Shown in pieces: positions 1-64,000 of a stretch of DNA of 64,000 bases (positions within the stretch are counted from its first letter, which is position 1; each line of letters starts with the position of its first letter). Made by a program: the position numbers and the translations under genes. The stretch is from an uncultured Eubacteriales bacterium. Its GTDB lineage: Bacteria; Bacillota; Clostridia; Oscillospirales; Oscillospiraceae. The notes beneath the pieces are model-generated. The model ran no database searches and was not told the DNA's origin. It saw nothing but the letters and a program-made list of their open reading frames with translations. Where the stretch lies: contig ONEB01000005.1 in NCBI GenBank assembly GCA_900316745.1, positions 1 through 64,000 of the forward strand, in the 5' to 3' direction.

Positions 1-245
1 AGGCGATGACGATGCTCATGCGCTATGCCGCCTTCAAGGGCTATGACGTCTCCGCGCGAGACAATCTCGCCGCGTTCTCGGACGCCTCGTCCGTCAGCAT
101 CTGGGCGCAGAACGCCATGCAGTGGGCAGTCGCCGCCGGTCTGATCGAGGGCGTGACGGACACGACCATCCAGCCGCGCGGAGAATCCACCCGCGCACAG
201 ATCGCAACGATCCTGATGCGGTTCCAGAACAACATCGCAAAATAA
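1..245 (+). CDS. SLH-domain protein, C-terminal end (partial)
   Basis: This is the last ~80 residues of a protein whose start lies before the window. The pattern AMTMLMRYA, then FSD, WAQNAMQWAVAAGLI and TRAQIATILMRF, is that of an S-layer homology (SLH) repeat, and it ends the protein, as is usual for the last of three such repeats. SLH repeats bind pyruvylated secondary cell-wall polymer and anchor surface proteins in Gram-positive bacteria. The function of the missing N-terminal part cannot be seen. A terminator follows 16 bases after the stop. Confidence 0.85.
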   Translation, partial: AMTMLMRYAAFKGYDVSARDNLAAFSDASSVSIWAQNAMQWAVAAGLIEGVTDTTIQPRGESTRAQIATILMRFQNNIAK

Positions 246-260
246 CTCCACAAGCCAGAA

Positions 261-291
261 CCGTCCCGCAGGAATCTGCGGGACGGTTTTT
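261..291 (+). terminator. Terminator of the SLH gene
   Basis: A 10-bp GC-rich stem, CCGTCCCGCA pairing with TGCGGGACGG around a 6-base loop, is followed by a short T run. It sits just after the SLH stop codon. Confidence 0.85.
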
Positions 292-324
292 CTGACGCCG
301 GGCGTGCGTCATTGCGCGCACACT

Positions 325-353
325 AAAAATGCCTGCCTCTTTCGAGGCAGGCA
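325..353 (-). terminator. Terminator of PFOR copy 1
   Basis: The stem TGCCTGCCTC / GAGGCAGGCA with a 4-base loop is followed by a T run when read on the minus strand. It lies 33 bases past the PFOR stop. It has A/T on both sides and may work in both directions. Confidence 0.8.
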
Positions 354-385
354 CTTTTGCTTGAGAATGTTTTGTCCGGGAGCGA

Positions 386-3300
386 TTACGCCTCGTACAT
401 CTGGCGGAGCTTGAGCAGGTGCTCGTAGCGCGCCTTGGCGTTGGCTTCGCTCTTTTCGAACAGACCTTCCGCGCGCTCGGGGAACTCGCGGGTCAGGCGG
501 CTGTAACGGGCCTCGTTCATGAGGAACTCGCGGTAGCCGCCCTTGGGCTCCTTGCTGTCGAGCGCGAAGGGCTTCTCGGCGGCCGGGTTGTAGCGGAACA
601 GGTTCCAGTAGCCGCAGTCGACAGCCTTCTTCATCTCGGACTGGCAGTTGGTCATGCCGCCCTTGATGCTGTGCATCTCGCAGGGAGCGTAGGCGATGAT
701 CAGGGACGGGCCGGGATAGGCTTCCGCCTCGGCAATCGCCTTGAGGGTCTGGTTCTTGTCGGCGCCCATGGCGATCTGCGCAACGTAGACATAGCCATAG
801 GTCATCGCGATCTCGGCGAGGGACTTGCTCTTGAGCTCCTTACCGGCAGCCGCGAACTGCGCGACCTGACCGATGTTGGAAGCCTTGGAGGCCTGTCCGC
901 CGGTGTTGGAATAGACCTCGGTGTTGAACACGAAGATGTTGACGTCTTCGCCCTGCGCGAGCACGTGGTCGACGCCGCCGAAGCCGATGTCGAACGCCCA
1001 GCCGTCGCCGCCGAAGATCCAGCAGCTCTTCTTGTTCAGGTAATCCTTCTGGTCGAGGATCTGCTTGGCAGCCTGGCAGGCGCCGCAGGTGCAGACGGTC
1101 TCGCCGTTGGCCTTGGCTTCCTCAGCGTGCGCCAGAGCGGCAGGCTGGTTCTCGCCGTAGACCTGCTTGCCCATGTCGGACGAGAGGAAGGCGATGCAGC
1201 TGTCGATGCTGCTCATGTCGGCTTCCATCTCGGCGATGAGCGCCTTGGTCGCGGCCTGGTTGGCCTCGCCGTCGTTGTAGGTGTCGAGCCAGTTCTGCGC
1301 AGCTTCCTTGAGCTCTGCGCAGCAGCTGGGAGCCGCCATCATCTCTTCGACCTTGGCCTTGAGATCGTCGCGGATCTTCTTCTGGCCGAGGTACATGCCG
1401 AGACCGTGCTCCGCGTTGTCCTCAAACAGGGAGTTGGCCCAGGCGGGACCCTTGCCTTCCTTGTTGACGGTGTAGGGGCTCGTAGCGGCAGGACCGCCCC
1501 AGATGGAGGAGCAGCCGGTGGCGTTGGAGATCATCATGTGATCGCCAAACAGCTGGGTCACGAGGCGGGCATAGCTCGTCTCGGCGCAGCCGGCGCAGGA
1601 GCCGGAAAACTCGAGCATGGGCTGCTTGAACTGGCTGTCCTTGACGGACTTGTTGCTCATGAGCTCGGCCTTCGGAGCGACCTTGGAGACCATGTAATCG
1701 AACACGGGCTGCTGGGCCTTCTGGCTCTCCAGCGGCTGCATGCTCAGGGCCTTCGCCGGGCAGGTGCCGACGCAGACGGCGCAGCCCATGCAGTCCAGCG
1801 GGGAGATGGCCATGGCAAACTTGTAAACGCCCTTGCCGGCGCCGACCTTGAAGTCCGCGGACTTGGTCTCGGCGGGAGCGGCGGCGAGCTCTTCAGCGGT
1901 CAGCGCGAACGGACGGATCGTCGCGTGCGGGCAGACATAGGAGCACTGGTTGCACTGGATGCACTTGGTCTCATCCCAGGCCGGGACGGAGACGGCAACA
2001 CCGCGCTTCTCATAAGCGGCAGCGCCCAGCTCGAAGGTGCCGTCGGCGTGATCGACGAACGCGGAAACAGGCAGGCTGTCGCCGTCCATCTTGCCAACGG
2101 GATTGAGGATGTCGTGCACCATCTTGACGGTGGCGGGACGGCCCTCGGGCTTGGCAGCCGGAGCGGGATCCTCGGCATTCGCCCAGTCGGCGGGAACCTC
2201 GACCTTGACGTAAGCGGTGGCGCCGGCGTCGATGGCCTTGTGGTTCATGTCAACAACGTCCTGGCCCTTCTTCAGGTAGGAGTGCGTGGCAGCGTCCTTC
2301 ATGTAGCGGATGGCGTCCTCTTCGGGCATGACCTTCGCGAGGGAGAAGAACGCGGACTGCAGGATGGTGTTGTTGCGCTTGCCCATGCCGATCTCGATGG
2401 CGAGGTCGATGGCGTTGATGATGTAGAGCTGGATGTTGTTCTTGGCAATGTAGCGCTTGGAAGCAGCGTCAATGTGCTCATTGAGCTCCTCGGCGCTCCA
2501 CTGGCAGTTGATCATGTAGACGCCGCCGGGCTTGACGTCCTGCACCATCTTGTAGCCCTTCGTCACATAGGACGGGTTGTGGCAAGCCACGAAGTCGGCC
2601 TTGTTGATGTAGTAGGGGCTCTTGATCGGGTTGTCGCCAAAGCGCAGGTGGCTGATGGTGACGCCGCCGGTCTTCTTGGAGTCATACTGGAAGTATGCCT
2701 GGACGTACTTGTCGGTGTGGTCGCCGATGATCTTGATGGAGTTCTTGTTGGCGCCGACGGTGCCGTCGCCGCCGAGACCCCAGAACTTGCAGGAGATGGT
2801 GCCCTTGGCGGAGGTATCGGGCGCGTCATGCTCCTCGAGGGAGAGGTTCGTCACGTCGTCGACGATGCCGATGGTGAACTGGCGCTTCGGCTCGTCCTTC
2901 TTCAGCTCGTCATAGACAGCGAAGACGGAGGCGGGAGGCGTGTCCTTGGAGCCCAGACCGTAGCGGCCGCCGATGACCGTCGCGGAGACGCCCTGCGTGG
3001 CGAGCGCGGTCACAACGTCGAGGTACAGAGGCTCGCCCTGCGCGCCGGGCTCCTTGGTGCGGTCGAGAACCGCGATCTTCTTGCAGGTCTCGGGGATGGC
3101 CGCAACGAGCTTGTCGGCGCGGAACGGACGGTACAGGCGGACCTTGATCAGGCCGACCTTCTCGCCCTGCGCGGTGAGATAGTCGATGACTTCCTCTGCG
3201 ACGTCGCAGATGGAGCCCATGGCGATGATGACGCGGTCAGCGTCGGGAGCGCCGTAGTAGTTGAACAGCTGATAGTTGGTGCCGAGCTTGGCATTGATCT

Positions 3301-4045
3301 TGCCCATGTACTCCTCGACGAGCTCGGGAACGGCGTCGTAGTAGGAGTTGGAGGCCTCACGGTTCTGGAAGAAGATATCGCCGTTCTCGTGGCTGCCGCG
3401 CATGGTGGGATGCTCGGGGCTCAGAGCGCGCTCGCGGAACGCCTTGACAGCGTCCATGTCGCACATCTCGGCGAGGTCTTCATAATCCCAGACTTCGATC
3501 TTCTGAATCTCGTGGCTGGTACGGAAGCCGTCGAAGAAGTTCAGGAACGGAACGCGGCCCTTGATGGCGGCGAGGTGCGCCACGGGCGAGAGGTCCATGA
3601 CCTCCTGCACGTTGCCCTCAGCCAGCATCGCAAAGCCGGTCTGACGACATGCCATGACGTCCTGGTGATCGCCGAAGATCGAGAGCGTGTGGCTCGCCAG
3701 CGCACGCGCCGTGACGTGGAACACGCCGGGCAGCAGCTCGCCGGCGATCTTGTACATGTTCGGGACCATCAGCAGCAGGCCCTGAGAGGCCGTGTAGGTG
3801 GTGGTGAGCGCGCCGGCGTTCAGAGAGCCGTGCACCGCACCGGCGGCACCGGACTCAGCCTGCATCTCCTGCACCTTGACGGTGGTGCCGAAAATGTTCT
3901 TGCGGCCTGCGGCGGACCACTGATCCACCAGGTCAGCCATGGGGCTCGACGGGGTGATGGGATAGATGGCAGCGACCTCGGTAAACGCATAGGATACATG
4001 CGCAGCCGCAGCGTTGCCGTCCATCGTTTTAAGTTTTCTGGCCAT
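386..4045 (-). CDS. nifJ: Pyruvate:ferredoxin oxidoreductase, copy 1
   Basis: A 1219-residue single-chain PFOR, which oxidatively decarboxylates pyruvate with CoA to acetyl-CoA and reduces ferredoxin or flavodoxin in the cytoplasm. The domain order is complete: N-terminal thiamine-diphosphate domain with YPITPSSPMAD near residue 30, transketolase-C-like and gamma domains, two [4Fe-4S] motifs (CIQCNQCSYVCP and CMGCAVCVGTCP), and the C-terminal TPP domain with GDGWAFDIGFGG and NTEVYSNTGGQ. Proximal-cluster cysteines are present in CAGCAET, in ATGCSS and in DCGYW. I chose the ATG at 4045 because AGGAGA stands 7-8 bases before it and family N-termini begin like MARKLKTMDGN; the frame is open 30 codons further upstream. 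An extra CTCGAC motif lies just before the last TPP segment and is absent from the second copy at 7489-11010. Terminated by its own hairpin. Confidence 0.96.
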   Translation of the reverse strand: MARKLKTMDGNAAAAHVSYAFTEVAAIYPITPSSPMADLVDQWSAAGRKNIFGTTVKVQEMQAESGAAGAVHGSLNAGALTTTYTASQGLLLMVPNMYKIAGELLPGVFHVTARALASHTLSIFGDHQDVMACRQTGFAMLAEGNVQEVMDLSPVAHLAAIKGRVPFLNFFDGFRTSHEIQKIEVWDYEDLAEMCDMDAVKAFRERALSPEHPTMRGSHENGDIFFQNREASNSYYDAVPELVEEYMGKINAKLGTNYQLFNYYGAPDADRVIIAMGSICDVAEEVIDYLTAQGEKVGLIKVRLYRPFRADKLVAAIPETCKKIAVLDRTKEPGAQGEPLYLDVVTALATQGVSATVIGGRYGLGSKDTPPASVFAVYDELKKDEPKRQFTIGIVDDVTNLSLEEHDAPDTSAKGTISCKFWGLGGDGTVGANKNSIKIIGDHTDKYVQAYFQYDSKKTGGVTISHLRFGDNPIKSPYYINKADFVACHNPSYVTKGYKMVQDVKPGGVYMINCQWSAEELNEHIDAASKRYIAKNNIQLYIINAIDLAIEIGMGKRNNTILQSAFFSLAKVMPEEDAIRYMKDAATHSYLKKGQDVVDMNHKAIDAGATAYVKVEVPADWANAEDPAPAAKPEGRPATVKMVHDILNPVGKMDGDSLPVSAFVDHADGTFELGAAAYEKRGVAVSVPAWDETKCIQCNQCSYVCPHATIRPFALTAEELAAAPAETKSADFKVGAGKGVYKFAMAISPLDCMGCAVCVGTCPAKALSMQPLESQKAQQPVFDYMVSKVAPKAELMSNKSVKDSQFKQPMLEFSGSCAGCAETSYARLVTQLFGDHMMISNATGCSSIWGGPAATSPYTVNKEGKGPAWANSLFEDNAEHGLGMYLGQKKIRDDLKAKVEEMMAAPSCCAELKEAAQNWLDTYNDGEANQAATKALIAEMEADMSSIDSCIAFLSSDMGKQVYGENQPAALAHAEEAKANGETVCTCGACQAAKQILDQKDYLNKKSCWIFGGDGWAFDIGFGGVDHVLAQGEDVNIFVFNTEVYSNTGGQASKASNIGQVAQFAAAGKELKSKSLAEIAMTYGYVYVAQIAMGADKNQTLKAIAEAEAYPGPSLIIAYAPCEMHSIKGGMTNCQSEMKKAVDCGYWNLFRYNPAAEKPFALDSKEPKGGYREFLMNEARYSRLTREFPERAEGLFEKSEANAKARYEHLLKLRQMYEA

Positions 4046-4355
4046 TGGAATCATCTCCTGACAAAAAATAATTTGTGGTTGGCACAAAGCGCCCCCAAGC
4101 GCTTCTTTCGATACTCTATCATAAATTGTTTTCATAGTAAACCTAAAAAATATGAATTTCGATGCAAAAAACGAAAGTCAACGTTTTCTTTTGACAATAC
4201 TTCGACAAATATTGTTCACGCTGCCGAAAAATGCGCAAAATATACACGAATTTCACCCCTTGTGATTTTCGCGCAGGTGGTATATAATAAGTTGCTGAAT
4301 TGCCGAAATGCAGTTCAAGCACCAAATCGCGAATACAGGAAAGGAGCTTGTCAGG
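4046..4355. other. AT-rich divergent intergenic region
   Basis: This 310-base gap separates divergent PFOR copy 1 and yloU. It is much more AT-rich than its surroundings. On the plus strand it holds the yloU promoter (4260-4288). On the minus strand TTGACT and TATGAT boxes occur but none has good spacing, so the PFOR promoter is not assigned. No RNA gene is recognised. Confidence 0.5.
4260..4288 (+). promoter_or_regulatory. Sigma-A promoter of yloU-fakA
   Basis: TTGTGA (4260-4265), a 17-base spacer and a perfect TATAAT (4283-4288). The start codon of yloU follows about 60 bases later. Confidence 0.75.
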
Positions 4356-4724
4356 ATGATCCGTATCGAAAACGCAGACGGCGCCATCACGATCACCAAC
4401 GAGGTCTTTACCGTCCTCGCCGGCGACGCGGCTACCAGCTGCTTTGGCGTTAAGGGCATGGTCGGAAAAACCAAAGACGGCAAGGGCAAAGACTCAAACC
4501 CCTTTCAGCTTCTGCGCCGCGAATCGATGTCCAAGGGCGTTTTTGCCACCTTTCAGGACGACGGCAGCGTCGCGCTGGAGCTGCACATCGCCGTGGATCA
4601 GGGCGTGAACATTTCCGCTCTGGCGCACAGCATCATGGGCGAGGTCAGTTATAAAGTGAATCAGGCCACAGGCGTTCCCGTTTCTGCGGTCAACGTGTTT
4701 GTGGATACCATGCTGATCGGCTGA
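4356..4724 (+). CDS. Asp23/YloU (DUF322) family protein
   Basis: A 122-residue cytoplasmic protein of the Asp23/YloU family. The signature is the opening RIENADGAITITNEVFTVLAGDA, a central CFGVKGM and the end ISALAHSIMGEVSYKVNQATG..VSAVNVFVD. Family members are small proteins encoded next to fakA/yloV homologues; their biochemical role is poorly known, with Asp23 itself linked to alkaline shock and the cell envelope. The ATG at 4356 is chosen because AAGGAG ends 9 bases before it; an in-frame ATG 48 bases upstream lacks such a site. It is followed after 99 bases by the fakA homologue, and the pair is probably co-transcribed. Confidence 0.9.
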   Translation: MIRIENADGAITITNEVFTVLAGDAATSCFGVKGMVGKTKDGKGKDSNPFQLLRRESMSKGVFATFQDDGSVALELHIAVDQGVNISALAHSIMGEVSYKVNQATGVPVSAVNVFVDTMLIG

Positions 4725-4823
4725 TCCCCGGTCGCGTCCGCTGTGCCGGACGGAGGCATGCGCGGGGCTTTTTGCCGCGCTGTGCCGTCGGATCGAATTT
4801 CCCCCTTCTCGGAGGTGTATGTT

Positions 4824-6458
4824 TTGAAAGAAATCATGGATGCCGCGTCATTTAAGGAAATGTTTTTGTGTGCCAACGCGGCGCTGGAAGAGAATAAGCA
4901 GATCATCAACGATCTGAACGTGTTCCCCGTCCCCGACGGCGACACCGGCACCAACATGAGTCTGACGATGAACTCCGCCGCCATTGCGCTGCGGCAGGAG
5001 AGCTTTGACGAGATCGGCAAGGCCTCGAAGTGCGCGGCCAACGCCCTGCTGCGCGGCGCGCGCGGCAACTCGGGCGTCATCCTCTCGCTGCTGTTCCGCG
5101 GCATTTCCAAGTCCCTCAAGGGCAAGGTGACCGCCGACGCGCCGGAGTTTGCCGCCGCACTCACCGCGGGCGTCGAGGCCGCCTACAAGGCCGTCATGAA
5201 GCCCGCCGAGGGCACGATCCTCACCGTCAGCCGCGTGGCAGCCGCCGCCGCAGTGGAATTTGCCAAGGACAACGCCGACATCGAGCTCATGTTCGACTGC
5301 CTGCTCTCCGCCGCGAAGACCGCGCTGGCAGAGACGATCCACCAGAACCCCGTTCTGGAGCGCGCGGGCGTCGTGGACGCCGGCGGTCAGGGCTTTGTCG
5401 TCGTCATGGACGCGATGCTCGCCTGGCTGCAGGGCCGCGCCGTCGCGCCCGTGGAGGCAAAGCTCCCCGAGCAGGAGCAGAAGGCCGCCGCGGACTTCTC
5501 GGAGTTTGACACCGGCGACATTCACTTTGCCTACTGCACCGAATTCATCGCAGCGCGCGAGAGCCAGAAGAGCCCGGAGCTGCTGCGCTCGTTCCTCGAA
5601 AACATCGGCGACTGCGTTGTCGTCGTGTCCGACGAGGAGATCGTAAAGGTCCACGTCCACACGAACGTCCCCGGCGAGGTGCTCACCGAGGCGCTCACCT
5701 ACGGCCCGCTTCAGACCGTGAAGATCGAGAACATGCGCAACCAGCACACCGAGCTCTCCAAGGATCCCGAGCCCGAAGCGCCCAAGGTCGCCCCGGCTGA
5801 AAAGCCCTACGGCATCGTGACCGTGTGCGCGGGCGACGGCATGACCGAGATCTTCCGCGAGCTCGGCGCAGACCGCGTCGTGACCGGCGGCCAGACCATG
5901 AACCCCTCCACGGACGACATTCTCCGCGAGATCGACCAGACCCCGGCCGAGACCGTTTTCGTCCTGCCGAACAACAAGAACATCGTCATGGCGGCCGAGC
6001 AGTGCGCGCGCTTCACAGAGAAGAACGTCGTCGTCGTGCCGACCAAGACCGTGCCGCAGGGCATCGCAGCGCTCCTCACCTTTGACGACAGCGCAGACGC
6101 TGAAACCATCAGCGCGAACTTTATGGAGGCTGCCAAGGCTGTCCACACCGTCGCGATCACTTATGCCGCGCGCGATTCGGACTTTGACGGTCACGACATC
6201 CACGCGGGCGAATATCTCGCCCTGCTCGACGGCGCGCTCATCGGCAACTACACCGACTTCCCCACCCTGCTGCAGAGCGTGGTGGAGGCTGCCGAGTCTC
6301 TGGAGCCGGAGATCATCTCCGTCTACTATGGCGAGGACGTGAAAGAAAGCGAGGCGCAGGACACCGGCGTCTCTCTCGAGACGGCGTTCCCCGACGCCGA
6401 CGTCAACGTCATCAACGGCGGTCAGCCCGTGTACTACTACATGATCTCTCTCGAGTAA
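4824..6458 (+). CDS. fakA: FakA/YloV-type DAK-domain fatty acid kinase
   Basis: A 544-residue DAK-domain kinase. It has the nucleotide-binding signature LNVFPVPDGDTGTNMSLTM near residue 32, GARGNSGVILS near residue 75, a middle DAK domain with the DAGGQGF motif, and a C-terminal region with PNNKNIVMAAEQ. In characterised Firmicutes FakA phosphorylates fatty acids carried by FakB for phospholipid synthesis; no FakB (DegV) gene is in the window. The start is probably the TTG at 4824: a perfect GGAGG (4811-4815) lies 8 bases before it, and the product then begins KEIMDAASFKEMF like its relatives. The next in-frame ATG, at 4836, is 20 bases from the ribosome site. The gene ends in a strong terminator. 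Confidence 0.92.
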   Translation: MKEIMDAASFKEMFLCANAALEENKQIINDLNVFPVPDGDTGTNMSLTMNSAAIALRQESFDEIGKASKCAANALLRGARGNSGVILSLLFRGISKSLKGKVTADAPEFAAALTAGVEAAYKAVMKPAEGTILTVSRVAAAAAVEFAKDNADIELMFDCLLSAAKTALAETIHQNPVLERAGVVDAGGQGFVVVMDAMLAWLQGRAVAPVEAKLPEQEQKAAADFSEFDTGDIHFAYCTEFIAARESQKSPELLRSFLENIGDCVVVVSDEEIVKVHVHTNVPGEVLTEALTYGPLQTVKIENMRNQHTELSKDPEPEAPKVAPAEKPYGIVTVCAGDGMTEIFRELGADRVVTGGQTMNPSTDDILREIDQTPAETVFVLPNNKNIVMAAEQCARFTEKNVVVVPTKTVPQGIAALLTFDDSADAETISANFMEAAKAVHTVAITYAARDSDFDGHDIHAGEYLALLDGALIGNYTDFPTLLQSVVEAAESLEPEIISVYYGEDVKESEAQDTGVSLETAFPDADVNVINGGQPVYYYMISLE

Positions 6459-6464
6459 TATATC

Positions 6465-6505
6465 AGCGGCTGTGAGGATGCCTTGTCTCTCACAGCCGCT
6501 TTTTT
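6465..6505 (+). terminator. Terminator of yloU-fakA
   Basis: A perfect 12-bp stem, AGCGGCTGTGAG with CTCACAGCCGCT, followed by six T residues, starts 6 bases after the fakA stop. Confidence 0.9.
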
Positions 6506-6529
6506 CGCAAGCAAAGGATTTGATATATT

Positions 6530-7297
6530 ATGTCAACCGCAAGCATTCAGGAGGCGCTCTCCTCCGCCCGGCTGGAGCAGCTGCAAAAGGACAATCCTTT
6601 CATCCACATCACGGACGCAGTCTATGAGATTCTGGAGGAGGCCATCCTCTCGTCCCGTCTCGATCCGGGCGCGAAGCTGCGCATCAACACGATCGCCGAC
6701 ACGCTGGGCGTGTCCGGCACGCCGGTGCGCGAGGCCATGGAGCGCCTGATCTTGCGCGGTCTCGTGGTGGAACGCATCGACCCGGGCCGCAAATACCGCA
6801 GCTACACCGTGTTCGATATCGAGGATGCGGACATCGAGCAGCTGTTCGTGGCGCGCAAGAGCATCGACGCCACCGCCGCCTATATCTGCGCGCAGAAAAA
6901 CTGGCGCGTCGACATTGAAAAGCTGGAGTACCACGCGGCGCGGTTTCAGACGGCTATGACAGATTATGTAAATGGGCGCACCTCCTATCCCGACGCGCAG
7001 GCCGACCGGCAGCTGCATGTCGAGCTTGTCAACGCCGCAGGCAACCGATACCTGAGCGAAATGTACCGCTCGATTGAGAAAAAGCTCAACTATCTCGCCG
7101 TGCGCACCTGTGAGTTTCTCGCGCTGGCGCAGACGCGCGACGATATGCGTCTGCTGTGCAACCAGCACGACGCCGTGATCAACGCCATCCGCATGGGCTT
7201 TCCGCAGCTGGCGCAGACCGCCATGGCAGAGCATGTGGATTTCTGTGAAGAAAACTGCCTGAATTACCGCAATATTGCAAAGCTCAGGAAGCAATAA
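6530..7297 (+). CDS. GntR/FadR-family regulator (FCD domain)
   Basis: A 255-residue transcription factor. Residues ~25-95 form a GntR winged helix-turn-helix (AILSSRLDPGAKLRINTIA, then GVSGTPVREAMERL and LRGLVVER). Residues ~105-240 are an all-helical FCD ligand-binding domain with the conserved D/E, H and H positions (ADRQLHVELV, CNQHDAVINAI, AMAEHVDFC). FCD regulators usually sense small organic acids such as pyruvate, lactate or sugar acids. It lies 191 bases upstream of PFOR copy 2 on the same strand, so control of that gene is a reasonable inference. The ribosome site is weak and the start codon overlaps a TATATTATG stretch. It has its own terminator. Confidence 0.9.
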   Translation: MSTASIQEALSSARLEQLQKDNPFIHITDAVYEILEEAILSSRLDPGAKLRINTIADTLGVSGTPVREAMERLILRGLVVERIDPGRKYRSYTVFDIEDADIEQLFVARKSIDATAAYICAQKNWRVDIEKLEYHAARFQTAMTDYVNGRTSYPDAQADRQLHVELVNAAGNRYLSEMYRSIEKKLNYLAVRTCEFLALAQTRDDMRLLCNQHDAVINAIRMGFPQLAQTAMAEHVDFCEENCLNYRNIAKLRKQ

Positions 7298-7320
7298 TTC
7301 CCGCGATCGCTCTATAATTT

Positions 7321-7362
7321 ATTCCGCAGAAGATGAATTCCATCATTTTCTGCGGAATTTTT
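7321..7362 (+). terminator. Terminator of the GntR gene
   Basis: A long stem, ATTCCGCAGAA pairing with TTCTGCGGAAT, with an inner GATG/CATC pair and a run of T at the end. Confidence 0.85.
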
Positions 7363-7411
7363 ATCTGTTTTGGCACAAATCTGCCGGAGTGCGAATGTCA
7401 TTCAGTCAAAT

Positions 7412-7441
7412 TAGACAATATGATGCGGCCTATGCTAAAAT
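7412..7441 (+). promoter_or_regulatory. Extended -10 promoter of PFOR copy 2
   Basis: TAGACA (7412-7417), 18 bases, then TGC-TAAAAT (-10 at 7436-7441, extended by TG). Transcription would start near 7448, about 40 bases before the PFOR ATG, which has AGGAGG 8 bases upstream. Confidence 0.7.
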
Positions 7442-7488
7442 TCTGTCAGTAATAATGCACAACAGCATTCTTTTAGGAGGTTATTTCA

Positions 7489-10400
7489 ATGGCCAAGAAC
7501 AAAGTATTCAAGTCGATGGACGGCAACGAGGCCGCTGCCTACGCGGCGTATGCCTTTACCGAAGTCGGCGCCATGTACCCGATCACCCCGTCGAGCCCGA
7601 TGGCGGATCACACCGACCAGTGGGCGGCGCAGGGCAAGAAAAACATCTTCGGGATGCCCGTGAAGCTCGTGGAGATGCAGGCGGAGGCCGGCGCATGCGG
7701 CACGCTGCAGGGCATTCTGGAGGCCGGCTCTCTCGGCGCGACCTACACCGCGTCTCAGGGCCTGATGCTGATGATCCCGCCGATGTACCGCATCGCGGGT
7801 CTGCAGCTCCCCGCTGTCATGCACGTCGCGTCCCGTACGCTCGGCACCCACGCGGTGTCCATCTTCGGTGACCACCAGGACGTCATGGCCTGCCGCCAGA
7901 CCGGCTGGGCGCAGCTCGCCAGCGCCAGCGTGCAGGAGTGCATGGATCTCGCCGCCGTCGCGCATCTGAGCGCCATCAAGGGCAAAGTTCCCGTGCAGCA
8001 TTTCTTCGACGGCTTCCGCACCAGCCATGAGATCCAGAAGATCGAGGTGCTCGACTACGAGGATCTGAAAAACCTCGTCGATATGGACGCCATCGACGCC
8101 TTCCGCGCCCGCGCCCTGAACCCCGAGCATCCCACCATCCGCAACGCCGTGGAGAACGACGACGCTCTGTTCCAGCACCGCGAGGCCAGCAACCCCGTCT
8201 ATGACGCTTTCCCGGCGATCGTGGAGGAGAAGATGCAGGCGATCAACGCCCTTACCGGCCGCAACTATCAGCTCTTCAACTACTACGGCGCGCCCGACGC
8301 AGAGCGCATCATCATTGCCATGGGTTCTGTCTGCGAGACGCTGCAGGAGGTCGTGGAATACCTCAACGCGCACGGCGAGAAGGTCGGCGCGGTGCAGGTG
8401 CACCTCTACCGTCCGTTCTCGGCAAAGCACCTGCTCGCCGCCATCCCGGAGACGGTCAAGTGCATCAGCGTTCTGGACCGCACGAAGGAGCCCGGCTCCC
8501 TCGGCGAGCCGCTCTATGAGGACGTCTGCGCCGCGATCATGGAGTCCGGCCGCGCGATGAAGGTGCTCGGCGGTCGCTACGGTCTGAGCTCCAAGGACAC
8601 CACCCCCGCCCAGATGAAGGCCGTGTTCGACAACATGACTGGCGAGCAGAAGAACCACTTCACCGTCGGCATCGTGGACGATGTGACACATCACTCCCTG
8701 CCCGTGGGCGAGAACATCGTCACCGCCGGCAAGAGCATCATCTCCTGCAAGTTCTGGGGTCTCGGCGCGGACGGCACCGTCGGTGCGAACAAGAACTCCT
8801 GCAAGATCATCGGCGACAACACCGACCAGTATGTGCAGGCCTACTTCCAGTATGACTCCAAGAAGTCCGGCGGCGTGACCCGCAGCCACCTGCGCTTCGG
8901 TCACGAGCCGATCCACAGCACCTACTATGTCACGATGGCAGACTTCCTCGCCTGCCACAACCAGAGCTACATCTCCCGCTACGATATGGTCAGCGAGATT
9001 AAGCCCGGCGGCACGTTCCTGCTGAACACCCGCTGGAGCGGCGAAGAGCTGGAGCAGCACCTGCCGAACCGTGCCAAGCGCATCCTCGCCGAGCGCGGCA
9101 TCAAGTTCTACACGATTGACGCCACCGACATCGCCGAGCAGATCGGACTGGGCAACCGCACCAGCACCGTCCTGCAGGCCGCGTTCTTCAAGCTCTCCGG
9201 CGTGCTCCCGATCGACGAGGCCGAAAAGCACATGAAGGACGCCGCCGTCAAGAGCTTCTCCAAGAAGGGCGAGAAGGTCGTCAAGATGAACCATCAGGCG
9301 ATTGAGGCCGGTCTGAACGCCGTTGTCGAAGTGCCCGTGAAGCCCGAGTGGAAGGATCTCAAGGACGAGGAGACCGTCGTGGACGGCAGCCTGCCCGAGT
9401 ACATCCGCGAGCTGCTGATCCCCATGAACGCCACCAAGGGCGACGACGTCCCCGTGAGCAAGTTCGTGCCGTATTCCGACGGCGTGCTGCCCATCGGCTC
9501 CGCCGCCTTCGAAAAGCGAGGCGTTGCCTCCAACGTCCCCGTCTGGGATATCGACAAGTGCATCGGCTGCAACAAGTGCTCGCTCGTCTGCCCGCACGCG
9601 GCGATCCGCCCGTTCCTGTTCAATGAAGAAGAAGCCGCTGCTGCTCCCTGCGCCACCAAGGAGGCCAAGGGCAAGGGCTTTGAAGGCCTGCGCTTCCGCA
9701 TCCAGGTCGACGTGCTGGACTGCCAGGGCTGCTCCAGCTGCGTGAACGTCTGCCCGGTGAACGCGCTGAGCATGGTGCACCTGGACGACCAGCTCGACGA
9801 GCAGAAGAACTGGGATCACTGCCTCACGCTCTCCGAGAAGACCAATCCCATGAGCAAGTTCTCCTCCAGAGGCAGCCAGTACGAGCAGCCTCTGTACGAG
9901 TTCTCCGGCGCCTGCCCCGGCTGCGGCGAGACGCCTTACATCAAGCTCCTGACCCAGCTCTTCGGCGACCGCATGTATGTCGCCAACGCCACGGGATGCT
10001 CCCAGGCCGTGGGCTTTGCAATTCCGGCATTCCCGCAGACCACGAACAAGCGCGGCTGGGGCCCGGCGTTCTCCAACTCCCTGTTTGAGAACAACGCCGA
10101 GTTCGCGCTGGGCATGAGCCTCTCCACCGAGCAGCTGCGCGCGCAGCTGAAGCTGCACGCCGAGGCCGCCATCGCCGAGACTGCGGACGAGAATCTGAAA
10201 GCCGCGCTTCAGGCATGGCTCGCCGACGGCGACTCCGAGGAGAAGACCGTCGAGGTCTCTGACCGCGTGCGTGACGCCCTCGAGGCAAACAGCGAGTCCG
10301 GCACGGAGGTCACCTACGTCCGCAAGCACACCGACACGCTCACGAAGAAATCCATCTGGATGTACGGCGGCGACGGCTGGGCATACGACATCGGCTTCGG

Positions 10401-11010
10401 CGGTCTGGATCACGTCCTCGCCTCCGGTGCGAACGTGAACGTTCTCGTCGTGGACACCGAGGTCTATTCCAACACCGGCGGTCAGGCCTCCAAGGCCACC
10501 CCGATCGGCGCCTCCGCGCAGTTCGCGGCAGCCGGCAAGACGACGCCGAAGAAGGATCTGGGCATGATGCTCGCCACCTACGGCTACATCTATGTCGCGC
10601 ACGTCTCCCTCGGCGCGAACCCCGAGCACCTCATCAAGTGCATGAAGGAAGCCGCCGCTTATGACGGCCCGTCCATCATCATCGCCTACGCGCCCTGCAT
10701 CAACCACGGCGTCGTCAAGGGCATGGGCAAGAGCATCGAGGAAGAAAAGCTCGCCGTCGAGTGCGGCTACTGGCCGCTGTTCCGGTACAATCCGGATCTC
10801 GCCAAGGAGGGCAAGAACCCGTTCCTGCTCGACTCGAAGGAGCCCAACGGCAAGCTGCGCGAGTACATGATGGGCGAAAACCGCTTCGCGGGTCTCGTCC
10901 GCACGTTCCCGGAGATCGCCGAAAAGCTCTTTGCCGAGGCAGAGGAGCAATGCGCTTCCCGCTTCGAGGGCTACAAGAAGATGGCAAACGATCCGACCTA
11001 CGAGAAATAA
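7489..11010 (+). CDS. nifJ: Pyruvate:ferredoxin oxidoreductase, copy 2
   Basis: A 1173-residue complete PFOR, close to the usual family length. It shows YPITPSSPMAD near residue 26, the double ferredoxin motif CIGCNKCSLVCP and CQGCSSCVNVCP, proximal-cluster cysteines in CPGCGET and NATGCS, and the TPP site GGDGWAYDIGFGG with DTEVYSNTGGQ. It is clearly homologous to copy 1 at 386-4045 along its whole length but is shorter in the linker before the final TPP segment and lacks the CTCGAC insertion there. It has its own promoter, an excellent ribosome site (AGGAGG, 7475-7480) and a terminator, so it is a single-gene unit directly behind a GntR/FCD regulator. Different regulation of the two copies is inferred. 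Confidence 0.96.
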   Translation: MAKNKVFKSMDGNEAAAYAAYAFTEVGAMYPITPSSPMADHTDQWAAQGKKNIFGMPVKLVEMQAEAGACGTLQGILEAGSLGATYTASQGLMLMIPPMYRIAGLQLPAVMHVASRTLGTHAVSIFGDHQDVMACRQTGWAQLASASVQECMDLAAVAHLSAIKGKVPVQHFFDGFRTSHEIQKIEVLDYEDLKNLVDMDAIDAFRARALNPEHPTIRNAVENDDALFQHREASNPVYDAFPAIVEEKMQAINALTGRNYQLFNYYGAPDAERIIIAMGSVCETLQEVVEYLNAHGEKVGAVQVHLYRPFSAKHLLAAIPETVKCISVLDRTKEPGSLGEPLYEDVCAAIMESGRAMKVLGGRYGLSSKDTTPAQMKAVFDNMTGEQKNHFTVGIVDDVTHHSLPVGENIVTAGKSIISCKFWGLGADGTVGANKNSCKIIGDNTDQYVQAYFQYDSKKSGGVTRSHLRFGHEPIHSTYYVTMADFLACHNQSYISRYDMVSEIKPGGTFLLNTRWSGEELEQHLPNRAKRILAERGIKFYTIDATDIAEQIGLGNRTSTVLQAAFFKLSGVLPIDEAEKHMKDAAVKSFSKKGEKVVKMNHQAIEAGLNAVVEVPVKPEWKDLKDEETVVDGSLPEYIRELLIPMNATKGDDVPVSKFVPYSDGVLPIGSAAFEKRGVASNVPVWDIDKCIGCNKCSLVCPHAAIRPFLFNEEEAAAAPCATKEAKGKGFEGLRFRIQVDVLDCQGCSSCVNVCPVNALSMVHLDDQLDEQKNWDHCLTLSEKTNPMSKFSSRGSQYEQPLYEFSGACPGCGETPYIKLLTQLFGDRMYVANATGCSQAVGFAIPAFPQTTNKRGWGPAFSNSLFENNAEFALGMSLSTEQLRAQLKLHAEAAIAETADENLKAALQAWLADGDSEEKTVEVSDRVRDALEANSESGTEVTYVRKHTDTLTKKSIWMYGGDGWAYDIGFGGLDHVLASGANVNVLVVDTEVYSNTGGQASKATPIGASAQFAAAGKTTPKKDLGMMLATYGYIYVAHVSLGANPEHLIKCMKEAAAYDGPSIIIAYAPCINHGVVKGMGKSIEEEKLAVECGYWPLFRYNPDLAKEGKNPFLLDSKEPNGKLREYMMGENRFAGLVRTFPEIAEKLFAEAEEQCASRFEGYKKMANDPTYEK

Positions 11011-11024
11011 GCCAAACAAACCCA

Positions 11025-11060
11025 AACCGGGGCTGCCGTCTGGCAGCCCCGGTTGTTATT
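11025..11060 (+). terminator. Terminator of PFOR copy 2
   Basis: A perfect 13-bp stem, AACCGGGGCTGCC with GGCAGCCCCGGTT, around a 4-base loop. The T tract after it is interrupted (GTTGTTATT). Confidence 0.75.
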
Positions 11061-11110
11061 ATCCGCAAACGCACGGATAGTTTACATAATTTTGTTATAG
11101 TATATTTATG

Positions 11111-11773
11111 TCACTCTTCCAGCAAATCCTCCAGATACGCCCTGAGGGTGGCCTCCTGCATGGCGCCGATCTGCTGGGCGGCAAGCGTGCCGTCCGGGCG
11201 GACGAAGATCGTGACCGGAATGGAATAGATCTGATACGCATTGGCGGCGGAAGCGGTCGTATCGTAGTACACAGGGAACTGAAATCCCTGCTCGGTGACG
11301 AAGACCTTGACGCCGGGCATCGTCTCGCGGTTCCCGTCGGTGAGATCCACCATCATGAACTGGATCCGGTCGCCGTACTCGGCATACAGGCTATCAAACG
11401 CCGGGAGCTCCGAGCGGCACGGCGGGCACCACGACGCCCAGAAATTCACCACCACGGGCTTGCCCGCAAAGTCGGAGAGTTTCGTGATGCTCCCCTGCCC
11501 GTTATCGACCGCAAAGTCCGGCGCGAGATCGGACGCTGTCTCCGGCGCGGCGGATTCGGTCGGGACGCCGGCGTCGATGGGCACGGTGCTCTCCTCCGGC
11601 GCGGCGGTCTCGCGCTCAGTCGAGGGCGTCGTCGTCTCCTGCGCCGCGGCGGGCTCCTTCGCGCCGTCCCGCGCATCATAGCGCACGGCGAGACGCGGAT
11701 ACAGCAGCGCCGCCGCCGCGATCAAGATGACCAGCGCGACCGCCGGAACGAGCCATCTCAAAGCTTTGTTCAT
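11111..11773 (-). CDS. TlpA-like membrane-anchored thioredoxin
   Basis: A 220-residue thiol-disulfide oxidoreductase. Residues ~8-26 form a membrane anchor without a lipobox. Residues ~35-85 are a low-complexity linker rich in Ala, Pro, Thr and Glu. The rest is a TlpA/ResA-type thioredoxin domain with WASWCPPCRSELP (redox pair CPPC) and the cis-proline segment IYSIPVTIFV. Such proteins act outside the membrane and keep thiols of target proteins reduced. The start at 11773 has GAGGTGATGAT before it. It lies 20 bases downstream of the CcdA gene, whose product normally supplies electrons to this class, so the two form a working pair. Confidence 0.93.
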   Translation of the reverse strand: MNKALRWLVPAVALVILIAAAALLYPRLAVRYDARDGAKEPAAAQETTTPSTERETAAPEESTVPIDAGVPTESAAPETASDLAPDFAVDNGQGSITKLSDFAGKPVVVNFWASWCPPCRSELPAFDSLYAEYGDRIQFMMVDLTDGNRETMPGVKVFVTEQGFQFPVYYDTTASAANAYQIYSIPVTIFVRPDGTLAAQQIGAMQEATLRAYLEDLLEE

Positions 11774-11793
11774 ATCATCACCTCAAAGCACTT

Positions 11794-12444
11794 TCAAGCA
11801 AATGCGCCGAGCAGCCGGTTCATCCAGCCGGTCGCCATCATGACGCCCATCAGAATCAGAAACGCGCCGCACACGAGATTCAGCGTGCGATAGTGCGCCT
11901 TCACCCACGCAAACGCGCCGCCCAGCCTGTCGATCAACACAGCCGAGAGCACGAACGGGATACCGAGGCCGAGCGAATAAGCAAGCAGGAGCGTAAGCCC
12001 CCGCCACGCGCCGCCGGCAGACGCCGCAAGCATCAGCGCCGAGCCGAGAAAGGCACCCACGCACGGCGTGAGCCCCAAGGCATAGACCATGCCGAACAAA
12101 AACGCGCCCCAGAGTCCCTCCGTTCCGGCGCGCTGCACGCCCTTGAAAAACGGCAGCGGGATCACATCGAGATAGGCAAGGCCAAATAAAATCACAAACG
12201 CGCCGCAGACGAGATCCACCGCGCGGCGATGGCGCGAGAGCGCCGCGCCGAGCGTGCCGGCCGTGAGCCCCAGCAGGCAGAACACCAGCGCAAAACCCGC
12301 GACGAACGCGGCAGCGCGCGCAAGCGTGTGGCGCTTTTTCTCCATGCCGCCGGCAAAGTAGCCCACATACGCCGGCAGCAGCGGCAGCATACACGGCGAG
12401 AGGAACGACACGATGCCCTCCAGAAACGTAATGAAATACCGCAC
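11794..12444 (-). CDS. ccdA: CcdA-type thiol electron transporter
   Basis: A 216-residue integral membrane protein with about six transmembrane helices, of the CcdA/DsbD-beta family. The two redox cysteines lie in FLSPCMLPLLPAY near residue 18 and ALGLTPCVGAFLGSA near residue 126, both flanked by the typical prolines. CcdA moves electrons from cytoplasmic thioredoxin across the membrane to extracytoplasmic thioredoxins. It is the first gene of a two-gene operon with the TlpA-like protein and has its own promoter. A cytoplasmic thioredoxin that could feed it is encoded at 27653-27970. Confidence 0.95.
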   Translation of the reverse strand: MRYFITFLEGIVSFLSPCMLPLLPAYVGYFAGGMEKKRHTLARAAAFVAGFALVFCLLGLTAGTLGAALSRHRRAVDLVCGAFVILFGLAYLDVIPLPFFKGVQRAGTEGLWGAFLFGMVYALGLTPCVGAFLGSALMLAASAGGAWRGLTLLLAYSLGLGIPFVLSAVLIDRLGGAFAWVKAHYRTLNLVCGAFLILMGVMMATGWMNRLLGAFA

Positions 12445-12471
12445 CGGCTCCCCTCCCCGACCATTTTCTTA

Positions 12472-12500
12472 ATTTTATCATTTTCAGAGCCGGAACGCAA
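12472..12500 (-). promoter_or_regulatory. Promoter of ccdA-tlpA
   Basis: Read on the minus strand: TTGCGT (12495-12500), 17 bases, TAAAAT (12472-12477). A GGGAGGGGA ribosome site follows before the ATG at 12444. Confidence 0.65.
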
Positions 12501-12517
12501 TGCTTATTCGACATTGC

Positions 12518-12551
12518 AAATCGCCCGATCAGTCAGCCGACCGGGCGATTT
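12518..12551 (-). terminator. Terminator of the aldolase-acetyltransferase operon
   Basis: The 10-bp stem AAATCGCCCG / CGGGCGATTT starts 1 base after the stop of the acetyltransferase gene. T runs are present on both flanks, so it may act in both directions. Confidence 0.7.
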
Positions 12552-12552
12552 T

Positions 12553-13191
12553 TTATGCATGCAGCGCTTCGATGCGCGCGCAGAGGTCTTCGTAAAAGCG
12601 GCCAAGATGGATGCCGTCCACATAGCGGTGGTTCAGCTCCGCGGAGAGCGAGAGCGTCCTGCGCCCGTCGCACTCGGTGAATTTGCCCCATGAGATGCGC
12701 GGGATCGCGTCGGCGGGGTCGTCGTTTCGCTCATTCGTCAGGTGCGTGAGCGGCAGCCACGGGAGGCAGGAGAAGTAGATCAGCGCGTCGCTCTCGGCAT
12801 CTGCGCGGATGAAGCAGGTCTGCTCCATGCTCTCGCGCCGCGCGGTGCGGCAGAACGTGTCCAGATCATCGCCGTGGTCGATCGTCACGATGTGAAACTG
12901 CTCGCTGCCGGGCTTCAGATCCGTAAAGCTCGGGATGCGCCGCTCAAGGCGGTAAAGTCCGTCCGGGCGCTCGCAGTAGTGAAACGCCTCCACGCTGTTG
13001 ACCGCTTCGGTGCACAGGAACACCAGCGCATAGTAAAACGAGATGCCGCGCGCCCTGGCATAGTCATACAGCCGCGTCACATCCAGCGGGAACGTCACGC
13101 CGAAAATCGGGTTCGTCATCGGCTGAAAGAAGCGATAGACCTCATAGCGCGGCCAGGCCTCCCACGGCACGAACGATGCGGGAATCATCAT
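12553..13191 (-). CDS. Type A chloramphenicol acetyltransferase-like protein
   Basis: A 212-residue member of the CAT fold (trimeric acetyl-CoA-dependent acyltransferases). The catalytic motif reads NHRYVDGIHLGRF near residue 186; it keeps the catalytic His and the Asp-Gly four residues on, while the usual preceding His is Asn. Other family patterns are the opening W.R...Y.FF..M.NP.FGVTFPLDVT, ISFYYALVFLCTEAVN, and RISWGKF in the position of the usual ISF/WT segment. Many such chromosomal homologues do not confer chloramphenicol resistance, and nothing here shows the substrate. It begins 3 bases after the aldolase gene ends, so the two are co-transcribed. Confidence 0.85.
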   Translation of the reverse strand: MMIPASFVPWEAWPRYEVYRFFQPMTNPIFGVTFPLDVTRLYDYARARGISFYYALVFLCTEAVNSVEAFHYCERPDGLYRLERRIPSFTDLKPGSEQFHIVTIDHGDDLDTFCRTARRESMEQTCFIRADAESDALIYFSCLPWLPLTHLTNERNDDPADAIPRISWGKFTECDGRRTLSLSAELNHRYVDGIHLGRFYEDLCARIEALHA

Positions 13192-13194
13192 CTC

Positions 13195-13968
13195 TCACCC
13201 CAGCAGCTCGGCGCGGAAGCCCTTGAACGCGTTCGTGAGCACCGTGGCGTCCATGCCGAGCGTGACGCTGCCGTAGCCGAGGGCGAAGTCCCGCTCCGCT
13301 GCCGCGGCGTCGGCGGCGTAGATGAAAGAGAGCTTCCCCGCGGCGCTGCACACGCCCTGGATGTGGGCGATGGCGTCCTTCACCTCGGGGTCATCGAACT
13401 GCGCGGGCTTGCCGAGGGCGGTGGAGAGGTCAAACGGCCCGACATACACGCCGTCGATGCCCGGCACGCGCAGGATGTTTTCCAGATCATGCAGGCACTC
13501 GACCGTCTCGCACTGGGGCAGCAGAAGCGTCTCGCTGTTTGAGACCTCAAAATAGTGCTTGAGCCCGTGCTGAGCATAGTCCTCAAACCAGAAACCGCTG
13601 CCTGCGGTGTTCGCGACGCCGCGGTTGCCGAGCGGGGCATACTTGCCGTAGGACACGATGCGCTCGACCTCCTCCACGGTGCGCACATCGGGGATGATAA
13701 GTCCCATTGCGCCGACGTCGAACAGCTTTAAGATCGCGGCGCGGGAGATCTCCTGCACACGCGCCAGCGGCGTCAGACCATAGAGCTTCGCCGCGCGGAT
13801 GAAGTCCAGCGCCGCGAGCGGGTCAAACGGTCCGTGCTCGGTGTCCACGATCATGTAGTCCAGCCCCGCAAGTCCGAGGCACTCCGCCACGGTGGCGCTG
13901 CCGGTCTCAAAAAATGTACCGAGCGTGCGCTCGCCGGCAAGCATTTTGGCTTTCAGTTCATTTTTCAT
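13195..13968 (-). CDS. HpcH/HpaI-type aldolase
   Basis: A 257-residue class II (metal-dependent) aldolase of the HpcH/HpaI family, which splits 2-keto-3-deoxy acids to pyruvate and an aldehyde. Signatures are GTFFETGSATVAECLGLAGLDYMIVDTEHGPFD near residues 18-50, ARVQEIS, a metal-binding region around LPQCETVE, and GIDGVYVGPFDLSTALG. The ATG at 13968 is preceded by AGGAG. Upstream in-frame codons lack a site. It is first in a two-gene operon with the CAT-like acyltransferase; the substrate is unknown, and 2-keto-3-deoxy-sugar acids are the usual ones. Confidence 0.9.
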   Translation of the reverse strand: MKNELKAKMLAGERTLGTFFETGSATVAECLGLAGLDYMIVDTEHGPFDPLAALDFIRAAKLYGLTPLARVQEISRAAILKLFDVGAMGLIIPDVRTVEEVERIVSYGKYAPLGNRGVANTAGSGFWFEDYAQHGLKHYFEVSNSETLLLPQCETVECLHDLENILRVPGIDGVYVGPFDLSTALGKPAQFDDPEVKDAIAHIQGVCSAAGKLSFIYAADAAAAERDFALGYGSVTLGMDATVLTNAFKGFRAELLG

Positions 13969-14040
13969 TCTGTGCCGCACTCCTGTCCTGTCAGATATCG
14001 GATAGACAAATAATAGCACAGAGCATTTCCGTTGTCCAGC

Positions 14041-14106
14041 TTACCGGTCGCTGGTATGCGGCGTTTCGTCGCGGAAGATCCAGTCCTCCAGATCGTGCTC
14101 GCCCAT
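14041..14106 (-). CDS. Possible 21-residue leader peptide or small protein
   Basis: A short frame encoding MGEHDLEDWIFRDETPHTSDR. It is preceded by GGAGGTGAT, a nine-base match to the end of 16S rRNA, 5 bases before the ATG. This is an unusually good site for chance. It lies 72 bases upstream of the aldolase gene on the same strand and could be a leader peptide for that operon or a free small protein. It has no family I recognise, and no convincing promoter beyond a TACAAT about 40 bases upstream. Confidence 0.35.
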   Translation of the reverse strand: MGEHDLEDWIFRDETPHTSDR

Positions 14107-14205
14107 CTCTATCACCTCCGGCTCAGATTTTGTGCCCATACGGTTATTGTATGCGCGAGGGCGTGAAAAGTTGCGCGGTTTGCGCAGGGCGAAAAAAGAA
14201 AAGAC

Positions 14206-14234
14206 TTGAAAGACTTGGCAAGATAGAGTATACT
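14206..14234 (+). promoter_or_regulatory. Promoter of the PrsA-like gene
   Basis: TTGAAA (14206-14211), a 17-base spacer and TATACT (14229-14234), about 50 bases before the ATG. Confidence 0.8.
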
Positions 14235-14288
14235 ATTTTCGCTTATTTAAATGGGGTGTGCAAACCCGAAAACAGAGGTGAACGACGC

Positions 14289-15902
14289 ATGAGTGCATCG
14301 CAGGACAAGAGAAAACGCACACAGCAGCGCGCCGACGGTACGGAACGCCGGCAGGTGGCTTCGCTGAAAGCCGCAAAGGAACAGAAGAAAACCAGAACCA
14401 AATGGATCGTCGGCTCGATCCTGGTTGTGCTTCTGGTCGCTTTTATCATCATCGGCAACTCCAACCTGTTCTACACGGCGCAGAAAGCCGTGAAGATCGG
14501 CGACAAGAGCTATTCCGTCGCGGAGTTTAACTATGAATACATGAGCACCTACCAGCAGTACAACCAATATGCGCAGTACCTCGGCGACGTCTCCCCCGAC
14601 GCTGAGTATACTCAGAGCGAAGACTTTGAGACCTGGGACGATTTCTACAAGGACGCCGCCATCCAGTCGCTGATGCGCAAGCAGGCGCTCTGCGATCTCG
14701 CGGACAAGGAGGGCGTCACGCTCTCTGACGAGGATACCAAGCAGGTCGACGACACGCTCTCGCAGCTTGCCGACAAGGCCAAGGAATACGGCTACGGCAG
14801 CACGAGCGCGTTCCTCACCGCGAACTACGGCAACGGCGTGACCGAAAAGCTCGCGCGCGAGCTGATGCTGCGCGACGCGCTCGCGAACAAGTACCAGACC
14901 CAGTATCAGGAGAATCTGACCTACTCCGACGAGGAGCTGCAGGCCGCATACGCTGAGAACAAGAACGAATTCGACAACTACACCTTCAGCTACTACTTCG
15001 TGCCGGCTGAGACCGAGACCTCCACGGACGCCGACGGCAACGAGACCTCCGCCGCCACGCCCGAGAGCATGGAAGCGGCGAAGGCCAGCGCAGATCAGAT
15101 CCTCGCCAGAGCCGGTGAGAACGCGGAAGACCCGGCTGCGGGCTTTGCTGCCGCCGTTGCCGAGCTCGGCAAGCCGCAGGACAATGTGCAGACCGACGAG
15201 GAAGGCAACACCATTACGGACGCCGACGGCAACCCCGTCACCGCCCAGGAGCCTGCCGAGCCCACCGTGAACGAGGGGATGCAGGGCAGCAGCATCACCA
15301 GCTACGCCATGCCGTTTGCCGATTGGCTGATGGACGCCGCGCGCGTTTCCGGCGACATGACCGTCTCCGAGCAGGAGGGCACCGGCTACTACGTCGTTCT
15401 GTTCCAGAGCCGTGACGAAAACACCTATAACACCGTGAACGTCCGCCACATCCTCATCCAGGCTGAGGCAGAAGAGGACGGCACCTACACCGACGAGGCT
15501 CTGGCCGCCGCCAAGACCAAGATCGAGGAGATCAAGGCCGAGTATGATGAGAGCGCCCAGACCGAGACCGCTTTCGGCATGCTCGCCACGCAGTACAGCA
15601 GCGACACCGGCTCCACCGCCAACGGCGGCCTGTATGAGAACGTCCCGAAGGGTCAGATGGTCGAGGAGTTCGACAGCTGGATCTATGATCCCGCGCGCCA
15701 GCCCGGCGACGTCGATATCATCGAGGACAGCACCTACCACGGCTATCACCTGATGTACTTTGTGGGGCAGGGCGATCCCTACCAGAAGGTCCTCGCCCGC
15801 AACTCGCTCGTGAGCGAAGCCATGACCGCGTTCAACGAGAGCCTCACGGCTGACATGACCAGCGAGACGCTCTTCGCCATGCGCTACGTAGGCACGAAAT
15901 AA
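14289..15902 (+). CDS. PrsA/SurA-like peptidyl-prolyl isomerase
   Basis: A 537-residue membrane-anchored foldase. A basic cytoplasmic head (~37 residues, rich in K/R/Q) is followed by one transmembrane helix (about residues 38-60), a long SurA-N-like chaperone region, and a C-terminal parvulin (PpiC) domain. The parvulin domain begins VNVRHILIQAEAEE near residue 385 and includes ATQYSSDTGSTANGGLYENVPKGQMVEEF and GYHLMYF. The chaperone region holds an acidic insertion (~residues 240-330) with DADGN-type repeats. It probably helps exported proteins fold at the outer face of the membrane. The start has GAGGTG 8 bases upstream. It is a single gene with its own promoter and terminator. Confidence 0.9.
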   Translation: MSASQDKRKRTQQRADGTERRQVASLKAAKEQKKTRTKWIVGSILVVLLVAFIIIGNSNLFYTAQKAVKIGDKSYSVAEFNYEYMSTYQQYNQYAQYLGDVSPDAEYTQSEDFETWDDFYKDAAIQSLMRKQALCDLADKEGVTLSDEDTKQVDDTLSQLADKAKEYGYGSTSAFLTANYGNGVTEKLARELMLRDALANKYQTQYQENLTYSDEELQAAYAENKNEFDNYTFSYYFVPAETETSTDADGNETSAATPESMEAAKASADQILARAGENAEDPAAGFAAAVAELGKPQDNVQTDEEGNTITDADGNPVTAQEPAEPTVNEGMQGSSITSYAMPFADWLMDAARVSGDMTVSEQEGTGYYVVLFQSRDENTYNTVNVRHILIQAEAEEDGTYTDEALAAAKTKIEEIKAEYDESAQTETAFGMLATQYSSDTGSTANGGLYENVPKGQMVEEFDSWIYDPARQPGDVDIIEDSTYHGYHLMYFVGQGDPYQKVLARNSLVSEAMTAFNESLTADMTSETLFAMRYVGTK

Positions 15903-15918
15903 AGCACAGCACATATAA

Positions 15919-15955
15919 AAAGACCTCAGCTTTTTGAAAAGCTGAGGTCTTTTTG
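15919..15955. terminator. Bidirectional terminator between prsA-like and rsmJ
   Basis: A near-perfect stem, AAAGACCTCAGCTTTT with AAAAGCTGAGGTCTTT, flanked by A and T runs on either side. It serves both converging genes. Confidence 0.9.
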
Positions 15956-16711
15956 TTATCGCAGGGCGATTACATCATAGCGGATCGCTTTTCCGGTGAG
16001 GGAGTAGCCGGGCTTGTGTCCCGCGAGATACGGCCCTTTGAGCGGGCGCTTGATGATGATTTTTGCCGGAGACGCGTCAATCGCCGCCTGCAGGAGCGCT
16101 TCCTCGTCCGCGCACGGCCGCTCGAGCATCTGCAGGAGCTGGAGTTTTTTTCCGATGAGCCCGCTTTTCCTGCGCGCCGGGAACATGGGGTCGAGCACCA
16201 CCACATCCGGCGTGTACCCGAGCTGCCGCAGTCCCGCGACGCTGTCGCCCTCCGTGAGGCACATGCGCGAGACGATCTCCGAGAGCGCCGCATCCTGCGC
16301 CGCCCGGTCAAGCGCGTCGCGCAGCATGGCGGCGATGACGGGGTTCTGCTCAAACAGCTGCACCGTGTGTCCCGCCGCGGCGAGCAGGAGTGCGTCCTCA
16401 CCGAGCCCCGCCGTGGCGTCCACAACGCGCAGCGGGCGGCTCGCCCCTCTCCCCTTCACGGCGCGCACCAGCAGCTCGGAGCGCAGGTTCTGCGTCCGAA
16501 GCCGCGGCAGCATCTGCGTGAAGTCTCCGCGCACGGAAAGCGCGCCCCGCCGCAGGGTCAGCCCCTCCGGCTCGAAAACCAGCGCAGCCGCGTCCTGAGG
16601 CAGCGCGTCCGAAAGCGTCAGACCGAGGCGCGCGGCAAGCCCCTCCGCCTCGGCGCGGCGCTCCGGCGCGGCGCATACCAGAACAAGTTCAGTTTTGACG
16701 GCCTCTGCCAT
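15956..16711 (-). CDS. rsmJ: RsmJ-like 16S rRNA guanine-N2 methyltransferase
   Basis: A 251-residue S-adenosylmethionine-dependent methyltransferase of the RsmJ (YhiQ) family. In E. coli RsmJ makes m2G1516 of 16S rRNA. The SAM loop is VDATAGLGEDALLLAAAGHTV near residue 115. The family's catalytic patch VVVLDPMFPARRKSGLIGKK near residue 190 and KIIIKRPLKGPYLAG near residue 225 are intact. The start is set at 16711, not at the upstream in-frame ATG 16753, because the promoter -10 box lies at 16741-16746, downstream of that codon. Single-gene unit. Confidence 0.9.
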   Translation of the reverse strand: MAEAVKTELVLVCAAPERRAEAEGLAARLGLTLSDALPQDAAALVFEPEGLTLRRGALSVRGDFTQMLPRLRTQNLRSELLVRAVKGRGASRPLRVVDATAGLGEDALLLAAAGHTVQLFEQNPVIAAMLRDALDRAAQDAALSEIVSRMCLTEGDSVAGLRQLGYTPDVVVLDPMFPARRKSGLIGKKLQLLQMLERPCADEEALLQAAIDASPAKIIIKRPLKGPYLAGHKPGYSLTGKAIRYDVIALR

Positions 16712-16740
16712 GACGCGCCCCCGAACATCAAGATACTCAA

Positions 16741-16769
16741 ATTGTAGCATCACGCGCAGCGGCTGTCAA
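16741..16769 (-). promoter_or_regulatory. Promoter of rsmJ
   Basis: On the minus strand a perfect TTGACA (16764-16769), a 17-base spacer and TACAAT (16741-16746). It fixes the gene start at 16711, about 23 bases after the predicted transcription start. Confidence 0.85.
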
Positions 16770-16807
16770 ATAAAAGACCGCCGCCGGTTTACATAATCCG
16801 GCGGCGG
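16770..16807 (-). terminator. Terminator of the metallo-hydrolase gene
   Basis: A perfect 10-bp stem, CCGCCGCCGG with CCGGCGGCGG, followed on the minus strand by TCTTTTATT. It abuts the -35 box of rsmJ. Confidence 0.85.
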
Positions 16808-16825
16808 AAGCATTTGCCTTCTGAT

Positions 16826-17680
16826 TCAGATGTAATAGGTCTCGCCGTCGGCGGGGATGCGGACGCGGTCACGGATGCCCTTCTGCTCCAGCTTTTTGGC
16901 CAGCGTTTTGCGCGTGAGCGTCGCGTGGGGGACGTTGTCCATGTGGCTGGCGATGACCACGGCTTCGGGCGCGGCGGCGCAGACCTTCGCAAGGTCGTTG
17001 TCGTCCATGATGAGGCGGCCGTTCTTCACCAGCATGGCGGCGCAGTTGTTCGTGATGATCACATCAGGATGATACTTCTCGATGGTCTCCGCCACATCGT
17101 CGCACCAGATCGTATCGCCGCAGACATAGAGCGTCTTCTCGCCCGGCTTGCGGAAGATGAAGCCTGCCGCGTCGCAGCAGGGCACCTTCGTGCCGTGCAC
17201 GGCGTTGACCTTGATCATCTCCGCGTCGCCCCACGTGATGCGGTCTTCGATCACCCGGACGTCCTTCATGCCGGAGTACTCCAGGTAGTCCGCGTCCTGC
17301 CGGTTGATGGCGTAGATCGGACGCTTCTTGTCCAGCCCCTGGCAGGCCTTCCCATTGAAGGGGACGAGACCGATATGATCCAGATGCACGTGGGTGCAGA
17401 TGTAGGCGTCCACGCCGTCGTTGATCTCCTTCACGGACATGGGCAGCGAATGGATCGGGCACATCGTCCATTTGTGCTTCGGTCTGACGGCTTCCCAGCC
17501 GGAGCATTCGTCGAAGACGTACTTCTTGCGCGGATCGCCGCCGCGGTTCATCGCGCAAATCATCGGGATCATGGCGAGACATCCGCCCATAAAGCGCGGC
17601 GCGAGCCACGGGTCGATCAGAAACGTGCGGTCGGCATAGTTGATCTTGATCGTCGCGCTGCGGATCTGCTGAAATTTCAT
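16826..17680 (-). CDS. Metallo-beta-lactamase-fold hydrolase (UlaG-like)
   Basis: A 284-residue MBL-fold protein. The zinc motif is THVHLDHIG near residue 96, with further metal ligands suggested by NAVHGTKVPCCDAAGF, VCGDTIWCDD and VIASHMDNVPH. The overall form (opening SATIKINYADRTFLIDPWLAP, long loop with CPIHSLPM) resembles the UlaG/L-ascorbate-6-phosphate lactonase-like branch, but this is a loose match and the substrate is not known. AGGAGGG precedes the ATG. It is divergent from a LysR-type gene across 132 bases, the usual layout for a regulator and its target. Confidence 0.85.
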   Translation of the reverse strand: MKFQQIRSATIKINYADRTFLIDPWLAPRFMGGCLAMIPMICAMNRGGDPRKKYVFDECSGWEAVRPKHKWTMCPIHSLPMSVKEINDGVDAYICTHVHLDHIGLVPFNGKACQGLDKKRPIYAINRQDADYLEYSGMKDVRVIEDRITWGDAEMIKVNAVHGTKVPCCDAAGFIFRKPGEKTLYVCGDTIWCDDVAETIEKYHPDVIITNNCAAMLVKNGRLIMDDNDLAKVCAAAPEAVVIASHMDNVPHATLTRKTLAKKLEQKGIRDRVRIPADGETYYI

Positions 17681-17764
17681 GGTGAGTCCCTCCTGTAGCT
17701 TTCTTTGTTGTCTGATAACAGTTTAACAGCCTTTCGCGCCTTGCGGAAGAAACAAAGCCCGCTC

Positions 17765-17793
17765 TTGCCGCAACAAAAATGTTGTAGTAAAAT
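17765..17793 (+). promoter_or_regulatory. lysR promoter with operator in the spacer
   Basis: TTGCCG (17765-17770), 17 bases, TAAAAT (17788-17793). The spacer contains the inverted repeat CAACA-AAAA-TGTTG (17771-17784), a likely LysR binding site that would allow autorepression and control of the divergent hydrolase gene. Confidence 0.6.
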
Positions 17794-17812
17794 GGGCGTG
17801 GGAGGGATGGAT

Positions 17813-18712
17813 ATGAACCAAAAACAGCTTTCCTGCTTTCTGGAGGTCTACCGCTGCCGCAACGTGCAGGCTGCGGCGGACAAGCTCTATCTGACGCATC
17901 AGGGGCTCAGCCGCATCATACGCACGCTGGAGGAGGAGCTGGGGCACCCGCTCTTTGTGCGCTCCAACCGCGGCGTGGAGCCGACGGATTTCGCGACGAC
18001 GCTCGTGCCGCATGTCCAGCGTCTGCTGGACGACTACGCCACGATCCAGGGGCTCGACTCCCTCACCTCGCAGAAAAAAGCCGTCGTGACCGTGTACGCC
18101 CTCGACCACCTGCTGGGCTACCTCGGCGCGGACTTTGTGACGGCATTTCATGCCGAGCACCCGGACATCACGCTCAGCGTGCTCGACACGACGGACGTGA
18201 CCGCGCTGGAGAGCCTCTCCGACGGGCGAAGCGACTTTGCGCTCGTGAACGGCCCGATCGACAACACGCGCTTTTCCGCCGAGCCGCTCTTCTGGGCGCG
18301 CTACTGCCTCCGCATGCGCCGCGACCATCCGCTCGCGCAAAAAAAGCCGCTTCTGGTGGAGGATTTTGCCGGGCAGAAGCTCATCGGCAAGGGGCGCGCG
18401 TACCACTGCTTCCGTTCAAGCATCGACCGGTATCTGCTCGAAAACGGGATCCAGGTGGACGTCCCGGTGGAGACGTCGGACGAGGAACTGATCGCGGAGC
18501 TTGTCGAGCGCGGGCTCGCCATCGCGGCGACTTATGATTTCTCCGCTCTCTCCCACTGCGGCAGGAACACCGTGATCCGCTATCTGGACGATCCGAGCAT
18601 GGGACATCATATCTATCTCGCGGAAAAGCAGCACACCCTCCCCACAAAGGCGGGAAGGGTGTTCAAGCAGTTTCTGCTCGCGTGGTGCGCAGAGCATTTG
18701 GAAACATCATAA
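17813..18712 (+). CDS. LysR-type transcriptional regulator
   Basis: A 299-residue LysR regulator. Residues 1-60 are the winged helix-turn-helix (LSCFLEVYRCRNVQAAADKLYLTHQGLSRIIRTLEEELGHPLFVRSNRGVEPT). Residues ~90-290 are a periplasmic-binding-protein-like effector domain. The ATG at 17813 is preceded by GGAGGG with a 6-base gap. The ATG at 17807 touches that site and is less likely. It probably controls the divergent metallo-hydrolase gene and itself. The effector is unknown. Confidence 0.92.
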   Translation: MNQKQLSCFLEVYRCRNVQAAADKLYLTHQGLSRIIRTLEEELGHPLFVRSNRGVEPTDFATTLVPHVQRLLDDYATIQGLDSLTSQKKAVVTVYALDHLLGYLGADFVTAFHAEHPDITLSVLDTTDVTALESLSDGRSDFALVNGPIDNTRFSAEPLFWARYCLRMRRDHPLAQKKPLLVEDFAGQKLIGKGRAYHCFRSSIDRYLLENGIQVDVPVETSDEELIAELVERGLAIAATYDFSALSHCGRNTVIRYLDDPSMGHHIYLAEKQHTLPTKAGRVFKQFLLAWCAEHLETS

Positions 18713-18735
18713 AACCAGACGGAGCGCTTTTGCTC

Positions 18736-19527
18736 TTACGCCGGGACAGCTTTCTTCTCGTGCGCGCGATCCGCGATCCAGAAGCCGAACGTGATCGGCG
18801 CCATGTATACCACGAGCACCAGTATGCCCGGAAGCAGATACAAAAACGGGTACGGGATCAGGTGATGGAAAATCTCCAGCACGGGGTTCCCCTCCGTCTC
18901 GACGGAGAAGAAATAATTGGCCTTCGGATGCAGCCCGGTCGCGCGCAGAAGCATGTTGATGCAGAACACGGCAAACGTGATCAGCAAAATGGCAAGCAGC
19001 GTTTTCGGCAGATCCCGGAACTGCGGCCGATAGAGGCCGAACGCCGCGAGAGCGAGTCCCTCGATCATGACCATAAAGTGCGTGCCGTAATACCCCAGCA
19101 TCCGCGGCATCAGAATCGAATAGCCGTCAAAGCCGTTGCCGGGCATGACGAGCGCCAGCAGCGCGCCGAGGGGACCGACAAAAAAGCAGAAGCTCATCAG
19201 GCCGCGGTTTTTCGTCGCTACGGCGATCGGGATCAGGATCATGTTGATGTTGCAAAGCTGAAGCGGCAGCTCGCCCCACCAGTTGAAGCCGCCCATGGCA
19301 GTCGTCACACGGTCGAACTCCGCGTCGATAGAGAGATAGTACTTATACACGAAAAAACCCAGAAACGTGACAACACATGCCGCGATCAGGACAATCTGCT
19401 TTGTCCTTTCGCTTTTCCTTCTCAAGGCGATGGCCGAGATGATCAGAAGCAAAAGGAACGCCGCGAAGCACGCGATGAACGCCGCGTTGAAAGGTCTGAT
19501 GACCCAGAAACCGGACTCCGGACGCAT
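18736..19527 (-). CDS. YwaF-like integral membrane protein
   Basis: A 263-residue protein with about seven hydrophobic segments, matching the YwaF/TIGR02206 family. The signature is GGFNWWGELPLQLCNINMILIPIAVATKNR near residues 79-108, followed by GYYGTHFMVMIEGLALAAFGLYRP and the C-terminal PYPFLYLLPGILVLVVY. The family is widespread in Firmicutes and its function is unknown. It runs convergently toward the LysR gene, with 23 bases between stops, and has its own promoter. Confidence 0.8.
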   Translation of the reverse strand: MRPESGFWVIRPFNAAFIACFAAFLLLLIISAIALRRKSERTKQIVLIAACVVTFLGFFVYKYYLSIDAEFDRVTTAMGGFNWWGELPLQLCNINMILIPIAVATKNRGLMSFCFFVGPLGALLALVMPGNGFDGYSILMPRMLGYYGTHFMVMIEGLALAAFGLYRPQFRDLPKTLLAILLITFAVFCINMLLRATGLHPKANYFFSVETEGNPVLEIFHHLIPYPFLYLLPGILVLVVYMAPITFGFWIADRAHEKKAVPA

Positions 19528-19587
19528 GGCTCGAATCTCCTTTCCCCGTGGTCGGGCGGGCCGACCGTTTCTTCTCCTCTCAGCATA

Positions 19588-19616
19588 ATCTTAACACAAG
19601 TTACATGCTCGCGCAA
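19588..19616 (-). promoter_or_regulatory. Promoter of the ywaF-like gene
   Basis: On the minus strand TTGCGC (19611-19616), 17 bases, TAAGAT (19588-19593). Confidence 0.6.
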
Positions 19617-19640
19617 CCGCTTTTCGACACGTTTCGACGC

Positions 19641-19669
19641 TTGCGCTCCGCGCACCGCTCTGGTAAGAT
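19641..19669 (+). promoter_or_regulatory. Promoter of the ydeI-like gene
   Basis: TTGCGC (19641-19646), 17 bases, TAAGAT (19664-19669), 29 bases before the ATG. These are the same two hexamers as the divergent ywaF-like promoter, so the two are arranged back to back. Confidence 0.6.
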
Positions 19670-19697
19670 ATGCATCAGAGAAATGAGGAATGCTGAG

Positions 19698-20273
19698 ATG
19701 ACTGCCATGGACGCAAAGAATGTGCTCACTGTAAACAGCCGCGCGGAATTCCGCGCGTGGCTTGCGCTGCACGCGGCGACCGAGACGGAATGCTGGGTAT
19801 TTGTCAAGCGCGGCAGGCCGGAGGACGACGGAAGCTTTTGGTATCTCGACGCCGTGGAGGAGGCCCTCTGCTTCGGCTGGATCGACAGCACCTGCCGGCG
19901 GCTCGACGGCATAACGCTGCAGCGCTTTACGCCGCGCAGGAAAAACAGCCCGTGGACGGAGCTCAACAAGGAGCGCGTCCGGCGGCTGGAACGGCTGGGA
20001 CTGATGACGGACGCGGGCCGCGCCGTCCTCCCGGCGATGGGTGCGCGCAGTTTCCGCATCGACCCGGACGTAGCGGCGGCGCTCAAGCGCGCGCGGGTCT
20101 GGTCGGCCTTTCGCCGCTTCCCGGCGCTCTATCAGCGCATCCGCGCCTACAACGTGGCGTTTTATAAAAAGCGAGACCCCGCCGCCTACGAGAAGGCACT
20201 CGCCCACCTGATCGAGAATACGAAGCGCGGAGAGCTGTTCGGCGAGTGGAACGACTACGGGCGGCTTTCTTAA
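19698..20273 (+). CDS. YdeI/OmpD-associated family protein
   Basis: A 191-residue cytoplasmic protein of the YdeI family (often labelled OmpD-associated or bacteriocin-protection). The signature is the N-terminal SRAEFRAWLALHAATETECWVFVKRG, then YLDAVEEALCFGWIDSTCRRLDG, QRFTPRRKNSPWTELNKERVRRLERLGLMTDAGRA, and the end YEKALAHLIENTKRGE. The molecular function is not established. The ATG at 19698 follows GAGGAA by 7 bases; longer in-frame starts begin upstream of the promoter. Confidence 0.88.
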   Translation: MTAMDAKNVLTVNSRAEFRAWLALHAATETECWVFVKRGRPEDDGSFWYLDAVEEALCFGWIDSTCRRLDGITLQRFTPRRKNSPWTELNKERVRRLERLGLMTDAGRAVLPAMGARSFRIDPDVAAALKRARVWSAFRRFPALYQRIRAYNVAFYKKRDPAAYEKALAHLIENTKRGELFGEWNDYGRLS

Positions 20274-20289
20274 AAAACAAGAAAGACAT

Positions 20290-20318
20290 TTGAAATGCGT
20301 CTGCGGATGTGATAAGCT
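20290..20318 (+). promoter_or_regulatory. Promoter of the lipoprotein gene
   Basis: TTGAAA (20290-20295), 17 bases, TAAGCT (20313-20318). It starts 16 bases after the preceding stop codon. Confidence 0.6.
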
Positions 20319-20372
20319 GAAAACAGCCGTAAGAATCCGGAAAAATGAAATACAAAGAAAGGAAATGAAGCA

Positions 20373-20891
20373 ATGAAAAAGTGGATCAGCATGTTTGTTG
20401 TGCTCGTCATGATCTTCTCGCTGGCGGCATGCGCCGCGCAGAAGCCCGCCGAAGCGAGCCCCGCCCCCGCCGAAGACGCTGCCGCCGAAGCCGACAAGGC
20501 CGAAGAGACCGGCGAGGAAGACGGCCAGAACCCCATCATGAACTTCGTCGGCATCTACGGTCATGACCGTGCCTCCATCCTCGTCGAGGCAGCGGACGGA
20601 ACCGACGGCGCGAAGATCACCGTGACCTGGGCCAGCAGCGCCGCCGAGAACAGCGAGTGGGTTATGACCGGCAAGTTCGACGCCGACAAGCTCACCGTGA
20701 AGTATGACGACTGCGTGAAGACCGATTTCGTCTACAAAGAGGACGGCACGGTCGAAAGCGAGACCGTCGCCTACGAAAACGGCGAGGGCACTTTCACGTT
20801 CAGCGACGGCGAGCAGATCACCCTGACTTGGGACGATGCTGAAGAGCACATTGCTGACGGCACCGTCTTTGAGTATGCCAGCCTCGGCTGA
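20373..20891 (+). CDS. Small secreted lipoprotein of unknown function
   Basis: A 172-residue lipoprotein precursor. The signal peptide ends in the lipobox LAAC (cysteine at residue 20). An acidic Ala/Glu/Pro linker (~residues 22-52) follows. The remaining ~115 residues look beta-rich, with alternating charged strands such as VEAADGTDGAKITVTW and ENGEGTFTFSDGEQITLTW. No family is recognised, but the layout is common among small Clostridial lipoproteins. A good ribosome site (GAAAGGAAATGAAGCA) precedes the ATG. Single gene with promoter and terminator. Confidence 0.85.
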   Translation: MKKWISMFVVLVMIFSLAACAAQKPAEASPAPAEDAAAEADKAEETGEEDGQNPIMNFVGIYGHDRASILVEAADGTDGAKITVTWASSAAENSEWVMTGKFDADKLTVKYDDCVKTDFVYKEDGTVESETVAYENGEGTFTFSDGEQITLTWDDAEEHIADGTVFEYASLG

Positions 20892-20905
20892 GCAAAGCGC
20901 CAAAT

Positions 20906-20939
20906 AAAAACACGCACTCGTTTGAGTGCGTGTTTTTTG
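20906..20939. terminator. Bidirectional terminator, lipoprotein and capA genes
   Basis: The 10-bp stem ACACGCACTC / GAGTGCGTGT with A run before and T run after. It lies between two converging genes. Confidence 0.9.
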
Positions 20940-20952
20940 TTTGCCAAAAACT

Positions 20953-22386
20953 TTATGCGCCCTCGTCCGTCTGCGCGGGCACGGGCATTTCGCCGGATGT
21001 GTTCGCCTGATATCCGGGATCGAAGCGGTCGAACTGCTGACCGAAGATCTCATGGATGTCGCTCAGCGCCGTCTGCATGGCGTTGTAGAGCGTCTCGTTG
21101 ATGTAGCCGAGGTTGTCGCCCGCGGCATAGCTGTCAATCGCCTGGTGCAGATCCACGAGCTTATAGCGCCAGCCGGCGCCGCCGATGCCGTAGTCCGCGG
21201 TATCGACCATCATGAGCGGCGCGTAGGAGACGTTCTTCAGATAGGTCTCGCCGGTGTCCTCGTTCTTTTCCAGCTCGATCGTGGTCACGCCGGTCAGGTT
21301 CGTGTAGTGGTCGTTCATGGAGGAGATGAAGTTGCCCATGCAGTAGCAGAGGTATCCCGTGCGCTCATTGCCCTCGAGATCCTTCACATGGCGCACCTCC
21401 ATCGGCTCCGGCACATGGGGATGACCGCCGCAGACGAGATCCGCGCCCTGCTCGAAGAGGTGGTCCGCGATCTCTCTCTGGTAGTCCACCGGCTGCGTGT
21501 GGTACTCAAGGCCCCAGTGGACAAAGACGCAGATCAGATCCGTGTTCAGTCCGCGGGCATATTCCATATCCGCGTCGAGGCGCTCCCAGTCGACCTCGGT
21601 GATCTCGTCGGCATAGGTGTCCATGTAGTCCTTGAAGAGGATGTTCGTGGCATACTCAAAACCGGTGATGGGGATGCAGTTCGTGCCGTAGGTATAGGAC
21701 AAAAACGCGATGGAAATGCCGTTGATGTCTTTGACCACGATGCCGTGGTTTTCATCCCACTCCTCCTGAGAGCGGTAGGTGCCGATATGGTCGAGCCCCT
21801 CCGCGTCCAGCACGTCCAGCGTGGAGCTGATGCCGTTTTTCAGGCTGTCCATGCAGTGGTTGGAGGCGGTGTTGATAAAGTCAAAGCCCGCTTCCTTCAG
21901 ACCCGTGGCAAGCTCCTTCGGGGAGCGGAACATGGGATAGCCTGTGATCTGCGCGTTATCCATGAAGGTCGTCTCCATGCAGCAGAACGCGTAGTCCGCG
22001 TCGCTGACATAGGGCACACACCCCTCCAGGATCGGCAGATAATCATACCCCGAGCCGGTGTTCGCCTCGGCGTTGATGTCCATGTGGCAGACAAGATCGC
22101 CCGCATAAGCAAGCGTCGCCTGCGTGTAGGTCGGCTCCTTTACGGTCTCGGCAGTTTCAGCAGGCTGGGCGGCGCTGGGCGCGTCCGTCTCAGAGGCCTG
22201 CGGCGGATAGCTGCAGTGGGACAGAAACAGCACCGACACCAGCGCATAGACGAGCATCAGGCAGACGAACCACCACTCCCGGAACGCCGCGCGGACATTC
22301 ACGGGACCGTCGCCGAAGATCGCTTCTTTCCACGATCCGTCCTCCGCCTGCGTGCGTTTCTTATTTTTGGATGACCAGAGTTTCAT
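20953..22386 (-). CDS. CapA-family (PGA_cap) membrane-anchored metallophosphatase-like protein
   Basis: A 477-residue protein with a cytoplasmic head, one membrane helix near residues 37-57, an Ala/Pro/Thr-rich linker and an extracellular CapA domain. Metal-binding patterns of the family are present: YAGDLVCHMD near residue 93, ETTFMD, NTASNHCMD near residue 165, VFVHWGLEYH and CGGHPHVPEP near residue 300. CapA proteins are linked to poly-gamma-glutamate capsule synthesis in Bacillus, but lone homologues like this one, without capB or capC nearby, have unknown roles. It has its own promoter and starts at the only in-frame ATG close to an AGAGGG site. Confidence 0.88.
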   Translation of the reverse strand: MKLWSSKNKKRTQAEDGSWKEAIFGDGPVNVRAAFREWWFVCLMLVYALVSVLFLSHCSYPPQASETDAPSAAQPAETAETVKEPTYTQATLAYAGDLVCHMDINAEANTGSGYDYLPILEGCVPYVSDADYAFCCMETTFMDNAQITGYPMFRSPKELATGLKEAGFDFINTASNHCMDSLKNGISSTLDVLDAEGLDHIGTYRSQEEWDENHGIVVKDINGISIAFLSYTYGTNCIPITGFEYATNILFKDYMDTYADEITEVDWERLDADMEYARGLNTDLICVFVHWGLEYHTQPVDYQREIADHLFEQGADLVCGGHPHVPEPMEVRHVKDLEGNERTGYLCYCMGNFISSMNDHYTNLTGVTTIELEKNEDTGETYLKNVSYAPLMMVDTADYGIGGAGWRYKLVDLHQAIDSYAAGDNLGYINETLYNAMQTALSDIHEIFGQQFDRFDPGYQANTSGEMPVPAQTDEGA

Positions 22387-22427
22387 TGTGCTTTCATTCC
22401 CTCTCTGTCTCTTCGGGTGATAAGAAC

Positions 22428-22456
22428 AGTATACCATCCGCGCGCCGCCATAACAA
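22428..22456 (-). promoter_or_regulatory. Promoter of the capA-like gene
   Basis: On the minus strand TTGTTA (22451-22456), 17 bases, TATACT (22428-22433). Confidence 0.7.
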
Positions 22457-22495
22457 GCGTGTAAAAGCTGAAAAATGCCAAATTTCGACGCGCAG

Positions 22496-22527
22496 AAAAA
22501 CTCCCTCTGCGCTTGCAGAGGGAGTTT
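22496..22527 (-). terminator. Terminator of ppdK
   Basis: A perfect 13-bp stem, AAACTCCCTCTGC with GCAGAGGGAGTTT, followed by a T run on the minus strand. Confidence 0.9.
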
Positions 22528-22557
22528 CGGTTATGCGATTGGATCTTACGATCCGGC

Positions 22558-25191
22558 TCAGTCCTTAATCGCGGCCTGCGCTGCGGCGAGGCGGGCGATG
22601 GGAACGCGGAACGGGCTGCAGGACACATAGTCCAGGCCGGCCTTGTGGAAGAACTCGACGGAGCTGGGATCGCCGCCGTGCTCGCCGCAGACGCCGAGGT
22701 GCAGCTCGGGACGGGTCTCGCGGCCGAGCTTGGCTGCCATCTTCACGAGCTTGCCAACGCCGATCTGGTCGATGCGGGCGAACGGATCGTTCTCATAGAT
22801 CTTCTTGTCGTAGTAGGCGCCGAGGAACTTGCCGGCGTCATCACGGCTGAAGCCGAAGGTCATCTGGGTCAGGTCGTTGGTGCCGAAGGAGAAGAACTCA
22901 GCTTCCTTGGCGATCTCGTCCGCAGTCAGAGCGGCGCGCGGGATCTCGATCATGGTGCCGACGAGGTACTTCATGTCGGAGTTCGCGGCGGCGATGATCT
23001 CATCGGCGGCCTTGACAACGACGTCCTTGACGTACTTGAGCTCCTTGACCTCGCCGACCAGCGGGATCATGATCTCGGGGACCATCGTCCACTCGGGGTG
23101 ACGGGCCTGAACAGACAGCGCAGCCTTGATGACGGCGCGGGTCTGCATCTCGGCGATCTCGGGATAGGTGACGGCCAGACGGCAGCCGCGGTGACCCATC
23201 ATGGGGTTGAACTCGTGCAGGCCAGCGATGATGGCCTTGATGTCGGCGACGGTCTTGCCCTGCGCCTCGGCGAGGGCGGCGATGTCGGCTTCCTCGGTGG
23301 GAACGAACTCGTGCAGCGGGGGATCCAGGAAACGGATGGTAACGGGGTTGCCTTCCATGGCCTCGTAGATGCCCTCGAAGTCAGCCTGCTGCATGGGCTC
23401 AAGCTTGGCAAGCGCGGCGATGCGCTCCTCGACGGTGTCGGAGCAGATCATCTGACGGAACACGGGGATACGATCCTCGTTGAAGAACATGTGCTCGGTA
23501 CGGGTCAGGCCGATGCCCTGGGCACCCAGCTCGCGCGCCTTGCGGGCGTCCTCGGGGGTGTCGGCATTGGTGCGGACCTGCAGACGGCGATACTTGTCGG
23601 CCCAGGCCATGATGCGGCCGAATTCGCCGGCGATGGAGGCGTCGACCGTGGGGATGACGCCGTCATAGATGTTGCCGGTGGAGCCGTCGATGGAGATGAA
23701 GTCGCCCTCGGAATAGGTCTTGCCGGCGAGCTCGAACTTCTTGCCCACCTCGTCCATCTTGATCTCGCCGCAGCCGGAGACGCAGCACTTGCCCATGCCG
23801 CGGGCAACGACAGCCGCGTGGCTGGTCATGCCGCCGCGCACGGTCAGGATGCCCTGCGCAGCCTTCATGCCCTCGATGTCCTCGGGGCTGGTCTCGAGAC
23901 GAACCAGAACGACCTTCTCGCCGCGGTCGTTCCACTCCTTGGCGTCCTCAGCGGTGAAGACGACCTTGCCGCAGGCAGCGCCGGGGGAGGCGCCGAGGCC
24001 CTTGCCCATCGGGGTGGCGGCCTTCAGAGCGGCAGCGTCGAACTGCGGGTGCAGGAGGGTGTCTAGGTTGCGGGGATCGATCATGGCGACAGCCTTCTTC
24101 TCGTCGATCATGCCCTCGTCAACGAGATCGCAGGCGATCTTCAGAGCGGCCTGCGCGGTGCGCTTGCCGTTGCGGCACTGGAGCATATAGAGCTTGCCGT
24201 TCTCGACGGTGAACTCCATGTCCTGCATGTCGCGATAGTGATCCTCGAGCAGGGCGCAGACCTTGATGAAGTCGGCATACGCCTCGGGGAACTTCTCTTC
24301 CATCTGGGCGATGGGCATCGGGGTGCGGACGCCGGCGACGACGTCTTCGCCCTGCGCGTTGGTGAGGAATTCGCCCATGAGCTTCTTCTCGCCGGTGGCG
24401 GGGTCGCGCGTGAAAGCGACGCCGGTGCCGGAGTTGTCGTTCAGGTTGCCGAAGACCATCGGCATAACGTTGACGGCAGTGCCCCAGGAGTAGGGGATGT
24501 CGTTGTCACGGCGATAGACGTTGGCGCGGGGGTTGTCCCAGGAGCGGAACACGGCCTCGATGGCGGCCTTGAGCTGCTCGACAGGATCGGAGGGGAAGTC
24601 AGAGCCGATCTGCTTTTTGTACTCGGCCTTGAACTGCTCGGCCAGCTCCTTGAGGTCGGCGGCGGTGAGCTCGACGTCGAACGTGACGCCCTTCTTGGCC
24701 TTCATCTCGTCGATGAGCTGCTCGAAATACTTCTTGCCGACTTCCATGACGACGTCGGAGAACATCTGGATGAAGCGGCGATAGGAGTCATAGACAAAAC
24801 GCTCGAACTTGGGATCCGGGTTGCCGGCGATCATGGCGGCGACGACGTCGTCGTTCAGACCGAGGTTCAGGATCGTATCCATCATACCGGGCATGGAGGC
24901 ACGCGCGCCGGAGCGGACGGAGACCAGCAGGGGGTTCTGGAGATCGCCGAACTTCTTGCCGTTGATCTTCTCCATCTCGGCGACATACTGCATGACCTCA
25001 GCCATGATATCGTCATTGATCTTGCGGCCGTCCTCATAATACTGAGTGCAGGCCTCGGTGGAAATGGTGAAGCCCTGGGGAACGGGCAGACCGATGTTCG
25101 TCATCTCGGCGAGGTTTGCGCCCTTTCCGCCCAGCAGCTCGCGCATGGTGGCGTTGCCTTCGGAAAACAGATAGACATACTTTTTGCTCAT
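22558..25191 (-). CDS. ppdK: Pyruvate, phosphate dikinase
   Basis: A full-length 877-residue PPDK, which interconverts pyruvate, ATP and Pi with phosphoenolpyruvate, AMP and PPi. Order of domains: ATP-grasp domain (LLGGKGANLAEM near residue 20, VRSGARASMPGMMDT near residue 91), the swivelling His domain with the phosphorylated histidine in GGMTSHAAVVARGMGKCCVSG near residue 455, and the PEP/pyruvate TIM barrel ending GVCGEHGGDPSSVEFFHKAGLDYVSCSPFRVPIARLAAAQA. In anaerobes it serves glycolysis or PEP formation. Together with the two PFORs it places the pyruvate node under heavy control in this region. AGGAAAG precedes the start. Monocistronic. Confidence 0.97.
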   Translation of the reverse strand: MSKKYVYLFSEGNATMRELLGGKGANLAEMTNIGLPVPQGFTISTEACTQYYEDGRKINDDIMAEVMQYVAEMEKINGKKFGDLQNPLLVSVRSGARASMPGMMDTILNLGLNDDVVAAMIAGNPDPKFERFVYDSYRRFIQMFSDVVMEVGKKYFEQLIDEMKAKKGVTFDVELTAADLKELAEQFKAEYKKQIGSDFPSDPVEQLKAAIEAVFRSWDNPRANVYRRDNDIPYSWGTAVNVMPMVFGNLNDNSGTGVAFTRDPATGEKKLMGEFLTNAQGEDVVAGVRTPMPIAQMEEKFPEAYADFIKVCALLEDHYRDMQDMEFTVENGKLYMLQCRNGKRTAQAALKIACDLVDEGMIDEKKAVAMIDPRNLDTLLHPQFDAAALKAATPMGKGLGASPGAACGKVVFTAEDAKEWNDRGEKVVLVRLETSPEDIEGMKAAQGILTVRGGMTSHAAVVARGMGKCCVSGCGEIKMDEVGKKFELAGKTYSEGDFISIDGSTGNIYDGVIPTVDASIAGEFGRIMAWADKYRRLQVRTNADTPEDARKARELGAQGIGLTRTEHMFFNEDRIPVFRQMICSDTVEERIAALAKLEPMQQADFEGIYEAMEGNPVTIRFLDPPLHEFVPTEEADIAALAEAQGKTVADIKAIIAGLHEFNPMMGHRGCRLAVTYPEIAEMQTRAVIKAALSVQARHPEWTMVPEIMIPLVGEVKELKYVKDVVVKAADEIIAAANSDMKYLVGTMIEIPRAALTADEIAKEAEFFSFGTNDLTQMTFGFSRDDAGKFLGAYYDKKIYENDPFARIDQIGVGKLVKMAAKLGRETRPELHLGVCGEHGGDPSSVEFFHKAGLDYVSCSPFRVPIARLAAAQAAIKD

Positions 25192-25350
25192 GCTTTTCTT
25201 TCCTTTCGTACTGTTAAAAATTGTAACATTCCAAGCCTTTTATAGATTACCAAATATGAAGAGCAGAATCAATGCAAATAAATCACAAAAACCTACAGAT
25301 TCAGTTCATTTTTTTCGTCGTTGAGTATGACGGCGTGCAAAAGAATGCAG

Positions 25351-25384
25351 AAAACGGCACTCTGCATGATGCGCAGAGTGCCGT
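25351..25384 (-). terminator. Terminator of plsY
   Basis: A perfect 12-bp stem, ACGGCACTCTGC with GCAGAGTGCCGT, then TTTTC on the minus strand. Confidence 0.85.
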
Positions 25385-25397
25385 AAAACCATCACTG

Positions 25398-26024
25398 TTA
25401 TTTTTCGGAATTGCCGAGCGTAAATTTCTTTTCCTCGCCGCGGAGGATGCGCCCGATGTTCGCGCGATGCTGAAAGATGCAGGCGACGGCGATATACAGG
25501 CACACGAAAAACGGCAGCGTCCAGCCGGGGTTGAAAAGAACGTACAGCGTCGGATAGCACACCGCCGCCACAATGGAGCAGACGCTCACGCGCCGCCAGA
25601 GCAGGAACGTGACGACGAACACGCCCAGGAGCACCAGAAAGACGCGCCAGTCCAGAAGCAGGATCACGCACGCCGCGACCGAGACGCCCTTGCCGCCCTT
25701 GAAGCGGTAGTAGATCGGCCAGCAGTGTCCGGTAAAGCACGCGGCGCTGGCAATGGCGACGCCGTTGATGGCGCTGATGCCGGCAAGCGGGCCGAGCAGA
25801 TACCCCACCAGCCCTGAGAGCGCCGCCTTCAGCATGTCTCCGCCAAGCGTCATGAGGCCCGCCAGAAGCCCGTGCGAGCGGGCGGCGTTCGTCGCGCCGG
25901 CGTTGCCGCTGCCCTCGGTGCGGATATCGCGGTGATACCACTCCCAGATGAGCACAATGGCCGAGCTGATCGAGCCGAGAAAATATCCCGCGAGCACGAT
26001 CAGAGCGATCCAGACATAGGTCAT
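25398..26024 (-). CDS. plsY: Glycerol-3-phosphate acyltransferase PlsY
   Basis: A 208-residue membrane enzyme with about five helices that transfers the acyl group of acyl-phosphate to glycerol-3-phosphate, the first step of phospholipid synthesis. Three PlsY motifs are intact: RTEGSGNAGATNAAR near residue 36, GHCWPIYYRFKGGKGV near residue 98, and the C-terminal HRANIGRILRGEE. The start at 26024 has GGGAGGG just upstream and lies downstream of a near-consensus promoter, which rules out the longer frame. A second, divergent PlsY is encoded at 30704-31345; this copy is the canonical one. Confidence 0.95.
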   Translation of the reverse strand: MTYVWIALIVLAGYFLGSISSAIVLIWEWYHRDIRTEGSGNAGATNAARSHGLLAGLMTLGGDMLKAALSGLVGYLLGPLAGISAINGVAIASAACFTGHCWPIYYRFKGGKGVSVAACVILLLDWRVFLVLLGVFVVTFLLWRRVSVCSIVAAVCYPTLYVLFNPGWTLPFFVCLYIAVACIFQHRANIGRILRGEEKKFTLGNSEK

Positions 26025-26069
26025 AGCAATCCCTCCCGTCAGAGGTTGAAAATACTTCAAGATATTGTA

Positions 26070-26098
26070 ATAATAGCGAACCAATCTCCGCTTGTCAA
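26070..26098 (-). promoter_or_regulatory. Promoter of plsY
   Basis: On the minus strand a perfect TTGACA (26093-26098), 17 bases, TATTAT (26070-26075). Confidence 0.8.
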
Positions 26099-26133
26099 CA
26101 GGCAGGCTGTAAGATCCGGACAAAAACGAAGGC

Positions 26134-26162
26134 TTGTGTCCCGTGTGCCGGTGTGATAAAAT
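26134..26162 (+). promoter_or_regulatory. Promoter of the DUF1294 gene
   Basis: TTGTGT (26134-26139), 17 bases, TAAAAT (26157-26162). Confidence 0.65.
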
Positions 26163-26185
26163 CACGGCGGAAAGGATGTGGGATC

Positions 26186-26461
26186 ATGCCGCGGGTACAG
26201 ATCTTGCTGTGGTATCTGCTCGCCGTAAACGTTCTGGAGTTCTTGCTGATGGGCGCGGACAAGCGCCGCGCGAAAAAGAGCGCATGGCGCATTCCCGAGC
26301 GGACGCTGCTGCTGACGGCGCTCATCGGCGGGAGTCTCGGCGGCGTGCTGGGCATGGCGGTGTTTCGCCACAAGACGCGCCGCTGGTATTTTGCGCTGGG
26401 TCTGCCGCTGATGCTCTTTGCGCACTGCGGCCTGGCGCTGCTGCTGCGGGCATATTTCTGA
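26186..26461 (+). CDS. DUF1294 small membrane protein
   Basis: A 91-residue protein with two or three hydrophobic segments. The DUF1294 signature is present: MGADKRRAKKSAWRIPERTLLLTALIGGSLGGVLGMAVFRHKTRRWYF. Function is unknown. The ATG at 26186 has GAAAGGATG upstream and lies past the promoter -10 box. Monocistronic, with a shared terminator at its end. Confidence 0.88.
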   Translation: MPRVQILLWYLLAVNVLEFLLMGADKRRAKKSAWRIPERTLLLTALIGGSLGGVLGMAVFRHKTRRWYFALGLPLMLFAHCGLALLLRAYF

Positions 26462-26480
26462 TTCGCACTCCCGCATAGAC

Positions 26481-26513
26481 AATCCCCCGCCGCGTTTTTT
26501 GCGGCAGGGGATT
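26481..26513. terminator. Terminator between converging genes
   Basis: The stem AATCCCC(C)GCCGC / GCGGC(A)GGGGATT carries a T-rich loop and no long T tail. It lies between the ends of the DUF1294 and cysteine-peptidase-like genes. Confidence 0.65.
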
Positions 26514-26522
26514 ATGGTTTTA

Positions 26523-27401
26523 TCAGCCGTTCATAGTGTATACCAGAGACGTGATTTTCATCTGCTCAGAGGCGACCAGCGCTTTCAGGCTCGTCGTGAG
26601 CGTCTCAGACGCGGTCTGAGGCGCATCTGTGTTCGCAGCGCACTCTGCCGCAGGCCAATAGGCGGCGGCCTTGCTCACCGTGTTCGTCTGCGCGGGCCCG
26701 ACAAGCTCGTTCACTTCCTGGATGAGCTGCTCGGTCTCTGCTTCTTTCTGCTTCTCGAGGGCTTCGGCCTTCACTTTCTCCAGCGGGATCTCGTCCATGT
26801 CAGTTTCCACATTGCAGGATGTGACAGACCAGTAGGCCGAGGCGTTGGCAAGGACGGTGGCCTGACTGTGGCCGTAGCACTCACCCAGCCAGGAATCGGC
26901 AAGCGGAATGCGCTTTCCTGCCACATAGGGCGCGGGATCGGCACAATAAAACGTATCGCCCTCATAGTCCGTGAGGAACACGGCGTGCGGGCAGCCGATG
27001 CAATAGAACACGATGCCCTCGGGGTGCTCGTCCACCAGCGCCTTCAGGTCGTCAGACGAGATGCCGCTCAGAGGCGTATGCCCGACGGAGATCTCGGCGT
27101 AATTCGTCCGGAACGTCCAGGTGTACAGAAGGCCGGCGCCGGAGAGCCAGGCAAAGCTCCCGACAGCACCCTCCGAAACCTCGTTCCAATGGCTGCTTCC
27201 GTTCATGTAGAGCGTCGAGCGCACCAGCATCGTCGAGGACGCGAGCGTGCACACGCCGCCGCGGGACTGGGCGATGTACAGCTCCTGCGGAAAATGCTCC
27301 ACAGCCCGCGCAGGCGCCGCAATGGCGGTCAGCAGGCCGATGCAGAGAACCGCAGTGAGTAAAATGCATATAATTCGTTTCGGTTTTTGTACTACTTGCA
27401 T
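26523..27401 (-). CDS. Secreted C39-like cysteine peptidase homologue
   Basis: A 292-residue exported protein. A signal peptide (basic MQVVQKPKR, hydrophobic core, probable cleavage after APARA near residue 33) is followed by a domain resembling papain-fold C39-like peptidases. A nucleophile-type Cys lies in RGGVCTLASSTMLVRS near residue 51, a His in CIGCPHAVFLTDYEG near residue 139, and an Asp/Asn-type position in YCADPAPY. The last ~90 residues are a charged, probably helical tail (EKVKAEALEKQKEAETEQLIQEV) with no recognised domain. The triad is inferred by pattern, and proteolytic activity is not certain. AGGAG precedes the start. It has its own promoter. Confidence 0.7.
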   Translation of the reverse strand: MQVVQKPKRIICILLTAVLCIGLLTAIAAPARAVEHFPQELYIAQSRGGVCTLASSTMLVRSTLYMNGSSHWNEVSEGAVGSFAWLSGAGLLYTWTFRTNYAEISVGHTPLSGISSDDLKALVDEHPEGIVFYCIGCPHAVFLTDYEGDTFYCADPAPYVAGKRIPLADSWLGECYGHSQATVLANASAYWSVTSCNVETDMDEIPLEKVKAEALEKQKEAETEQLIQEVNELVGPAQTNTVSKAAAYWPAAECAANTDAPQTASETLTTSLKALVASEQMKITSLVYTMNG

Positions 27402-27427
27402 AGATACTCCTTTCTGAAAACTTTGCC

Positions 27428-27456
27428 ATTATAGCAGACACCCTGTCTGTGCGCAA
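27428..27456 (-). promoter_or_regulatory. Promoter of the peptidase-like gene
   Basis: On the minus strand TTGCGC (27451-27456), 17 bases, a perfect TATAAT (27428-27433). Confidence 0.75.
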
Positions 27457-27578
27457 CCGTCAAATTAAACAAAACGGTTACATTTCAAGGTGTTTTCCCG
27501 TGCAGGGCACCCGTTTTGACGGCTAAATGATAGCCTGTCTTCCTAAAATCAGGTAAAAAAGGAGCGCGCACGCGCAAG

Positions 27579-27593
27579 CGTGATATTATCACG
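27579..27593. promoter_or_regulatory. Palindromic operator candidate before trx operon
   Basis: CGTGATA-T-TATCACG, a perfect 7+1+7 palindrome, lies about 20 bases upstream of a TATACT -10 box (27614-27619) for which no good -35 is seen. That position suits an activator that replaces the -35, such as a Crp/Fnr protein. The GTGAT/ATCAC half sites are of that general type, though the spacing is one base shorter than the Fnr consensus. Confidence 0.5.
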
Positions 27594-27652
27594 GAAAAAG
27601 TCTGCAGGATGGGTATACTGGGATCATGATAACAAAAAAGGAGTATGAAACT

Positions 27653-27970
27653 ATGTCTGAAATTACGATCACGAAAGAAAACTTTGAAGCGGAAGTTCTG
27701 CGCTCCGACAAGCCCGTGCTGGTCGATTTTTGGGCGACGTGGTGCGGCCCCTGCCGCATGATCGCGCCCGTGCTCTCTGAGATCGCCCGGGAGCGCAGCG
27801 ACGTGAAGGTCGGCAAGATCAACGTGGACGAGCAGCCGGATCTGGCAAACGAGTTTCGCATCGCAAGCATCCCCACCCTGCTGCTGTTCCGCGGCGGTCA
27901 GGTCGTGAACCAGATGGTCGGCGTGCGCCCCAAGGCCACGATCGAGGCGATGCTGGGAGGAAACGGCTGA
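27653..27970 (+). CDS. trx: Thioredoxin
   Basis: A 105-residue classical thioredoxin with the active site [14 protein letters not shown] near residue 28 and the cis-proline loop [13 protein letters not shown]. It reduces protein disulfides in the cytoplasm. The start at 27653 has AAGGAG 9 bases upstream. It is the first gene of a tight operon: its TGA overlaps the ATG of the rhodanese gene, and the CoA-disulfide reductase follows directly. No thioredoxin reductase is adjacent; the flavoprotein downstream belongs to a different family. Confidence 0.96.
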
Positions 27971-28278
27971 TGCTTCCTTTCACAGCTGACATCAACAAGG
28001 GCGTCGAGGAATGCCTCGCCACACCCGGCGCGATCCTGCTGGACGTGCGCACACCGGAGGAACATGCCGCAGGACACATCCCCGGCAGCATCAGCATCCC
28101 GCTCGCGGCGCTGCCCGCCCGCTGCAGCGAGCTCGGAGACCTTGACACCCCGATCTATGTCCACTGTCTCTCCGGCGGGCGCAGCGGACAGGCCGTGCGC
28201 TTTCTCAAGGGCGCAGGCTACACGAACGTGAAAAACATCGGCGGCATCAACGCCTGGACCGGAAAGGTGGAGAAATAA
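27970..28278 (+). CDS. Single-domain rhodanese
   Basis: A 102-residue rhodanese (sulfurtransferase). LLDVRTPEEHAAGHIPGSISIPL near residue 23 and the active-site loop VHCLSGGRSGQA, with catalytic Cys near residue 66, are complete. It would move sulfane sulfur between thiols. The start codon overlaps the thioredoxin stop by one base (TGATG), and the following flavoprotein ATG comes directly after its TAA, so the three are translationally coupled. Confidence 0.95.
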   Translation: MLPFTADINKGVEECLATPGAILLDVRTPEEHAAGHIPGSISIPLAALPARCSELGDLDTPIYVHCLSGGRSGQAVRFLKGAGYTNVKNIGGINAWTGKVEK

Positions 28279-29970
28279 ATGAAAGTCGTCATCGTGGGCG
28301 GCGTTGCCGGCGGCGCGACCGCTGCGGCGCGCATCCGCAGGCTGGACGAGCAGGCTGAGATCACAGTCTTTGAGCGCTCGGGCTATGTCTCCTATGCAAA
28401 CTGCGGACTGCCGTATTTCATCGGCGATGTGATCACAGATCCGGAGGAGCTGACGCTTCAGACGCCGGAATCGTTCTATGAGCGTTTCCGCGTGCAGATG
28501 AAAGTGCGCCACGAGGTGACGGCGATCCTCCCGGAGAAAAAAAGCGTGCGCGTCAAAAGCCTCGAGACCGGCGAGGAATTTGAGGAGTCTTATGACAAGC
28601 TCCTGCTCTCCCCCGGCGCGCGCCCGACACAGCCGCGCCTGCAGGGCACGGACTTAGACCGCGTGTTCACCCTCCGCACCGTGGAGGATACGATGCGGAT
28701 CAAAGATTATGTAAACCAGAAAAAGCCCCGCTCCGCGGTGCTGGCGGGCGGCGGCTTCATCAGTCTGGAGCTGGCGGAAAATCTGCGGCACCTGGGGCTG
28801 GACGTGACGATCGTGCAGCGCCCGATGCAGCTGATGAACCCCTTTGACGCCGACATGGCGGCGTTCATCCACGCTGAAATGCGAAAGGGCGGCGTGCATC
28901 TCGCGCTGGGACAGACCGTCGATGGATTCGTCGAAGCGGACGGCGGCGTGGATGTGCTGCTCAGGGACGCCCCTCCCCTGCACGCCGACATGGTGGTGCT
29001 CGCCATCGGCGTGACGCCCGACACGGCGCTGGCAAAGGACGCGGGGCTGGAGCTCGGACTCAAGGGCGCGATCCTCGTCAACGACCGCATGGAGACCTCC
29101 GTGCCGGACATTTACGCCGTGGGCGACGCGGTGCAGGTGCGCCATCTCGTCACCGGCGCGGACAGCGTCATCTCCCTTGCCGGCCCTGCGAACAAGCAGG
29201 GGCGCATCGCGGCCGACAACATCTGCGGGCGCGACAGCCGGTACCCCGGCTCGCTCGGCAGCAGCGTCATCAAGCTCTTCGATCTCACGGCGGCGAGCAC
29301 CGGCGTGAATGAGACGAACGCCAAAAAGGCGGGGCTGGACGCGGACAAGCTCTTCCTCTCCCCGATGAACCACGCGGGCTACTACCCCGGCGGCGAGACG
29401 ATGACGATGAAGATCGTCTTTGAAAAAGAGACGTGGCGGCTGCTCGGCGCGCAGATCGTGGGCGGCGCGGGCGTCGATAAGCGCATCGACGTGCTCGCGA
29501 CGGCGATCCAGAACCGCATGGACGTGCGCGACCTGCAAACGCTCCAGCTGGCCTACGCCCCGCCCTACGGCTCTGCCAAGGACGCCGTGAACATGGCGGG
29601 CTATATGGCGGAGAATCTCTCCGACGGCATCGTGAAGCAGTTTCACTGGCACGATGTGGACAATCTTCCCCGCGACGGCAGCGTGGTGATCCTCGATGTG
29701 CGGACGCCGGGTGAATTCCGGCGCGGGCACTTCGACGGCGCCGTGAACATTCCCGTGGACGAGCTGCGTGAGCGGATGGATGAAATTGAGCGCGGTAAGC
29801 CGCTTTATGTAAACTGCCAGAGCGCCCTGCGCAGCTATATTGCCTGCCGCATTCTCTCGCAGAACGGCTTTGACTGTTATAATCTCGCCGGCGGGTACCG
29901 TCTGTACGACGTCGTCATGCGCGACGCCGAGGCCAAGAAAACCGCCCTCCCCTGTGGCCTTGAGCCGTGA
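28279..29970 (+). CDS. CoA-disulfide reductase with C-terminal rhodanese domain
   Basis: A 563-residue FAD/NAD(P)H-dependent disulfide reductase of the CoADR-RHD class. FAD loop VIVGGVAGGATAAARIRR at the start, redox Cys in SYANCGLPYFIGD near residue 43, NAD(P)H loop VLAGGGFISLELAENL near residue 155, FAD motif VPDIYAVGDAV near residue 274, and a rhodanese domain at ~460-550 (ILDVRTPGEFRRGHFDGAVNIP) with active-site Cys in VNCQSALRSY. Characterised members reduce CoA disulfide, CoA persulfide or polysulfide. It forms one operon with thioredoxin and a separate rhodanese, which suggests a sulfane-sulfur or disulfide-stress role. Confidence 0.93.
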   Translation: MKVVIVGGVAGGATAAARIRRLDEQAEITVFERSGYVSYANCGLPYFIGDVITDPEELTLQTPESFYERFRVQMKVRHEVTAILPEKKSVRVKSLETGEEFEESYDKLLLSPGARPTQPRLQGTDLDRVFTLRTVEDTMRIKDYVNQKKPRSAVLAGGGFISLELAENLRHLGLDVTIVQRPMQLMNPFDADMAAFIHAEMRKGGVHLALGQTVDGFVEADGGVDVLLRDAPPLHADMVVLAIGVTPDTALAKDAGLELGLKGAILVNDRMETSVPDIYAVGDAVQVRHLVTGADSVISLAGPANKQGRIAADNICGRDSRYPGSLGSSVIKLFDLTAASTGVNETNAKKAGLDADKLFLSPMNHAGYYPGGETMTMKIVFEKETWRLLGAQIVGGAGVDKRIDVLATAIQNRMDVRDLQTLQLAYAPPYGSAKDAVNMAGYMAENLSDGIVKQFHWHDVDNLPRDGSVVILDVRTPGEFRRGHFDGAVNIPVDELRERMDEIERGKPLYVNCQSALRSYIACRILSQNGFDCYNLAGGYRLYDVVMRDAEAKKTALPCGLEP

Positions 29971-29980
29971 CCGGACGCAG

Positions 29981-30011
29981 AAAATGCCCCATCGGGTTTT
30001 CCCGATGGGGC
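29981..30011 (-). terminator. Terminator of the plsY2-crp operon
   Basis: A perfect 11-bp stem, GCCCCATCGGG with CCCGATGGGGC, around TTTT. The T run is on the minus-strand side, so it serves mainly the Crp/Fnr gene but may also stop the converging CoADR operon. Confidence 0.8.
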
Positions 30012-30028
30012 TTGCTGTATCTTCGGTT

Positions 30029-30688
30029 TTATCCCTCCGCGAGGGCGGCGAGGCGTTTTTCGTCCGTGATCTCGATGCTGCCGCGGGAGACTTTCACCAT
30101 GCCCTCGGACTGGAAGCTGCGGAGCATGCGCGTGACGACCTCGCGGGCGGTGCCGAGGTGGCGGGCGATCTGCTCATGCGTGGTGGTGAGCTTCAAACTC
30201 TCCTCCAGCGTCGATTCTTCGATCAGGAATGCGGCGATGCGCTTATCCAGCCGCTTCCAGAGGATCTGCTCGATGAGCCACATGACGTCCGAGAGGCGCT
30301 GCTGCATGATCTCGTTCGTATAATTTGCCAGCGGCGCGGACTCGCGCATGATGCGCTGGAACAGCTCCGGCGGGATGATCCAGACGCGGCAGTCGCGCTC
30401 GGCCTCGATGCTGATGTCGAACTGGATGGAGTTTAAGATGCACGAGGCGGAGAGCAGGCAGATATCGCGCTCGAAGAGCCGGTAGACGCTCACCTCGCGC
30501 CCGTCCTCCGACGTGATAAAGGCGCGCAGCTGCCCCGACTCCACGACGATGAAGCCCGTGCAGCCAGTGGTGCCGTCATAAATGACGGTGCCTTTTTTGA
30601 ATTCCCGCGTCGCCACGCAGCGCAGGATCTCCTGCTGCTGGGGCTGCGTGAGCTGATTCCACACGGGGAAGCATTCCGTAAATTCCAT
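30029..30688 (-). CDS. Crp/Fnr-family transcription regulator
   Basis: A 219-residue regulator with an N-terminal cyclic-nucleotide-binding-like beta roll (EFKKGTVIYDGTTGCTGFIVVESGQLRAFI near residues 29-58) and a C-terminal winged helix (LTTTHEQIARHLGTAREVVTRMLRSFQSEGMV near residue 167). Cysteines are scattered (residues ~6, 24, 42, 75, 82, 98) with no clear Fnr-type cluster motif, so oxygen sensing by an Fe-S centre cannot be claimed. It follows the second PlsY gene by 15 bases and converges on the thioredoxin-CoADR operon, whose promoter has a palindrome of matching type. Confidence 0.92.
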   Translation of the reverse strand: MEFTECFPVWNQLTQPQQQEILRCVATREFKKGTVIYDGTTGCTGFIVVESGQLRAFITSEDGREVSVYRLFERDICLLSASCILNSIQFDISIEAERDCRVWIIPPELFQRIMRESAPLANYTNEIMQQRLSDVMWLIEQILWKRLDKRIAAFLIEESTLEESLKLTTTHEQIARHLGTAREVVTRMLRSFQSEGMVKVSRGSIEITDEKRLAALAEG

Positions 30689-30703
30689 AGTTGCCCCTCC
30701 GGG

Positions 30704-31345
30704 TCATTTCTTAAACAGCTTTTTCTTCAGTGCGCCGAGCACGTCCGTGCGGCTGGTGGTGCCGTCGAACATGCCGCGAATGGACTTGCCGTGGCAGTAA
30801 AGCGCAAGCGCCGTGAGCACCAGCGACAGCACGCCCGCCTCCCACTCGCCGCGCAGGAACATGATGACGGCGAACACCGCCGGGCAGGCGGGACCAGCAA
30901 GGCACAGATACTGCGTCGCCGCCACGATGGCAGCGCCGAGGAGGTTTGCGATCACGCCCCAGAGCGGCGAATAGACCGTGATGGCAAGATTCGTCGTCAC
31001 GACGCCCTTGCCGCCGCGAAAGCCTCTCCAGAACGGGAAGTCATGTCCCAGCGTGGCGCCGAGGCCCGCGTACAGCACGACGATCCAGCCCGCGTCGCGA
31101 AACAGAAGCCACGAGATGACGATGGCAAGCGCGGTCTTCACGATATCGCCCGCAAGCACCAGAATGCCGGGAACGAAGCCCAGTGTCGCCATGATGTTCG
31201 CCATGCCGGGATTCCCGGTCTCGCCGAGATGCGCGGCGCTCTTGCCCGCGAATTGATAAGCGATGATCTCTCCCGTCAGCACACAGCCAAACACATACCC
31301 GATCATGCAGCTCAAAAGTCTCGGAAGTACCATGGAAAGCTCCAT
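30704..31345 (-). CDS. Divergent PlsY paralogue
   Basis: A 213-residue membrane protein of the PlsY family. Overall layout is kept (GYVFGCVLTGEIIAY, HDFPFWRGFRGGKGVVTTNLA, KSIRGMFDGT), but the first motif reads LGETGNPGMANIMA where typical PlsY has GSGNxGATN. The glycine-rich phosphate-binding segment therefore carries an insertion-like change and loses the Ala-Thr-Asn end. It may use a different acceptor or be a specialised acyl-phosphate acyltransferase. It is the first gene of an operon with a Crp/Fnr regulator and has its own near-consensus promoter. Confidence 0.85.
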   Translation of the reverse strand: MELSMVLPRLLSCMIGYVFGCVLTGEIIAYQFAGKSAAHLGETGNPGMANIMATLGFVPGILVLAGDIVKTALAIVISWLLFRDAGWIVVLYAGLGATLGHDFPFWRGFRGGKGVVTTNLAITVYSPLWGVIANLLGAAIVAATQYLCLAGPACPAVFAVIMFLRGEWEAGVLSLVLTALALYCHGKSIRGMFDGTTSRTDVLGALKKKLFKK

Positions 31346-31383
31346 TCCGAGCGTCCGGCGGACGCTCTTATCAAAGTGATTTC

Positions 31384-31412
31384 AGTGTATCAAAATGTCG
31401 AAACGCTGTCAA
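31384..31412 (-). promoter_or_regulatory. Promoter of plsY2-crp
   Basis: On the minus strand a perfect TTGACA (31407-31412), 17 bases, TACACT (31384-31389). TTTGATA occurs twice around the -10 and start region. Confidence 0.8.
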
Positions 31413-31434
31413 CGCGCGAGCGCGTTTTCCCGGG

Positions 31435-31463
31435 TTGCCTGCAAAAAATAATTATGCTACAAT
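31435..31463 (+). promoter_or_regulatory. Promoter of the MATE gene
   Basis: TTGCCT (31435-31440), 17 bases, TACAAT (31458-31463) with an extended TGC. It is divergent from the plsY2 promoter. Confidence 0.75.
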
Positions 31464-31495
31464 TCTGATATTCTGATACAACGAAAGGACACGCC

Positions 31496-32848
31496 ATGGC
31501 AACCACCATGATAAGGGATCTGACAAAGGGTCCGGTCGTATCGCAGCTGTTTCGGTTTGCGATGCCGCTCTTTGCCTCCAACGCCCTGCAGGCCGTCTAC
31601 AATCTCGTGGACATGGTCATCGTGGGCAACTATATCGGCGCCGCGGGCATGTCCGCCGTCTCGATCGGCGGCGACATCCTGCATCTGCTCACGTTCGTGG
31701 CGATGGGCTTTTCCTCCGCCGGGCAGGTCATCATCGCCCGGGCGGTCGGCGCAAGACAGATCGACGCCATCCGCAAGACGATCGGCACGATGTTCACGTT
31801 CCTGCTGAGCGTTTCGGTCGCAATCGCGTGCATCTGCTATCTGCTGCGGTTTTCGGTGCTCGGCTGGCTGAACACGCCCCGCGCCTCGGCGGCGTTCGCG
31901 ATGGATTACATGGTGACGTGCATCTGCGGGCTCGTGTTCATCTACGGCTACAACATCGTCAGCGCGATCCTGCGCGGCATGGGTGACAGCCGCAGACCGT
32001 TTGTGTTCATTGCCGTCGCGGCGGTGCTGAACACGGTGCTGGACATTCTGTTTGTAAAATATCTCGGGCTCGAGGTGTTCGGCGCGGCGCTCGCCACCGT
32101 GATCGGTCAGGGCGTGAGCTTCGTCACCGCGATCATCTACCTGTATCGCCGTCGGGAGAGCTTCGGCTTTGATTTCAGGCCCGCCAGCTTTCGCATCGAC
32201 GGCGGCGCGTTCCGGCAGCTGCTCGCTCTCGGCATTCCGATGGCGATCCAGTCGGCGGCGATCAGCTTTTCCAAGATCGTCCTCATGGCGTGGATCAATC
32301 TCTTTGACGTCACGTACTCGGCGCTCGCGGGCATCTTCAACAAGGTCAATATCGTCAGCGGCGTCATTTCGCAGTCGTTCACGACGGCGGGCAGCACGAT
32401 GGCGGGGCAGAACCTCGCCGCGGGAGAGCACAGGCGGGTTCGTCAGATTCTCGGAAGCGTGCTCGCGGTCGGCATGAGTCTCGCGATCCTCTTCACGCTC
32501 GTCATGCTGCTCTGGCCGGGCGCCGTCTACCGCGCATTCACGCCGGACACGGACGTGCTCGCGGCGGCGGGCGTGCTGACGCTCCCGATCATTCTGAACT
32601 TCTTCGGCTCGGCAACACGCAGCGCGGCCTTCTCGCTCATCAACGGCTCCGGCAGACCGAAGCTGAATCTCGCCATCGCGCTCATTGACGGCGTGATTGC
32701 CCGCATCGGGCTCGCCGCCCTGATGGGCTTTGCGATGGGGCTCGACTGCTTCGGCTTCTGGATGGGCGACTCCCTCGCGGGCTTCATGCCGCTCGTGATC
32801 GGCGGCACGTTCTACCTTTCCGGACGCTGGAAAGAGACCGCAAAATGA
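31496..32848 (+). CDS. MATE-family efflux transporter
   Basis: A 450-residue twelve-helix exporter of the multidrug and toxin extrusion family. It begins with the typical TKGPVVSQLFRFAMPLFASNALQAVYNLVDMVIVG, repeats the pattern in the second half (FRQLLALGIPMAIQSAAISFSKIVLMAWI), and includes MGFSSAGQVIIARAVGA. Members use Na+ or H+ gradients to expel cationic drugs or metabolites; the substrate here is not predictable. AAAGGA precedes the ATG. It is a single gene with its own promoter and terminator. Confidence 0.95.
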   Translation: MATTMIRDLTKGPVVSQLFRFAMPLFASNALQAVYNLVDMVIVGNYIGAAGMSAVSIGGDILHLLTFVAMGFSSAGQVIIARAVGARQIDAIRKTIGTMFTFLLSVSVAIACICYLLRFSVLGWLNTPRASAAFAMDYMVTCICGLVFIYGYNIVSAILRGMGDSRRPFVFIAVAAVLNTVLDILFVKYLGLEVFGAALATVIGQGVSFVTAIIYLYRRRESFGFDFRPASFRIDGGAFRQLLALGIPMAIQSAAISFSKIVLMAWINLFDVTYSALAGIFNKVNIVSGVISQSFTTAGSTMAGQNLAAGEHRRVRQILGSVLAVGMSLAILFTLVMLLWPGAVYRAFTPDTDVLAAAGVLTLPIILNFFGSATRSAAFSLINGSGRPKLNLAIALIDGVIARIGLAALMGFAMGLDCFGFWMGDSLAGFMPLVIGGTFYLSGRWKETAK

Positions 32849-32855
32849 ATAAAAT

Positions 32856-32888
32856 GACAGCGGCCGGTTTTCGCCGGTCGCTGTTTTT
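32856..32888. terminator. Terminator between MATE and lipase genes
   Basis: The 11-bp stem ACAGCGGCCGG / CCGGTCGCTGT (one G-T pair) is followed by five T. It stands between converging genes. Confidence 0.85.
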
Positions 32889-32889
32889 G

Positions 32890-33966
32890 TTATACCATCG
32901 GAAGCGCGTCGAGCATCTGCAGCAGCTCCAGATAAAACGGCCGCATGTTTCGGCGCTTGAGCATCCCGCCCACGACGGACATGTGGTCACCCTGCAGGAC
33001 GGGCATGACGTTCCATACGCCGGGGCGCACATCGTCCGCGTCATAGTCTTTCGACGGCGCGCCGAACGGCGCACGGGCGGAGATCGTGTTCACGAGGCCG
33101 TCGTTTTCGCGCCACGCCTCGTCGAGCACGGCGCCGCCGGCCGATCTGCCCTTGTACGCCCCCATCAGGATGGAGTGCTTGCGCATCATGGGCTCCATCA
33201 TCGAGCGCACCGGAAGGTGCCTGCCGTCAGGCTGCAGGGCGCTTGCGGAAAACGGCACGGAGAAATAATACGTCCCCGGCAGCGTCGTGATGCGCGCGTT
33301 GAGCGCGGCGGCGTTGTCGATGTGCATGTCGTATGCCGCCCAGTCCCAGTCCGCTCTGCCGTCGGGCTCGGCGGCGTTGTGGCTGTCCATGATATCGGCG
33401 ATGCGCTTATCCGCGGAGGAGATCTTCACCGCGTCGGCATCGAAGTCGGGATCGTCGTGCAGGTCATAAGCCGTGGTGCCGTTCGTCGGCGCGGCGAGCG
33501 TCACGATAGCGCGCACGCGTCTGCCCTGTCCGCCGAGAAAGAGCGGCGAAACATCGTCGGCTGCCGCGCGCTCGTCCGCGTCTCCGTTTGCCAGCAGCTC
33601 CGAGAGCAGCCGCACCGTCGCTCCGCCGAAGGAGTGCCCGATCAGCACGACGGGGTCTCCCCCGTTCCAGTCCGGGATCAGTGGCTCGGCGGAAAAATCC
33701 CGCCCGAAGCGCGCATGCCCCGCTTTTGCCGCGTGCGCCGCGCCATAGTCCGTAACGGCTCCGGCAAGCTGGGCATACAGCTCGCACGCGCGGTCCCACG
33801 CGCTGCCGTCGGGCGCGACAGAGGCGGCATAACAGGCATAGCCCTGCCGATTCAGGTATTTGATCAGGCTTCCTCCGAGCATGCCCCACTCGGGAATGAA
33901 GCGGTCGATCCGGTCATAGCTGCCCCAGCCGCCGAGGCCGTGGACGAAAACATAGCGGGTCGTCAT
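32890..33966 (-). CDS. Alpha/beta-fold lipase, family I.5-like
   Basis: A 358-residue lipase-like protein. It opens with YVFVHGLGGWGSYDR (oxyanion region), has the nucleophile motif VVLIGHSFGGATVRLLSELL near residue 125, and a late GDHMSVVGG near residue 333 that fits the catalytic His of staphylococcal/Geobacillus (I.5) lipases. Unlike those secreted enzymes it has no signal peptide, so it would be cytoplasmic. The start at 33966 is chosen because GGGAGC precedes it and an ideal promoter ends upstream. The long form reads into the promoter. Confidence 0.85.
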   Translation of the reverse strand: MTTRYVFVHGLGGWGSYDRIDRFIPEWGMLGGSLIKYLNRQGYACYAASVAPDGSAWDRACELYAQLAGAVTDYGAAHAAKAGHARFGRDFSAEPLIPDWNGGDPVVLIGHSFGGATVRLLSELLANGDADERAAADDVSPLFLGGQGRRVRAIVTLAAPTNGTTAYDLHDDPDFDADAVKISSADKRIADIMDSHNAAEPDGRADWDWAAYDMHIDNAAALNARITTLPGTYYFSVPFSASALQPDGRHLPVRSMMEPMMRKHSILMGAYKGRSAGGAVLDEAWRENDGLVNTISARAPFGAPSKDYDADDVRPGVWNVMPVLQGDHMSVVGGMLKRRNMRPFYLELLQMLDALPMV

Positions 33967-34004
33967 GCGATCAGCTCCCTTTTGCGTATAGTTCCTTTTC
34001 TCCG

Positions 34005-34033
34005 ATTGTATCAAGCGGCGGAGGCAGCGTCAA
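34005..34033 (-). promoter_or_regulatory. Promoter of the lipase gene
   Basis: On the minus strand TTGACG (34028-34033), 17 bases, TACAAT (34005-34010). Confidence 0.75.
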
Positions 34034-34040
34034 GAACGTC

Positions 34041-34069
34041 TTGCCATCCCGCATGTTCGATGCTAAAAT
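34041..34069 (+). promoter_or_regulatory. Promoter of the GPH symporter operon
   Basis: TTGCCA (34041-34046), 17 bases, TAAAAT (34064-34069) with an extended TGC. The -35 boxes of this and the divergent lipase promoter are only 7 bases apart. Confidence 0.75.
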
Positions 34070-34101
34070 TGATCTATCCATAAGCTCTGGAGATGATGAC
34101 C

Positions 34102-35601
34102 ATGGACAGCAAAACGATCCGGAAACGCAATCTGATCCTGTTCCCGCTCGGCACGGTCGGGCGCGACATGATCTACAACCTTGTGACGAGCTATCTTCTG
34201 ACGTTCGTCCTCTTCACGCGCAATCTGAATGCCGCGCAGCTCTCGGCGATCACGGCGATCATGGTCGCGGCGCGCATCTTCGACGCGCTCAACGACCCCG
34301 TCATGGGCAACATCATCGAGCGCACGCGCACGCGCTGGGGCAAGTTCAAGCCCTGGCTCGTGATCGGCATTCTCACGACCTCGGTCGTGATCTACGCGAC
34401 GTTCAACGTCAAGCTCCAGGGCTGGAGCTTCGTGTGGTTCTTCGGCGTGATGTATTTCCTGTACAGCATCACCTATACGATGCACGACATTGCCTACTGG
34501 GGCATGGTGCCGGCGCTCTCGTCCGACGCGAACACCCGCAACCAGCTCACCTCCCGCGCCACGCTCTTTGCCGGCATCGGCGGCGTGCTGGCGGCGTCCC
34601 TGATCCCGAACTTCACCGCCGGCGACAACGCCCTCGGCGGCAACGCCGTGACGGCCTACGGTCTCGTGGCACTCGCGGTCGCGATCCTCGGTCCCGTGTT
34701 TCTGGCGTTCACGGTCTTCGGCGTCAGGGAGCAGCGCAATTATCTGGACGAGCCCGCGCCCCCGGTGAGTTTTAATAAAATCATCTCTACCATTACGGGA
34801 AATGACCAATTGCTGTGGATCTCGCTGATCTTCCTGCTGCAGCAGATCGGAAACGGCGTCGTCATGTCCGGCATCGGCCAGACCTATATCTATGTGGAGT
34901 TCGGCTACAAGGGCATTTTCTTCACGGCGTTCCAGATGCTCGGCATGTTCGTGACGGCGTTTCTGATGATCTTCTACCCTGCGATCTCCCGTCACGTCAA
35001 CCGCAAAAAGCTCATGGACATTCTGATGGTCGTCGGTCTGCTCGGCTATGTGATCATGCTGCTGCCGGGTCTGCTGCTGCCAAAGGGCGGCATGGCGGTC
35101 GCGGGGCTGGATCTGAAATTCCTGCTCATCACGCTCGGCTACATGCTCGCAAACTTCGGGCAGTACGGGTTCTATCTCATCATGATGATCTCGATCATGA
35201 ACACGGTGGAGTACAACGAGCTCAAGCACGGCACACGCGACGAGGGCATCGTGTCCTCCCTGCGTCCGTTTCTCACGAAGCTCGCCTCCGCGCTCACCGT
35301 GGCGATTGCGAACGTGACCTATCTCGCGTTCCACATCCTCGAGTACACGAACGGCATCGCGGGCTTTGAGCAGATGGCGAACCGGGGCGAGATGACCTCG
35401 GAGCAGAAAGCCGACGCGATCACAAACCTCCTGCAGGGCGTGCAGTCCGGGCAGTCGCTGGGGCTGCTGCTCGTGATGACGGTGCTGCCGTGCCTGCTGA
35501 TGTTCCTCTCCTACATTCTCTACAAACGCCGCTACAAGCTCGACGAGGCGGAGTATGACCGCATCTGCGCCGAGCTGGAGGCGAGAAAGGCACACGCATG
35601 A
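34102..35601 (+). CDS. GPH-family sugar:cation symporter (MFS)
   Basis: A 499-residue transporter of the glycoside-pentoside-hexuronide:cation symporter family, about twelve helices. Key patterns are FPLGTVGRDMIYNLVTSYLL at the start, VAARIFDALNDPVMGNIIERTRTRWGKFKPWLVIG near residue 55, and EYNELKHGTRDEGIVSSLRPFLTKLASALT near residue 370. It would import a glycoside or uronide with Na+ or H+. The start is set at 34102, which lies 9 bases after GGAG; the two earlier ATGs overlap or touch that site. Its TGA overlaps the ATG of the deacetylase gene by 4 bases, so import and deacylation of a sugar are probably linked. Confidence 0.93.
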   Translation: MDSKTIRKRNLILFPLGTVGRDMIYNLVTSYLLTFVLFTRNLNAAQLSAITAIMVAARIFDALNDPVMGNIIERTRTRWGKFKPWLVIGILTTSVVIYATFNVKLQGWSFVWFFGVMYFLYSITYTMHDIAYWGMVPALSSDANTRNQLTSRATLFAGIGGVLAASLIPNFTAGDNALGGNAVTAYGLVALAVAILGPVFLAFTVFGVREQRNYLDEPAPPVSFNKIISTITGNDQLLWISLIFLLQQIGNGVVMSGIGQTYIYVEFGYKGIFFTAFQMLGMFVTAFLMIFYPAISRHVNRKKLMDILMVVGLLGYVIMLLPGLLLPKGGMAVAGLDLKFLLITLGYMLANFGQYGFYLIMMISIMNTVEYNELKHGTRDEGIVSSLRPFLTKLASALTVAIANVTYLAFHILEYTNGIAGFEQMANRGEMTSEQKADAITNLLQGVQSGQSLGLLLVMTVLPCLLMFLSYILYKRRYKLDEAEYDRICAELEARKAHA

Positions 35602-36368
35602 GTATCACAAAAGCCGTGCTGCGCTTCGCAGCCCCTCTCCCGCACATCGAATCCTATGACCGCTTCCTCTTTCTCGGTCCGCACCCGGACGACATTGAGA
35701 TCGGCGCGGGCGCGACGGCGGCAAAGCTCGCCGCCATGGGAAAGCAGGTGACGTTCCTGATCTGCACGGACGGGCGCTACGGGCTCACCCACGCGCCCGC
35801 GGGCACGACGCCGGAAGCGCTCGTCGCGATCCGGCAGAAGGAGGCGCGCGCCTCCGCCGCCGTGCTGGGCGTAAAGGACGTGCGTTTCCTGCCCTTGAGC
35901 GACGGCGGGTTCTATACCGACGAGGATCTCTGCCGGGGCATCGCCGAGGTAATCGGCGAAACGCAGCCGCAGGTCCTGTTCGCGCCCGACCCCTGCGTAG
36001 ACAGCGAGTGCCACACCGACCACCTGCGCACAGGCGAGGCGGCACGGCGCATGGTCTTCGCCGCGCACTCGGAGCACATCATGGCGCAGCTCGGCGGAAA
36101 GAAAGCCCCCACCGAGGCGATCGCCTATTACATGACGGCGAAAGTCAACACGTTCGTGGGCACGCGCGCTTATTTTGATAAGCAGCTGCAGGCGCTCTTC
36201 ACCTGCCACCCCACGCAGTTTCCGCCCGACATTCCGGAGAGCCGCTCGCTGCGGTTTTACCTGAAGCTCCGCGCGCTCGACTTCGGGCTGCGTTCCCTGA
36301 AAGGCACTGCCGAGGGCTTCCGGCTGCTCGATGCCACGCACATGCACTGTCTGCCGGAGACAGACTGA
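35598..36368 (+). CDS. PIG-L/LmbE-family deacetylase
   Basis: A 256-residue zinc-dependent N-deacetylase-like protein. The metal site GPHPDDIEIGAGATAAKL near residue 28 and the second ligand block ECHTDHLRTGEAARRMV near residue 134 are intact. Family members remove N-acetyl groups from GlcNAc-type sugars and related conjugates. The start codon overlaps the stop of the GPH symporter gene (ATGA), so the two are translationally coupled, which supports an amino-sugar or glycoside substrate. No clear terminator follows. Confidence 0.93.
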   Translation: MSITKAVLRFAAPLPHIESYDRFLFLGPHPDDIEIGAGATAAKLAAMGKQVTFLICTDGRYGLTHAPAGTTPEALVAIRQKEARASAAVLGVKDVRFLPLSDGGFYTDEDLCRGIAEVIGETQPQVLFAPDPCVDSECHTDHLRTGEAARRMVFAAHSEHIMAQLGGKKAPTEAIAYYMTAKVNTFVGTRAYFDKQLQALFTCHPTQFPPDIPESRSLRFYLKLRALDFGLRSLKGTAEGFRLLDATHMHCLPETD

Positions 36369-36429
36369 AGCGCAGAGACCTCCGGCTTGAAGCGCGAAAG
36401 GAGGATCCCGCGGCGTTTGGCTGATTCTG

Positions 36430-37416
36430 TCAGCGGATGAAGTTCGTCAGGGTCTTCTCCTCCAGTGCCGGGCGCTCCAGTCCCGCCTGCTCGCCCGCCT
36501 CCATGGCTTTCAGGAGCCATGCCATGTTCTTCGCAAGTGTGCGCATGGTCTGGAGACCCTCCGCGTCCTGCTTTGCCTCTTCGGCGGAGGAGCCGTGGAT
36601 CTGGTTCCAGTACTGGGAGCCGACCACGTGCATATTGGACATGAGGAAATACTGGTTCAGGCGCTCGAACGCAGCGCTGGCGCCGCCGCGGCGGCAGGAG
36701 ACGATCGAGGCGGCGAGCTTGCCCTCGAACCGATCGCCCGGCACGCTGAAGAACAGGCGGTCGAGGAAGGACGTGAGGCGTCCGTTCGGGCCGCCGTAGT
36801 AGACGGGAGAGCCGACGACGATGCCGTCAAACTCGTCCATTCTGCCGCCGATCGCGTTGACCTCGTCGTTGAAGACGCACTTCCCCGCGGAGATGCACTG
36901 ATAGCAGGCCATGCAGTCCGGCACAGCCTTTTTGCCGAGCCAGAGCAGCTCGGTCTCGACGCCGTTTTCGTTCAGCTCACGGATCATCTCGTCCATGGCG
37001 GCGGCGGTGCAGCCGTTCTCGTTCGGGCTGCCGTTGATGAATAACACTTTTCGCATTTTGACTTCTCCTTTACACGATGGTTCCCTGATCCATTCGCCGT
37101 ATGCCTCCAGCGCGTTGTAGATCCCGTCCTCGGAGAGAACGCCGCGCCGCAGATCATGCGGCAGCATGCCGGCCTCGTCGGCGGCAAAATCCTGCTTCCA
37201 GTCGTCGCTTCCGTAGTATGCTCCCAGCGCATCGGCGATCTCGCGAGCGGCAAAGAGCGTTTCCGAGGCTGCAGCGTCGCCGGACACGATGCTCTGAAGC
37301 TTCTGCAAAAGCGATTCATAATACGAGATGCGATCCGCACGGTCCGCAATCTGCTTTCTGGCTCGCCCGGCGTCCGGCTTCTTCCCGGACGGATCGGGCA
37401 CAGCTCGTTTTCCCAT
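36430..37416 (-). CDS. DUF4298-flavodoxin-like reductase fusion
   Basis: A 328-residue fusion. Residues ~20-105 match DUF4298 (RISYYESLLQKLQ, YYGSDDWKQDF, GMLPHDLRRGVLSEDGIYNAL). Residues ~121-328 are an NADPH-dependent FMN reductase / iron-sulfur flavoprotein type domain (MRKVLFINGSPNENGCTAAAMDE, CMACYQCISAGKCVFND, GSPVYYGGPNGRLTSFLDRLF). The Cys cluster C-x2-C-x2-C-x5-C resembles the [4Fe-4S] motif of Isf proteins. The start at 37416 has GGAGGTG upstream. A second ribosome site, AAGGAGA (37064-37070), sits 7 bases before an in-frame ATG at 37056 exactly at the domain boundary, so the flavoprotein may also be made alone. Confidence 0.85.
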   Translation of the reverse strand: MGKRAVPDPSGKKPDAGRARKQIADRADRISYYESLLQKLQSIVSGDAAASETLFAAREIADALGAYYGSDDWKQDFAADEAGMLPHDLRRGVLSEDGIYNALEAYGEWIREPSCKGEVKMRKVLFINGSPNENGCTAAAMDEMIRELNENGVETELLWLGKKAVPDCMACYQCISAGKCVFNDEVNAIGGRMDEFDGIVVGSPVYYGGPNGRLTSFLDRLFFSVPGDRFEGKLAASIVSCRRGGASAAFERLNQYFLMSNMHVVGSQYWNQIHGSSAEEAKQDAEGLQTMRTLAKNMAWLLKAMEAGEQAGLERPALEEKTLTNFIR

Positions 37417-37485
37417 GGTGAGAACACCTCCCAGCGTATAGAAACGGGTCGGCAGAGATTCGCAGCGGGCGGATCCTGCGCAACC

Positions 37486-37514
37486 ATTATAATTGGATTT
37501 TGAAAAAAGCGCAA
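37486..37514 (-). promoter_or_regulatory. Promoter of the DUF4298 fusion gene
   Basis: On the minus strand TTGCGC (37509-37514), 17 bases, a perfect TATAAT (37486-37491). Confidence 0.7.
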
Positions 37515-37540
37515 GAAACGAGCTCGCGGATCTCCCCGTC

Positions 37541-37569
37541 TTGCAATCCCGCACTGTTTTCTCTAAAAT
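37541..37569 (+). promoter_or_regulatory. Promoter of the membrane protein gene
   Basis: TTGCAA (37541-37546), 17 bases, TAAAAT (37564-37569). Confidence 0.7.
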
Positions 37570-37630
37570 ATCCGCAGCGGCTGGCCATCCGAACGCGCTT
37601 ATCGAAGCCGCATGCATGGAGGTACTTTGC

Positions 37631-38506
37631 ATGAAAAAGCTCTTTGGCGGAATCAACATGACATGGAAAAAGGTGATCCTGTTTGCGATCCTGTGCGGCG
37701 TCTACACAGGCGTCATGGCGCTGATTCCGGCGACAAAGGACACCTCGTTTCGGGACATCTCCATCTCCTTTGAATGGTGGATCCTGTTCGCCATCCTCAT
37801 CATCGTCAACAGCAAAACACCTCTGGACTCGGCGCTGAAGGTCTTTGTCTTCTTCCTGATCAGCCAGCCTCTGGTGTATCTGGTGCAGGTGCCGTTCAGC
37901 CCGGACGGCTTCGGACTTTTCCGGTATTACCCCGCCTGGTTTGAGTGGACGCTGCTGACATTCCCCATGGCGTTCGTCGGGCACTACATGAAGCGGGACA
38001 AGTGGTGGGGACTGCTGATTCTGGCGCCGATGCTGCTGTTTTTGGGATTTCACTACTTGGGCTTCTTCGGCGAAGCGGTGCACTTCTTCCCGAACCACCT
38101 GCTCAGCGCGCTCTTCTGCGCCGTGACGCTCATCGTCTATCCGATGTTCATCTTCAGGGACAAGCGGATCCGGATCGCGGGGCTGATTCTGAGCATCCTC
38201 ATCCTGATCGCCGCCTCGGTATACGGCGTCCTGGATCAGAGAAGCCATACCTATGACACCAGCCTGCTCTCGAGCGGCGGCGAGATCTGCGCCGTCGATT
38301 ACGACGACAGCTACAAGGTCTATCTGGAGGATCCCTCGTTCGGAGACGTGCATATCGGCTACGAGGAGAAAATCGAGAGCTATCTCGTCTACGCATCGTT
38401 CAAAAAGACCGGCGACACCGTGCTGGTGCTCGAGGCGCCGACCGGGGAAAAATATTATTATGACCTCTCCGTCGAGCGGGACAGCTACACCGTGAGGAAG
38501 CAATGA
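37631..38506 (+). CDS. Polytopic membrane protein of unknown function
   Basis: A 291-residue protein with about six hydrophobic segments in residues 12-205 and a C-terminal soluble domain of ~80 residues. That domain is probably on the outer face and beta-rich (AVDYDDSYKVYLEDPSFGDVHIGYEEK, LVLEAPTGEKYYYDLSVERD). No family is recognised with confidence. The ATG at 37631 follows GGAGGT by 7 bases. It is transcribed from its own promoter, divergent from the DUF4298 fusion gene, and ends at a strong terminator. Confidence 0.85.
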   Translation: MKKLFGGINMTWKKVILFAILCGVYTGVMALIPATKDTSFRDISISFEWWILFAILIIVNSKTPLDSALKVFVFFLISQPLVYLVQVPFSPDGFGLFRYYPAWFEWTLLTFPMAFVGHYMKRDKWWGLLILAPMLLFLGFHYLGFFGEAVHFFPNHLLSALFCAVTLIVYPMFIFRDKRIRIAGLILSILILIAASVYGVLDQRSHTYDTSLLSSGGEICAVDYDDSYKVYLEDPSFGDVHIGYEEKIESYLVYASFKKTGDTVLVLEAPTGEKYYYDLSVERDSYTVRKQ

Positions 38507-38530
38507 CCGCGCGGCAGGCGAAAACAAATG

Positions 38531-38567
38531 AAAAAGCGCTGTGAGCGAAAGCTTCACAGCGCTTTTT
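38531..38567. terminator. Bidirectional terminator
   Basis: A stem of AAAAAGCGCTGTGA with TTCACAGCGCTTTTT around an 8-base loop, A run on one side and T run on the other. It serves the membrane protein gene and the converging EFR1 gene. Confidence 0.9.
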
Positions 38568-38569
38568 GC

Positions 38570-39310
38570 TTACCGCAGCACGGGATTGACATACCTGCCG
38601 CGCGCGGACGTCTTTTTGCCATACTGGATCGCGGAGACCGGGCAGCGGTTGATGCAGCCGCAGCATTTGAGACACTTGTCCTTCGTCCAGACAGGCCGCC
38701 CGTCAACCATGCTGATCGCACCGACCGGGCAGACGGCGGCGCACTTGCCGCAGCGGATGCACCGGTCATCCGCGTAAAACTTCTTCGTGCTCATGCAGAG
38801 GTGGTAAGCGGCCAGTCCCGCCTTCCCCGCCGCGGCGCTTCCGGTGATGTTGTTGGCGCTGCGCTGCGCTATGGCCTGCTTGATGGAGGCAAGCTTCTTC
38901 GCCGCGTCCTCCAGCGTCTTTTCCATCTGCTCCGGCGGATCGATATCATAGAAGATCAGCGCGCCGTCGGGGACGACGAGCGGATCGACTCTCTGAAGCT
39001 CCAGTCCGCGCTTTTTCAGCTCGCTCCTTAAAAAGCCGCCCGCCGGACCGATGCTCGCTCCGCACGGGATGACGGCATAGACGTAGGTCGCGTTTTCCAC
39101 CGTCAGGCTGCGGATAAACTCCAGCACCGGGTCGCTGACGGTGTAGAAATAGACGGGAAACACAAAGCCAAGCGGCTCCTGCTCCGCGAGCGTGTAGTGA
39201 AACTGCTGCTCCCGCACGGCGTCGATCATGGAGATCACCTGCTCGCCGTCGTCTGCCAGCGCCTTTGCGGCGTACAGGGAATTGCCGGTTCCGGTAAAAT
39301 AAAAGATCAT
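38570..39310 (-). CDS. EFR1-family flavodoxin-ferredoxin protein
   Basis: A 246-residue protein with an N-terminal flavodoxin-like domain (MIFYFTGTGNSLYAAKAL, phosphate loop TGTGNS) and a C-terminal double ferredoxin domain. The Cys sets are 184/187/190/194 (CIRCGKCAAVCP) and 213/216/219/223 (CLKCCGCINRCP), giving two [4Fe-4S] clusters. This is the EFR1 (EF-hand-free ferredoxin/flavodoxin) type common in Clostridia, thought to be an electron carrier or reductase; its partners are unknown. AGGAGGA precedes the start. The gene has a long 5' leader and a promoter that is covered by a 13-bp inverted repeat. Confidence 0.9.
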   Translation of the reverse strand: MIFYFTGTGNSLYAAKALADDGEQVISMIDAVREQQFHYTLAEQEPLGFVFPVYFYTVSDPVLEFIRSLTVENATYVYAVIPCGASIGPAGGFLRSELKKRGLELQRVDPLVVPDGALIFYDIDPPEQMEKTLEDAAKKLASIKQAIAQRSANNITGSAAAGKAGLAAYHLCMSTKKFYADDRCIRCGKCAAVCPVGAISMVDGRPVWTKDKCLKCCGCINRCPVSAIQYGKKTSARGRYVNPVLR

Positions 39311-39401
39311 ATCGAATTCCTCCTGCTCTTTGTGTCGTTGATCCATTGCCGGAGATCCGTGAAGAGATTTGTGACGCCGGCACGCGTCCGGGTGATCGGA
39401 A

Positions 39402-39432
39402 GAGCCGCCGTCCCGAAACAGGACGGCGGCTC
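39402..39432 (-). promoter_or_regulatory. Hairpin in the EFR1 5' leader
   Basis: A perfect 12-bp stem, GAGCCGCCGTCC with GGACGGCGGCTC, in the untranslated leader about 40 bases after the predicted start of transcription. No T run follows on the minus strand, so it is not a standard terminator. It could stabilise the RNA or take part in leader control. Confidence 0.45.
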
Positions 39433-39466
39433 GAATGCTGTTTTTATCCTTATGGATCATGCTGAG

Positions 39467-39503
39467 CCATTTTGATTGTATAACGCAGCAATCAAAATGG
39501 CAA
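39467..39503 (-). promoter_or_regulatory. EFR1 promoter covered by inverted-repeat operator
   Basis: On the minus strand TTGCCA (39498-39503), 17 bases, TACAAT (39475-39480). The inverted repeat GCCATTTTGATTG (39467-39479) / CAATCAAAATGGC (39489-39501), 13 bp per arm with a 9-base centre, spans from the -35 to past the -10, the position of a repressor operator. Confidence 0.65.
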
Positions 39504-39525
39504 GGCTTTTTGACCCGGGCGCAGA

Positions 39526-40554
39526 TCAGGCCTCTCCCCAGTCGGGGACCTTGACCGTGATCTGCTCCTCGCTGGATCGTTTCGCGGCAAGGGAGTAGAC
39601 AAGCGCGGAGATGCCGTCGGCAAGCGGGGTGTCGAATTCCCGTCCCGCCTTCAGCGCGTCCTGGAACGCCTCGTGCGCATAGAAGATCACGTCGCCGGTG
39701 GCGTGGTCATAGGAATCGTTGAAGGTGATGGACTCGGCATATTCCATGTCCTCGGTTTTCCAGGTGAGCTTCGTGAACTCGAACATGCCCTCGCCGGTGA
39801 GGAAAATCGAACCCTTCGTGCCGATGTAGGCGCGCGAGCAGGTCGGGATGTCGCAGGCCCAGCTCGCCGCGATCGTGACAATGCCGCCGGAGCGCAGACG
39901 CGCCGTGATCGAGGTGTGGTTGTCGAACTTCGGCACGGAGGCAATCGTGCCGGTGTAGTTGCAAGCGATCGTCTCAAAGCCGCCCGCCATGGCGGTGATG
40001 AGCTTCCAGTCGTGGCTGACGGATTCAACCGTCATGCCGCAGGCAAGATCCGGATCCGTGCGCCAGGAGGCGCCGAGATTCTTTGCGTGGAAGCCGAAGC
40101 CGGGGCTCAGGCGGGAAAACGCGATGTCCACGGGCTCGCCGAACATGCCGGTCTTCACAAGCTCCAGCATCTTCTGATACGCCGGGCGGTAGTAGTGCGC
40201 AAAGCCGACCATGATCTTCGCATCGTATTTGTCCGCCATGTCCTTGATCTTCATGGCGTCGTCCATCGTGCAGGCGACGGGCTTTTCCATATAGAGCGGG
40301 ACATGGTGCTTCAAAACCATCTCCACATAATCCAGCCGCTTCGTCGGCGGCGTGGAGATGACAACGTAATCCGCCTGCTGCACATAGGCCTCGATCTCGT
40401 CATAGGCGACGGACGGGCAGCCGAATTCCGCGGTATAAACGGCGAGCATCTTCTCGCTCACGTCATAGACGCCGGTGACTTTGCCGCCGAGGCGGACAAC
40501 CGCTCTGCCGTGGTGGCGGGCGATGTCGCCGCCGCCGATCATAAATACGTTCAC
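39526..40554 (-). CDS. Gfo/Idh/MocA-family oxidoreductase
   Basis: A 342-residue NAD(P)-dependent sugar dehydrogenase-like enzyme. The Rossmann loop VFMIGGGDIARHHGRAVVRLGG is at the start, the EKPVACTMDDA motif (with the family's EKP lysine) near residue 93, and GFAHYYRPAYQKMLELVK near residue 121. Members oxidise or epimerise sugars, inositols or sugar acids. It is the last gene of the six-gene run that begins with the TRAP binding protein and starts 12 bases after the transketolase C-section gene. I see no clear terminator after it. Confidence 0.93.
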   Translation of the reverse strand: MNVFMIGGGDIARHHGRAVVRLGGKVTGVYDVSEKMLAVYTAEFGCPSVAYDEIEAYVQQADYVVISTPPTKRLDYVEMVLKHHVPLYMEKPVACTMDDAMKIKDMADKYDAKIMVGFAHYYRPAYQKMLELVKTGMFGEPVDIAFSRLSPGFGFHAKNLGASWRTDPDLACGMTVESVSHDWKLITAMAGGFETIACNYTGTIASVPKFDNHTSITARLRSGGIVTIAASWACDIPTCSRAYIGTKGSIFLTGEGMFEFTKLTWKTEDMEYAESITFNDSYDHATGDVIFYAHEAFQDALKAGREFDTPLADGISALVYSLAAKRSSEEQITVKVPDWGEA

Positions 40555-40566
40555 AGCTCTCTCCTT

Positions 40567-41502
40567 TCAGAACAGCGCCTTGGCCTGCGCGACGATGTTT
40601 TCGACCGTGATGCCGTTCATCGCCATGAGGCGCTCATAGGGCGCGGACATGCCGAACTGATCCTGAACGCCGATGCGGCGCACCTTGCCCTTGCCGCACT
40701 CGGCAACGACTTCGCAGACGGCAGAGCCAAGGCCATTGAGGATGTTGTGATCCTCGACGGTGACGAGCTTTCCGATCTCGTCGACGCAGGCCTGCACCGC
40801 CGCGACGTCGAGGGGCTTGATGGTGTGCACGTCCAGCACGCGGGCCTCGATGCCCTCGGCGGCGAGCTGCTCGGCAGCCTCGAGCGCGAGGCAGACGGTG
40901 TCGCCGTTTGCGAGGATGGCGACGTCTCCGCCCTCACGCAGCGTGTTCGCCTTGCCGATCTCAAACTTCGCGTCCTCGCCATAGAGGACGGGGACCTTGT
41001 CGCGGGTAAAGCGCAGGTACACGGGGCCGTCGAATTCGGCAGCGGCGCGCACAAGCCTGCGCGCGGCGACAGCGTCCGCGGGCATGATGACCGTCATGTT
41101 CGGGATCGTACGCAGCACGCCCATGTCCTCGATGGCCTGATGGCTCGCGCCGTCGTTCGCCGGCGTGAGGCCGCCGTGAGAGCAGGCGATCTTCACGTTC
41201 AGGTTCGGATAGCAGATCTCCTGCCGGATCATCTCCAGCATGCGCATCGAGCCGAAGGCGGCGTAGGTCACGACGAACGGAATCTTGCCGCAGGTGGCGA
41301 GACCCGCCGCAACGCCCGCGCAGTTCTGCTCGGCGATGCCGACGTTCAGGTACTGCTCCGGCAGCGCCTTGCGGAACGCGCCCGTCTTGCAGGACTTGCC
41401 GATGTCGGCGTCCACGACGAGGATGTTCTGATTTTCCTGACCCAGCGCGACGATCTCCTCGCCGAAGCCCTCGCGGGTAGCGATCATTTTCTCAAATTTC
41501 AT
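40567..41502 (-). CDS. Transketolase, C-terminal section
   Basis: A 311-residue protein with the pyrimidine-binding and C-terminal domains of transketolase (FGEEIVALGQENQNILVVDADIGKSCKTGAF, FRKALPEQYLNVGIAEQNCAGVAAGLA, YAAFGSMRMLEMIRQEICYPNLNVKIACSHGGLTPANDGASHQAIEDMGVLRTIPNMTVIMPAD). It pairs with the N-section encoded just upstream to form a split enzyme that needs thiamine diphosphate. Split transketolases beside transporters are common in catabolic operons and may act on special sugars. Confidence 0.94.
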   Translation of the reverse strand: MKFEKMIATREGFGEEIVALGQENQNILVVDADIGKSCKTGAFRKALPEQYLNVGIAEQNCAGVAAGLATCGKIPFVVTYAAFGSMRMLEMIRQEICYPNLNVKIACSHGGLTPANDGASHQAIEDMGVLRTIPNMTVIMPADAVAARRLVRAAAEFDGPVYLRFTRDKVPVLYGEDAKFEIGKANTLREGGDVAILANGDTVCLALEAAEQLAAEGIEARVLDVHTIKPLDVAAVQACVDEIGKLVTVEDHNILNGLGSAVCEVVAECGKGKVRRIGVQDQFGMSAPYERLMAMNGITVENIVAQAKALF

Positions 41503-41514
41503 GGTGTATCCTCC

Positions 41515-42357
41515 TCAGCGCACATACTGGGCGTCCAGCTCAGCCATTGCCTGCCTGTACTCCTCGTCGTTCGGGGCGACGCCGTGCCAGCCGACCTGGT
41601 TTTCCATGTAGGAGACGCCCTTTCCTTTGACGGTCTTGCCGATGATGGCCTTGGGAAGGCCGTTTTTCGACGCCATGAGCTGATCGAGCGCCGCGACCAT
41701 CTCGCCCATGTCATTGCCGTTGATCTCGACCGCCTCGAAGCCGAACGCCTCGAACTTCTTTTTCAGACTCAGCAGGGGCATGATCTCCTCGCAGGTGCCG
41801 TCGAGCTGGAGGTTGTTCCAGTCCACGAACACGATGAGGTTGTCCAGACCGTACTTGTGCGCGGTACCGCAGGCCTCCCAGATCTCGCCCTCGTTCGTCT
41901 CGCCGTCGCCGACGGCGCAGAAGACGTGGTAGTCCTTCTTGTCGAGCTTGGCGGCGAGCGCCATGCCGGCGGCGCAGGCAAGCCCCTGGCCGAGGCTGCC
42001 GGTGGAGATATCAATGCCGGGGCACTTCGTCATGCTGGGGTGGCCCTGCAGGGGCGAGCCCTCCTTGCGGAGCGTATCGAGCACCTCCATCGGGAAGAAG
42101 CCCTTCATGGCGAGCGCGGCGTACTGCGCGGGGCAGGTGTGGCCCTTGGAGAGGACGAAGCGGTCGCGGTCTGCCCAGCGGGGATTTTCGGGATCGACGT
42201 CCATCGCGTGCCAGTAGCAGGCGGTCACGAACTCGGCGACCGAGAGCGACCCGCCGGGATGGCCCGACTGCGCCTTGTAAATCATGGAGATGACATTCTT
42301 TTTCAGGTCAATGCACTTGTTTTTGAGCTCTGTAATGGTAAGATTCTCTTTCATCAT
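41515..42357 (-). CDS. Transketolase, N-terminal section
   Basis: A 280-residue protein with the thiamine-diphosphate-binding half of transketolase. KAQSGHPGGSLSVAEFVTACYW is near residue 28, SLGQGLACAAGMALAAKLDKKDYHVFCAVGDGETNEGEIWEACG (GDG...N metal-TPP motif) near residue 120, and LIVFVDWNNLQLDG follows. Two adjacent ATGs start the frame (42357 and 42354); AGGAAG lies upstream. It is placed between the TRAP permease gene and the C-section gene, 12-15 bases from each. Confidence 0.94.
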   Translation of the reverse strand: MMKENLTITELKNKCIDLKKNVISMIYKAQSGHPGGSLSVAEFVTACYWHAMDVDPENPRWADRDRFVLSKGHTCPAQYAALAMKGFFPMEVLDTLRKEGSPLQGHPSMTKCPGIDISTGSLGQGLACAAGMALAAKLDKKDYHVFCAVGDGETNEGEIWEACGTAHKYGLDNLIVFVDWNNLQLDGTCEEIMPLLSLKKKFEAFGFEAVEINGNDMGEMVAALDQLMASKNGLPKAIIGKTVKGKGVSYMENQVGWHGVAPNDEEYRQAMAELDAQYVR

Positions 42358-42372
42358 AACGCTTCCTTTCCG

Positions 42373-43659
42373 TCAGGCTGTAAAGATGGTCGAAATGCCC
42401 GGAATGTAGGTAATGATCAGCAGCACGATCAGCGATGCGATCAGCAGCGGCACAACCGCCCTGGAGATTTGCTTGAGATCCACATCCGCAACGCCGCAGG
42501 CGACATAGAGGTTGACACCGACGGGCGGTGTGAACAGGCCAATCGCGAGGTTCACGATCATGACGACGCCGAGGTGGATCATATCGATGCCGAGCGCCTG
42601 CGCGACCGGAACGAACAGCGGCGTGAAGATGTAGAGCGCGGACGTGGAATCGAGGAAGCAGCCTGCGATGAGCAGCAGGATGTTCACGATGATGAAGAAC
42701 ACAAACGTGCTGCCGCCGGTGAGGTTGATCAGGCCGTCCGAGATCGCGACGTCGATGCGCGCGCGGGTCAGGACGTAGGCAAAGAGGCTCGCGCAGGCGG
42801 TGATGAACATGATGGTCGCCGTGGTGCTCGCCGAGTCGATGAGGATGCGGTAGAGGTCCTTGGGCTTCACGGTCTTGTAGACGAAGACGCCGATCACGAG
42901 ACCGTAGACGACCGCGACGGCCGCAGCCTCGGTCGGGGTGAAGATGCCGCCGTAGATGCCGCCGAGGATGATGATCGGCATCAGCAGGCCCCAGAACGCG
43001 TCCTTGAACGCTTTCCAGCGCTGCTTGCCGGAGGCCTTGGGCAGACGCTTCAGGTCCATCTTGCGGCCGACGAGCAGCGCGCAGATGATGAGCGCGGTGC
43101 CCATGATGAGGCCGGGGATGACGCCCGCCTTGAACAGGTCGCCGATGGAGGTGTCCGCGATGGAGCCGTAGACGACGAACGTGATGCTCGGCGGGATGAT
43201 GACGCCGATGGCGCCGGCGCAGCCCATCAGGGCGGCGGAGAACGGGGCGTTGTAGCCCGTTTTGATCATGCCGGGGATCAGCACCAGACCCAGCGCGGCA
43301 ACGGTCGCGGGACCGGAGCCCGAGATCGCGGCAAAGAAGCACGCGACGATGACGCACACGATCGCGAGTCCGCCCTTGACGTGACCGACGCAGGCTTCCG
43401 CGAGGTTGATGAGCCGCTCGGAGATGCCGGCCTTTTCCATGATGTTGCCCGCGAGGATGAAAAACGGGATTGCGAGCAGGACAAACTTCGAGCTCGACGC
43501 CGCGAACAGACGCGGCAGACTGGACATGATGGTGTCCACGGGATGGCCTGCGCCCTGCACGAGCATGGCAAGGATGCTGGACGAGCCGAGGCAGACGGCG
43601 ATCGGCGCGCCGAGAACGAGCAGCAGCGCAAATGCGATAAACAGGATCGAGGCAATCAT
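42373..43659 (-). CDS. dctM: TRAP transporter large permease (DctM)
   Basis: A 428-residue membrane protein with about eleven to twelve helices, the large subunit of a tripartite ATP-independent periplasmic (TRAP) transporter. Signatures are LFAASSSKFVLLAIPFFILAGNIMEKAGIS near residue 48, CFFAAISGSGPATVAALGLVLIPGM near residue 108, and ALMGCAGAIGVIIPPSITFVVYG. It drives uptake of carboxylate-type ligands with a Na+ gradient. The start overlaps the dctQ stop by 4 bases. Confidence 0.96.
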   Translation of the reverse strand: MIASILFIAFALLLVLGAPIAVCLGSSSILAMLVQGAGHPVDTIMSSLPRLFAASSSKFVLLAIPFFILAGNIMEKAGISERLINLAEACVGHVKGGLAIVCVIVACFFAAISGSGPATVAALGLVLIPGMIKTGYNAPFSAALMGCAGAIGVIIPPSITFVVYGSIADTSIGDLFKAGVIPGLIMGTALIICALLVGRKMDLKRLPKASGKQRWKAFKDAFWGLLMPIIILGGIYGGIFTPTEAAAVAVVYGLVIGVFVYKTVKPKDLYRILIDSASTTATIMFITACASLFAYVLTRARIDVAISDGLINLTGGSTFVFFIIVNILLLIAGCFLDSTSALYIFTPLFVPVAQALGIDMIHLGVVMIVNLAIGLFTPPVGVNLYVACGVADVDLKQISRAVVPLLIASLIVLLIITYIPGISTIFTA

Positions 43660-44198
43660 TTGGCGTCGTCCTCCTTCTTTTCAGCTTCTTCGTGGGCCGC
43701 TTCGATGTGGAACTCCGCGTCGGAGACGACCTTGTCGGCGGGCGTGCGGATCTCTTCGATCGTGATCTGCGCGAAACGCAGCGTCATGAAGATCGCGCCG
43801 AACGGCACGAACAGACCGTAGATCCACTCCGGCCACTGCATGGCAGGCGTGACCTGACCGAGGATGTATTCGCTCTGCACCATCTTGATGCCGTAGAAGA
43901 ACACCAGGAACGAGAAGATGGTGCTCAGACCGAAGCCGAAGATCAGCATGATGCGCCGCACCTTCGGGCTCACGGCGTCCGTGAGGATCGACAGGCCAAG
44001 GTGCGCGCGGCGCTTGGCGGCAATGGCGGTGCCGAGCATGCTCAGCAGGATGAAGAGCTTGGTCGTGATCTCGTCCGAGAACGAGAGAGACGCGTGCAGT
44101 ACGAAGCGGGAAAACACATTGGCGAACACAAGGATTGTCATGGCCACAAGGCAGCCGATGCAGATGTATTCTTCGATTTTGTCCATGATCTTTGACAT
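43656..44198 (-). CDS. dctQ: TRAP transporter small permease (DctQ)
   Basis: A 180-residue four-helix protein, the small membrane subunit of the TRAP system. It shows the pattern IEEYICIGCLVAMTILVFANVFSRFVL and SFSDEITTKLFILLSMLGTAIAAKRRAHLGL, then WPEWIYGLFVPFGAIFMTLRF. The C-terminal tail is acidic and charged (EAAHEEAEKKEDDAK), longer than usual. AGGAGGA precedes the start. It lies 12 bases after dctP. Confidence 0.94.
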   Translation of the reverse strand: MSKIMDKIEEYICIGCLVAMTILVFANVFSRFVLHASLSFSDEITTKLFILLSMLGTAIAAKRRAHLGLSILTDAVSPKVRRIMLIFGFGLSTIFSFLVFFYGIKMVQSEYILGQVTPAMQWPEWIYGLFVPFGAIFMTLRFAQITIEEIRTPADKVVSDAEFHIEAAHEEAEKKEDDAK

Positions 44199-44210
44199 CG
44201 TTCGTCCTCC

Positions 44211-45236
44211 TTACTTCGTGATGCCGAAAGCGCCGCAGGCGTCAGCGCCGAAGCGGTCGATCATGCCGGCCTTCCACTCGGCGATCGCGTCGGCAAACTC
44301 CGCCTTCTGCTCATCGGTGAGATAGGTGATCTCCATGCCGTTCTTTTCAAAGCCGGCGAGAAGCTCCTCCTCTTCTGCCTCCAGCGCGTCGCGGCCCCAG
44401 TTGCAGGCCTCTCTGGCGCATTCGGTCAGAAGCTGACGGGTGTTCTCGTTCAGGCTTTCCCAGATCTTGGTGTTGGCGATGAAGAGGTCGTTTTCATAGG
44501 AGTAGTTCCACATGGTCATGTACTTCTGGATCTCGTCCATCTTGGCGGTTGCCGTGACGGAGACGCCGTTTTCCTGACCATCGATCGTGCCCTGCTGGAT
44601 GGCGGTAAAGACCTCGCTCCAGCTCATGGAGGTCGGGTCTGCACCGAGGGCGCGGAAGAAGCCCATGTAGACCTCGCTGCCGGGGACGCGGATCTTCAGG
44701 TTCTTCAAATCGGCGGGCTCATCCACGGCGGTCTTGGAGTTGGAAAGCTGCCGGAAGCCGTTGTGGAACGAGGCGATGTAGGTGATGCCTTTCGCGGCAA
44801 GGCGCTCGGCATAATACTGTCCGCCCGTGCTGTCGATGACCTCGCGGGCCTCCGCGTAGGAGTCAAACGCCCAGGGGATCGTCGCGACGGGCAGCTGGCT
44901 GTCGATGACCGCCAGCGTGCAGGTGGCGTAGGCGGCAAGATCGACACTGCCCTGCGCGATCATCTCGATGCCCATGGTGGCGTTGCCGCCGGCGAGCTGG
45001 TCGTTCGGGAACACGTCCACGGTCACGTTGCCGCCGGAGCGGTCCTCGACGAGCTCGGCGAAGTATTTCGCCACGCGGGTGTCGATCTGGGTGTCGGTGC
45101 CGTTGACAGCCATGACGAGGTCGATCTTCTGGTACGCGCTGTCTCCGTCGCCGCTCTGCGCCGCCGACGAGCACCCCGCCAGCAGCACCAGCGCCAGAAG
45201 CAGCGCAAGAATGGGGATCGTTTTACGAATGTTCAT
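44211..45236 (-). CDS. dctP: TRAP substrate-binding lipoprotein (DctP)
   Basis: A 341-residue extracytoplasmic binding protein anchored as a lipoprotein (lipobox LLAGC, cysteine at residue 22). The DctP fold signatures are FPNDQLAGGNATMGIEMIAQGSVDLAAY near residue 81, YIASFHNGFRQLSNSKTAVDEPADLKNLKIRVPGSEVYMGFFRALGADPTSMSWSEVFTAIQQGTIDGQENG with the carboxylate-binding Arg (KIRVPG), and MTMWNYSYENDLFIANTKIWESLNE. The ligand is likely a sugar acid or other carboxylate; with transketolase and a Gfo/Idh enzyme in the operon an aldonate or uronate is favoured. First gene of the operon. Confidence 0.95.
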   Translation of the reverse strand: MNIRKTIPILALLLALVLLAGCSSAAQSGDGDSAYQKIDLVMAVNGTDTQIDTRVAKYFAELVEDRSGGNVTVDVFPNDQLAGGNATMGIEMIAQGSVDLAAYATCTLAVIDSQLPVATIPWAFDSYAEAREVIDSTGGQYYAERLAAKGITYIASFHNGFRQLSNSKTAVDEPADLKNLKIRVPGSEVYMGFFRALGADPTSMSWSEVFTAIQQGTIDGQENGVSVTATAKMDEIQKYMTMWNYSYENDLFIANTKIWESLNENTRQLLTECAREACNWGRDALEAEEEELLAGFEKNGMEITYLTDEQKAEFADAIAEWKAGMIDRFGADACGAFGITK

Positions 45237-45275
45237 ACGCTTTCCTCTGCTTTCTCAAGAATGATTCTCCGCTTT

Positions 45276-45296
45276 GTTCAACGTTCAACGTTGAAC
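45276..45296. promoter_or_regulatory. GntR operator of the TRAP operon
   Basis: GTTCAACG occurs twice in direct repeat (45276-45283, 45283-45290), and the second copy forms a perfect 14-bp palindrome GTTCAACGTTGAAC (45283-45296). It lies just downstream of the TRAP promoter, where a bound repressor would block transcription. Confidence 0.65.
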
Positions 45297-45308
45297 ATTT
45301 CTGCATCC

Positions 45309-45337
45309 AACATAACCTGCCCGCCCTGAAAAGTCAA
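45309..45337 (-). promoter_or_regulatory. Promoter of the TRAP-transketolase operon
   Basis: On the minus strand TTGACT (45332-45337), 17 bases, TATGTT (45309-45314). The operator at 45276-45296 begins a few bases after the predicted start. Confidence 0.7.
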
Positions 45338-45487
45338 CGAAAAACCGCCCTGGTGATGGATTTTCAGAGTTATTTCCAAATTGCAGGAGCTGTTTTTGTG
45401 AGTTTCTCCAATTCCGAAGCTGAGGCGCGGTCAGATTCTGTCTATTTTGTGAAATAGTTAACCGCCACGATGTTCAAATTCTGTGTC

Positions 45488-45535
45488 TTGACAGGACTCT
45501 GCCCCGTTGCTAGAATCATTGTAGAACATTGAACC
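45488..45535 (+). promoter_or_regulatory. gntR promoter with autoregulatory operator
   Basis: A perfect TTGACA (45488-45493), 17 bases, TAGAAT (45511-45516). At the predicted start of transcription stands GTAGAACATTGAAC (45521-45534), which repeats the TTGAAC half site seen in the TRAP operator. A further TGTTCAA lies at 45471-45477, upstream of the -35. Between 45297 and 45480 I see nothing else of note. Confidence 0.65.
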
Positions 45536-45557
45536 TTTGTTGCGGAGGCAAAACGTC

Positions 45558-46274
45558 ATGAACATTTCTTCCGAAGCCATGAACAGCGCGTCTGCGGTGC
45601 AGCGCCTGCTGGACGCGTTTAACCGCGATCTGCTCTCGGGCGCGCTTCGCCCGGGCGACCGGATTTCGACCGAGGTCGAGCTGTCGGAGCAGTTCGGCGT
45701 GAGCCGCAATACGGTGCGCGAGGCGATCAAGATCCTCGTCGCCATGGGCGTGCTTGAGATTCGCCGCCCGGTCGGAACGTTCGTATGCGAGGGCTTTTCC
45801 GAGGCGATGATCTCCCCGATGCTTTACGGTGTGATCCTCGGCCGCGGCGACAGCTATGACGAGCTGATGGATCTGCGCGAGATCATGGAGACCGGCACAA
45901 TGCTGACCGTGATCCGCAACGCGACGGACGAAGAGATCTCCTCGCTCACGGAGCCGCTCGCTGCGCTCAAAGCCGCCTGTCTGCTTAAGCCGGCGCAGAT
46001 CCGGGAGCTCTTTGCGTGCGACGACGCGTTCCATGACGCGGTCATGAACCTGTCGCACAACCGCGTAGTGGCCAAAATTGCCCAGACCGTGCGCACCATG
46101 ACGCATGATATGCGCATGGAGAGCGTCAAGATGATGCTGCAGAGCGGACGCGCGGAAGAGCTCTATGAGGCGCACGAAAAGCTCTTTCGCATCCTGAAGG
46201 CACGGGACGTCGAAGGCGTCTACCGGGAGGTGCGCGGCACCTACTTCGTGCCGGATCAAAGCGGCGCTTTGTAA
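45558..46274 (+). CDS. GntR/FadR-family regulator (FCD), TRAP operon repressor
   Basis: A 238-residue regulator with an N-terminal GntR winged helix (LLSGALRPGDRISTEVELSEQFGVSRNTVREAIKILVAMGVLEIRRPVGTFV, residues ~27-78) and a C-terminal FCD domain with metal- and ligand-binding positions in LRELMETGTM-like helix 1, CDDAFHDAVM and YEAHEKLFRIL. The start at 45558 follows GGAGG by 9 bases. It diverges from the TRAP-transketolase operon, and both promoters carry the same GTTCAA/TTGAAC sites, so it most likely represses that operon until the imported acid or a product is present. Confidence 0.93.
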   Translation: MNISSEAMNSASAVQRLLDAFNRDLLSGALRPGDRISTEVELSEQFGVSRNTVREAIKILVAMGVLEIRRPVGTFVCEGFSEAMISPMLYGVILGRGDSYDELMDLREIMETGTMLTVIRNATDEEISSLTEPLAALKAACLLKPAQIRELFACDDAFHDAVMNLSHNRVVAKIAQTVRTMTHDMRMESVKMMLQSGRAEELYEAHEKLFRILKARDVEGVYREVRGTYFVPDQSGAL

Positions 46275-46308
46275 GATCGGAAAACATAGATCCGGAAAGA
46301 ATATACAG

Positions 46309-46340
46309 AAAAAGGGAGACTCGTATGAGTCTCCCTTTTT
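46309..46340. terminator. Bidirectional terminator after gntR
   Basis: A perfect 14-bp stem, AAAAAGGGAGACTC with GAGTCTCCCTTTTT, around GTAT. It serves the gntR gene and the converging acetyltransferase operon. Confidence 0.95.
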
Positions 46341-46352
46341 CAAGGTGTCGAC

Positions 46353-46433
46353 GCGCAGAGCGTCGGCGTCCTTTTGGATCATGAACCGCCAGTAGTCCCG
46401 GTAGAGCTGACGGATGCGCTCGACATCATTCAT
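46353..46433 (-). pseudogene. Stub of a SnoaL/NTF2-like gene
   Basis: The frame starting at the ATG 46433 encodes MNDVERIRQLYRDYWRFMI followed by QKDADALR, the N-terminal helix typical of SnoaL-like / nuclear transport factor 2 family proteins of ~130 residues. After residue 27 the similarity stops and the frame runs into the terminator stem at 46309-46340. The start codon overlaps the stop of the upstream acetyltransferase gene (ATGA), so it was once a coupled operon member. It looks like the remains of a deletion between this gene and the gntR end. Confidence 0.6.
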
Positions 46434-47017
46434 GCTTCCGTCTGCTCCTCGGGGTCGAGATAGCGGATCACCCTGGCGGGCACGCCGCCGACCACGGCGT
46501 GAGCCGGAACGTCCTTCGTGACGACCGCGCCCGCGGCGACGACGGCATATTCGCCGATCGTCACGCCCGGACAGATCGTGACGTTCATCCCGAGCCACGC
46601 GTTTTTCTTCACGAGCACCCTGCCATAGGTATACTTCGTGTGGCGCGCGTTCATATCATGGTTGATCGTGGCGATGCGAAGACCCGGCGCGGCCATGGAG
46701 CCGTCCTCAAACTCGATCCCGCCCGACGCCGAGAGGATTGCGGAGTGGTTGATGAAAACGCCCTTGCCGAACTTGACGCGGTTGCCGAAATCGCAGATGA
46801 ACGGCGTCAGGATGCGCACGTCGTCCAGCTTTCTGCCGAACAGCTCCTCCAGATATCCCACATAGGCGGGGTCATCCGGCATCGCCGCGTTCGCCTTGGC
46901 GCAGAGCGTCCGGGCGCGCATCATCTCTTCCACCGCCTCGCGGAAGTAAGGCTCCCGGGTGTCGGTCGGGCCGCCCTGATCCATCAGCTCGTAAACATAG
47001 CCCTTTTCGTAATCCAT
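46430..47017 (-). CDS. Maltose/galactoside O-acetyltransferase-like (hexapeptide repeat)
   Basis: A 195-residue trimeric left-handed beta-helix acetyltransferase of the Maa/LacA/NodL type. The N-terminal cap (YVYELMDQGGPTDTREPYFREAVEEMMRARTLCAKANAAMPDD) is followed by hexapeptide repeats: CDFGNRVKFGKGVFINHSAIL, the catalytic-type His in ATINHDMNARH, and a C-terminal VTICPGVTIGEYAVVAAGAVVTKDVPAHAVVGGVPARVIR. It would acetylate a sugar with acetyl-CoA. GGAG precedes the ATG. It lies 11 bases after the flavodoxin gene and forms an operon with it. Confidence 0.92.
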   Translation of the reverse strand: MDYEKGYVYELMDQGGPTDTREPYFREAVEEMMRARTLCAKANAAMPDDPAYVGYLEELFGRKLDDVRILTPFICDFGNRVKFGKGVFINHSAILSASGGIEFEDGSMAAPGLRIATINHDMNARHTKYTYGRVLVKKNAWLGMNVTICPGVTIGEYAVVAAGAVVTKDVPAHAVVGGVPARVIRYLDPEEQTEA

Positions 47018-47028
47018 GGGACTTCTCC

Positions 47029-47550
47029 TTACAGCAGTCCGTTCGCCTTGAGCCAGCGCTGCAGACTGCCCTTTGCATCTGCCGCCGCGCTGCCCAGAAC
47101 GGAGAGCCCCTGCTTCACCTCGGCGCCGGGCGCGTAACGCCTGACGTCGCGCTCGCTGCCGCCCATGCCGCTGCCCTCGTTGGTGCACAGGGGCAGGATC
47201 GTTTTGCCGGAGAAGTCAAAGCGCTCCAGGAACGTCACCACCGCCATCGGCATCGTGCCCCAGTAGTTGGGATAGGCCAGCACGATTGTGTCATAGGCAT
47301 CGATGCTGTCCGGGAAGCGCACGAGCTCCGGACGGTTCTTCTTGCGCAGGTCCCGCTTGGCCTGCTCGATGCAGGTCATGTACACGGGAGAATAGGGCTC
47401 CTTCATCTCGATTTTGAAGCTGTCCGCCGGAATCAGCTCCTTCATGATATCGCAGACGATCTCGGTGTTGCCGACCTTCACATACCGCATCGCGCCGCCG
47501 AAGTAGTTCTCGTCCGCTCTGGAATAAAAAGCAATTAATGTTTTCGCCAT
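47029..47550 (-). CDS. Flavodoxin-family protein
   Basis: A 173-residue flavodoxin. It begins KTLIAFYSRADENYF, where SRADEN replaces the usual phosphate-binding TxTGNT, and has VLAYPNYWGTMPMAVVTFLERFDFSGKTILPLCTNEGSGMGGSERDVRRYAPGA, a pattern of the NAD(P)H-dependent flavodoxin subgroup found with Clostridial stress operons. An AGGAGGGA site lies before the start at 47550. It is divergent from a LysR gene with overlapping promoters and is followed by the O-acetyltransferase gene. Confidence 0.92.
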   Translation of the reverse strand: MAKTLIAFYSRADENYFGGAMRYVKVGNTEIVCDIMKELIPADSFKIEMKEPYSPVYMTCIEQAKRDLRKKNRPELVRFPDSIDAYDTIVLAYPNYWGTMPMAVVTFLERFDFSGKTILPLCTNEGSGMGGSERDVRRYAPGAEVKQGLSVLGSAAADAKGSLQRWLKANGLL

Positions 47551-47580
47551 GGTTGTTCCCTCCTGTTGGATTCTGTCTGC

Positions 47581-47627
47581 ATTATACAAAATAACGATTG
47601 CAAAGTCCAATCGAAATATTGTATAAT
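47581..47627. promoter_or_regulatory. Overlapping divergent promoters with LysR box
   Basis: Plus strand: TTGCAA (47598-47603), 18 bases, TATAAT (47622-47627). Minus strand: TTGGAC (47606-47611), 18 bases, TATAAT (47581-47586). Between the -10 boxes lies CGATTG-N7-CAATCG (47595-47613), a T-N11-A type LysR site that covers both -35 boxes. Confidence 0.75.
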
Positions 47628-47658
47628 CTATTTAATAATTAAATAATAGGAGCAAAAC

Positions 47659-48546
47659 ATGACGACGAAGCAAATCGACTACTGCATTGAGCTTGCCCGC
47701 ACGCTGAACTTCAGCCGGGCGGCCGACAACCTGTTTGTGAGCCAGCCGACCTTCTCCTATCAGATCAAGCTGCTGGAGCAGGAGATCGGCTTCCCTGTTT
47801 TTGAGCGCAGCGGCAGGGGCGCCGCGCTGACGCCCGCCGGGGCGCAGTTTGTGGCCTTTCTGGCGGGCATGCGCGAGGATCTGAAGCGCGCGATCGAGCA
47901 GGGACAGAACTTCAGCGCGAAATACCGGGACTCCATCTCCATCAGTCTGATGGTGCGGCAGGCGATCACCTTTCTGCCGGAGGCCATGCGGCTGTTCGCC
48001 GAGACGCATCCGCAGGTTCAGATCGCGCCCGTGTTCCAGTATGAAAACGGCGTGGAGTCGTTTTTGCGCCATGAGGTCGACATTCTGTTTGCGCTGAAAG
48101 AGCAGACGCGGCAGATCCCCAACATCCGCGTGCACGACCTGTTTGAAAGCCGCATCTATCTGATCGCGCGCAGAGACGATCCGCTCGCCGGGAAAAACCG
48201 GATCGAGGAGGCGGATCTTTTCGGGCGCACGCTGATGGTCGGCGGCGGGTCGCCTCCGGCGCTGAAGGCCGTGCAGCACCGGCTGATCAGCACCGGGCGG
48301 ATCGACTATTTCAACAGCCCCGACCACGACACGACGCTCACGAACGTCGCCGCCGGGCGCGGCGTGTGTCTCGCGCCGGGATTTCTGAACGATCACAGCG
48401 GACAGTTCGCGTGGATCCCGTTTGACTGCGCAGAGCGCTTCTCCTGCGTCCTCTGCACGCACAGGGACGACAACCGGCAGAGCGTGACCGCATTTCTCGA
48501 AGTGCTCCAGACGCTCTACGCCGACGCCGTGGCATTCCCGCTGTAA
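47659..48546 (+). CDS. LysR-type transcriptional regulator
   Basis: A 295-residue LysR protein with an N-terminal winged helix (IDYCIELARTLNFSRAADNLFVSQPTFSYQIKLLEQEIGFPVFERSGRGAALTPAG) and an effector domain from ~residue 90. It ends at a strong terminator. It is divergent from the flavodoxin-acetyltransferase operon and shares a promoter region with it that holds a single symmetrical box, so it very likely controls both itself and that operon. AGGAG precedes the ATG. Confidence 0.94.
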   Translation: MTTKQIDYCIELARTLNFSRAADNLFVSQPTFSYQIKLLEQEIGFPVFERSGRGAALTPAGAQFVAFLAGMREDLKRAIEQGQNFSAKYRDSISISLMVRQAITFLPEAMRLFAETHPQVQIAPVFQYENGVESFLRHEVDILFALKEQTRQIPNIRVHDLFESRIYLIARRDDPLAGKNRIEEADLFGRTLMVGGGSPPALKAVQHRLISTGRIDYFNSPDHDTTLTNVAAGRGVCLAPGFLNDHSGQFAWIPFDCAERFSCVLCTHRDDNRQSVTAFLEVLQTLYADAVAFPL

Positions 48547-48559
48547 GATCGGACGAAGC

Positions 48560-48590
48560 AAAAAACCACGCGGTTGACGCGTGGTTTTTT
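48560..48590. terminator. Bidirectional terminator between lysR and the five-gene operon
   Basis: A perfect 12-bp stem, AAAAAACCACGC with GCGTGGTTTTTT, loop GGTTGAC. Confidence 0.95.
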
Positions 48591-48617
48591 ATGTCCGAAA
48601 AGAGCCGGGATCGCTTC

Positions 48618-48983
48618 TTACATGACCGTGTATCCCTCTGAAGCCAGCACGGCCAGCGCTCTTTCAAGGTTTTCTTCCTTTACAAGAATATAATCGGTGT
48701 TGAACGTTGACACCGCGAAGATCCCGATCCCATGATCTGCGAGGATGCCGGACAGCCTGGATAAGATCCCGATCAGGGAGAAATCCAGGACGCCCTGAAT
48801 GCGAAAGCCTCTCCATCCGTCGTCGCGTTCGATCGTTTTTCCCGGTGCGTCTTCCGTCCTGCATACCAGTGACAGTTCCTCGTCCGTTTTGCCGATGAAA
48901 TAAAAATCGGCGCTCAGGTCGGCAGCATCGAGCTCCGCGACCTTGCAGATGGTCAGATGCCAGGGGATTATCTTCAGTTCCAT
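48618..48983 (-). CDS. ACT-domain protein
   Basis: A 121-residue protein with two ACT-like units. The first ~55 residues (KIIPWHLTICKV, DFYFIGKTDEELSLVCRTED) and the second (GVLDFSLIGILSRLSGILADHGIGIFAVSTFNTDYILVKEENLERALAVLASEGY) match the CASTOR/ACT_7 type of small two-ACT proteins. ACT units bind amino acids or other small ligands. Its start overlaps the end of the HxlR gene by 10 bases. It is the last gene of the run that begins with the TerB-domain protein and stops at the terminator at 48560-48590. Confidence 0.88.
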   Translation of the reverse strand: MELKIIPWHLTICKVAELDAADLSADFYFIGKTDEELSLVCRTEDAPGKTIERDDGWRGFRIQGVLDFSLIGILSRLSGILADHGIGIFAVSTFNTDYILVKEENLERALAVLASEGYTVM

Positions 48984-49375
48984 GCCTGATTGCCTCCGCC
49001 GTAGAGCTCCTTTTCATGCCGGAAGCCCCAGTTCATGATGGCGTAGAACACGGGCAGCAGATCGCGGCCCATCTCCGTCAGGGAATACTCCACATGGGGC
49101 GGGATCTCGTTGAACTGCTCCCGGCTGATGAGCCCGTCCTCCTCCAGTTCCCGCAGCGCTTTGGTGAGCATGGTGTTCGTGATGCCGGGAAGATCCTTTT
49201 TAAGCTGTCCGAAGCGCACCGTGTCATAGATGCACATCTCATACATCACCTGCGACTTCCACCTCCCCTGCAGCATGACCAGAAGCGGCGTGACGGGGCA
49301 GTTGCCGTCTCGCGTGACGATGCCGCTTTTCAGATTCGCCAGATAGTCCTCATAGCTCATGAATTCACGCTTCAT
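48974..49375 (-). CDS. HxlR-family transcription regulator
   Basis: A 133-residue winged-helix regulator of the HxlR/YodB family. The signature is CPVTPLLVMLQGRWKSQVMYEMCIYDTVRFGQLKKDLPGITNTMLTKALRELEEDGLISREQFNEIPPHVEYSLTEMGRDLLPVF. The conserved N-terminal Cys (residue ~26, NCPVT) used for thiol or quinone sensing in YodB-like proteins is present. Its ATG lies inside the last codons of the helicase gene (11-base overlap) with GGAGGGGA 5 bases upstream, and its end overlaps the ACT gene. Whether it controls this operon is unknown. Confidence 0.92.
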   Translation of the reverse strand: MKREFMSYEDYLANLKSGIVTRDGNCPVTPLLVMLQGRWKSQVMYEMCIYDTVRFGQLKKDLPGITNTMLTKALRELEEDGLISREQFNEIPPHVEYSLTEMGRDLLPVFYAIMNWGFRHEKELYGGGNQAWN

Positions 49376-51617
49376 CCTGATCCCCTCCGAATTTCCTCCA
49401 GCTCAGCACGCGCCGGCGCATCTGCTCAAAATCCAGCACCCCATAGGCAAAGCCCTTGCGCACGAGCTCCGGGGGCACATATTCATCGTACTTTTCAAAC
49501 ACCGGAACTTCTTTTTCATATACCAGCTCCAGCGCGTCGAAGTCCTGCTCCGCTTCCTCGCAGACGATTTCGTAAAACTCCGCCTCGCTCACCTGCATGG
49601 TGAACTGCATGTAGTACGGGCGGGAGGACTGCAGCCCTTTCAGCCCCAGTCTCTGTCCGCAGCGGAGTTTTAAAAAGCGCTCCATGGCGAGAAAGGCATA
49701 GGAGCCTACCCACGGAAACAGCGCCCACATTTTACCGCCCAGAGAAACAAGCGGCCGCTCCGCCATGCGGGACTTGCGGAAGGTCTCACGGGCATCCGCC
49801 AAACGGCAGACGGCATGGGGCATCAGATAGGGATAGCGCTTGTCCTCACTGAGCACCCGGTACATCCGCTCGAGGATGCGGGTGTGGATATCGCCCGCCA
49901 CATCGCCGAAGTAGGCCGGGATGTTCCCCTTGACCAGCGTGCAGAACACCTCGCGCCGCTTGTGATCCACCTCTTCCACGACCCAGACGCGGCCGGCGAT
50001 GGCGATCTTGTCCCCGACGGGAGGGGGCTTCACGATGGTGCCGAGCTGCTCTGAGCCGGAGCGCACGGTGTATTCGACGTTCTCCTGAAACACGGCGTAG
50101 AATTTATAGTTGTTCACGACGCGCTCGCCGGCGAGGCCGAGGATCAGGCCGCCATTTTCCGTGCGCATCACATGGTCGATCTCGAGCAAATGCCGCAGCA
50201 GCAGCCGGTAATCCTCCTGCGTGATCCGGTGAAAGCAGCTTAAGCCGAGCACGCGGGAGGCAAGCTCGCCCGGCGTCATCTCGCCGTGGGAGGCGAGCGT
50301 ACTCATGGTCTGGTGATACAGCAGGCTGTAAGGCAGCCGGTCCATGCGCGGCGGCTCCACGAAGCGCTCCTCGATATAGAGCTGCACCAGCGCGATCCCC
50401 TGAATGAGATACCACGGGATGCTGTCCGGCAGCATGGCGCGCGCCTCCTGATGATCCTCCCGCATGACGAACCACATCTCCGAGGGATCGCCCCGCCGCC
50501 CGGTGCGCCCCATGCGCTGCAGGAAGCCCGAGACCGTGAACGGCGCGTCGATCTGGAACGCGCGCTCGAGCTGTCCGACGTCGATGCCGAGCTCCAGCGT
50601 CGCTGTGGCGCAGACCGACATCAGGGAATCGTCGTCCTTCATCTCCTCCTCGGCGCTCTCGCGGTACGAAGCGGAGAGATTGCCGTGGTGAATGAGGAAG
50701 CGGTCGGGCTCGTGATTCACCTCGCAGTACTGCCGCAGGCTCTGGCACACCGACTCGCATTCCTCGCGGGAGTTTGTGAACACGAGGCACTTTTTGCCCC
50801 GGGTATGCTCGAAGATATAGCCGATGCCGGGATCGGCGGCCTTGGGCGCGGCGTCCGTGGGCGCTTCCAGAGGCGGGGCGTCCTGCACGGGAGCTCTGCC
50901 CTCGTCCGCCTGCGGCGCGGTGTTGTAAAAGTGCTCCATGCTGAGCCGCCAGACCTCTTTGCCGCCGTCGAACTTCGGGATGATCGTGCCGCGACCGCTG
51001 CCCGCCGCGAGAAACTGCCCGGCAAGCTCCGGGTTTCCGATGGTTGCCGAGAGTCCGATCCGGCGCGGGTCGCAGCCGGCGAGCTTACACAGCCGCTCAA
51101 TGAGGCAGAAGGTCTGCAGGCCCCGATCCGCCCGCAAAAGGGAGTGGATCTCGTCGATGACGATGAACCGCAGGTCGCCGAACAGGGACGGAATCTCCAT
51201 GTGCTTGTTGATCATCAGCGATTCCAGCGACTCGGGCGTGATCTGCAGGATGCCGGAGGGCTTTTTGAGAAGCTTTCGCTTTCTCGACTGCGCGGCGTCC
51301 CCGTGCCAGCGCGTGACGGCGATGCCTTCCTCCTCGCAAAGCTCATTTAAGCGCCCGAACTGGTCGTTGATGAGTGCCTTCAGCGGCGCGATATACAGTA
51401 CGCCGACCGTCTTCGAGGGGTCCTCCTCCAGCAGCGTGAGGATCGGAAAGAAGGCGGCCTCGGTCTTTCCCGACGCCGTGGAGGCGGTCAGGAGCACATT
51501 TTCATCGGTGTTGAAGATCGCGTCACCGGCGGCGTTCTGCACCGCGCGCAGGCTCTGCCAGCCGGAACGGAAAATATAGTCCTGAATAAACGGCGCGTAA
51601 CGCTCAAACACATTCAT
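49365..51617 (-). CDS. Lhr/BrxHI-like superfamily 2 helicase
   Basis: A 750-residue DEAD/DEAH-box helicase. Walker A is TASTASGKTE (residues 44-53), Walker B DEIH (155-158), motif III LSATIGN, then a second RecA domain with CLVFTNSREECE, ELGIDVGQLERAFQID and QRMGRTGRRG, followed by a ~350-residue C-terminal region with winged-helix-like parts. It resembles the Lhr-like helicase BrxHI of type 2 BREX islands more than full-length Lhr (about 1,500 residues). It probably moves along and unwinds DNA. Its ATG overlaps the stop of the BrxD-like ATPase gene (ATGA), so the two are translated together. Confidence 0.9.
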   Translation of the reverse strand: MNVFERYAPFIQDYIFRSGWQSLRAVQNAAGDAIFNTDENVLLTASTASGKTEAAFFPILTLLEEDPSKTVGVLYIAPLKALINDQFGRLNELCEEEGIAVTRWHGDAAQSRKRKLLKKPSGILQITPESLESLMINKHMEIPSLFGDLRFIVIDEIHSLLRADRGLQTFCLIERLCKLAGCDPRRIGLSATIGNPELAGQFLAAGSGRGTIIPKFDGGKEVWRLSMEHFYNTAPQADEGRAPVQDAPPLEAPTDAAPKAADPGIGYIFEHTRGKKCLVFTNSREECESVCQSLRQYCEVNHEPDRFLIHHGNLSASYRESAEEEMKDDDSLMSVCATATLELGIDVGQLERAFQIDAPFTVSGFLQRMGRTGRRGDPSEMWFVMREDHQEARAMLPDSIPWYLIQGIALVQLYIEERFVEPPRMDRLPYSLLYHQTMSTLASHGEMTPGELASRVLGLSCFHRITQEDYRLLLRHLLEIDHVMRTENGGLILGLAGERVVNNYKFYAVFQENVEYTVRSGSEQLGTIVKPPPVGDKIAIAGRVWVVEEVDHKRREVFCTLVKGNIPAYFGDVAGDIHTRILERMYRVLSEDKRYPYLMPHAVCRLADARETFRKSRMAERPLVSLGGKMWALFPWVGSYAFLAMERFLKLRCGQRLGLKGLQSSRPYYMQFTMQVSEAEFYEIVCEEAEQDFDALELVYEKEVPVFEKYDEYVPPELVRKGFAYGVLDFEQMRRRVLSWRKFGGDQDEA

Positions 51618-52942
51618 ATCGTAAACTCCACATAGCCCGCTTCGGTCTCGTCCGAAACGGCCTCCGATTTTGCGTAGCTGAATTCCTCGGACTCCAGAAG
51701 CGCCTCGATGCGCATGCCCGGGTTCTGATACAGCAAATCGAGCAGCTCGATAAAATCCCGGATGACCTCGCGCGGGGTGATGTTCTGATCCGCGCCGATG
51801 CGCCCGTACTCGATCTTGATAAAGGTGACGAGATCCTCCGTCGTGACGCTGCGCTGATAGCCGTAGAGCCCCGCGTGCATCTCGGCGAGCTTCTCGCAGA
51901 GCACCAGCATCTCCTCGGCGGTCAGCGGCTCGAGCCGGATCACCGGCGCGAGCAGGTCTCTTGCGCCGGGCTTGGAAAAGCGCCCCTCCGCGAGCCGGGA
52001 TCGCAGCGCCTCGTAGCTGTAAATGCCGCGCCGCTTGTCCTCCAGCGCCTGGGGCGTCGCGCCCATGATGATGCCGAGGTATTTCGCCTTGCCTTGCAGC
52101 GTGTCGTTATACATGGTGAGCATCTTCTCGTAGTTATACTGCCGGGTGATCGCGTTCGGGATCTTGTAGATATTCACAAGCTCGTCGACCATGATCATCA
52201 TGCCCGCATAGCCCGCGAGCCGGAAGAACGTGGCAAAGAGCTTCAGATAGTCATACCAGTCGTCGTCCGTGATGATGATGTTGACGCCGAGCGCCTCCTT
52301 CGCCTCGCGCTTGAGCGCGTATTCGCCCCGGAACCAGCGCACGACCCTGGCCTTGGTCTCGTCGTCGCCGCTGACGTAGGCATGATAATAGGCGGAGAGG
52401 AGTCTGCCGAACTCGAAGCCGTGCACCATCTCGCTGACCGAGGCCGTGACGGCATAGATCTTCTTATCCGTCGCGGCGGCGAGCGCGGGATCGTCCGGCG
52501 TGAGGCCGGTCTCCTGCATGGCCTCGCTCTGCACGGCGCTGATCCACCGGTCCAGCACCAGCGTGAGCGCGCCGCCCTCGGGCTTCGTCTTCGTGGAGAG
52601 GTTGGAAATCAGCTCCCGGTAGGTCGCAAGCCCCTGTCCCCGCGTGCCCTGCAGGCGCCGCTCCGGGGAGAGATCCGCGTCCGCCACGATGAAGCCGCGA
52701 TCCATCACATAGTTGCGGATCGTCTGCAGCAGGAAGCTCTTGCCGCTGCCGTAGCGCCCGACGATGAAGCGGAAGGACGCGCCGCCCTCGGCGATGATGT
52801 CCACATCGTGCAGCAGCGCCTCGATCTCGTTTTTCCGGCCCACCGTGATATACGGCAGACCGATGCGCGGCACCACGCCGCCCTTGAGCGAGTTCAGGAC
52901 CGTCTGCGCGATCCGCTTCGGTACTTTCTTATGTTCAACCAT
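51614..52942 (-). CDS. BrxD-like P-loop ATPase (DUF2791)
   Basis: A 442-residue ATPase of the BrxD/DUF2791 type. The Walker A loop is GRYGSGKSF (residues 62-70), followed by the family's FIVADADLSPERRL; Walker B is MIMVDELVNIYK with Asp253-Glu254; and TMYNDTLQGKAKYLGIIMGATPQALEDKRRGIYSYEALRSRLAEGR is a hallmark stretch. BrxD is known from BREX phage-defence islands, where it stands next to the BrxHI helicase, as here. The start at 52942 has GGAGG 8 bases upstream and lies 8 bases inside the TerB gene. The rest of BREX is not in the window. Confidence 0.88.
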   Translation of the reverse strand: MVEHKKVPKRIAQTVLNSLKGGVVPRIGLPYITVGRKNEIEALLHDVDIIAEGGASFRFIVGRYGSGKSFLLQTIRNYVMDRGFIVADADLSPERRLQGTRGQGLATYRELISNLSTKTKPEGGALTLVLDRWISAVQSEAMQETGLTPDDPALAAATDKKIYAVTASVSEMVHGFEFGRLLSAYYHAYVSGDDETKARVVRWFRGEYALKREAKEALGVNIIITDDDWYDYLKLFATFFRLAGYAGMMIMVDELVNIYKIPNAITRQYNYEKMLTMYNDTLQGKAKYLGIIMGATPQALEDKRRGIYSYEALRSRLAEGRFSKPGARDLLAPVIRLEPLTAEEMLVLCEKLAEMHAGLYGYQRSVTTEDLVTFIKIEYGRIGADQNITPREVIRDFIELLDLLYQNPGMRIEALLESEEFSYAKSEAVSDETEAGYVEFTI

Positions 52943-54758
52943 TGTTTGTTCCTCCAAGGTAGTGCTCAATCTCTTCTGCATAGTCCTCCACAAGGGCGAG
53001 CGCGTCACCCTCACAGAGCAGCACCGTATCGCCGATCTCGTCAAAAAGCGCCTCGTTGATGGCATCTGCCACGACAGACGGCATCAGATGATGGGTCCGG
53101 ATGATTTCCGTTGCGTCCCCGTCCTTCAGCAGGGTCCGGATAATCTGAATCTGTACGGCATCCAGCGGAAGATCGCTTGTTTCGTCCTCTGCTGCGGGCG
53201 GGATTTCTTCTTCGATATCCTCGATTTCCTCCTCGGTCAGGAGGCTCTCCCGCGTCGTCACCGCATCCCGGCGGATCCGCTCCAGTCCGGAGAGGTCGAT
53301 CGTGATCATCGGCCGTGCCGCTTCGATCTCGGCCTTTCTGTCCGCCTCGATGACGGCGTCGATATACGGTCTCGCCCATTCGTCGGCAGGGTTTTCCCGG
53401 AGATACCGCCCGGTTTTCAGATACCGGCGCAGGCGGGCGTCCGTCTCGTGCAGGAAGCCCTGCAGGCGGGCGCGGTCGAACGACGGCTTTTCATAGGCCT
53501 CCACCTGCCACGCGCCGCCGCTGCAATGGTAGCTGCGGCACGCGCTGAGTACGTAGTCCCGGCTCGCGCTTCTTGTTTTCTGATCATAGACGGCGCTCGT
53601 GAGCGGATACCACGCCCGGCGCTGCCTTTCGCCGAAGCAGAGCGTGAACAGATCCTTTCCCTGCCAGCGATACACAGAGGCGGCGCGCCACGCGTCGCTG
53701 AAGAGCCGTTGTCCCCGCCCGGGGTCCTTTGTCAGTACGGGAGAGCCCTCCGTCTTTTTTCCGCCCAAGAAGCAGAGCGCCGAGAACACTTCCTCATCGG
53801 AGTGCTCCTCCGGTGCGTGAAGCGTCATAAGCGCCGCGTCCTGCTCCATCAGCTCCGGGTCAGCGGCCTGCGCCGCAAGCGCCTGCGGCAGATCGTGCAG
53901 GACGGCAAATTCCAGCATCCACCGGCGCAGATTTTTGCGCATGCGCGTATCACCGAATCCGGCGTCGAGATACGCGGTCATAAATTCCCGCATCTTTTGC
54001 AGGCACGCCTCCGGCGTGTCCGCTCCCACGCCGTTTAAGAGCTCATAGATATAGAGATACGCGGCGGAGGTCGGGATCGGCTGCACATCGCCCCGGCGCA
54101 GACGGGCGCGCCACGTGAAGTAGCCGCGCAGCTGCCGCGTGTTCATGTCGTGATAGGTCGGGTAGTAGTGGTCGAAGCTGCCCTCCCACGGCACATCGTC
54201 CTCATAGTCCTGCATCAGCACGGCCTGCCGACAGAAGTTTCTGGCTCTGGACTCCACGGATTCCCTGCCGTATTCATACAGGCGCTTCATTTCGCGCAGG
54301 CGCTCGGGAATCTGCTCCCTGGGCGGGCGGTAGGTGCTCCCTGAAAAGGGCAGCGCCGTATCCTGATACCCGCCCTCATCGGACTTCAGCGCAGAGCCGA
54401 GCACGATCTGATAGCCGCTCGGATTGCCGGACGCGATCGCCTGATCGAACAGCCGGAAGACGATCTCGCGCTCCGTCCGCTCGTCGAAGGTGACTCCGAT
54501 CCACCGACTCCCGCGCATGCGCAGCGGCTGTGTGAGATAGTCTCGCCGAAAGCGCATGAGACTGTCGCGGCCGCACTTTAGGTCGCAGCGCTCGATCTCC
54601 GTGCCGGTCTCGCCGTCCCACTGCCGCATCAGCAGCGCGACCCATTTGCCGGTCTGCGGGTGGCACAGCACGGAAAAGCCCGGAAAGTCCGCCCATTTAT
54701 GCTGTTCCTCCAGCTGATATTGTTCTCTGGCATAGTCCGTCAGCTCCGCCAAAAGCAT
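52935..54758 (-). CDS. TerB-N/TerB-C domain protein with MmcQ-like N-terminus
   Basis: A 607-residue cytoplasmic protein. Residues ~14-112 (EQHKWADFPGFSVLCHPQTGKWVALLM, CDLKCGRDSL, WIGVTFDERTEREIV) resemble the MmcQ/YjbR double-wing fold. Residues ~145-300 are TerB-N (YEYGRESVESRARNFCRQAVLMQDYEDDVPW, YHDMNTRQLRGYFTWRARLRRGDVQPIPTSAAYLYIYELLNGVG). Residues ~535-605 are TerB-C (LDAVQIQIIRTLLKDGDATEII, LMPSVVADAINEALFDEIGDTVLL). An acidic stretch (EEEIEDIEEEIPPAAEDE) precedes TerB-C. TerB-N and TerB-C proteins are tied by comparative genomics to stress and DNA-processing systems. GGAGGTG precedes the start. First gene of the run. Confidence 0.82.
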   Translation of the reverse strand: MLLAELTDYAREQYQLEEQHKWADFPGFSVLCHPQTGKWVALLMRQWDGETGTEIERCDLKCGRDSLMRFRRDYLTQPLRMRGSRWIGVTFDERTEREIVFRLFDQAIASGNPSGYQIVLGSALKSDEGGYQDTALPFSGSTYRPPREQIPERLREMKRLYEYGRESVESRARNFCRQAVLMQDYEDDVPWEGSFDHYYPTYHDMNTRQLRGYFTWRARLRRGDVQPIPTSAAYLYIYELLNGVGADTPEACLQKMREFMTAYLDAGFGDTRMRKNLRRWMLEFAVLHDLPQALAAQAADPELMEQDAALMTLHAPEEHSDEEVFSALCFLGGKKTEGSPVLTKDPGRGQRLFSDAWRAASVYRWQGKDLFTLCFGERQRRAWYPLTSAVYDQKTRSASRDYVLSACRSYHCSGGAWQVEAYEKPSFDRARLQGFLHETDARLRRYLKTGRYLRENPADEWARPYIDAVIEADRKAEIEAARPMITIDLSGLERIRRDAVTTRESLLTEEEIEDIEEEIPPAAEDETSDLPLDAVQIQIIRTLLKDGDATEIIRTHHLMPSVVADAINEALFDEIGDTVLLCEGDALALVEDYAEEIEHYLGGTNNG

Positions 54759-54799
54759 CCCGACACCTCCCGTCCGTCGTGTTTCGTTTAAGTATCTTT

Positions 54800-54827
54800 A
54801 TTATACTATATCTTTTTTTGAAATCAA
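54800..54827 (-). promoter_or_regulatory. Promoter of the TerB-BrxD-BrxHI operon
   Basis: On the minus strand TTGATT (54822-54827), 16 bases, a perfect TATAAT (54800-54805), in an AT-rich tract. No other good promoter is seen down to 48618. Confidence 0.7.
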
Positions 54828-54845
54828 GTACGCAGAATCATCATA

Positions 54846-54869
54846 CCTGGTACGCTTTTTGATACCAGG
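54846..54869. repeat. Inverted repeat upstream of the TerB promoter
   Basis: CCTGGTA-N10-TACCAGG, 7 bp per arm, 19 bases upstream of the -35 box. It is a candidate binding site for a regulator of the operon. Confidence 0.35.
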
Positions 54870-54908
54870 GCAGCACAGAGCCGCAGCGTCTGATCGAACA
54901 GATAATAT

Positions 54909-54959
54909 GCTCCCGCCGTGCGTGACAGATCTTTTCTCACTGTCATGCGCGGCGGGAGC
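54909..54959 (-). terminator. Long hairpin after the XRE-zinc ribbon gene
   Basis: A 20-bp stem (GCTCCCGCCGTGCGTGACAG with CTGTCATGCGCGGCGGGAGC; two G-T pairs) around an 11-base loop. It follows the minus-strand XRE gene and lacks a clear T run, so it may be a terminator or an RNA-stabilising structure. Confidence 0.55.
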
Positions 54960-54996
54960 TTTGCATATCAAAGAATGATGAAATGGTAAATCAGGT

Positions 54997-55761
54997 TTAT
55001 CTCTTCTTATAGAGCACGAGCTCCGGATCGGCGCCCTCCGGCCCATAGGTGCAGATCAGGATGAAGTCCATGTTCGCAAGGACGCCGAAGCACCGCTCGC
55101 CGCCCAGCTCCGACTGCAGCTGATTGCCGAGATAGGTCGTCTGATCATCCAGAAATTTCACGCAGGTGCCATTGGGAAGCCGATACGCAAGGTTTACATA
55201 ACTTCCAACCAGTGCATTCAGTTTTTCCAGACGCGGCATGCCCTCAATGCGCAGATCGTTGATCTCACGGATCAGCTGCTGCTTGAATGCCTCGAACTCG
55301 CCGCCGTCGCTGAGCTCGTCATACCGTTTCCAGTAGTCCAGCGTCGGCAGCAGCTGCTGCATGTAGGCGCGTGCCTGCTGCTCGGAAAAGCCGTCGCGCG
55401 CCATGTGCCCGACACTGACGTCGATCAGATCATCCATGCTGCTGTATGTGTAGGTTCCGTCCGCATAGCACCATTTGCAGTAGTCCTCATTGAGTGCGCC
55501 GTCGGCGTCTCTGCTGATGATTGCGTCCTCCAGCGGCATGCCGCAGCATTGGCAGATCAGCTTGCGCGGCTCTCCGAGCAGCGTATTGATCGACACATCG
55601 AACAGCCGGGAAAGCAGCTTCAGCGTGTCGGTGTTCGGCACCGTCTCCCCGTTCTCCCAGCGCGACACGGCCTGCCGCGTCACGAAGACCTTTTCCGCGA
55701 GCTCATCCTGAGAAAGCCCCTTTTTCGTTCTGAGTTCCAGCAAGATGTCTTTTGTATTCAT
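54997..55761 (-). CDS. XRE-family regulator with zinc ribbon
   Basis: A 254-residue protein. Residues 5-62 are an XRE helix-turn-helix (LRTKKGLSQDELAEKVFVTRQAVSRWENGETVPNTDTLKLLSRLFDVSINTLLG). Residues 70-98 are a zinc ribbon with C70-x2-C73 and C95-x2-C98. Residues ~105-165 form a helical part (VGHMARDGFSEQQARAYMQQLLPTLDYWKRYDEL) of the kind seen with Zn_ribbon_2. The last ~70 residues (NALVGSYVNLAYRLPNGTCVKFLDDQTTYLGNQLQSELGGERC) are a further domain I do not recognise. Its effector is unknown; it is a candidate controller of the TerB operon downstream or of the flavoprotein genes upstream. Confidence 0.88.
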   Translation of the reverse strand: MNTKDILLELRTKKGLSQDELAEKVFVTRQAVSRWENGETVPNTDTLKLLSRLFDVSINTLLGEPRKLICQCCGMPLEDAIISRDADGALNEDYCKWCYADGTYTYSSMDDLIDVSVGHMARDGFSEQQARAYMQQLLPTLDYWKRYDELSDGGEFEAFKQQLIREINDLRIEGMPRLEKLNALVGSYVNLAYRLPNGTCVKFLDDQTTYLGNQLQSELGGERCFGVLANMDFILICTYGPEGADPELVLYKKR

Positions 55762-55830
55762 ACCAATCCCTCCTTGCAAACAGTTTAGCACAGGCCTCAC
55801 GCTGACACACGCAACCCGCTGTTGCTCTTC

Positions 55831-56514
55831 TCAACCGCCTCCGTTCACGATCGCCGCGTACTGTTCCTCCGGGATCATGGGTGTGCCGATCTCCGCGATC
55901 AGCTCCGGCGCGATGCCGCGCGTCCTGGCAAACTGATGCCCCGCTTTGCGGACGAGCGCGAGACGCGGCTCCGTCACGACGGCCGCCTCCGGCGCGTTGA
56001 ACATGGGGCTCTCCGGGACGGCGAGGATCGGATGCCTGCCGGGGAAGCAAAGCCGAAACTGCGCGATCGCGGGCTCGAAGTTGTGGCGGCTGTTCGGAAA
56101 ACCGCAGCCGCAGATCATGAGATAGCGCAGGTGGGAATAATCCGCCTGCTCCACATGCTCATACCGCTCGCCGACCTTGCGCATGGCCATGGACGAGAGC
56201 GGCAGCGTGCGGTCCAAGAGCGCCTTGAGCGGCGCGGGCATGCCGTAGCAGTAGAGCGGAAAGCTCCAGATCAGAAGATCGCTCGCCAAAATCTCTTCCA
56301 GGATTGCCTGCATGTCATCGTCGTGGATGCAGTCGCCGCCGCCCCGCATGCAGGCAAAGCAGCCTGTGCAGGGCTCGATGTGCTTGTCGATGACATGGAT
56401 GATGTGGATCTCCTGCGCTGCCGCGTCATTCATCCCGTCCAAAAAGGCGCGGGTGATGCGCAGGGTGTCACTGTTCTCCCGCTTGGGACTGCCGTTCAAT
56501 ACCAGAATTTTCAT
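55831..56514 (-). CDS. NAD(P)H-dependent FMN reductase / flavodoxin-like oxidoreductase
   Basis: A 227-residue flavodoxin-fold protein with MKILVLNGSPKRENSDTLRITRAFLDGM, CTGCFACMRGGGDCIHDDDMQAILEEILASDLLIWSFPLYCYGMPAPLKALLDRTLPL, and a C-terminal extension of ~90 residues after the core. The C-x2-C-x2-C-x5-C pattern is of the iron-sulfur flavoprotein kind. GGAGGGA precedes the start, which overlaps the stop of the alpha/beta hydrolase gene by 4 bases. Confidence 0.9.
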   Translation of the reverse strand: MKILVLNGSPKRENSDTLRITRAFLDGMNDAAAQEIHIIHVIDKHIEPCTGCFACMRGGGDCIHDDDMQAILEEILASDLLIWSFPLYCYGMPAPLKALLDRTLPLSSMAMRKVGERYEHVEQADYSHLRYLMICGCGFPNSRHNFEPAIAQFRLCFPGRHPILAVPESPMFNAPEAAVVTEPRLALVRKAGHQFARTRGIAPELIAEIGTPMIPEEQYAAIVNGGG

Positions 56515-57113
56515 GTCTTCCCTCCTGTGATCCAGTCGTCCAGAAACCGCATCTGCTGCGCTGTATGGAACCAGTGCTCGCCGCCCTCCATCACGGTCAG
56601 GCGGGCGCCATGCACATCTGCAAACGCCGTAATCGTTTCGTATGCGGTCAAATTGTCGCCTCTTCCATAGAGGATCTCGGTCGGCACTGTCCATCGGATG
56701 GGATGCTCGCGCACATAGCACAGATAGTCCCACGACAGATCCTCGCCGAAGTCGGTTGCGATGACGCCCTGGGCCTGCAGCTGCTCTTCCGTGACATTCG
56801 CCCAGCCCATCATGTCCAGAATCAGCCGCTCCATATCGACAACGGGAGAAATGAAATACGCCCTGCCGATCAGCCCGTCGATCCCGGCGTGCATGCTGAA
56901 ATACGCGCCGATGCTGTTTGCGATCAGCGTGATGTCCTCATGTTCATGTTTCAGTCTTTCCACTGCTCCACGAATCTCTTTTCCCGTTTCCCACGGGCTG
57001 AAGGTCTGATAATCCAGGCCGATCACCTCGCAGCCGGGAAACAGCGGCCGGTAATGCTCGCTCTCTGCGGCGCTGCCGCCCTTGCCGTGGATGTACAGCA
57101 CCAGATTTTTCAT
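56511..57113 (-). CDS. Small alpha/beta-fold hydrolase
   Basis: A 200-residue alpha/beta hydrolase of the YdeN/serine-hydrolase-like kind. The oxyanion region LVLYIHGKGGSAAE is near the start, the nucleophile motif is LIANSIGAYFSMHA (Ser near residue 67), and the late EGGEHWFHTAQQM supplies the His near residue 182. The ATG at 57113 follows AAGGGA; an earlier ATG abuts its own purine tract. It is coupled to the flavin reductase gene by an ATGA overlap. Confidence 0.85.
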   Translation of the reverse strand: MKNLVLYIHGKGGSAAESEHYRPLFPGCEVIGLDYQTFSPWETGKEIRGAVERLKHEHEDITLIANSIGAYFSMHAGIDGLIGRAYFISPVVDMERLILDMMGWANVTEEQLQAQGVIATDFGEDLSWDYLCYVREHPIRWTVPTEILYGRGDNLTAYETITAFADVHGARLTVMEGGEHWFHTAQQMRFLDDWITGGKT

Positions 57114-57144
57114 ATCTGTCCCTTCATTCATCCTCTTTTCGCAA

Positions 57145-57176
57145 GAGCCGGTGCATCACTTGGGGTGCACCGGCTC
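57145..57176 (-). terminator. Hairpin between GNAT and hydrolase genes
   Basis: A perfect 11-bp stem, GAGCCGGTGCA with TGCACCGGCTC, loop of 10. It has no T run. It may weaken read-through from the upstream operon. Confidence 0.5.
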
Positions 57177-57198
57177 CCGCGTCAGTTCACCGTATTGT

Positions 57199-57825
57199 TT
57201 AGAAAATCTGTCCCGGCAGTCTCAGCTTCTCTTTCGGCGGAAAGGTCCTGTCGAACGCCTCCACGTCGGCGTCGTCCACGTAGTAACCCTGAGGGGTCTG
57301 GTAGACGCCAGTGACGCCGTCCAGATAGCCGGGGATCAGCGCTTTGCAGAGGAAGAACGAGTCGTCCGCGCCCTCCGGCAGATCGTGATAGCGGATGCCG
57401 AAGTTACGGGCGTAGGTAAAGCCGCTCTTGCCGTAGAAGCCGATGTTGCCCTCGAACAGCACCGCTCCGAAGCCCAGCGCTGCTGCTTTCTCCAGCGAGT
57501 AGTCCAGCAGCTTTTTCCCGTAGCCCTGACGTTTCTGCTCCGGCGTGATGCCGATCGGCCCCATGGTGAGCACGGGGATCATCCTGCCGTCGTCGGCCTC
57601 GATGACCGTGCGCATGAACATGTTCTGCCCGATCAGCATGCCGTCCTGCTCCATGACGAAATCCAGCTCCTTCACAAAAGCCGGATCGTCGCGCAGTACA
57701 TGGAGAACGTAATGCTCGCTGCAGCCCGGGCGGTAGACGTTCCAGAACGACTCGCGCACAAGGTTTTCGACTTCTCTGCAGTCCTCTTGTGTTTCCGAAC
57801 GAATGATATAGTCTTTGGTATGCAT
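57199..57825 (-). CDS. GNAT-family N-acetyltransferase
   Basis: A 208-residue GNAT acetyltransferase of the YhbS-like type. The acetyl-CoA site reads LTMGPIGITPEQKRQGYGKKLLDYSLEKAAALGFGAVLFEGNIGFYGKSGF, with Q/RxxGxG/A as QKRQGYGK. The N-terminal part (IIRSETQEDCREVENLVRESFWNVYRPGCSEHYVLH) is typical. The substrate is unknown. GAGGTAA precedes the start. The gene begins 6 bases after the membrane-bound XRE gene and belongs to that operon. Confidence 0.92.
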   Translation of the reverse strand: MHTKDYIIRSETQEDCREVENLVRESFWNVYRPGCSEHYVLHVLRDDPAFVKELDFVMEQDGMLIGQNMFMRTVIEADDGRMIPVLTMGPIGITPEQKRQGYGKKLLDYSLEKAAALGFGAVLFEGNIGFYGKSGFTYARNFGIRYHDLPEGADDSFFLCKALIPGYLDGVTGVYQTPQGYYVDDADVEAFDRTFPPKEKLRLPGQIF

Positions 57826-57831
57826 CGTTTT

Positions 57832-58434
57832 TTACCTCAATTTTATGATTGCGACAGTTTTGATTACCAGCAGCGCGAAGCAGAGCGCCCCGGCGTAGGG
57901 CTGTCTTGCCGCGATGAATACGGCAACCGTCAGAATGGACAGCGCCATGCCCGTGACAACCCGGTGCCGGTTCCAGACCGGTCTGTCAAGCCGGATCAGC
58001 AGCAACCCGCAAAGGCCGTTCAGCGCAGTCAGGCAGATGCTGATGAAAAACGCGGCCTTCACCCATGCATGGACGCCGGTCAAACCGAACAGGGATACCG
58101 CCGCCGGAGCGTCCGTCCCGTTTCCGAACACGGGCAGAAACAGCAGAACCGCCGTCAGGAGATCCAGCGTGTTGCTGAGAAAGGATATGGTTCTTCCGGC
58201 AAACGCCTGTTTTTCCGCCTCCGCGGCAGAGAGGAGCTCCTCCGGGCAGATCAGTTCATCGATCGTCACGGAGAAATAGCGCGAGATCTCCTTCAGCGAG
58301 TCGATGCTGGGATATCCCCTGCCGGATTCCCATTTGGAGATTGCCGTTCTGGAAACGAACAGCGCTTCGGCAAGCGCCTCCTGCGTCAGCCCCCTGCTTT
58401 TTCGCAGCTCCTGCAGTTTTTCATTGAATTCCAT
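57832..58434 (-). CDS. XRE regulator with C-terminal membrane domain
   Basis: A 200-residue protein with an N-terminal XRE helix-turn-helix (LQELRKSRGLTQEALAEALFVSRTAISKWESGRGYPSIDSLKEISRYFSVTIDELI, residues ~6-62) and about four transmembrane segments from residue ~85 on. Such membrane-tethered regulators are common in Clostridia, often near transport or envelope genes; what they sense is unclear. The start at 58434 has GGGAGGACAGGA upstream and overlaps the PAP2 gene by 14 bases. Confidence 0.9.
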   Translation of the reverse strand: MEFNEKLQELRKSRGLTQEALAEALFVSRTAISKWESGRGYPSIDSLKEISRYFSVTIDELICPEELLSAAEAEKQAFAGRTISFLSNTLDLLTAVLLFLPVFGNGTDAPAAVSLFGLTGVHAWVKAAFFISICLTALNGLCGLLLIRLDRPVWNRHRVVTGMALSILTVAVFIAARQPYAGALCFALLVIKTVAIIKLR

Positions 58435-59101
58435 TCCTGTCCTCCCTGCGGCGACCGGCCGCGTCAACAGCGTATCGGTAGAGCAAAAACAGTCCCATAC
58501 TCAGGAGAACCGCGCCGATGATATCCGTCGCCCAATGCACGCCGGCGATCAGTCTGCCGATCACCATAAAGGCAGAAAACGCGGCGGCAAACACGTCTGT
58601 CACGCGCCGGACAACCAGCCGCTTCACTCTGCGGCTGATCTGAAGCTGCAGCGTCGGCATCACGCTCAGGACCAGCAGCGTCGTGGACGAGGGATAAGAC
58701 GCCTCCAGCACGCCGCTGATCAGGATCGGCCTGTAGTTGATCGGGATCATCTCAAAGACGAGGTATCCGAGGATCACCAGAATATAGTACAGCCCCAGAA
58801 GCAGAATATCCGGATCGACCCGCAGCAGGCTTCTCCGCCTGACCAGCTGGACCGCGCCGAGTGCTCCGAAACAGAGACAGACGGCGATCGGAACCAGTCC
58901 GAGCCAGTCCGTGATCGTATACAGGACCATGTGTACCCCGGTCAGTCTGTGAAACCAGAGGTTGAAGGCAGCAAAGCCGACTTTGGTTCCGTTCGGCCCC
59001 GCCGCCTGCACGTCCACGCACTGGATCAGCAGCGTCCACAGCACGAACGCGGTCAAAACGCCGATTCCTGCGAGCAGGCCTGTTCTTTCGTTTCGCTTCA
59101 T
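58421..59101 (-). CDS. PAP2-superfamily membrane phosphatase
   Basis: A 226-residue membrane protein with about six helices. The PAP2 motifs are present: YRPILISGVLEASYPSSTTLLVL (motif 2, usually PSGH; here PSST, so the His is missing) and FMVIGRLIAGVHWATDIIGAVLLSMG (motif 3, R-x5-H-x3-D, intact). The loss of the PSGH histidine may change the activity. The family removes phosphate from lipids such as undecaprenyl or phosphatidic acid phosphates. It is the first gene of the XRE-GNAT operon. Confidence 0.85.
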   Translation of the reverse strand: MKRNERTGLLAGIGVLTAFVLWTLLIQCVDVQAAGPNGTKVGFAAFNLWFHRLTGVHMVLYTITDWLGLVPIAVCLCFGALGAVQLVRRRSLLRVDPDILLLGLYYILVILGYLVFEMIPINYRPILISGVLEASYPSSTTLLVLSVMPTLQLQISRRVKRLVVRRVTDVFAAAFSAFMVIGRLIAGVHWATDIIGAVLLSMGLFLLYRYAVDAAGRRREDRNGIQ

Positions 59102-59203
59102 GGGATCCCGTCCTTTCTGTCGCTCCATCCGACAGGATCCATGGTACGCAAGCGCAGTCAAAAGCACAAGAAACGGTCTTTCACATCCGTGATACGAAGC
59201 GTG

Positions 59204-59476
59204 TCATTCGTCTCCGTCCTTTTTCTCCATGCCGGAGCCGATGGTCAGCCCGAGCAGCATCCCCAGTGAGATCCCGAGGCCGACGTTCCAGTGCATGGCC
59301 GTCGCGATGGCGACGCCTAAGCACATGCCGAGCGTCATGCCCTCGGAGCCGTAATCCTGCTTCTTCTCCTTCTTGTTTTTGCGCCTTGCCGCCCGCGCGA
59401 AAAACACAGCCAGTACAATCCCCATGGCGATCCATGGCAGCGCTGCGCTCACAAACTGCATCACGTTATCTCTCAT
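59204..59476 (-). CDS. Small glycine-zipper membrane protein
   Basis: A 90-residue protein with an N-terminal transmembrane helix (FVSAALPWIAMGIVLAVFFARAA), a basic patch (RRKNKKEKKQ) and a second hydrophobic region rich in Gly and Met (GMTLGMCLGVAIATAMHWNVGLGISLGMLLGLTIGSGM). No function is known. Its start overlaps the end of the TetR gene by 11 bases, so it is likely the TetR-controlled gene of this small operon. Confidence 0.8.
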   Translation of the reverse strand: MRDNVMQFVSAALPWIAMGIVLAVFFARAARRKNKKEKKQDYGSEGMTLGMCLGVAIATAMHWNVGLGISLGMLLGLTIGSGMEKKDGDE

Positions 59477-60071
59477 TGTCTTTCACTCCGTACGTTTTGA
59501 TAAAATGTCTGCTGAACGCCTCGATCTGCGCCATCGCTTCCTCCGTCTTTTCCGGCTCGCGGTCGCAGAGGTGAATCAGCGCAGAGATCGGCGCGGTGTA
59601 GGCAAAGGCGAGCATCTTGGGATCATCGCGGCGGAGCAGCCCCTTGTCCATCATGCCGGTGAATACATGTGTGAACATTTCGGTGAGGCCGGTAAGGAAG
59701 TGTTTTGTTGCCAGCGCCCTCGCGCGCTCGTCACGATACTGCTCAATGGCAAGCACCTTTCGCGTCATCACGATCTTTTCATCGTGGATTGTGAAATCCG
59801 CCATCCGCATCGTCATCGCGACCAGTCCCTCCAACGACTCCGGCACGGGCGGCAGATGCTCCGCCGAGCCGAACCGCTCGGCATAATAGGCGATCATTTC
59901 ATCCAGAAGGGCGTTCCAGATGGCCTCCTTGCTCTCAAAATGGCGGTACATCGACGACTTGACAAGTCCCAACGATGCCGTCAGCTCCCGGATGTTCGTA
60001 CCGGCATAGCCGTTGCGCGAAAACATCTCCAGTGCCGCAGCCAGAATTCTTTCTTTTGTGTCCTTCGCCAT
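59466..60071 (-). CDS. TetR-family repressor
   Basis: A 201-residue TetR regulator. The helix-turn-helix reads TKERILAAALEMFSRNGYAGTNIRELTASLGLVKSSMYRHFESKEAIWNALLDEM (residues ~4-58), and the rest is a helical ligand domain. GGAGG lies 6 bases before the ATG. It forms an operon with the small membrane protein. The promoter contains a 15-bp-arm inverted repeat, so autorepression is almost certain. Confidence 0.94.
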   Translation of the reverse strand: MAKDTKERILAAALEMFSRNGYAGTNIRELTASLGLVKSSMYRHFESKEAIWNALLDEMIAYYAERFGSAEHLPPVPESLEGLVAMTMRMADFTIHDEKIVMTRKVLAIEQYRDERARALATKHFLTGLTEMFTHVFTGMMDKGLLRRDDPKMLAFAYTAPISALIHLCDREPEKTEEAMAQIEAFSRHFIKTYGVKDNER

Positions 60072-60093
60072 GGGAACCTCCTGCAAAAGCAAA

Positions 60094-60140
60094 ATGTGAC
60101 CGTTCGTTCTCATTATAGGAAACGAACGGTCACATGTCAA
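60094..60140 (-). promoter_or_regulatory. tetR promoter with 15-bp inverted-repeat operator
   Basis: A full-consensus promoter on the minus strand: TTGACA (60135-60140), 17 bases, TATAAT (60112-60117). The operator arms ATGTGACCGTTCGTT (60094-60108) and AACGAACGGTCACAT (60121-60135) are exact reverse complements. One arm fills the -35/-10 spacer and the other covers the transcription start. Confidence 0.9.
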
Positions 60141-60150
60141 GATAATATCA

Positions 60151-60270
60151 TCATTGTTCTGTTTTTATCTGAGGCAGTCCTGATTTTCCATTGAATGCGT
60201 AGATGTTCGCCTTGTCCCGCAGCGTAGCATCCCCAACAAGCTGCCCTTGATACTGAGTCTTCCGCGTCAT
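60151..60270 (-). CDS. Possible 39-residue small protein
   Basis: A short frame starting 3 bases after the stop of the broken esterase gene. It encodes a hydrophilic 39-residue product (MTRKTQYQGQLVGDATLRD at its start). It ends just before the tetR promoter. There is no clear ribosome site of its own, so it would depend on coupling to the esterase. It could equally be the remains of a longer gene. Confidence 0.25.
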   Translation of the reverse strand: MTRKTQYQGQLVGDATLRDKANIYAFNGKSGLPQIKTEQ

Positions 60271-60273
60271 GGG

Positions 60274-60978
60274 TCACGACCGCCCATGCGTCGTGACTCT
60301 TTCCACGCACCACGCGAATGCCGCGGCGGTGCGTTTTTCCGCGTCCCGAAAGTGATTGCCCTCGTTCCATTCCAGCACACAGTCGATGCCCTTTTCGCGC
60401 AGGAGCTGTTCCTGTGTTTTGATACAGTCTCCGACCTGCGCCATGACGGCGTTTTTCGTCCGTTCCTCGCGATCACCGAGGCTCAGATAGACATGCCGCG
60501 CGCGGATCTCCTCCCGCTGCGCAAACTCGATCCACTGCGGGAACCACACCGACGGCGACGCCGCCGCAACAGCGGCAAAGCGATCGGTCTGAAAGGCGCT
60601 CCACAGCGAAAACAGACCGGCAAGGGAAAAGCCGCCGAGGATCACCGGAAGGTCTGCCGGCAGATCATATTGCCGCAGGAGCGCCGGAAGTAATATTTGC
60701 TCTATAAACGAGAGCGTTTCTTCCGCGCCGTGGCCGAAGCCCTCTTTTCCGAAAACGGGCGGCGCCTCCCACGGGGACAGCTCCCGGTTTCAGTCCGCGA
60801 TCGGAAAGGCGGCAAGCAGAAAGCCGTCGCCGCAGCGCTGCTCCAGAAGGTCGGCCTGCTGCTGAAGTCCATCCATTTCATGGTCTCCGGCGGGCTGGAT
60901 CAAAAGCGCCCTCGGCTGCGCGCCGCGATAAACGGCGCAGTCCCTCCCGCCGATGTTCAAAAATTCTGAGGTCATCAT
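60274..60978 (-). pseudogene. Putative esterase with one in-frame stop
   Basis: The frame encodes a 234-residue alpha/beta esterase interrupted by a single TGA at 60790-60792. N-terminal part: TSEFLNIGGRDCAVYRGAQPRALLIQPAGDHEMDGL. After PIAD comes the stop, then NRELSPWEAPPVFGKEGFGHGAEETLSF in the same frame. The nucleophile motif is ILGGFSLAGLFSLW and the late His lies in WNEGNHFRDA. Related esterases have Trp at the stop position (DWNxxLSPW), so TGG became TGA. Nothing else is damaged, which points to a recent mutation or a sequencing error. AGGAGAGA precedes the start, and a promoter lies upstream. Confidence 0.8.
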
Positions 60979-61055
60979 TCTCTCCTAAAACACGATTGGA
61001 AAAGCGGGTGTGTCTCGCAATTCCCTCAGTGAAACAAATCGAATCTTCCAGTTTG

Positions 61056-61083
61056 ATTATATCACAAAACACATGACTAACAA
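61056..61083 (-). promoter_or_regulatory. Promoter of the esterase gene
   Basis: On the minus strand TTGTTA (61078-61083), 16 bases, a perfect TATAAT (61056-61061). Confidence 0.65.
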
Positions 61084-61129
61084 AGTATGCGTTTTTGAGC
61101 AAGATGATTTTCAAAGCTTACCTCAAAGT

Positions 61130-61183
61130 AAGTACCTTTCGGGCGTGCCGGTACTTGAATCCCGTGCACACTTAGGGTAAAAT
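61130..61183 (+). promoter_or_regulatory. Promoter and operator of the flavin reductase gene
   Basis: TTGAAT (61155-61160), 17 bases, TAAAAT (61178-61183). The inverted repeat AAGTACC (61130-61136) / GGTACTT (61150-61156) overlaps the -35 box. The sequence CTTACCTCAAAGTAAGTACC just upstream resembles sites of HxlR-type regulators; this is a weak resemblance only. Confidence 0.55.
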
Positions 61184-61233
61184 GAAAACACTCAAATCTT
61201 TGAGAAAAACTGATTCTATGGGAGGCTTTTCCA

Positions 61234-61782
61234 ATGTCGAAGAAAATCCTGGTTCTCACCGGCAGCGCGAGAAAGGGCGGCAACAGCAACCGCATGGCAC
61301 AGGCGTTCGCCGAGGCCGCTGCTGCCAAGGGCAACGACGTGAAGGTGATTGACACCACAGCGCTGAAGCTGAACTTCTGCCACGCATGTCAGACCTGCTA
61401 TCAGACCGGCAAGCCCTGCTCGTTCGACGACGACTTCAACACGATCGCCGACGATATTCTCGCGGCGGACGCGCTCGTCTTCTCCTGCCCGGTCTACTGG
61501 TACTCCGTCCCGTCCCAGCTCAAAGCCGTCATCGACAAAATGTTCAGCTTCGTCATCGGCGAAAAGGCGGGCTTCTTCGGCAAGGAATGCGCCCTGATCG
61601 CCTGCTGCGAGGAAGACGATCCGGCGATTCTGGACGGCGTCCGCATCCCGTTTGAGCGGACGGCTGTGCTGAACAAGTGGACGGTCGTCGGCGAGGTCCT
61701 GGTCCCCGGCGTGTTCTCCGTGGGCGACATTGACAACACGGACGGCATCGCGCAGGCCGCCGCACTCGCAGACAAGTTCTGA
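61234..61782 (+). CDS. NAD(P)H-dependent flavodoxin-like oxidoreductase
   Basis: A 182-residue protein of the NADPH-dependent FMN reductase / iron-sulfur flavoprotein type. It begins ILVLTGSARKGGNSNRMAQAF (phosphate loop GSARKGGNS), has CHACQTCYQTGKPCSFDDDF (C-x2-C-x2-C-x5-C), and then LVFSCPVYWYSVPSQLKAVIDKMF. The ribosome site GGGAGG and a good promoter lie upstream. It is a single gene with its own strong terminator. It is one of four flavodoxin-like oxidoreductases in the window, besides EFR1. Confidence 0.94.
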   Translation: MSKKILVLTGSARKGGNSNRMAQAFAEAAAAKGNDVKVIDTTALKLNFCHACQTCYQTGKPCSFDDDFNTIADDILAADALVFSCPVYWYSVPSQLKAVIDKMFSFVIGEKAGFFGKECALIACCEEDDPAILDGVRIPFERTAVLNKWTVVGEVLVPGVFSVGDIDNTDGIAQAAALADKF

Positions 61783-61881
61783 GCCGGAACGATTCACATC
61801 GCGCTCATCCTGTCCTGCATTGGAACCACCGTTTTGTTCCATGACCATACGCAAGGGATGCAGCAGGGCATTTCAATAAAC

Positions 61882-61916
61882 GTCAAGACCTTCGGCACAG
61901 TGCCGAAGGTCTTGAC
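61882..61916. terminator. Bidirectional terminator
   Basis: A perfect 16-bp stem, GTCAAGACCTTCGGCA with TGCCGAAGGTCTTGAC, around a 3-base loop, followed by TTTA. Confidence 0.9.
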
Positions 61917-61917
61917 T

Positions 61918-62288
61918 TTACATTTTATTATATACGACGACCTCTTCTGACGTTTTCTTTTTCGACCGGCTGCCTTCGGCTGCGGGATAGCCCACCGGGG
62001 CCACCGCAATCACGACGTAATCCTCCGGGATATGCAGCAGCGCACGAACCTTCTCCGGCTGAAACCAGCCCAGCCAGCAGAACTGCAGTCCCAGCGACAC
62101 CGCTTCCAGCGTCATGTAAGCCATGGCGATCGCGCCGTCCATGCTGCGCGCTCCACATAGTAGGCAATCTCTTCCTGAGAGATGCAGCCGTCCTCGCGGG
62201 TGAAGTGGGTTTCGGTCGGCCCCATCAGGATGTGGTTTCTGAGGGGCATGGTTCCGATTCTGCCGGGCTCCAAAAGCTTTTCAAACAT
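61918..62288 (-). pseudogene. Deletion chimera: OYE N-terminus joined to nitroreductase C-terminus
   Basis: From the ATG at 62288 the frame encodes MFEKLLEPGRIGTMPLRNH, ILMGPTETHFTREDGCISQ and EEIAYYVERA, the start of an NADH:flavin oxidoreductase (Old Yellow Enzyme / 2,4-dienoyl-CoA reductase type). Near 62145 the homology switches to the end of a nitroreductase (MDGAIAMAYMTLEAVSLGL, QFCWLGWFQPEKVRALLHI, PEDYVVIAVAPVGYPA), in a different reading frame. The first frame then stops at 62112. The simplest reading is one deletion that removed most of both genes. The nitroreductase end reaches the terminator at 61882-61916. Confidence 0.8.
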
Positions 62289-62301
62289 GGGGTGCTCCTC
62301 C

Positions 62302-62925
62302 TTAAAAATATCTTCTTTTCTCCGCGCCGACCGTGGTTTGATCGGAATGGCCGGAGTAAAGGACAGTGTCATCGGGCAGGGTCAGGATCCTGTCGCGAAT
62401 GCTCTCCACGATGTCCTGACGGCTGCCGCCGGGGTACCGGAAGTTGCCGATGCCGGCTTTGAAGATCGTGTCGCCCACGAAGGCGGCGCGGTCTTTTTCG
62501 CTGTAATAGACCACGGAGTCCGTGGTGTGGCCGGGCGTGTGGATCAAGCGCAGGCGAAATGCGGGGTCGGCGTCGAGGCTGATTTCATCGCCGTCGCGCA
62601 CCTTCTCCACGTTCTGCACCGTCCAGTTTCCGACGCAGAAGGCGGAGAGGTTCATGCGCGGGTTCAGCAGATACGAATCCGCGTTCTCATGCGCCAGCAC
62701 CGGAACGCCGAGTGCTTTTCGCAGCGCGTCCACGGCGCCGGTGTGATCGAAATGGCCGTGCGTCAGCAGGATCTTTTCGATCGTCCAGCCCTCGCGGCGG
62801 ATGATGGCGAGCAGCCGCTCCGCCTCCGCGCCGGGGTCGATCACAAAGCCGTGACGGGTCGCGTCGTCGATATAGAAAAAGCAGTTTTCCTCAAAATAGC
62901 CCCGTACGGGTACGCAGCGAATCAT
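62302..62925 (-). CDS. Metallo-beta-lactamase-fold hydrolase (glyoxalase II-like)
   Basis: A 207-residue MBL-fold enzyme with the full binuclear metal set: THGHFDHTG near residue 55, HTPGHTTDSV near residue 130, GDTIF near residue 151, and a final SGHSDQTT. Compact size and layout fit the short glyoxalase-II-like hydrolases of Firmicutes (thioester or persulfide hydrolases). It starts 4 bases after the FrnE-like gene ends. GGGTGACGTC before the ATG is a moderate ribosome site. The chimeric flavoenzyme remnant follows 13 bases later. Confidence 0.92.
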   Translation of the reverse strand: MIRCVPVRGYFEENCFFYIDDATRHGFVIDPGAEAERLLAIIRREGWTIEKILLTHGHFDHTGAVDALRKALGVPVLAHENADSYLLNPRMNLSAFCVGNWTVQNVEKVRDGDEISLDADPAFRLRLIHTPGHTTDSVVYYSEKDRAAFVGDTIFKAGIGNFRYPGGSRQDIVESIRDRILTLPDDTVLYSGHSDQTTVGAEKRRYF

Positions 62926-62929
62926 GACG

Positions 62930-63628
62930 TCACCCGATCCGGCAGCCGTCCGGCCCGCACTGCATGCCCTGCGCGACTTGGGTCTGCTCCTGCGCCGCGA
63001 TCTTCAAAAGCGCCTGGCGCAGTCCCTCGGCGCTCGGCGCGCCGGAGACGGTGTACTTGTCATTGATGAGGAAATACGGCACGCCGTAAATTCTGCGATA
63101 CGCCGCCTCGCGCTCGTCTGCGAGCACCTCGGTTTGATAGCGGTCAGACGCAAGCACCTCACGCACCTCGTCTGCGTCCAGTCCGCAGTCCTCGCCGATC
63201 TTTTGCAGCAGGGCATGATCGGCAAGCTCTTTATTCTGCGTGAAGTAGGCGTCGAACAGCGCCTCAATGACGCGCTCGGTGAGCGCGGCGTCGCCCTTCG
63301 ACTGTGCCAGCTTCGTCAGGCGGTGCGCGTCCATCGTGTTCGTGAACAGGGTCGTTGCGTAGCGGAAGTCAATGCCCTCGTCGCGCCCCATCTTCGAGAT
63401 CGTCTCGATCTGCTGCCCGGCGGCCTCAAAGGTGATGTGATACTTTTTTGCAAAGCGCGTCTGCGTGTCGCCCGCGGCGTGCTCCCCCGCCGTGGGGTCG
63501 AGCTGGAAGCTCTTCATCTCCACCTCCACATCCCGCAGCTCCGGCGCGGAGGCAAGAACCTTCTTCAGTCTCGCTTCCCCGATATAGCAATAGGGGCAGG
63601 CGTAGTCCGACCAGTAGGTGATCTTCAT
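62930..63628 (-). CDS. DsbA/FrnE-family oxidoreductase
   Basis: A 232-residue thioredoxin-fold protein of the FrnE type. The redox motif CPYC is in YWSDYACPYCYIGEARLKKV near residue 11, followed by the helical insertion and a C-terminal VPYFLINDKYTVSGAPSAEGLRQAL with the cis-Pro. A further C-x4-C pair (QCGPDGC) closes the protein. There is no signal peptide, so it works in the cytoplasm. AAGGAG precedes the ATG. It is divergent from a TetR gene and begins a small operon with the MBL hydrolase. Confidence 0.94.
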   Translation of the reverse strand: MKITYWSDYACPYCYIGEARLKKVLASAPELRDVEVEMKSFQLDPTAGEHAAGDTQTRFAKKYHITFEAAGQQIETISKMGRDEGIDFRYATTLFTNTMDAHRLTKLAQSKGDAALTERVIEALFDAYFTQNKELADHALLQKIGEDCGLDADEVREVLASDRYQTEVLADEREAAYRRIYGVPYFLINDKYTVSGAPSAEGLRQALLKIAAQEQTQVAQGMQCGPDGCRIG

Positions 63629-63649
63629 GAAAACTCCTTCTTTCAGAAA

Positions 63650-63722
63650 ATAAAACATGTTCTATTTGCAATTATACGCAAGTTGTGGTATGATGTCAAC
63701 AGTTTTTTAGAACAAGTTTTAT
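63650..63722. promoter_or_regulatory. Divergent frnE/tetR promoters with paired operators
   Basis: Minus strand: TTGACA (63694-63699), 17 bases, TATAAT (63671-63676), full consensus. Plus strand: TTGCAA (63666-63671), 17 bases, TATGAT (63689-63694). Two inverted copies of one motif flank them: ATAAAACATGTTCTA (63650-63664) at the frnE start and TAGAACAAGTTTTAT (63708-63722) after the tetR start, 14 of 15 bases alike as reverse complements. Confidence 0.85.
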
Positions 63723-63743
63723 TTTTCTTTGAGGTGACTCCAA

Positions 63744-64000
63744 ATGGCAGGAAAACGCGGCCGCCCGTCCAAGGCGGCGGAGCAGGCGGATACGAAGCAG
63801 CTTCTGATTGACGCCGCCGTTGCGCTGATCAAGAAATACGGCGCAGACAGCATCACAGTGCGCAATGTCTGCGACGAGTCCGGGCTCAGCATCGGCACGT
63901 TTTACCATCATTTCCAGAACAAGGACGATCTGCTGATGCACTTTATTCGCGAGGCGTCCTTCGACAGCTTTGTGCTCCAAACCCCGCACAGCGATATTGC
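63744..64000 (+). CDS. TetR-family regulator (partial, runs off the window)
   Basis: The first ~85 residues of a TetR regulator. A basic head (MAGKRGRPSKAAEQ) precedes the helix-turn-helix LLIDAAVALIKKYGADSITVRNVCDESGLSIGTFYHHFQNKDDLLMHFI. GAGGTG lies 7 bases before the ATG. It very likely represses the divergent frnE-MBL operon and itself through the two operators at 63650-63722. The ligand domain lies beyond the window. Confidence 0.92.
   Translation, partial: MAGKRGRPSKAAEQADTKQLLIDAAVALIKKYGADSITVRNVCDESGLSIGTFYHHFQNKDDLLMHFIREASFDSFVLQTPHSDI

Follow-up and report, generated by a model that had tools for sequence, protein, structure and literature searches.

Three overlapping genes of the window (the whole stretch of 64,000 nucleotides analysed, from contig ONEB01000005.1 of an uncultured Eubacteriales bacterium) form an intact variant of the known system Shango (SngA-SngB-SngC) and are not an orphan piece of BREX. 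The trio is read as a horizontally moving Shango operon, sngA-sngB-sngC, with an HxlR-family gene of its own in fourth place. The probability of this identity together with an anti-phage role is roughly 0.8. Shango is a three-gene anti-phage system tested in E. coli and P. aeruginosa PAO1, and it was also found independently in E. coli, where effects of about 10-fold were seen with two phages (PMC10250203). Its anti-phage effects are modest (10-100 fold) and absent for some phages (PMC10250203). A 2026 review lists the mechanism of Shango as unknown (PMC12926258). By analogy with these other Shango systems (PMC10250203), the trio of the window would be active against phages.

Identity of the three genes

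Between 54758 and 48618, the minus strand carries five overlapping genes:

52935..54758, minus strand: sngA, 607 aa; YjbR/MmcQ-like domain (residues 1-112), TerB_N (145-342) and TerB_C (471-598), the last ending in a winged helix
51614..52942, minus strand: sngB, 442 aa; AAA+ ATPase (ORC/Cdc6-like, BrxC/BrxD family), with Walker A GRYGSGKS (62) and DELVN (253) present
49365..51617, minus strand: sngC, 750 aa; SF2 helicase, BrxHI/Lhr-like, with DEIH (155), SAT (190) and QRMGRTGR (367) present
48974..49375 (alternative start 49360), minus strand: HxlR-family regulator gene (PF01638, 1e-27), the fourth gene of the operon in the window's clade
48618..48983, minus strand: ACT-domain protein gene (PF13840, 5.1e-21), overlapping the HxlR gene

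The first three genes are adjacent and co-directional in the order A-B-C, with overlaps of 8 and 4 bases. Domains and overlaps confirm the TerB-type, BrxD-type and BrxHI/Lhr-type genes of the preliminary description, with the start of the ATPase gene corrected to 52942, which is the start used in relatives according to their alignment.

All three genes are matched by PADLOC Shango models across the greater part of their extent. SngA matches the PADLOC SngA model PDLC03958 (5.9e-76, residues 47-599). SngB matches the SngB model PDLC03959 at 1.2e-191 (636 bits) versus 2.2e-48 (164 bits) for BrxD, and Pfam PF10923 at 1.3e-170. SngC matches the SngC model PDLC03960 at 8.9e-283 (938 bits) versus 2.2e-127 (424 bits) for BrxHI. 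The kinship with BrxD and BrxHI proposed earlier is thus real, and ranks behind the Shango models. SngB scores 164.4 bits where the NCBIfam BrxD equivalog cut-off is 350 bits, and SngC scores 205.2 bits where the cut-off of TIGR04121 (ligase-associated DEXH repair helicase) is 850 bits. Among Pfam and PADLOC models, no nuclease domain is recognised in SngA, SngB, or SngC of the window. In a published helicase phylogeny, SngC groups with BrxHI, DruE, and DpdJ (PMC12278908).

The name Shango is also reached by an independent route. For plasmid 4 of Sulfitobacter faviae SCSIO W1865, Shango is reported at 1-2544, 2522-3829, and 3835-6012 (PMC10221251). In NZ_CP116427, a TerB_N protein, an ATP-binding protein, and a DEAD/DEAH helicase are encoded exactly at these coordinates, and they match the same PADLOC SngA, SngB, and SngC models as the window trio, which ties the latter to the published system. 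The closest known systems are Shango of P. aeruginosa PA14, E. coli, and S. faviae plasmid 4, the last of which was compared directly; the three gene families, their order, and their overlaps are those of the window trio. It differs from published Shango in having the HxlR gene as an extra fourth gene together with a promoter motif.

The preliminary description had guessed at a stand-alone DNA-processing or defence system, and this part of its interpretation stands. It did not recognise Shango, however, and missed the HxlR gene as the fourth gene. Its statement that no experimental role was known is wrong, considering the phage tests in E. coli and P. aeruginosa PAO1 (PMC10250203), and with it goes the hope of a defence system without experimental record.

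SngB-SngC and the BrxD-BrxHI pair of type-2 BREX are homologous, each consisting of an ATPase and a helicase encoded by tightly linked genes, and for BrxD-BrxHI a loader-helicase relation has been proposed (PMC12839542). This homology would fit a remnant or reduced BREX, in which BrxD and BrxHI persist after loss of PglX, PglZ, and BrxC or work with BREX genes elsewhere in the genome. PglZ is found above cut-off somewhere in 5 of 20 genomes carrying related Shango loci. None of the five adjoins Shango, however: in four it is on a different contig or at different coordinates, and in G469 it is more than 300 kb apart. Unlike type-2 BREX, the window locus has an SngA gene, and the BrxD equivalog cut-off is missed. 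In the draft genome (92.5% complete), BrxC is not found, SngB being the sole PF10923 protein. No true PglZ is found there either, and the single sub-threshold match is a phosphoglycerate mutase. The absence of BrxC and PglZ noted earlier is therefore borne out, and the draft genome offers no PglZ just outside the window; the presence of one there had been named as fatal to a stand-alone system. With the Shango models winning by the bit scores given above and neither BrxC nor PglZ found, a BREX remnant is hardly credible and was rejected.

Distribution and genomic setting

SngA is patchily present. Counting the genome of the window itself in every case, SngA occurs in 1 of 10 genus genomes (that of the window), in 9 of 60 relatives, and in 22 of 398 genomes from the phylum. 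Individual absences within the genus carry little weight, as completeness is only 57-83% for several of its genomes. A housekeeping locus present everywhere, which the preliminary description had set against its own reading, was rejected on these counts.

The 80 loci used as relatives are the best among at least 586 candidate stretches. Among these best 80, SngA is found in 79, SngB in all 80, and SngC in 72. Of the eight without SngC, five end no more than 145 bases from sngB and two some 1 kb from it; in L127, 6 kb of sequence contain no SngC. L018 (8340-11473) has SngA and SngB without SngC, and the genes that follow look unrelated. SngB of the same best 80 is 72-93% identical to that of the window and comes with labels of eight phyla (63 Bacillota, 15 from seven other phyla, and 2 unlabelled). 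On the tree the phylum labels are mixed, an indication of transfer between phyla; some of them, however, belong to metagenome bins and may be binning errors. Among 72,556 plasmid records, 691 have an SngB relative (all less than 60% identical), and 542 of them are called conjugative. These plasmid relatives include 449 Klebsiella and 144 Salmonella records. No SngB relative is found in 50,697 phage records.

Within 6 kb of the 80 loci, the HxlR gene is the only convincing conserved neighbour. An ABC-ATPase cluster is near the trio in 12 loci, on either side, and looks like chance. The ACT-domain gene is found in none of the best 80 of at least 586 loci; it was rejected as a component of the system and is a downstream passenger. 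Other neighbours are confined to a few loci. A protein starting MHDIWNPWHGC, which we take to resemble the phage Gp37/Gp68 (DUF5131) family, is encoded within 6 kb downstream of the trio in 6 of the 80 loci (L052, L057, L061, L079, L101, and L104). A 1661-aa protein with PADLOC PDC-S37 and REase_MTES_1575 matches is encoded directly behind sngC in L017 (14017-19000) and is a candidate nuclease companion. In L023 (S. faviae, 6015-11778), genes for a PD-(D/E)XK nuclease and a UvrD-type helicase are found close behind sngC, the nuclease being a possible partner.

A helix-turn-helix (HTH)/zinc-ribbon gene is located upstream of sngA. Three congeners have this gene (83-87% identical to the window's copy) and lack SngA. 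In all three, similarity to the window ends at 54994-54997. On the other side of the gene, similarity is collinear almost to the ends of the contigs, interrupted by gaps of 0.4-3.4 kb. The left flanks of the three congeners match neither each other nor the part of the window beside the HTH/zinc-ribbon gene; that of L050 matches window positions 27984-29968, inverted. Left of this gene, gene content thus differs in each of four genomes of the genus, which fits a variable junction and gives no dated insertion; no clean empty site was found in the three congeners compared. One further feature was read from the sequence upstream of sngA:

54909..54960, no strand assigned: inverted repeat rich in G+C, with the HTH/zinc-ribbon gene on one side and the sngA promoter on the other; possible terminator of that gene, absent from the terminator scan output

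Architecture of SngA

SngA is far less conserved than its partners. In 61 loci, the median identity is 46.7% for SngA, 83.4% for SngB, and 83.0% for SngC. The PF05099 TerB domain, which is listed for Shango (PMC10952713), is undetected in SngA of the window, in all 65 aligned SngA, and in 16 of 16 further SngA from Paenibacillus and the window's phylum. It is present in 6 of 7 SngA from other phyla, one of these (L160) slightly below the Pfam cut-off. When the proteins are compared directly, SngA of S. faviae is composed of TerB_N, TerB, and TerB_C, whereas SngA of the window begins with a YjbR head, and a PF05099 core is not detected in it. The PADLOC SngA model accepts SngA with and without PF05099, so the window protein is treated as a variant. 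Its activity might differ from that of the annotated S. faviae SngA, considering this difference.

The YjbR/MmcQ domain (PF04237) scores 16.8 bits in SngA of the window, below the Pfam cut-off of 30.1, and 16 of the 65 aligned members match it at E 0.05. The window protein conforms to the CyaY-like double-wing fold expected of a YjbR/MmcQ domain. Fusions of MmcQ/YjbR domains are described in the open-licence PMC literature, with no tie to Shango found there. Judging from sequence, SngA with a YjbR head and no detectable TerB core appears to be a trait of a mobile gut Shango clade, new or little noticed. It suggests that TerB is inessential to the architecture, which limits models of TerB metal sensing.

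SngA ORFs of other forms exist. In L148, L150, and L151, an N-terminal TM2 (membrane) domain replaces YjbR, possibly giving a membrane-bound Shango. On two Enterobacterales plasmids, L048 and L163, the ORF of sngA has only 521 aa and a transposase gene is upstream of it; the L163 ORF, when scanned, contains only the end of TerB_N, below cut-off.

The HxlR gene, its promoter, and a possible mode of action

The HxlR gene is found directly behind sngC in 9 of the 80 relatives (best 80 of at least 586), at 82-93% identity to that of the window. HxlR proteins from 11 other loci of the genus are 35-40% identical to it. Its nearest NCBIfam models are the redox regulators RrpA/RrpB, matched below their cut-offs. 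Members of the HxlR family respond to redox and electrophile signals. Upstream of sngA, the conserved block in HxlR-bearing loci and a promoter scan give the following elements:

54792..54868, minus strand: proposed promoter and putative HxlR operator
54847-54868, minus strand: palindrome CTGGTA-N10-TACCAG, part of the proposed operator
54823-54833, minus strand: core motif GCGTACTTGAT, overlapping the -35 box TTGATT
54792-54806, minus strand: GTATAATAAAGATAC, over the -10 box

In HxlR-bearing loci, this block of about 75 bases is kept in otherwise unlike DNA and has a GGTAT...TACC repeat, TGCGTACTTGAT over the -35 box, and a GTA...TAC repeat over the -10 box. With one mismatch allowed, the core GCGTACTTGAT is found near sngA in the window and in all eight relatives with HxlR whose sequence extends upstream of sngA; that of the ninth, L085, starts within this gene. 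The motif was scored in 58 of 69 tree rows; excluded were rows that lacked SngA or had too little DNA upstream or downstream, as well as 12 loci off the tree. All 9 scored loci that carry HxlR, the window among them, have the motif, against 0 of the 49 that do not carry HxlR. Weak similarity is kept in the -35/-10 part of the HxlR-less L057, L055, and L080. The window's genome contains one exact match to the core and likewise one to a backward-read control; the single match to the core therefore proves nothing by itself. On three to four independent events, the HxlR gene appears to be part of the operon in the window's clade, together with a promoter element, an arrangement that is new or little noticed. 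No paper on HxlR together with Shango was found in the open-licence PMC literature, where the sole mention of HxlR in a paper that also deals with anti-phage defence systems concerns a prophage insertion site.

The gene and the motif may merely be inherited together in one young lineage, with HxlR not regulating Shango. The independent pairs of HxlR and motif all agree but are few, three on well-supported branches and four on all branches, too few for a formal test, which needs six or more. L052, moreover, has a second strong motif (1e-12) before a run of esterase, AMP-ligase, GNAT, and radical-SAM genes just upstream of sngA (L052:3392-7021). This co-inheritance is nevertheless distinctly unlikely. 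HxlR-bearing loci do not form one clade, as HxlR presence changes five times on the best tree and at least three changes are forced by well-supported branches, and the block is retained amid unlike upstream DNA and overlaps the -35 box. As the second motif of L052 lies before metabolic genes, HxlR may control more than Shango. Such a site would also suit a chromosomal module of DNA repair or stress under HxlR control, with SngA as a sensor of damage or of metal/redox stress and host DNA processed by SngB-SngC, as would the relation of SngC to Lhr-like helicases and the sub-threshold resemblance of HxlR to RrpA/RrpB. Against such a module are the patchy presence of the locus, the phyla mixed on its tree, the many plasmid copies, and the low conservation of SngA relative to its partners. 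Also against it, phage defence has been demonstrated for the Shango family (PMC10250203). A repair or stress role is improbable.

As for anti-phage Shango, SngA would act as an adaptor on the DNA side, carrying a YjbR domain of double-wing type at one terminus and a winged helix at the opposite one, and would recognise phage DNA or the state of phage replication. SngB, the ORC/Cdc6-like AAA+ ATPase, would then load or activate the SngC helicase on phage DNA. SngC would disturb replication of this DNA or deliver it to nucleases of the host. With no recognised nuclease domain in SngA, SngB, or SngC, other enzymes would have to carry out any degradation. That protection is seen at many phage doses speaks against simple cell suicide. 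This order of events is plausible, at slightly less than even odds. HxlR would bind the operator over the -35 box, hold the operon low, and release it on a redox or electrophile signal. Because the proposed site overlaps the -35 box, HxlR most likely represses, and repression of the Shango operon is considered probable. The nature of the signal, a redox or electrophile change, is more tentative.

It is conceivable, though on balance doubtful, that a Shango sub-type carried between phyla in animal guts became inducible. Its own HxlR would repress the promoter and sense a redox or electrophile change linked to infection, and the TerB core of SngA would have been replaced by a YjbR DNA-binding head, moving target sensing to direct DNA contact. 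If true, this would be a defence armed by the state of the cell. The regulator gene and the defined promoter element give a direct handle on the signal that arms Shango and may show how the system switches on.
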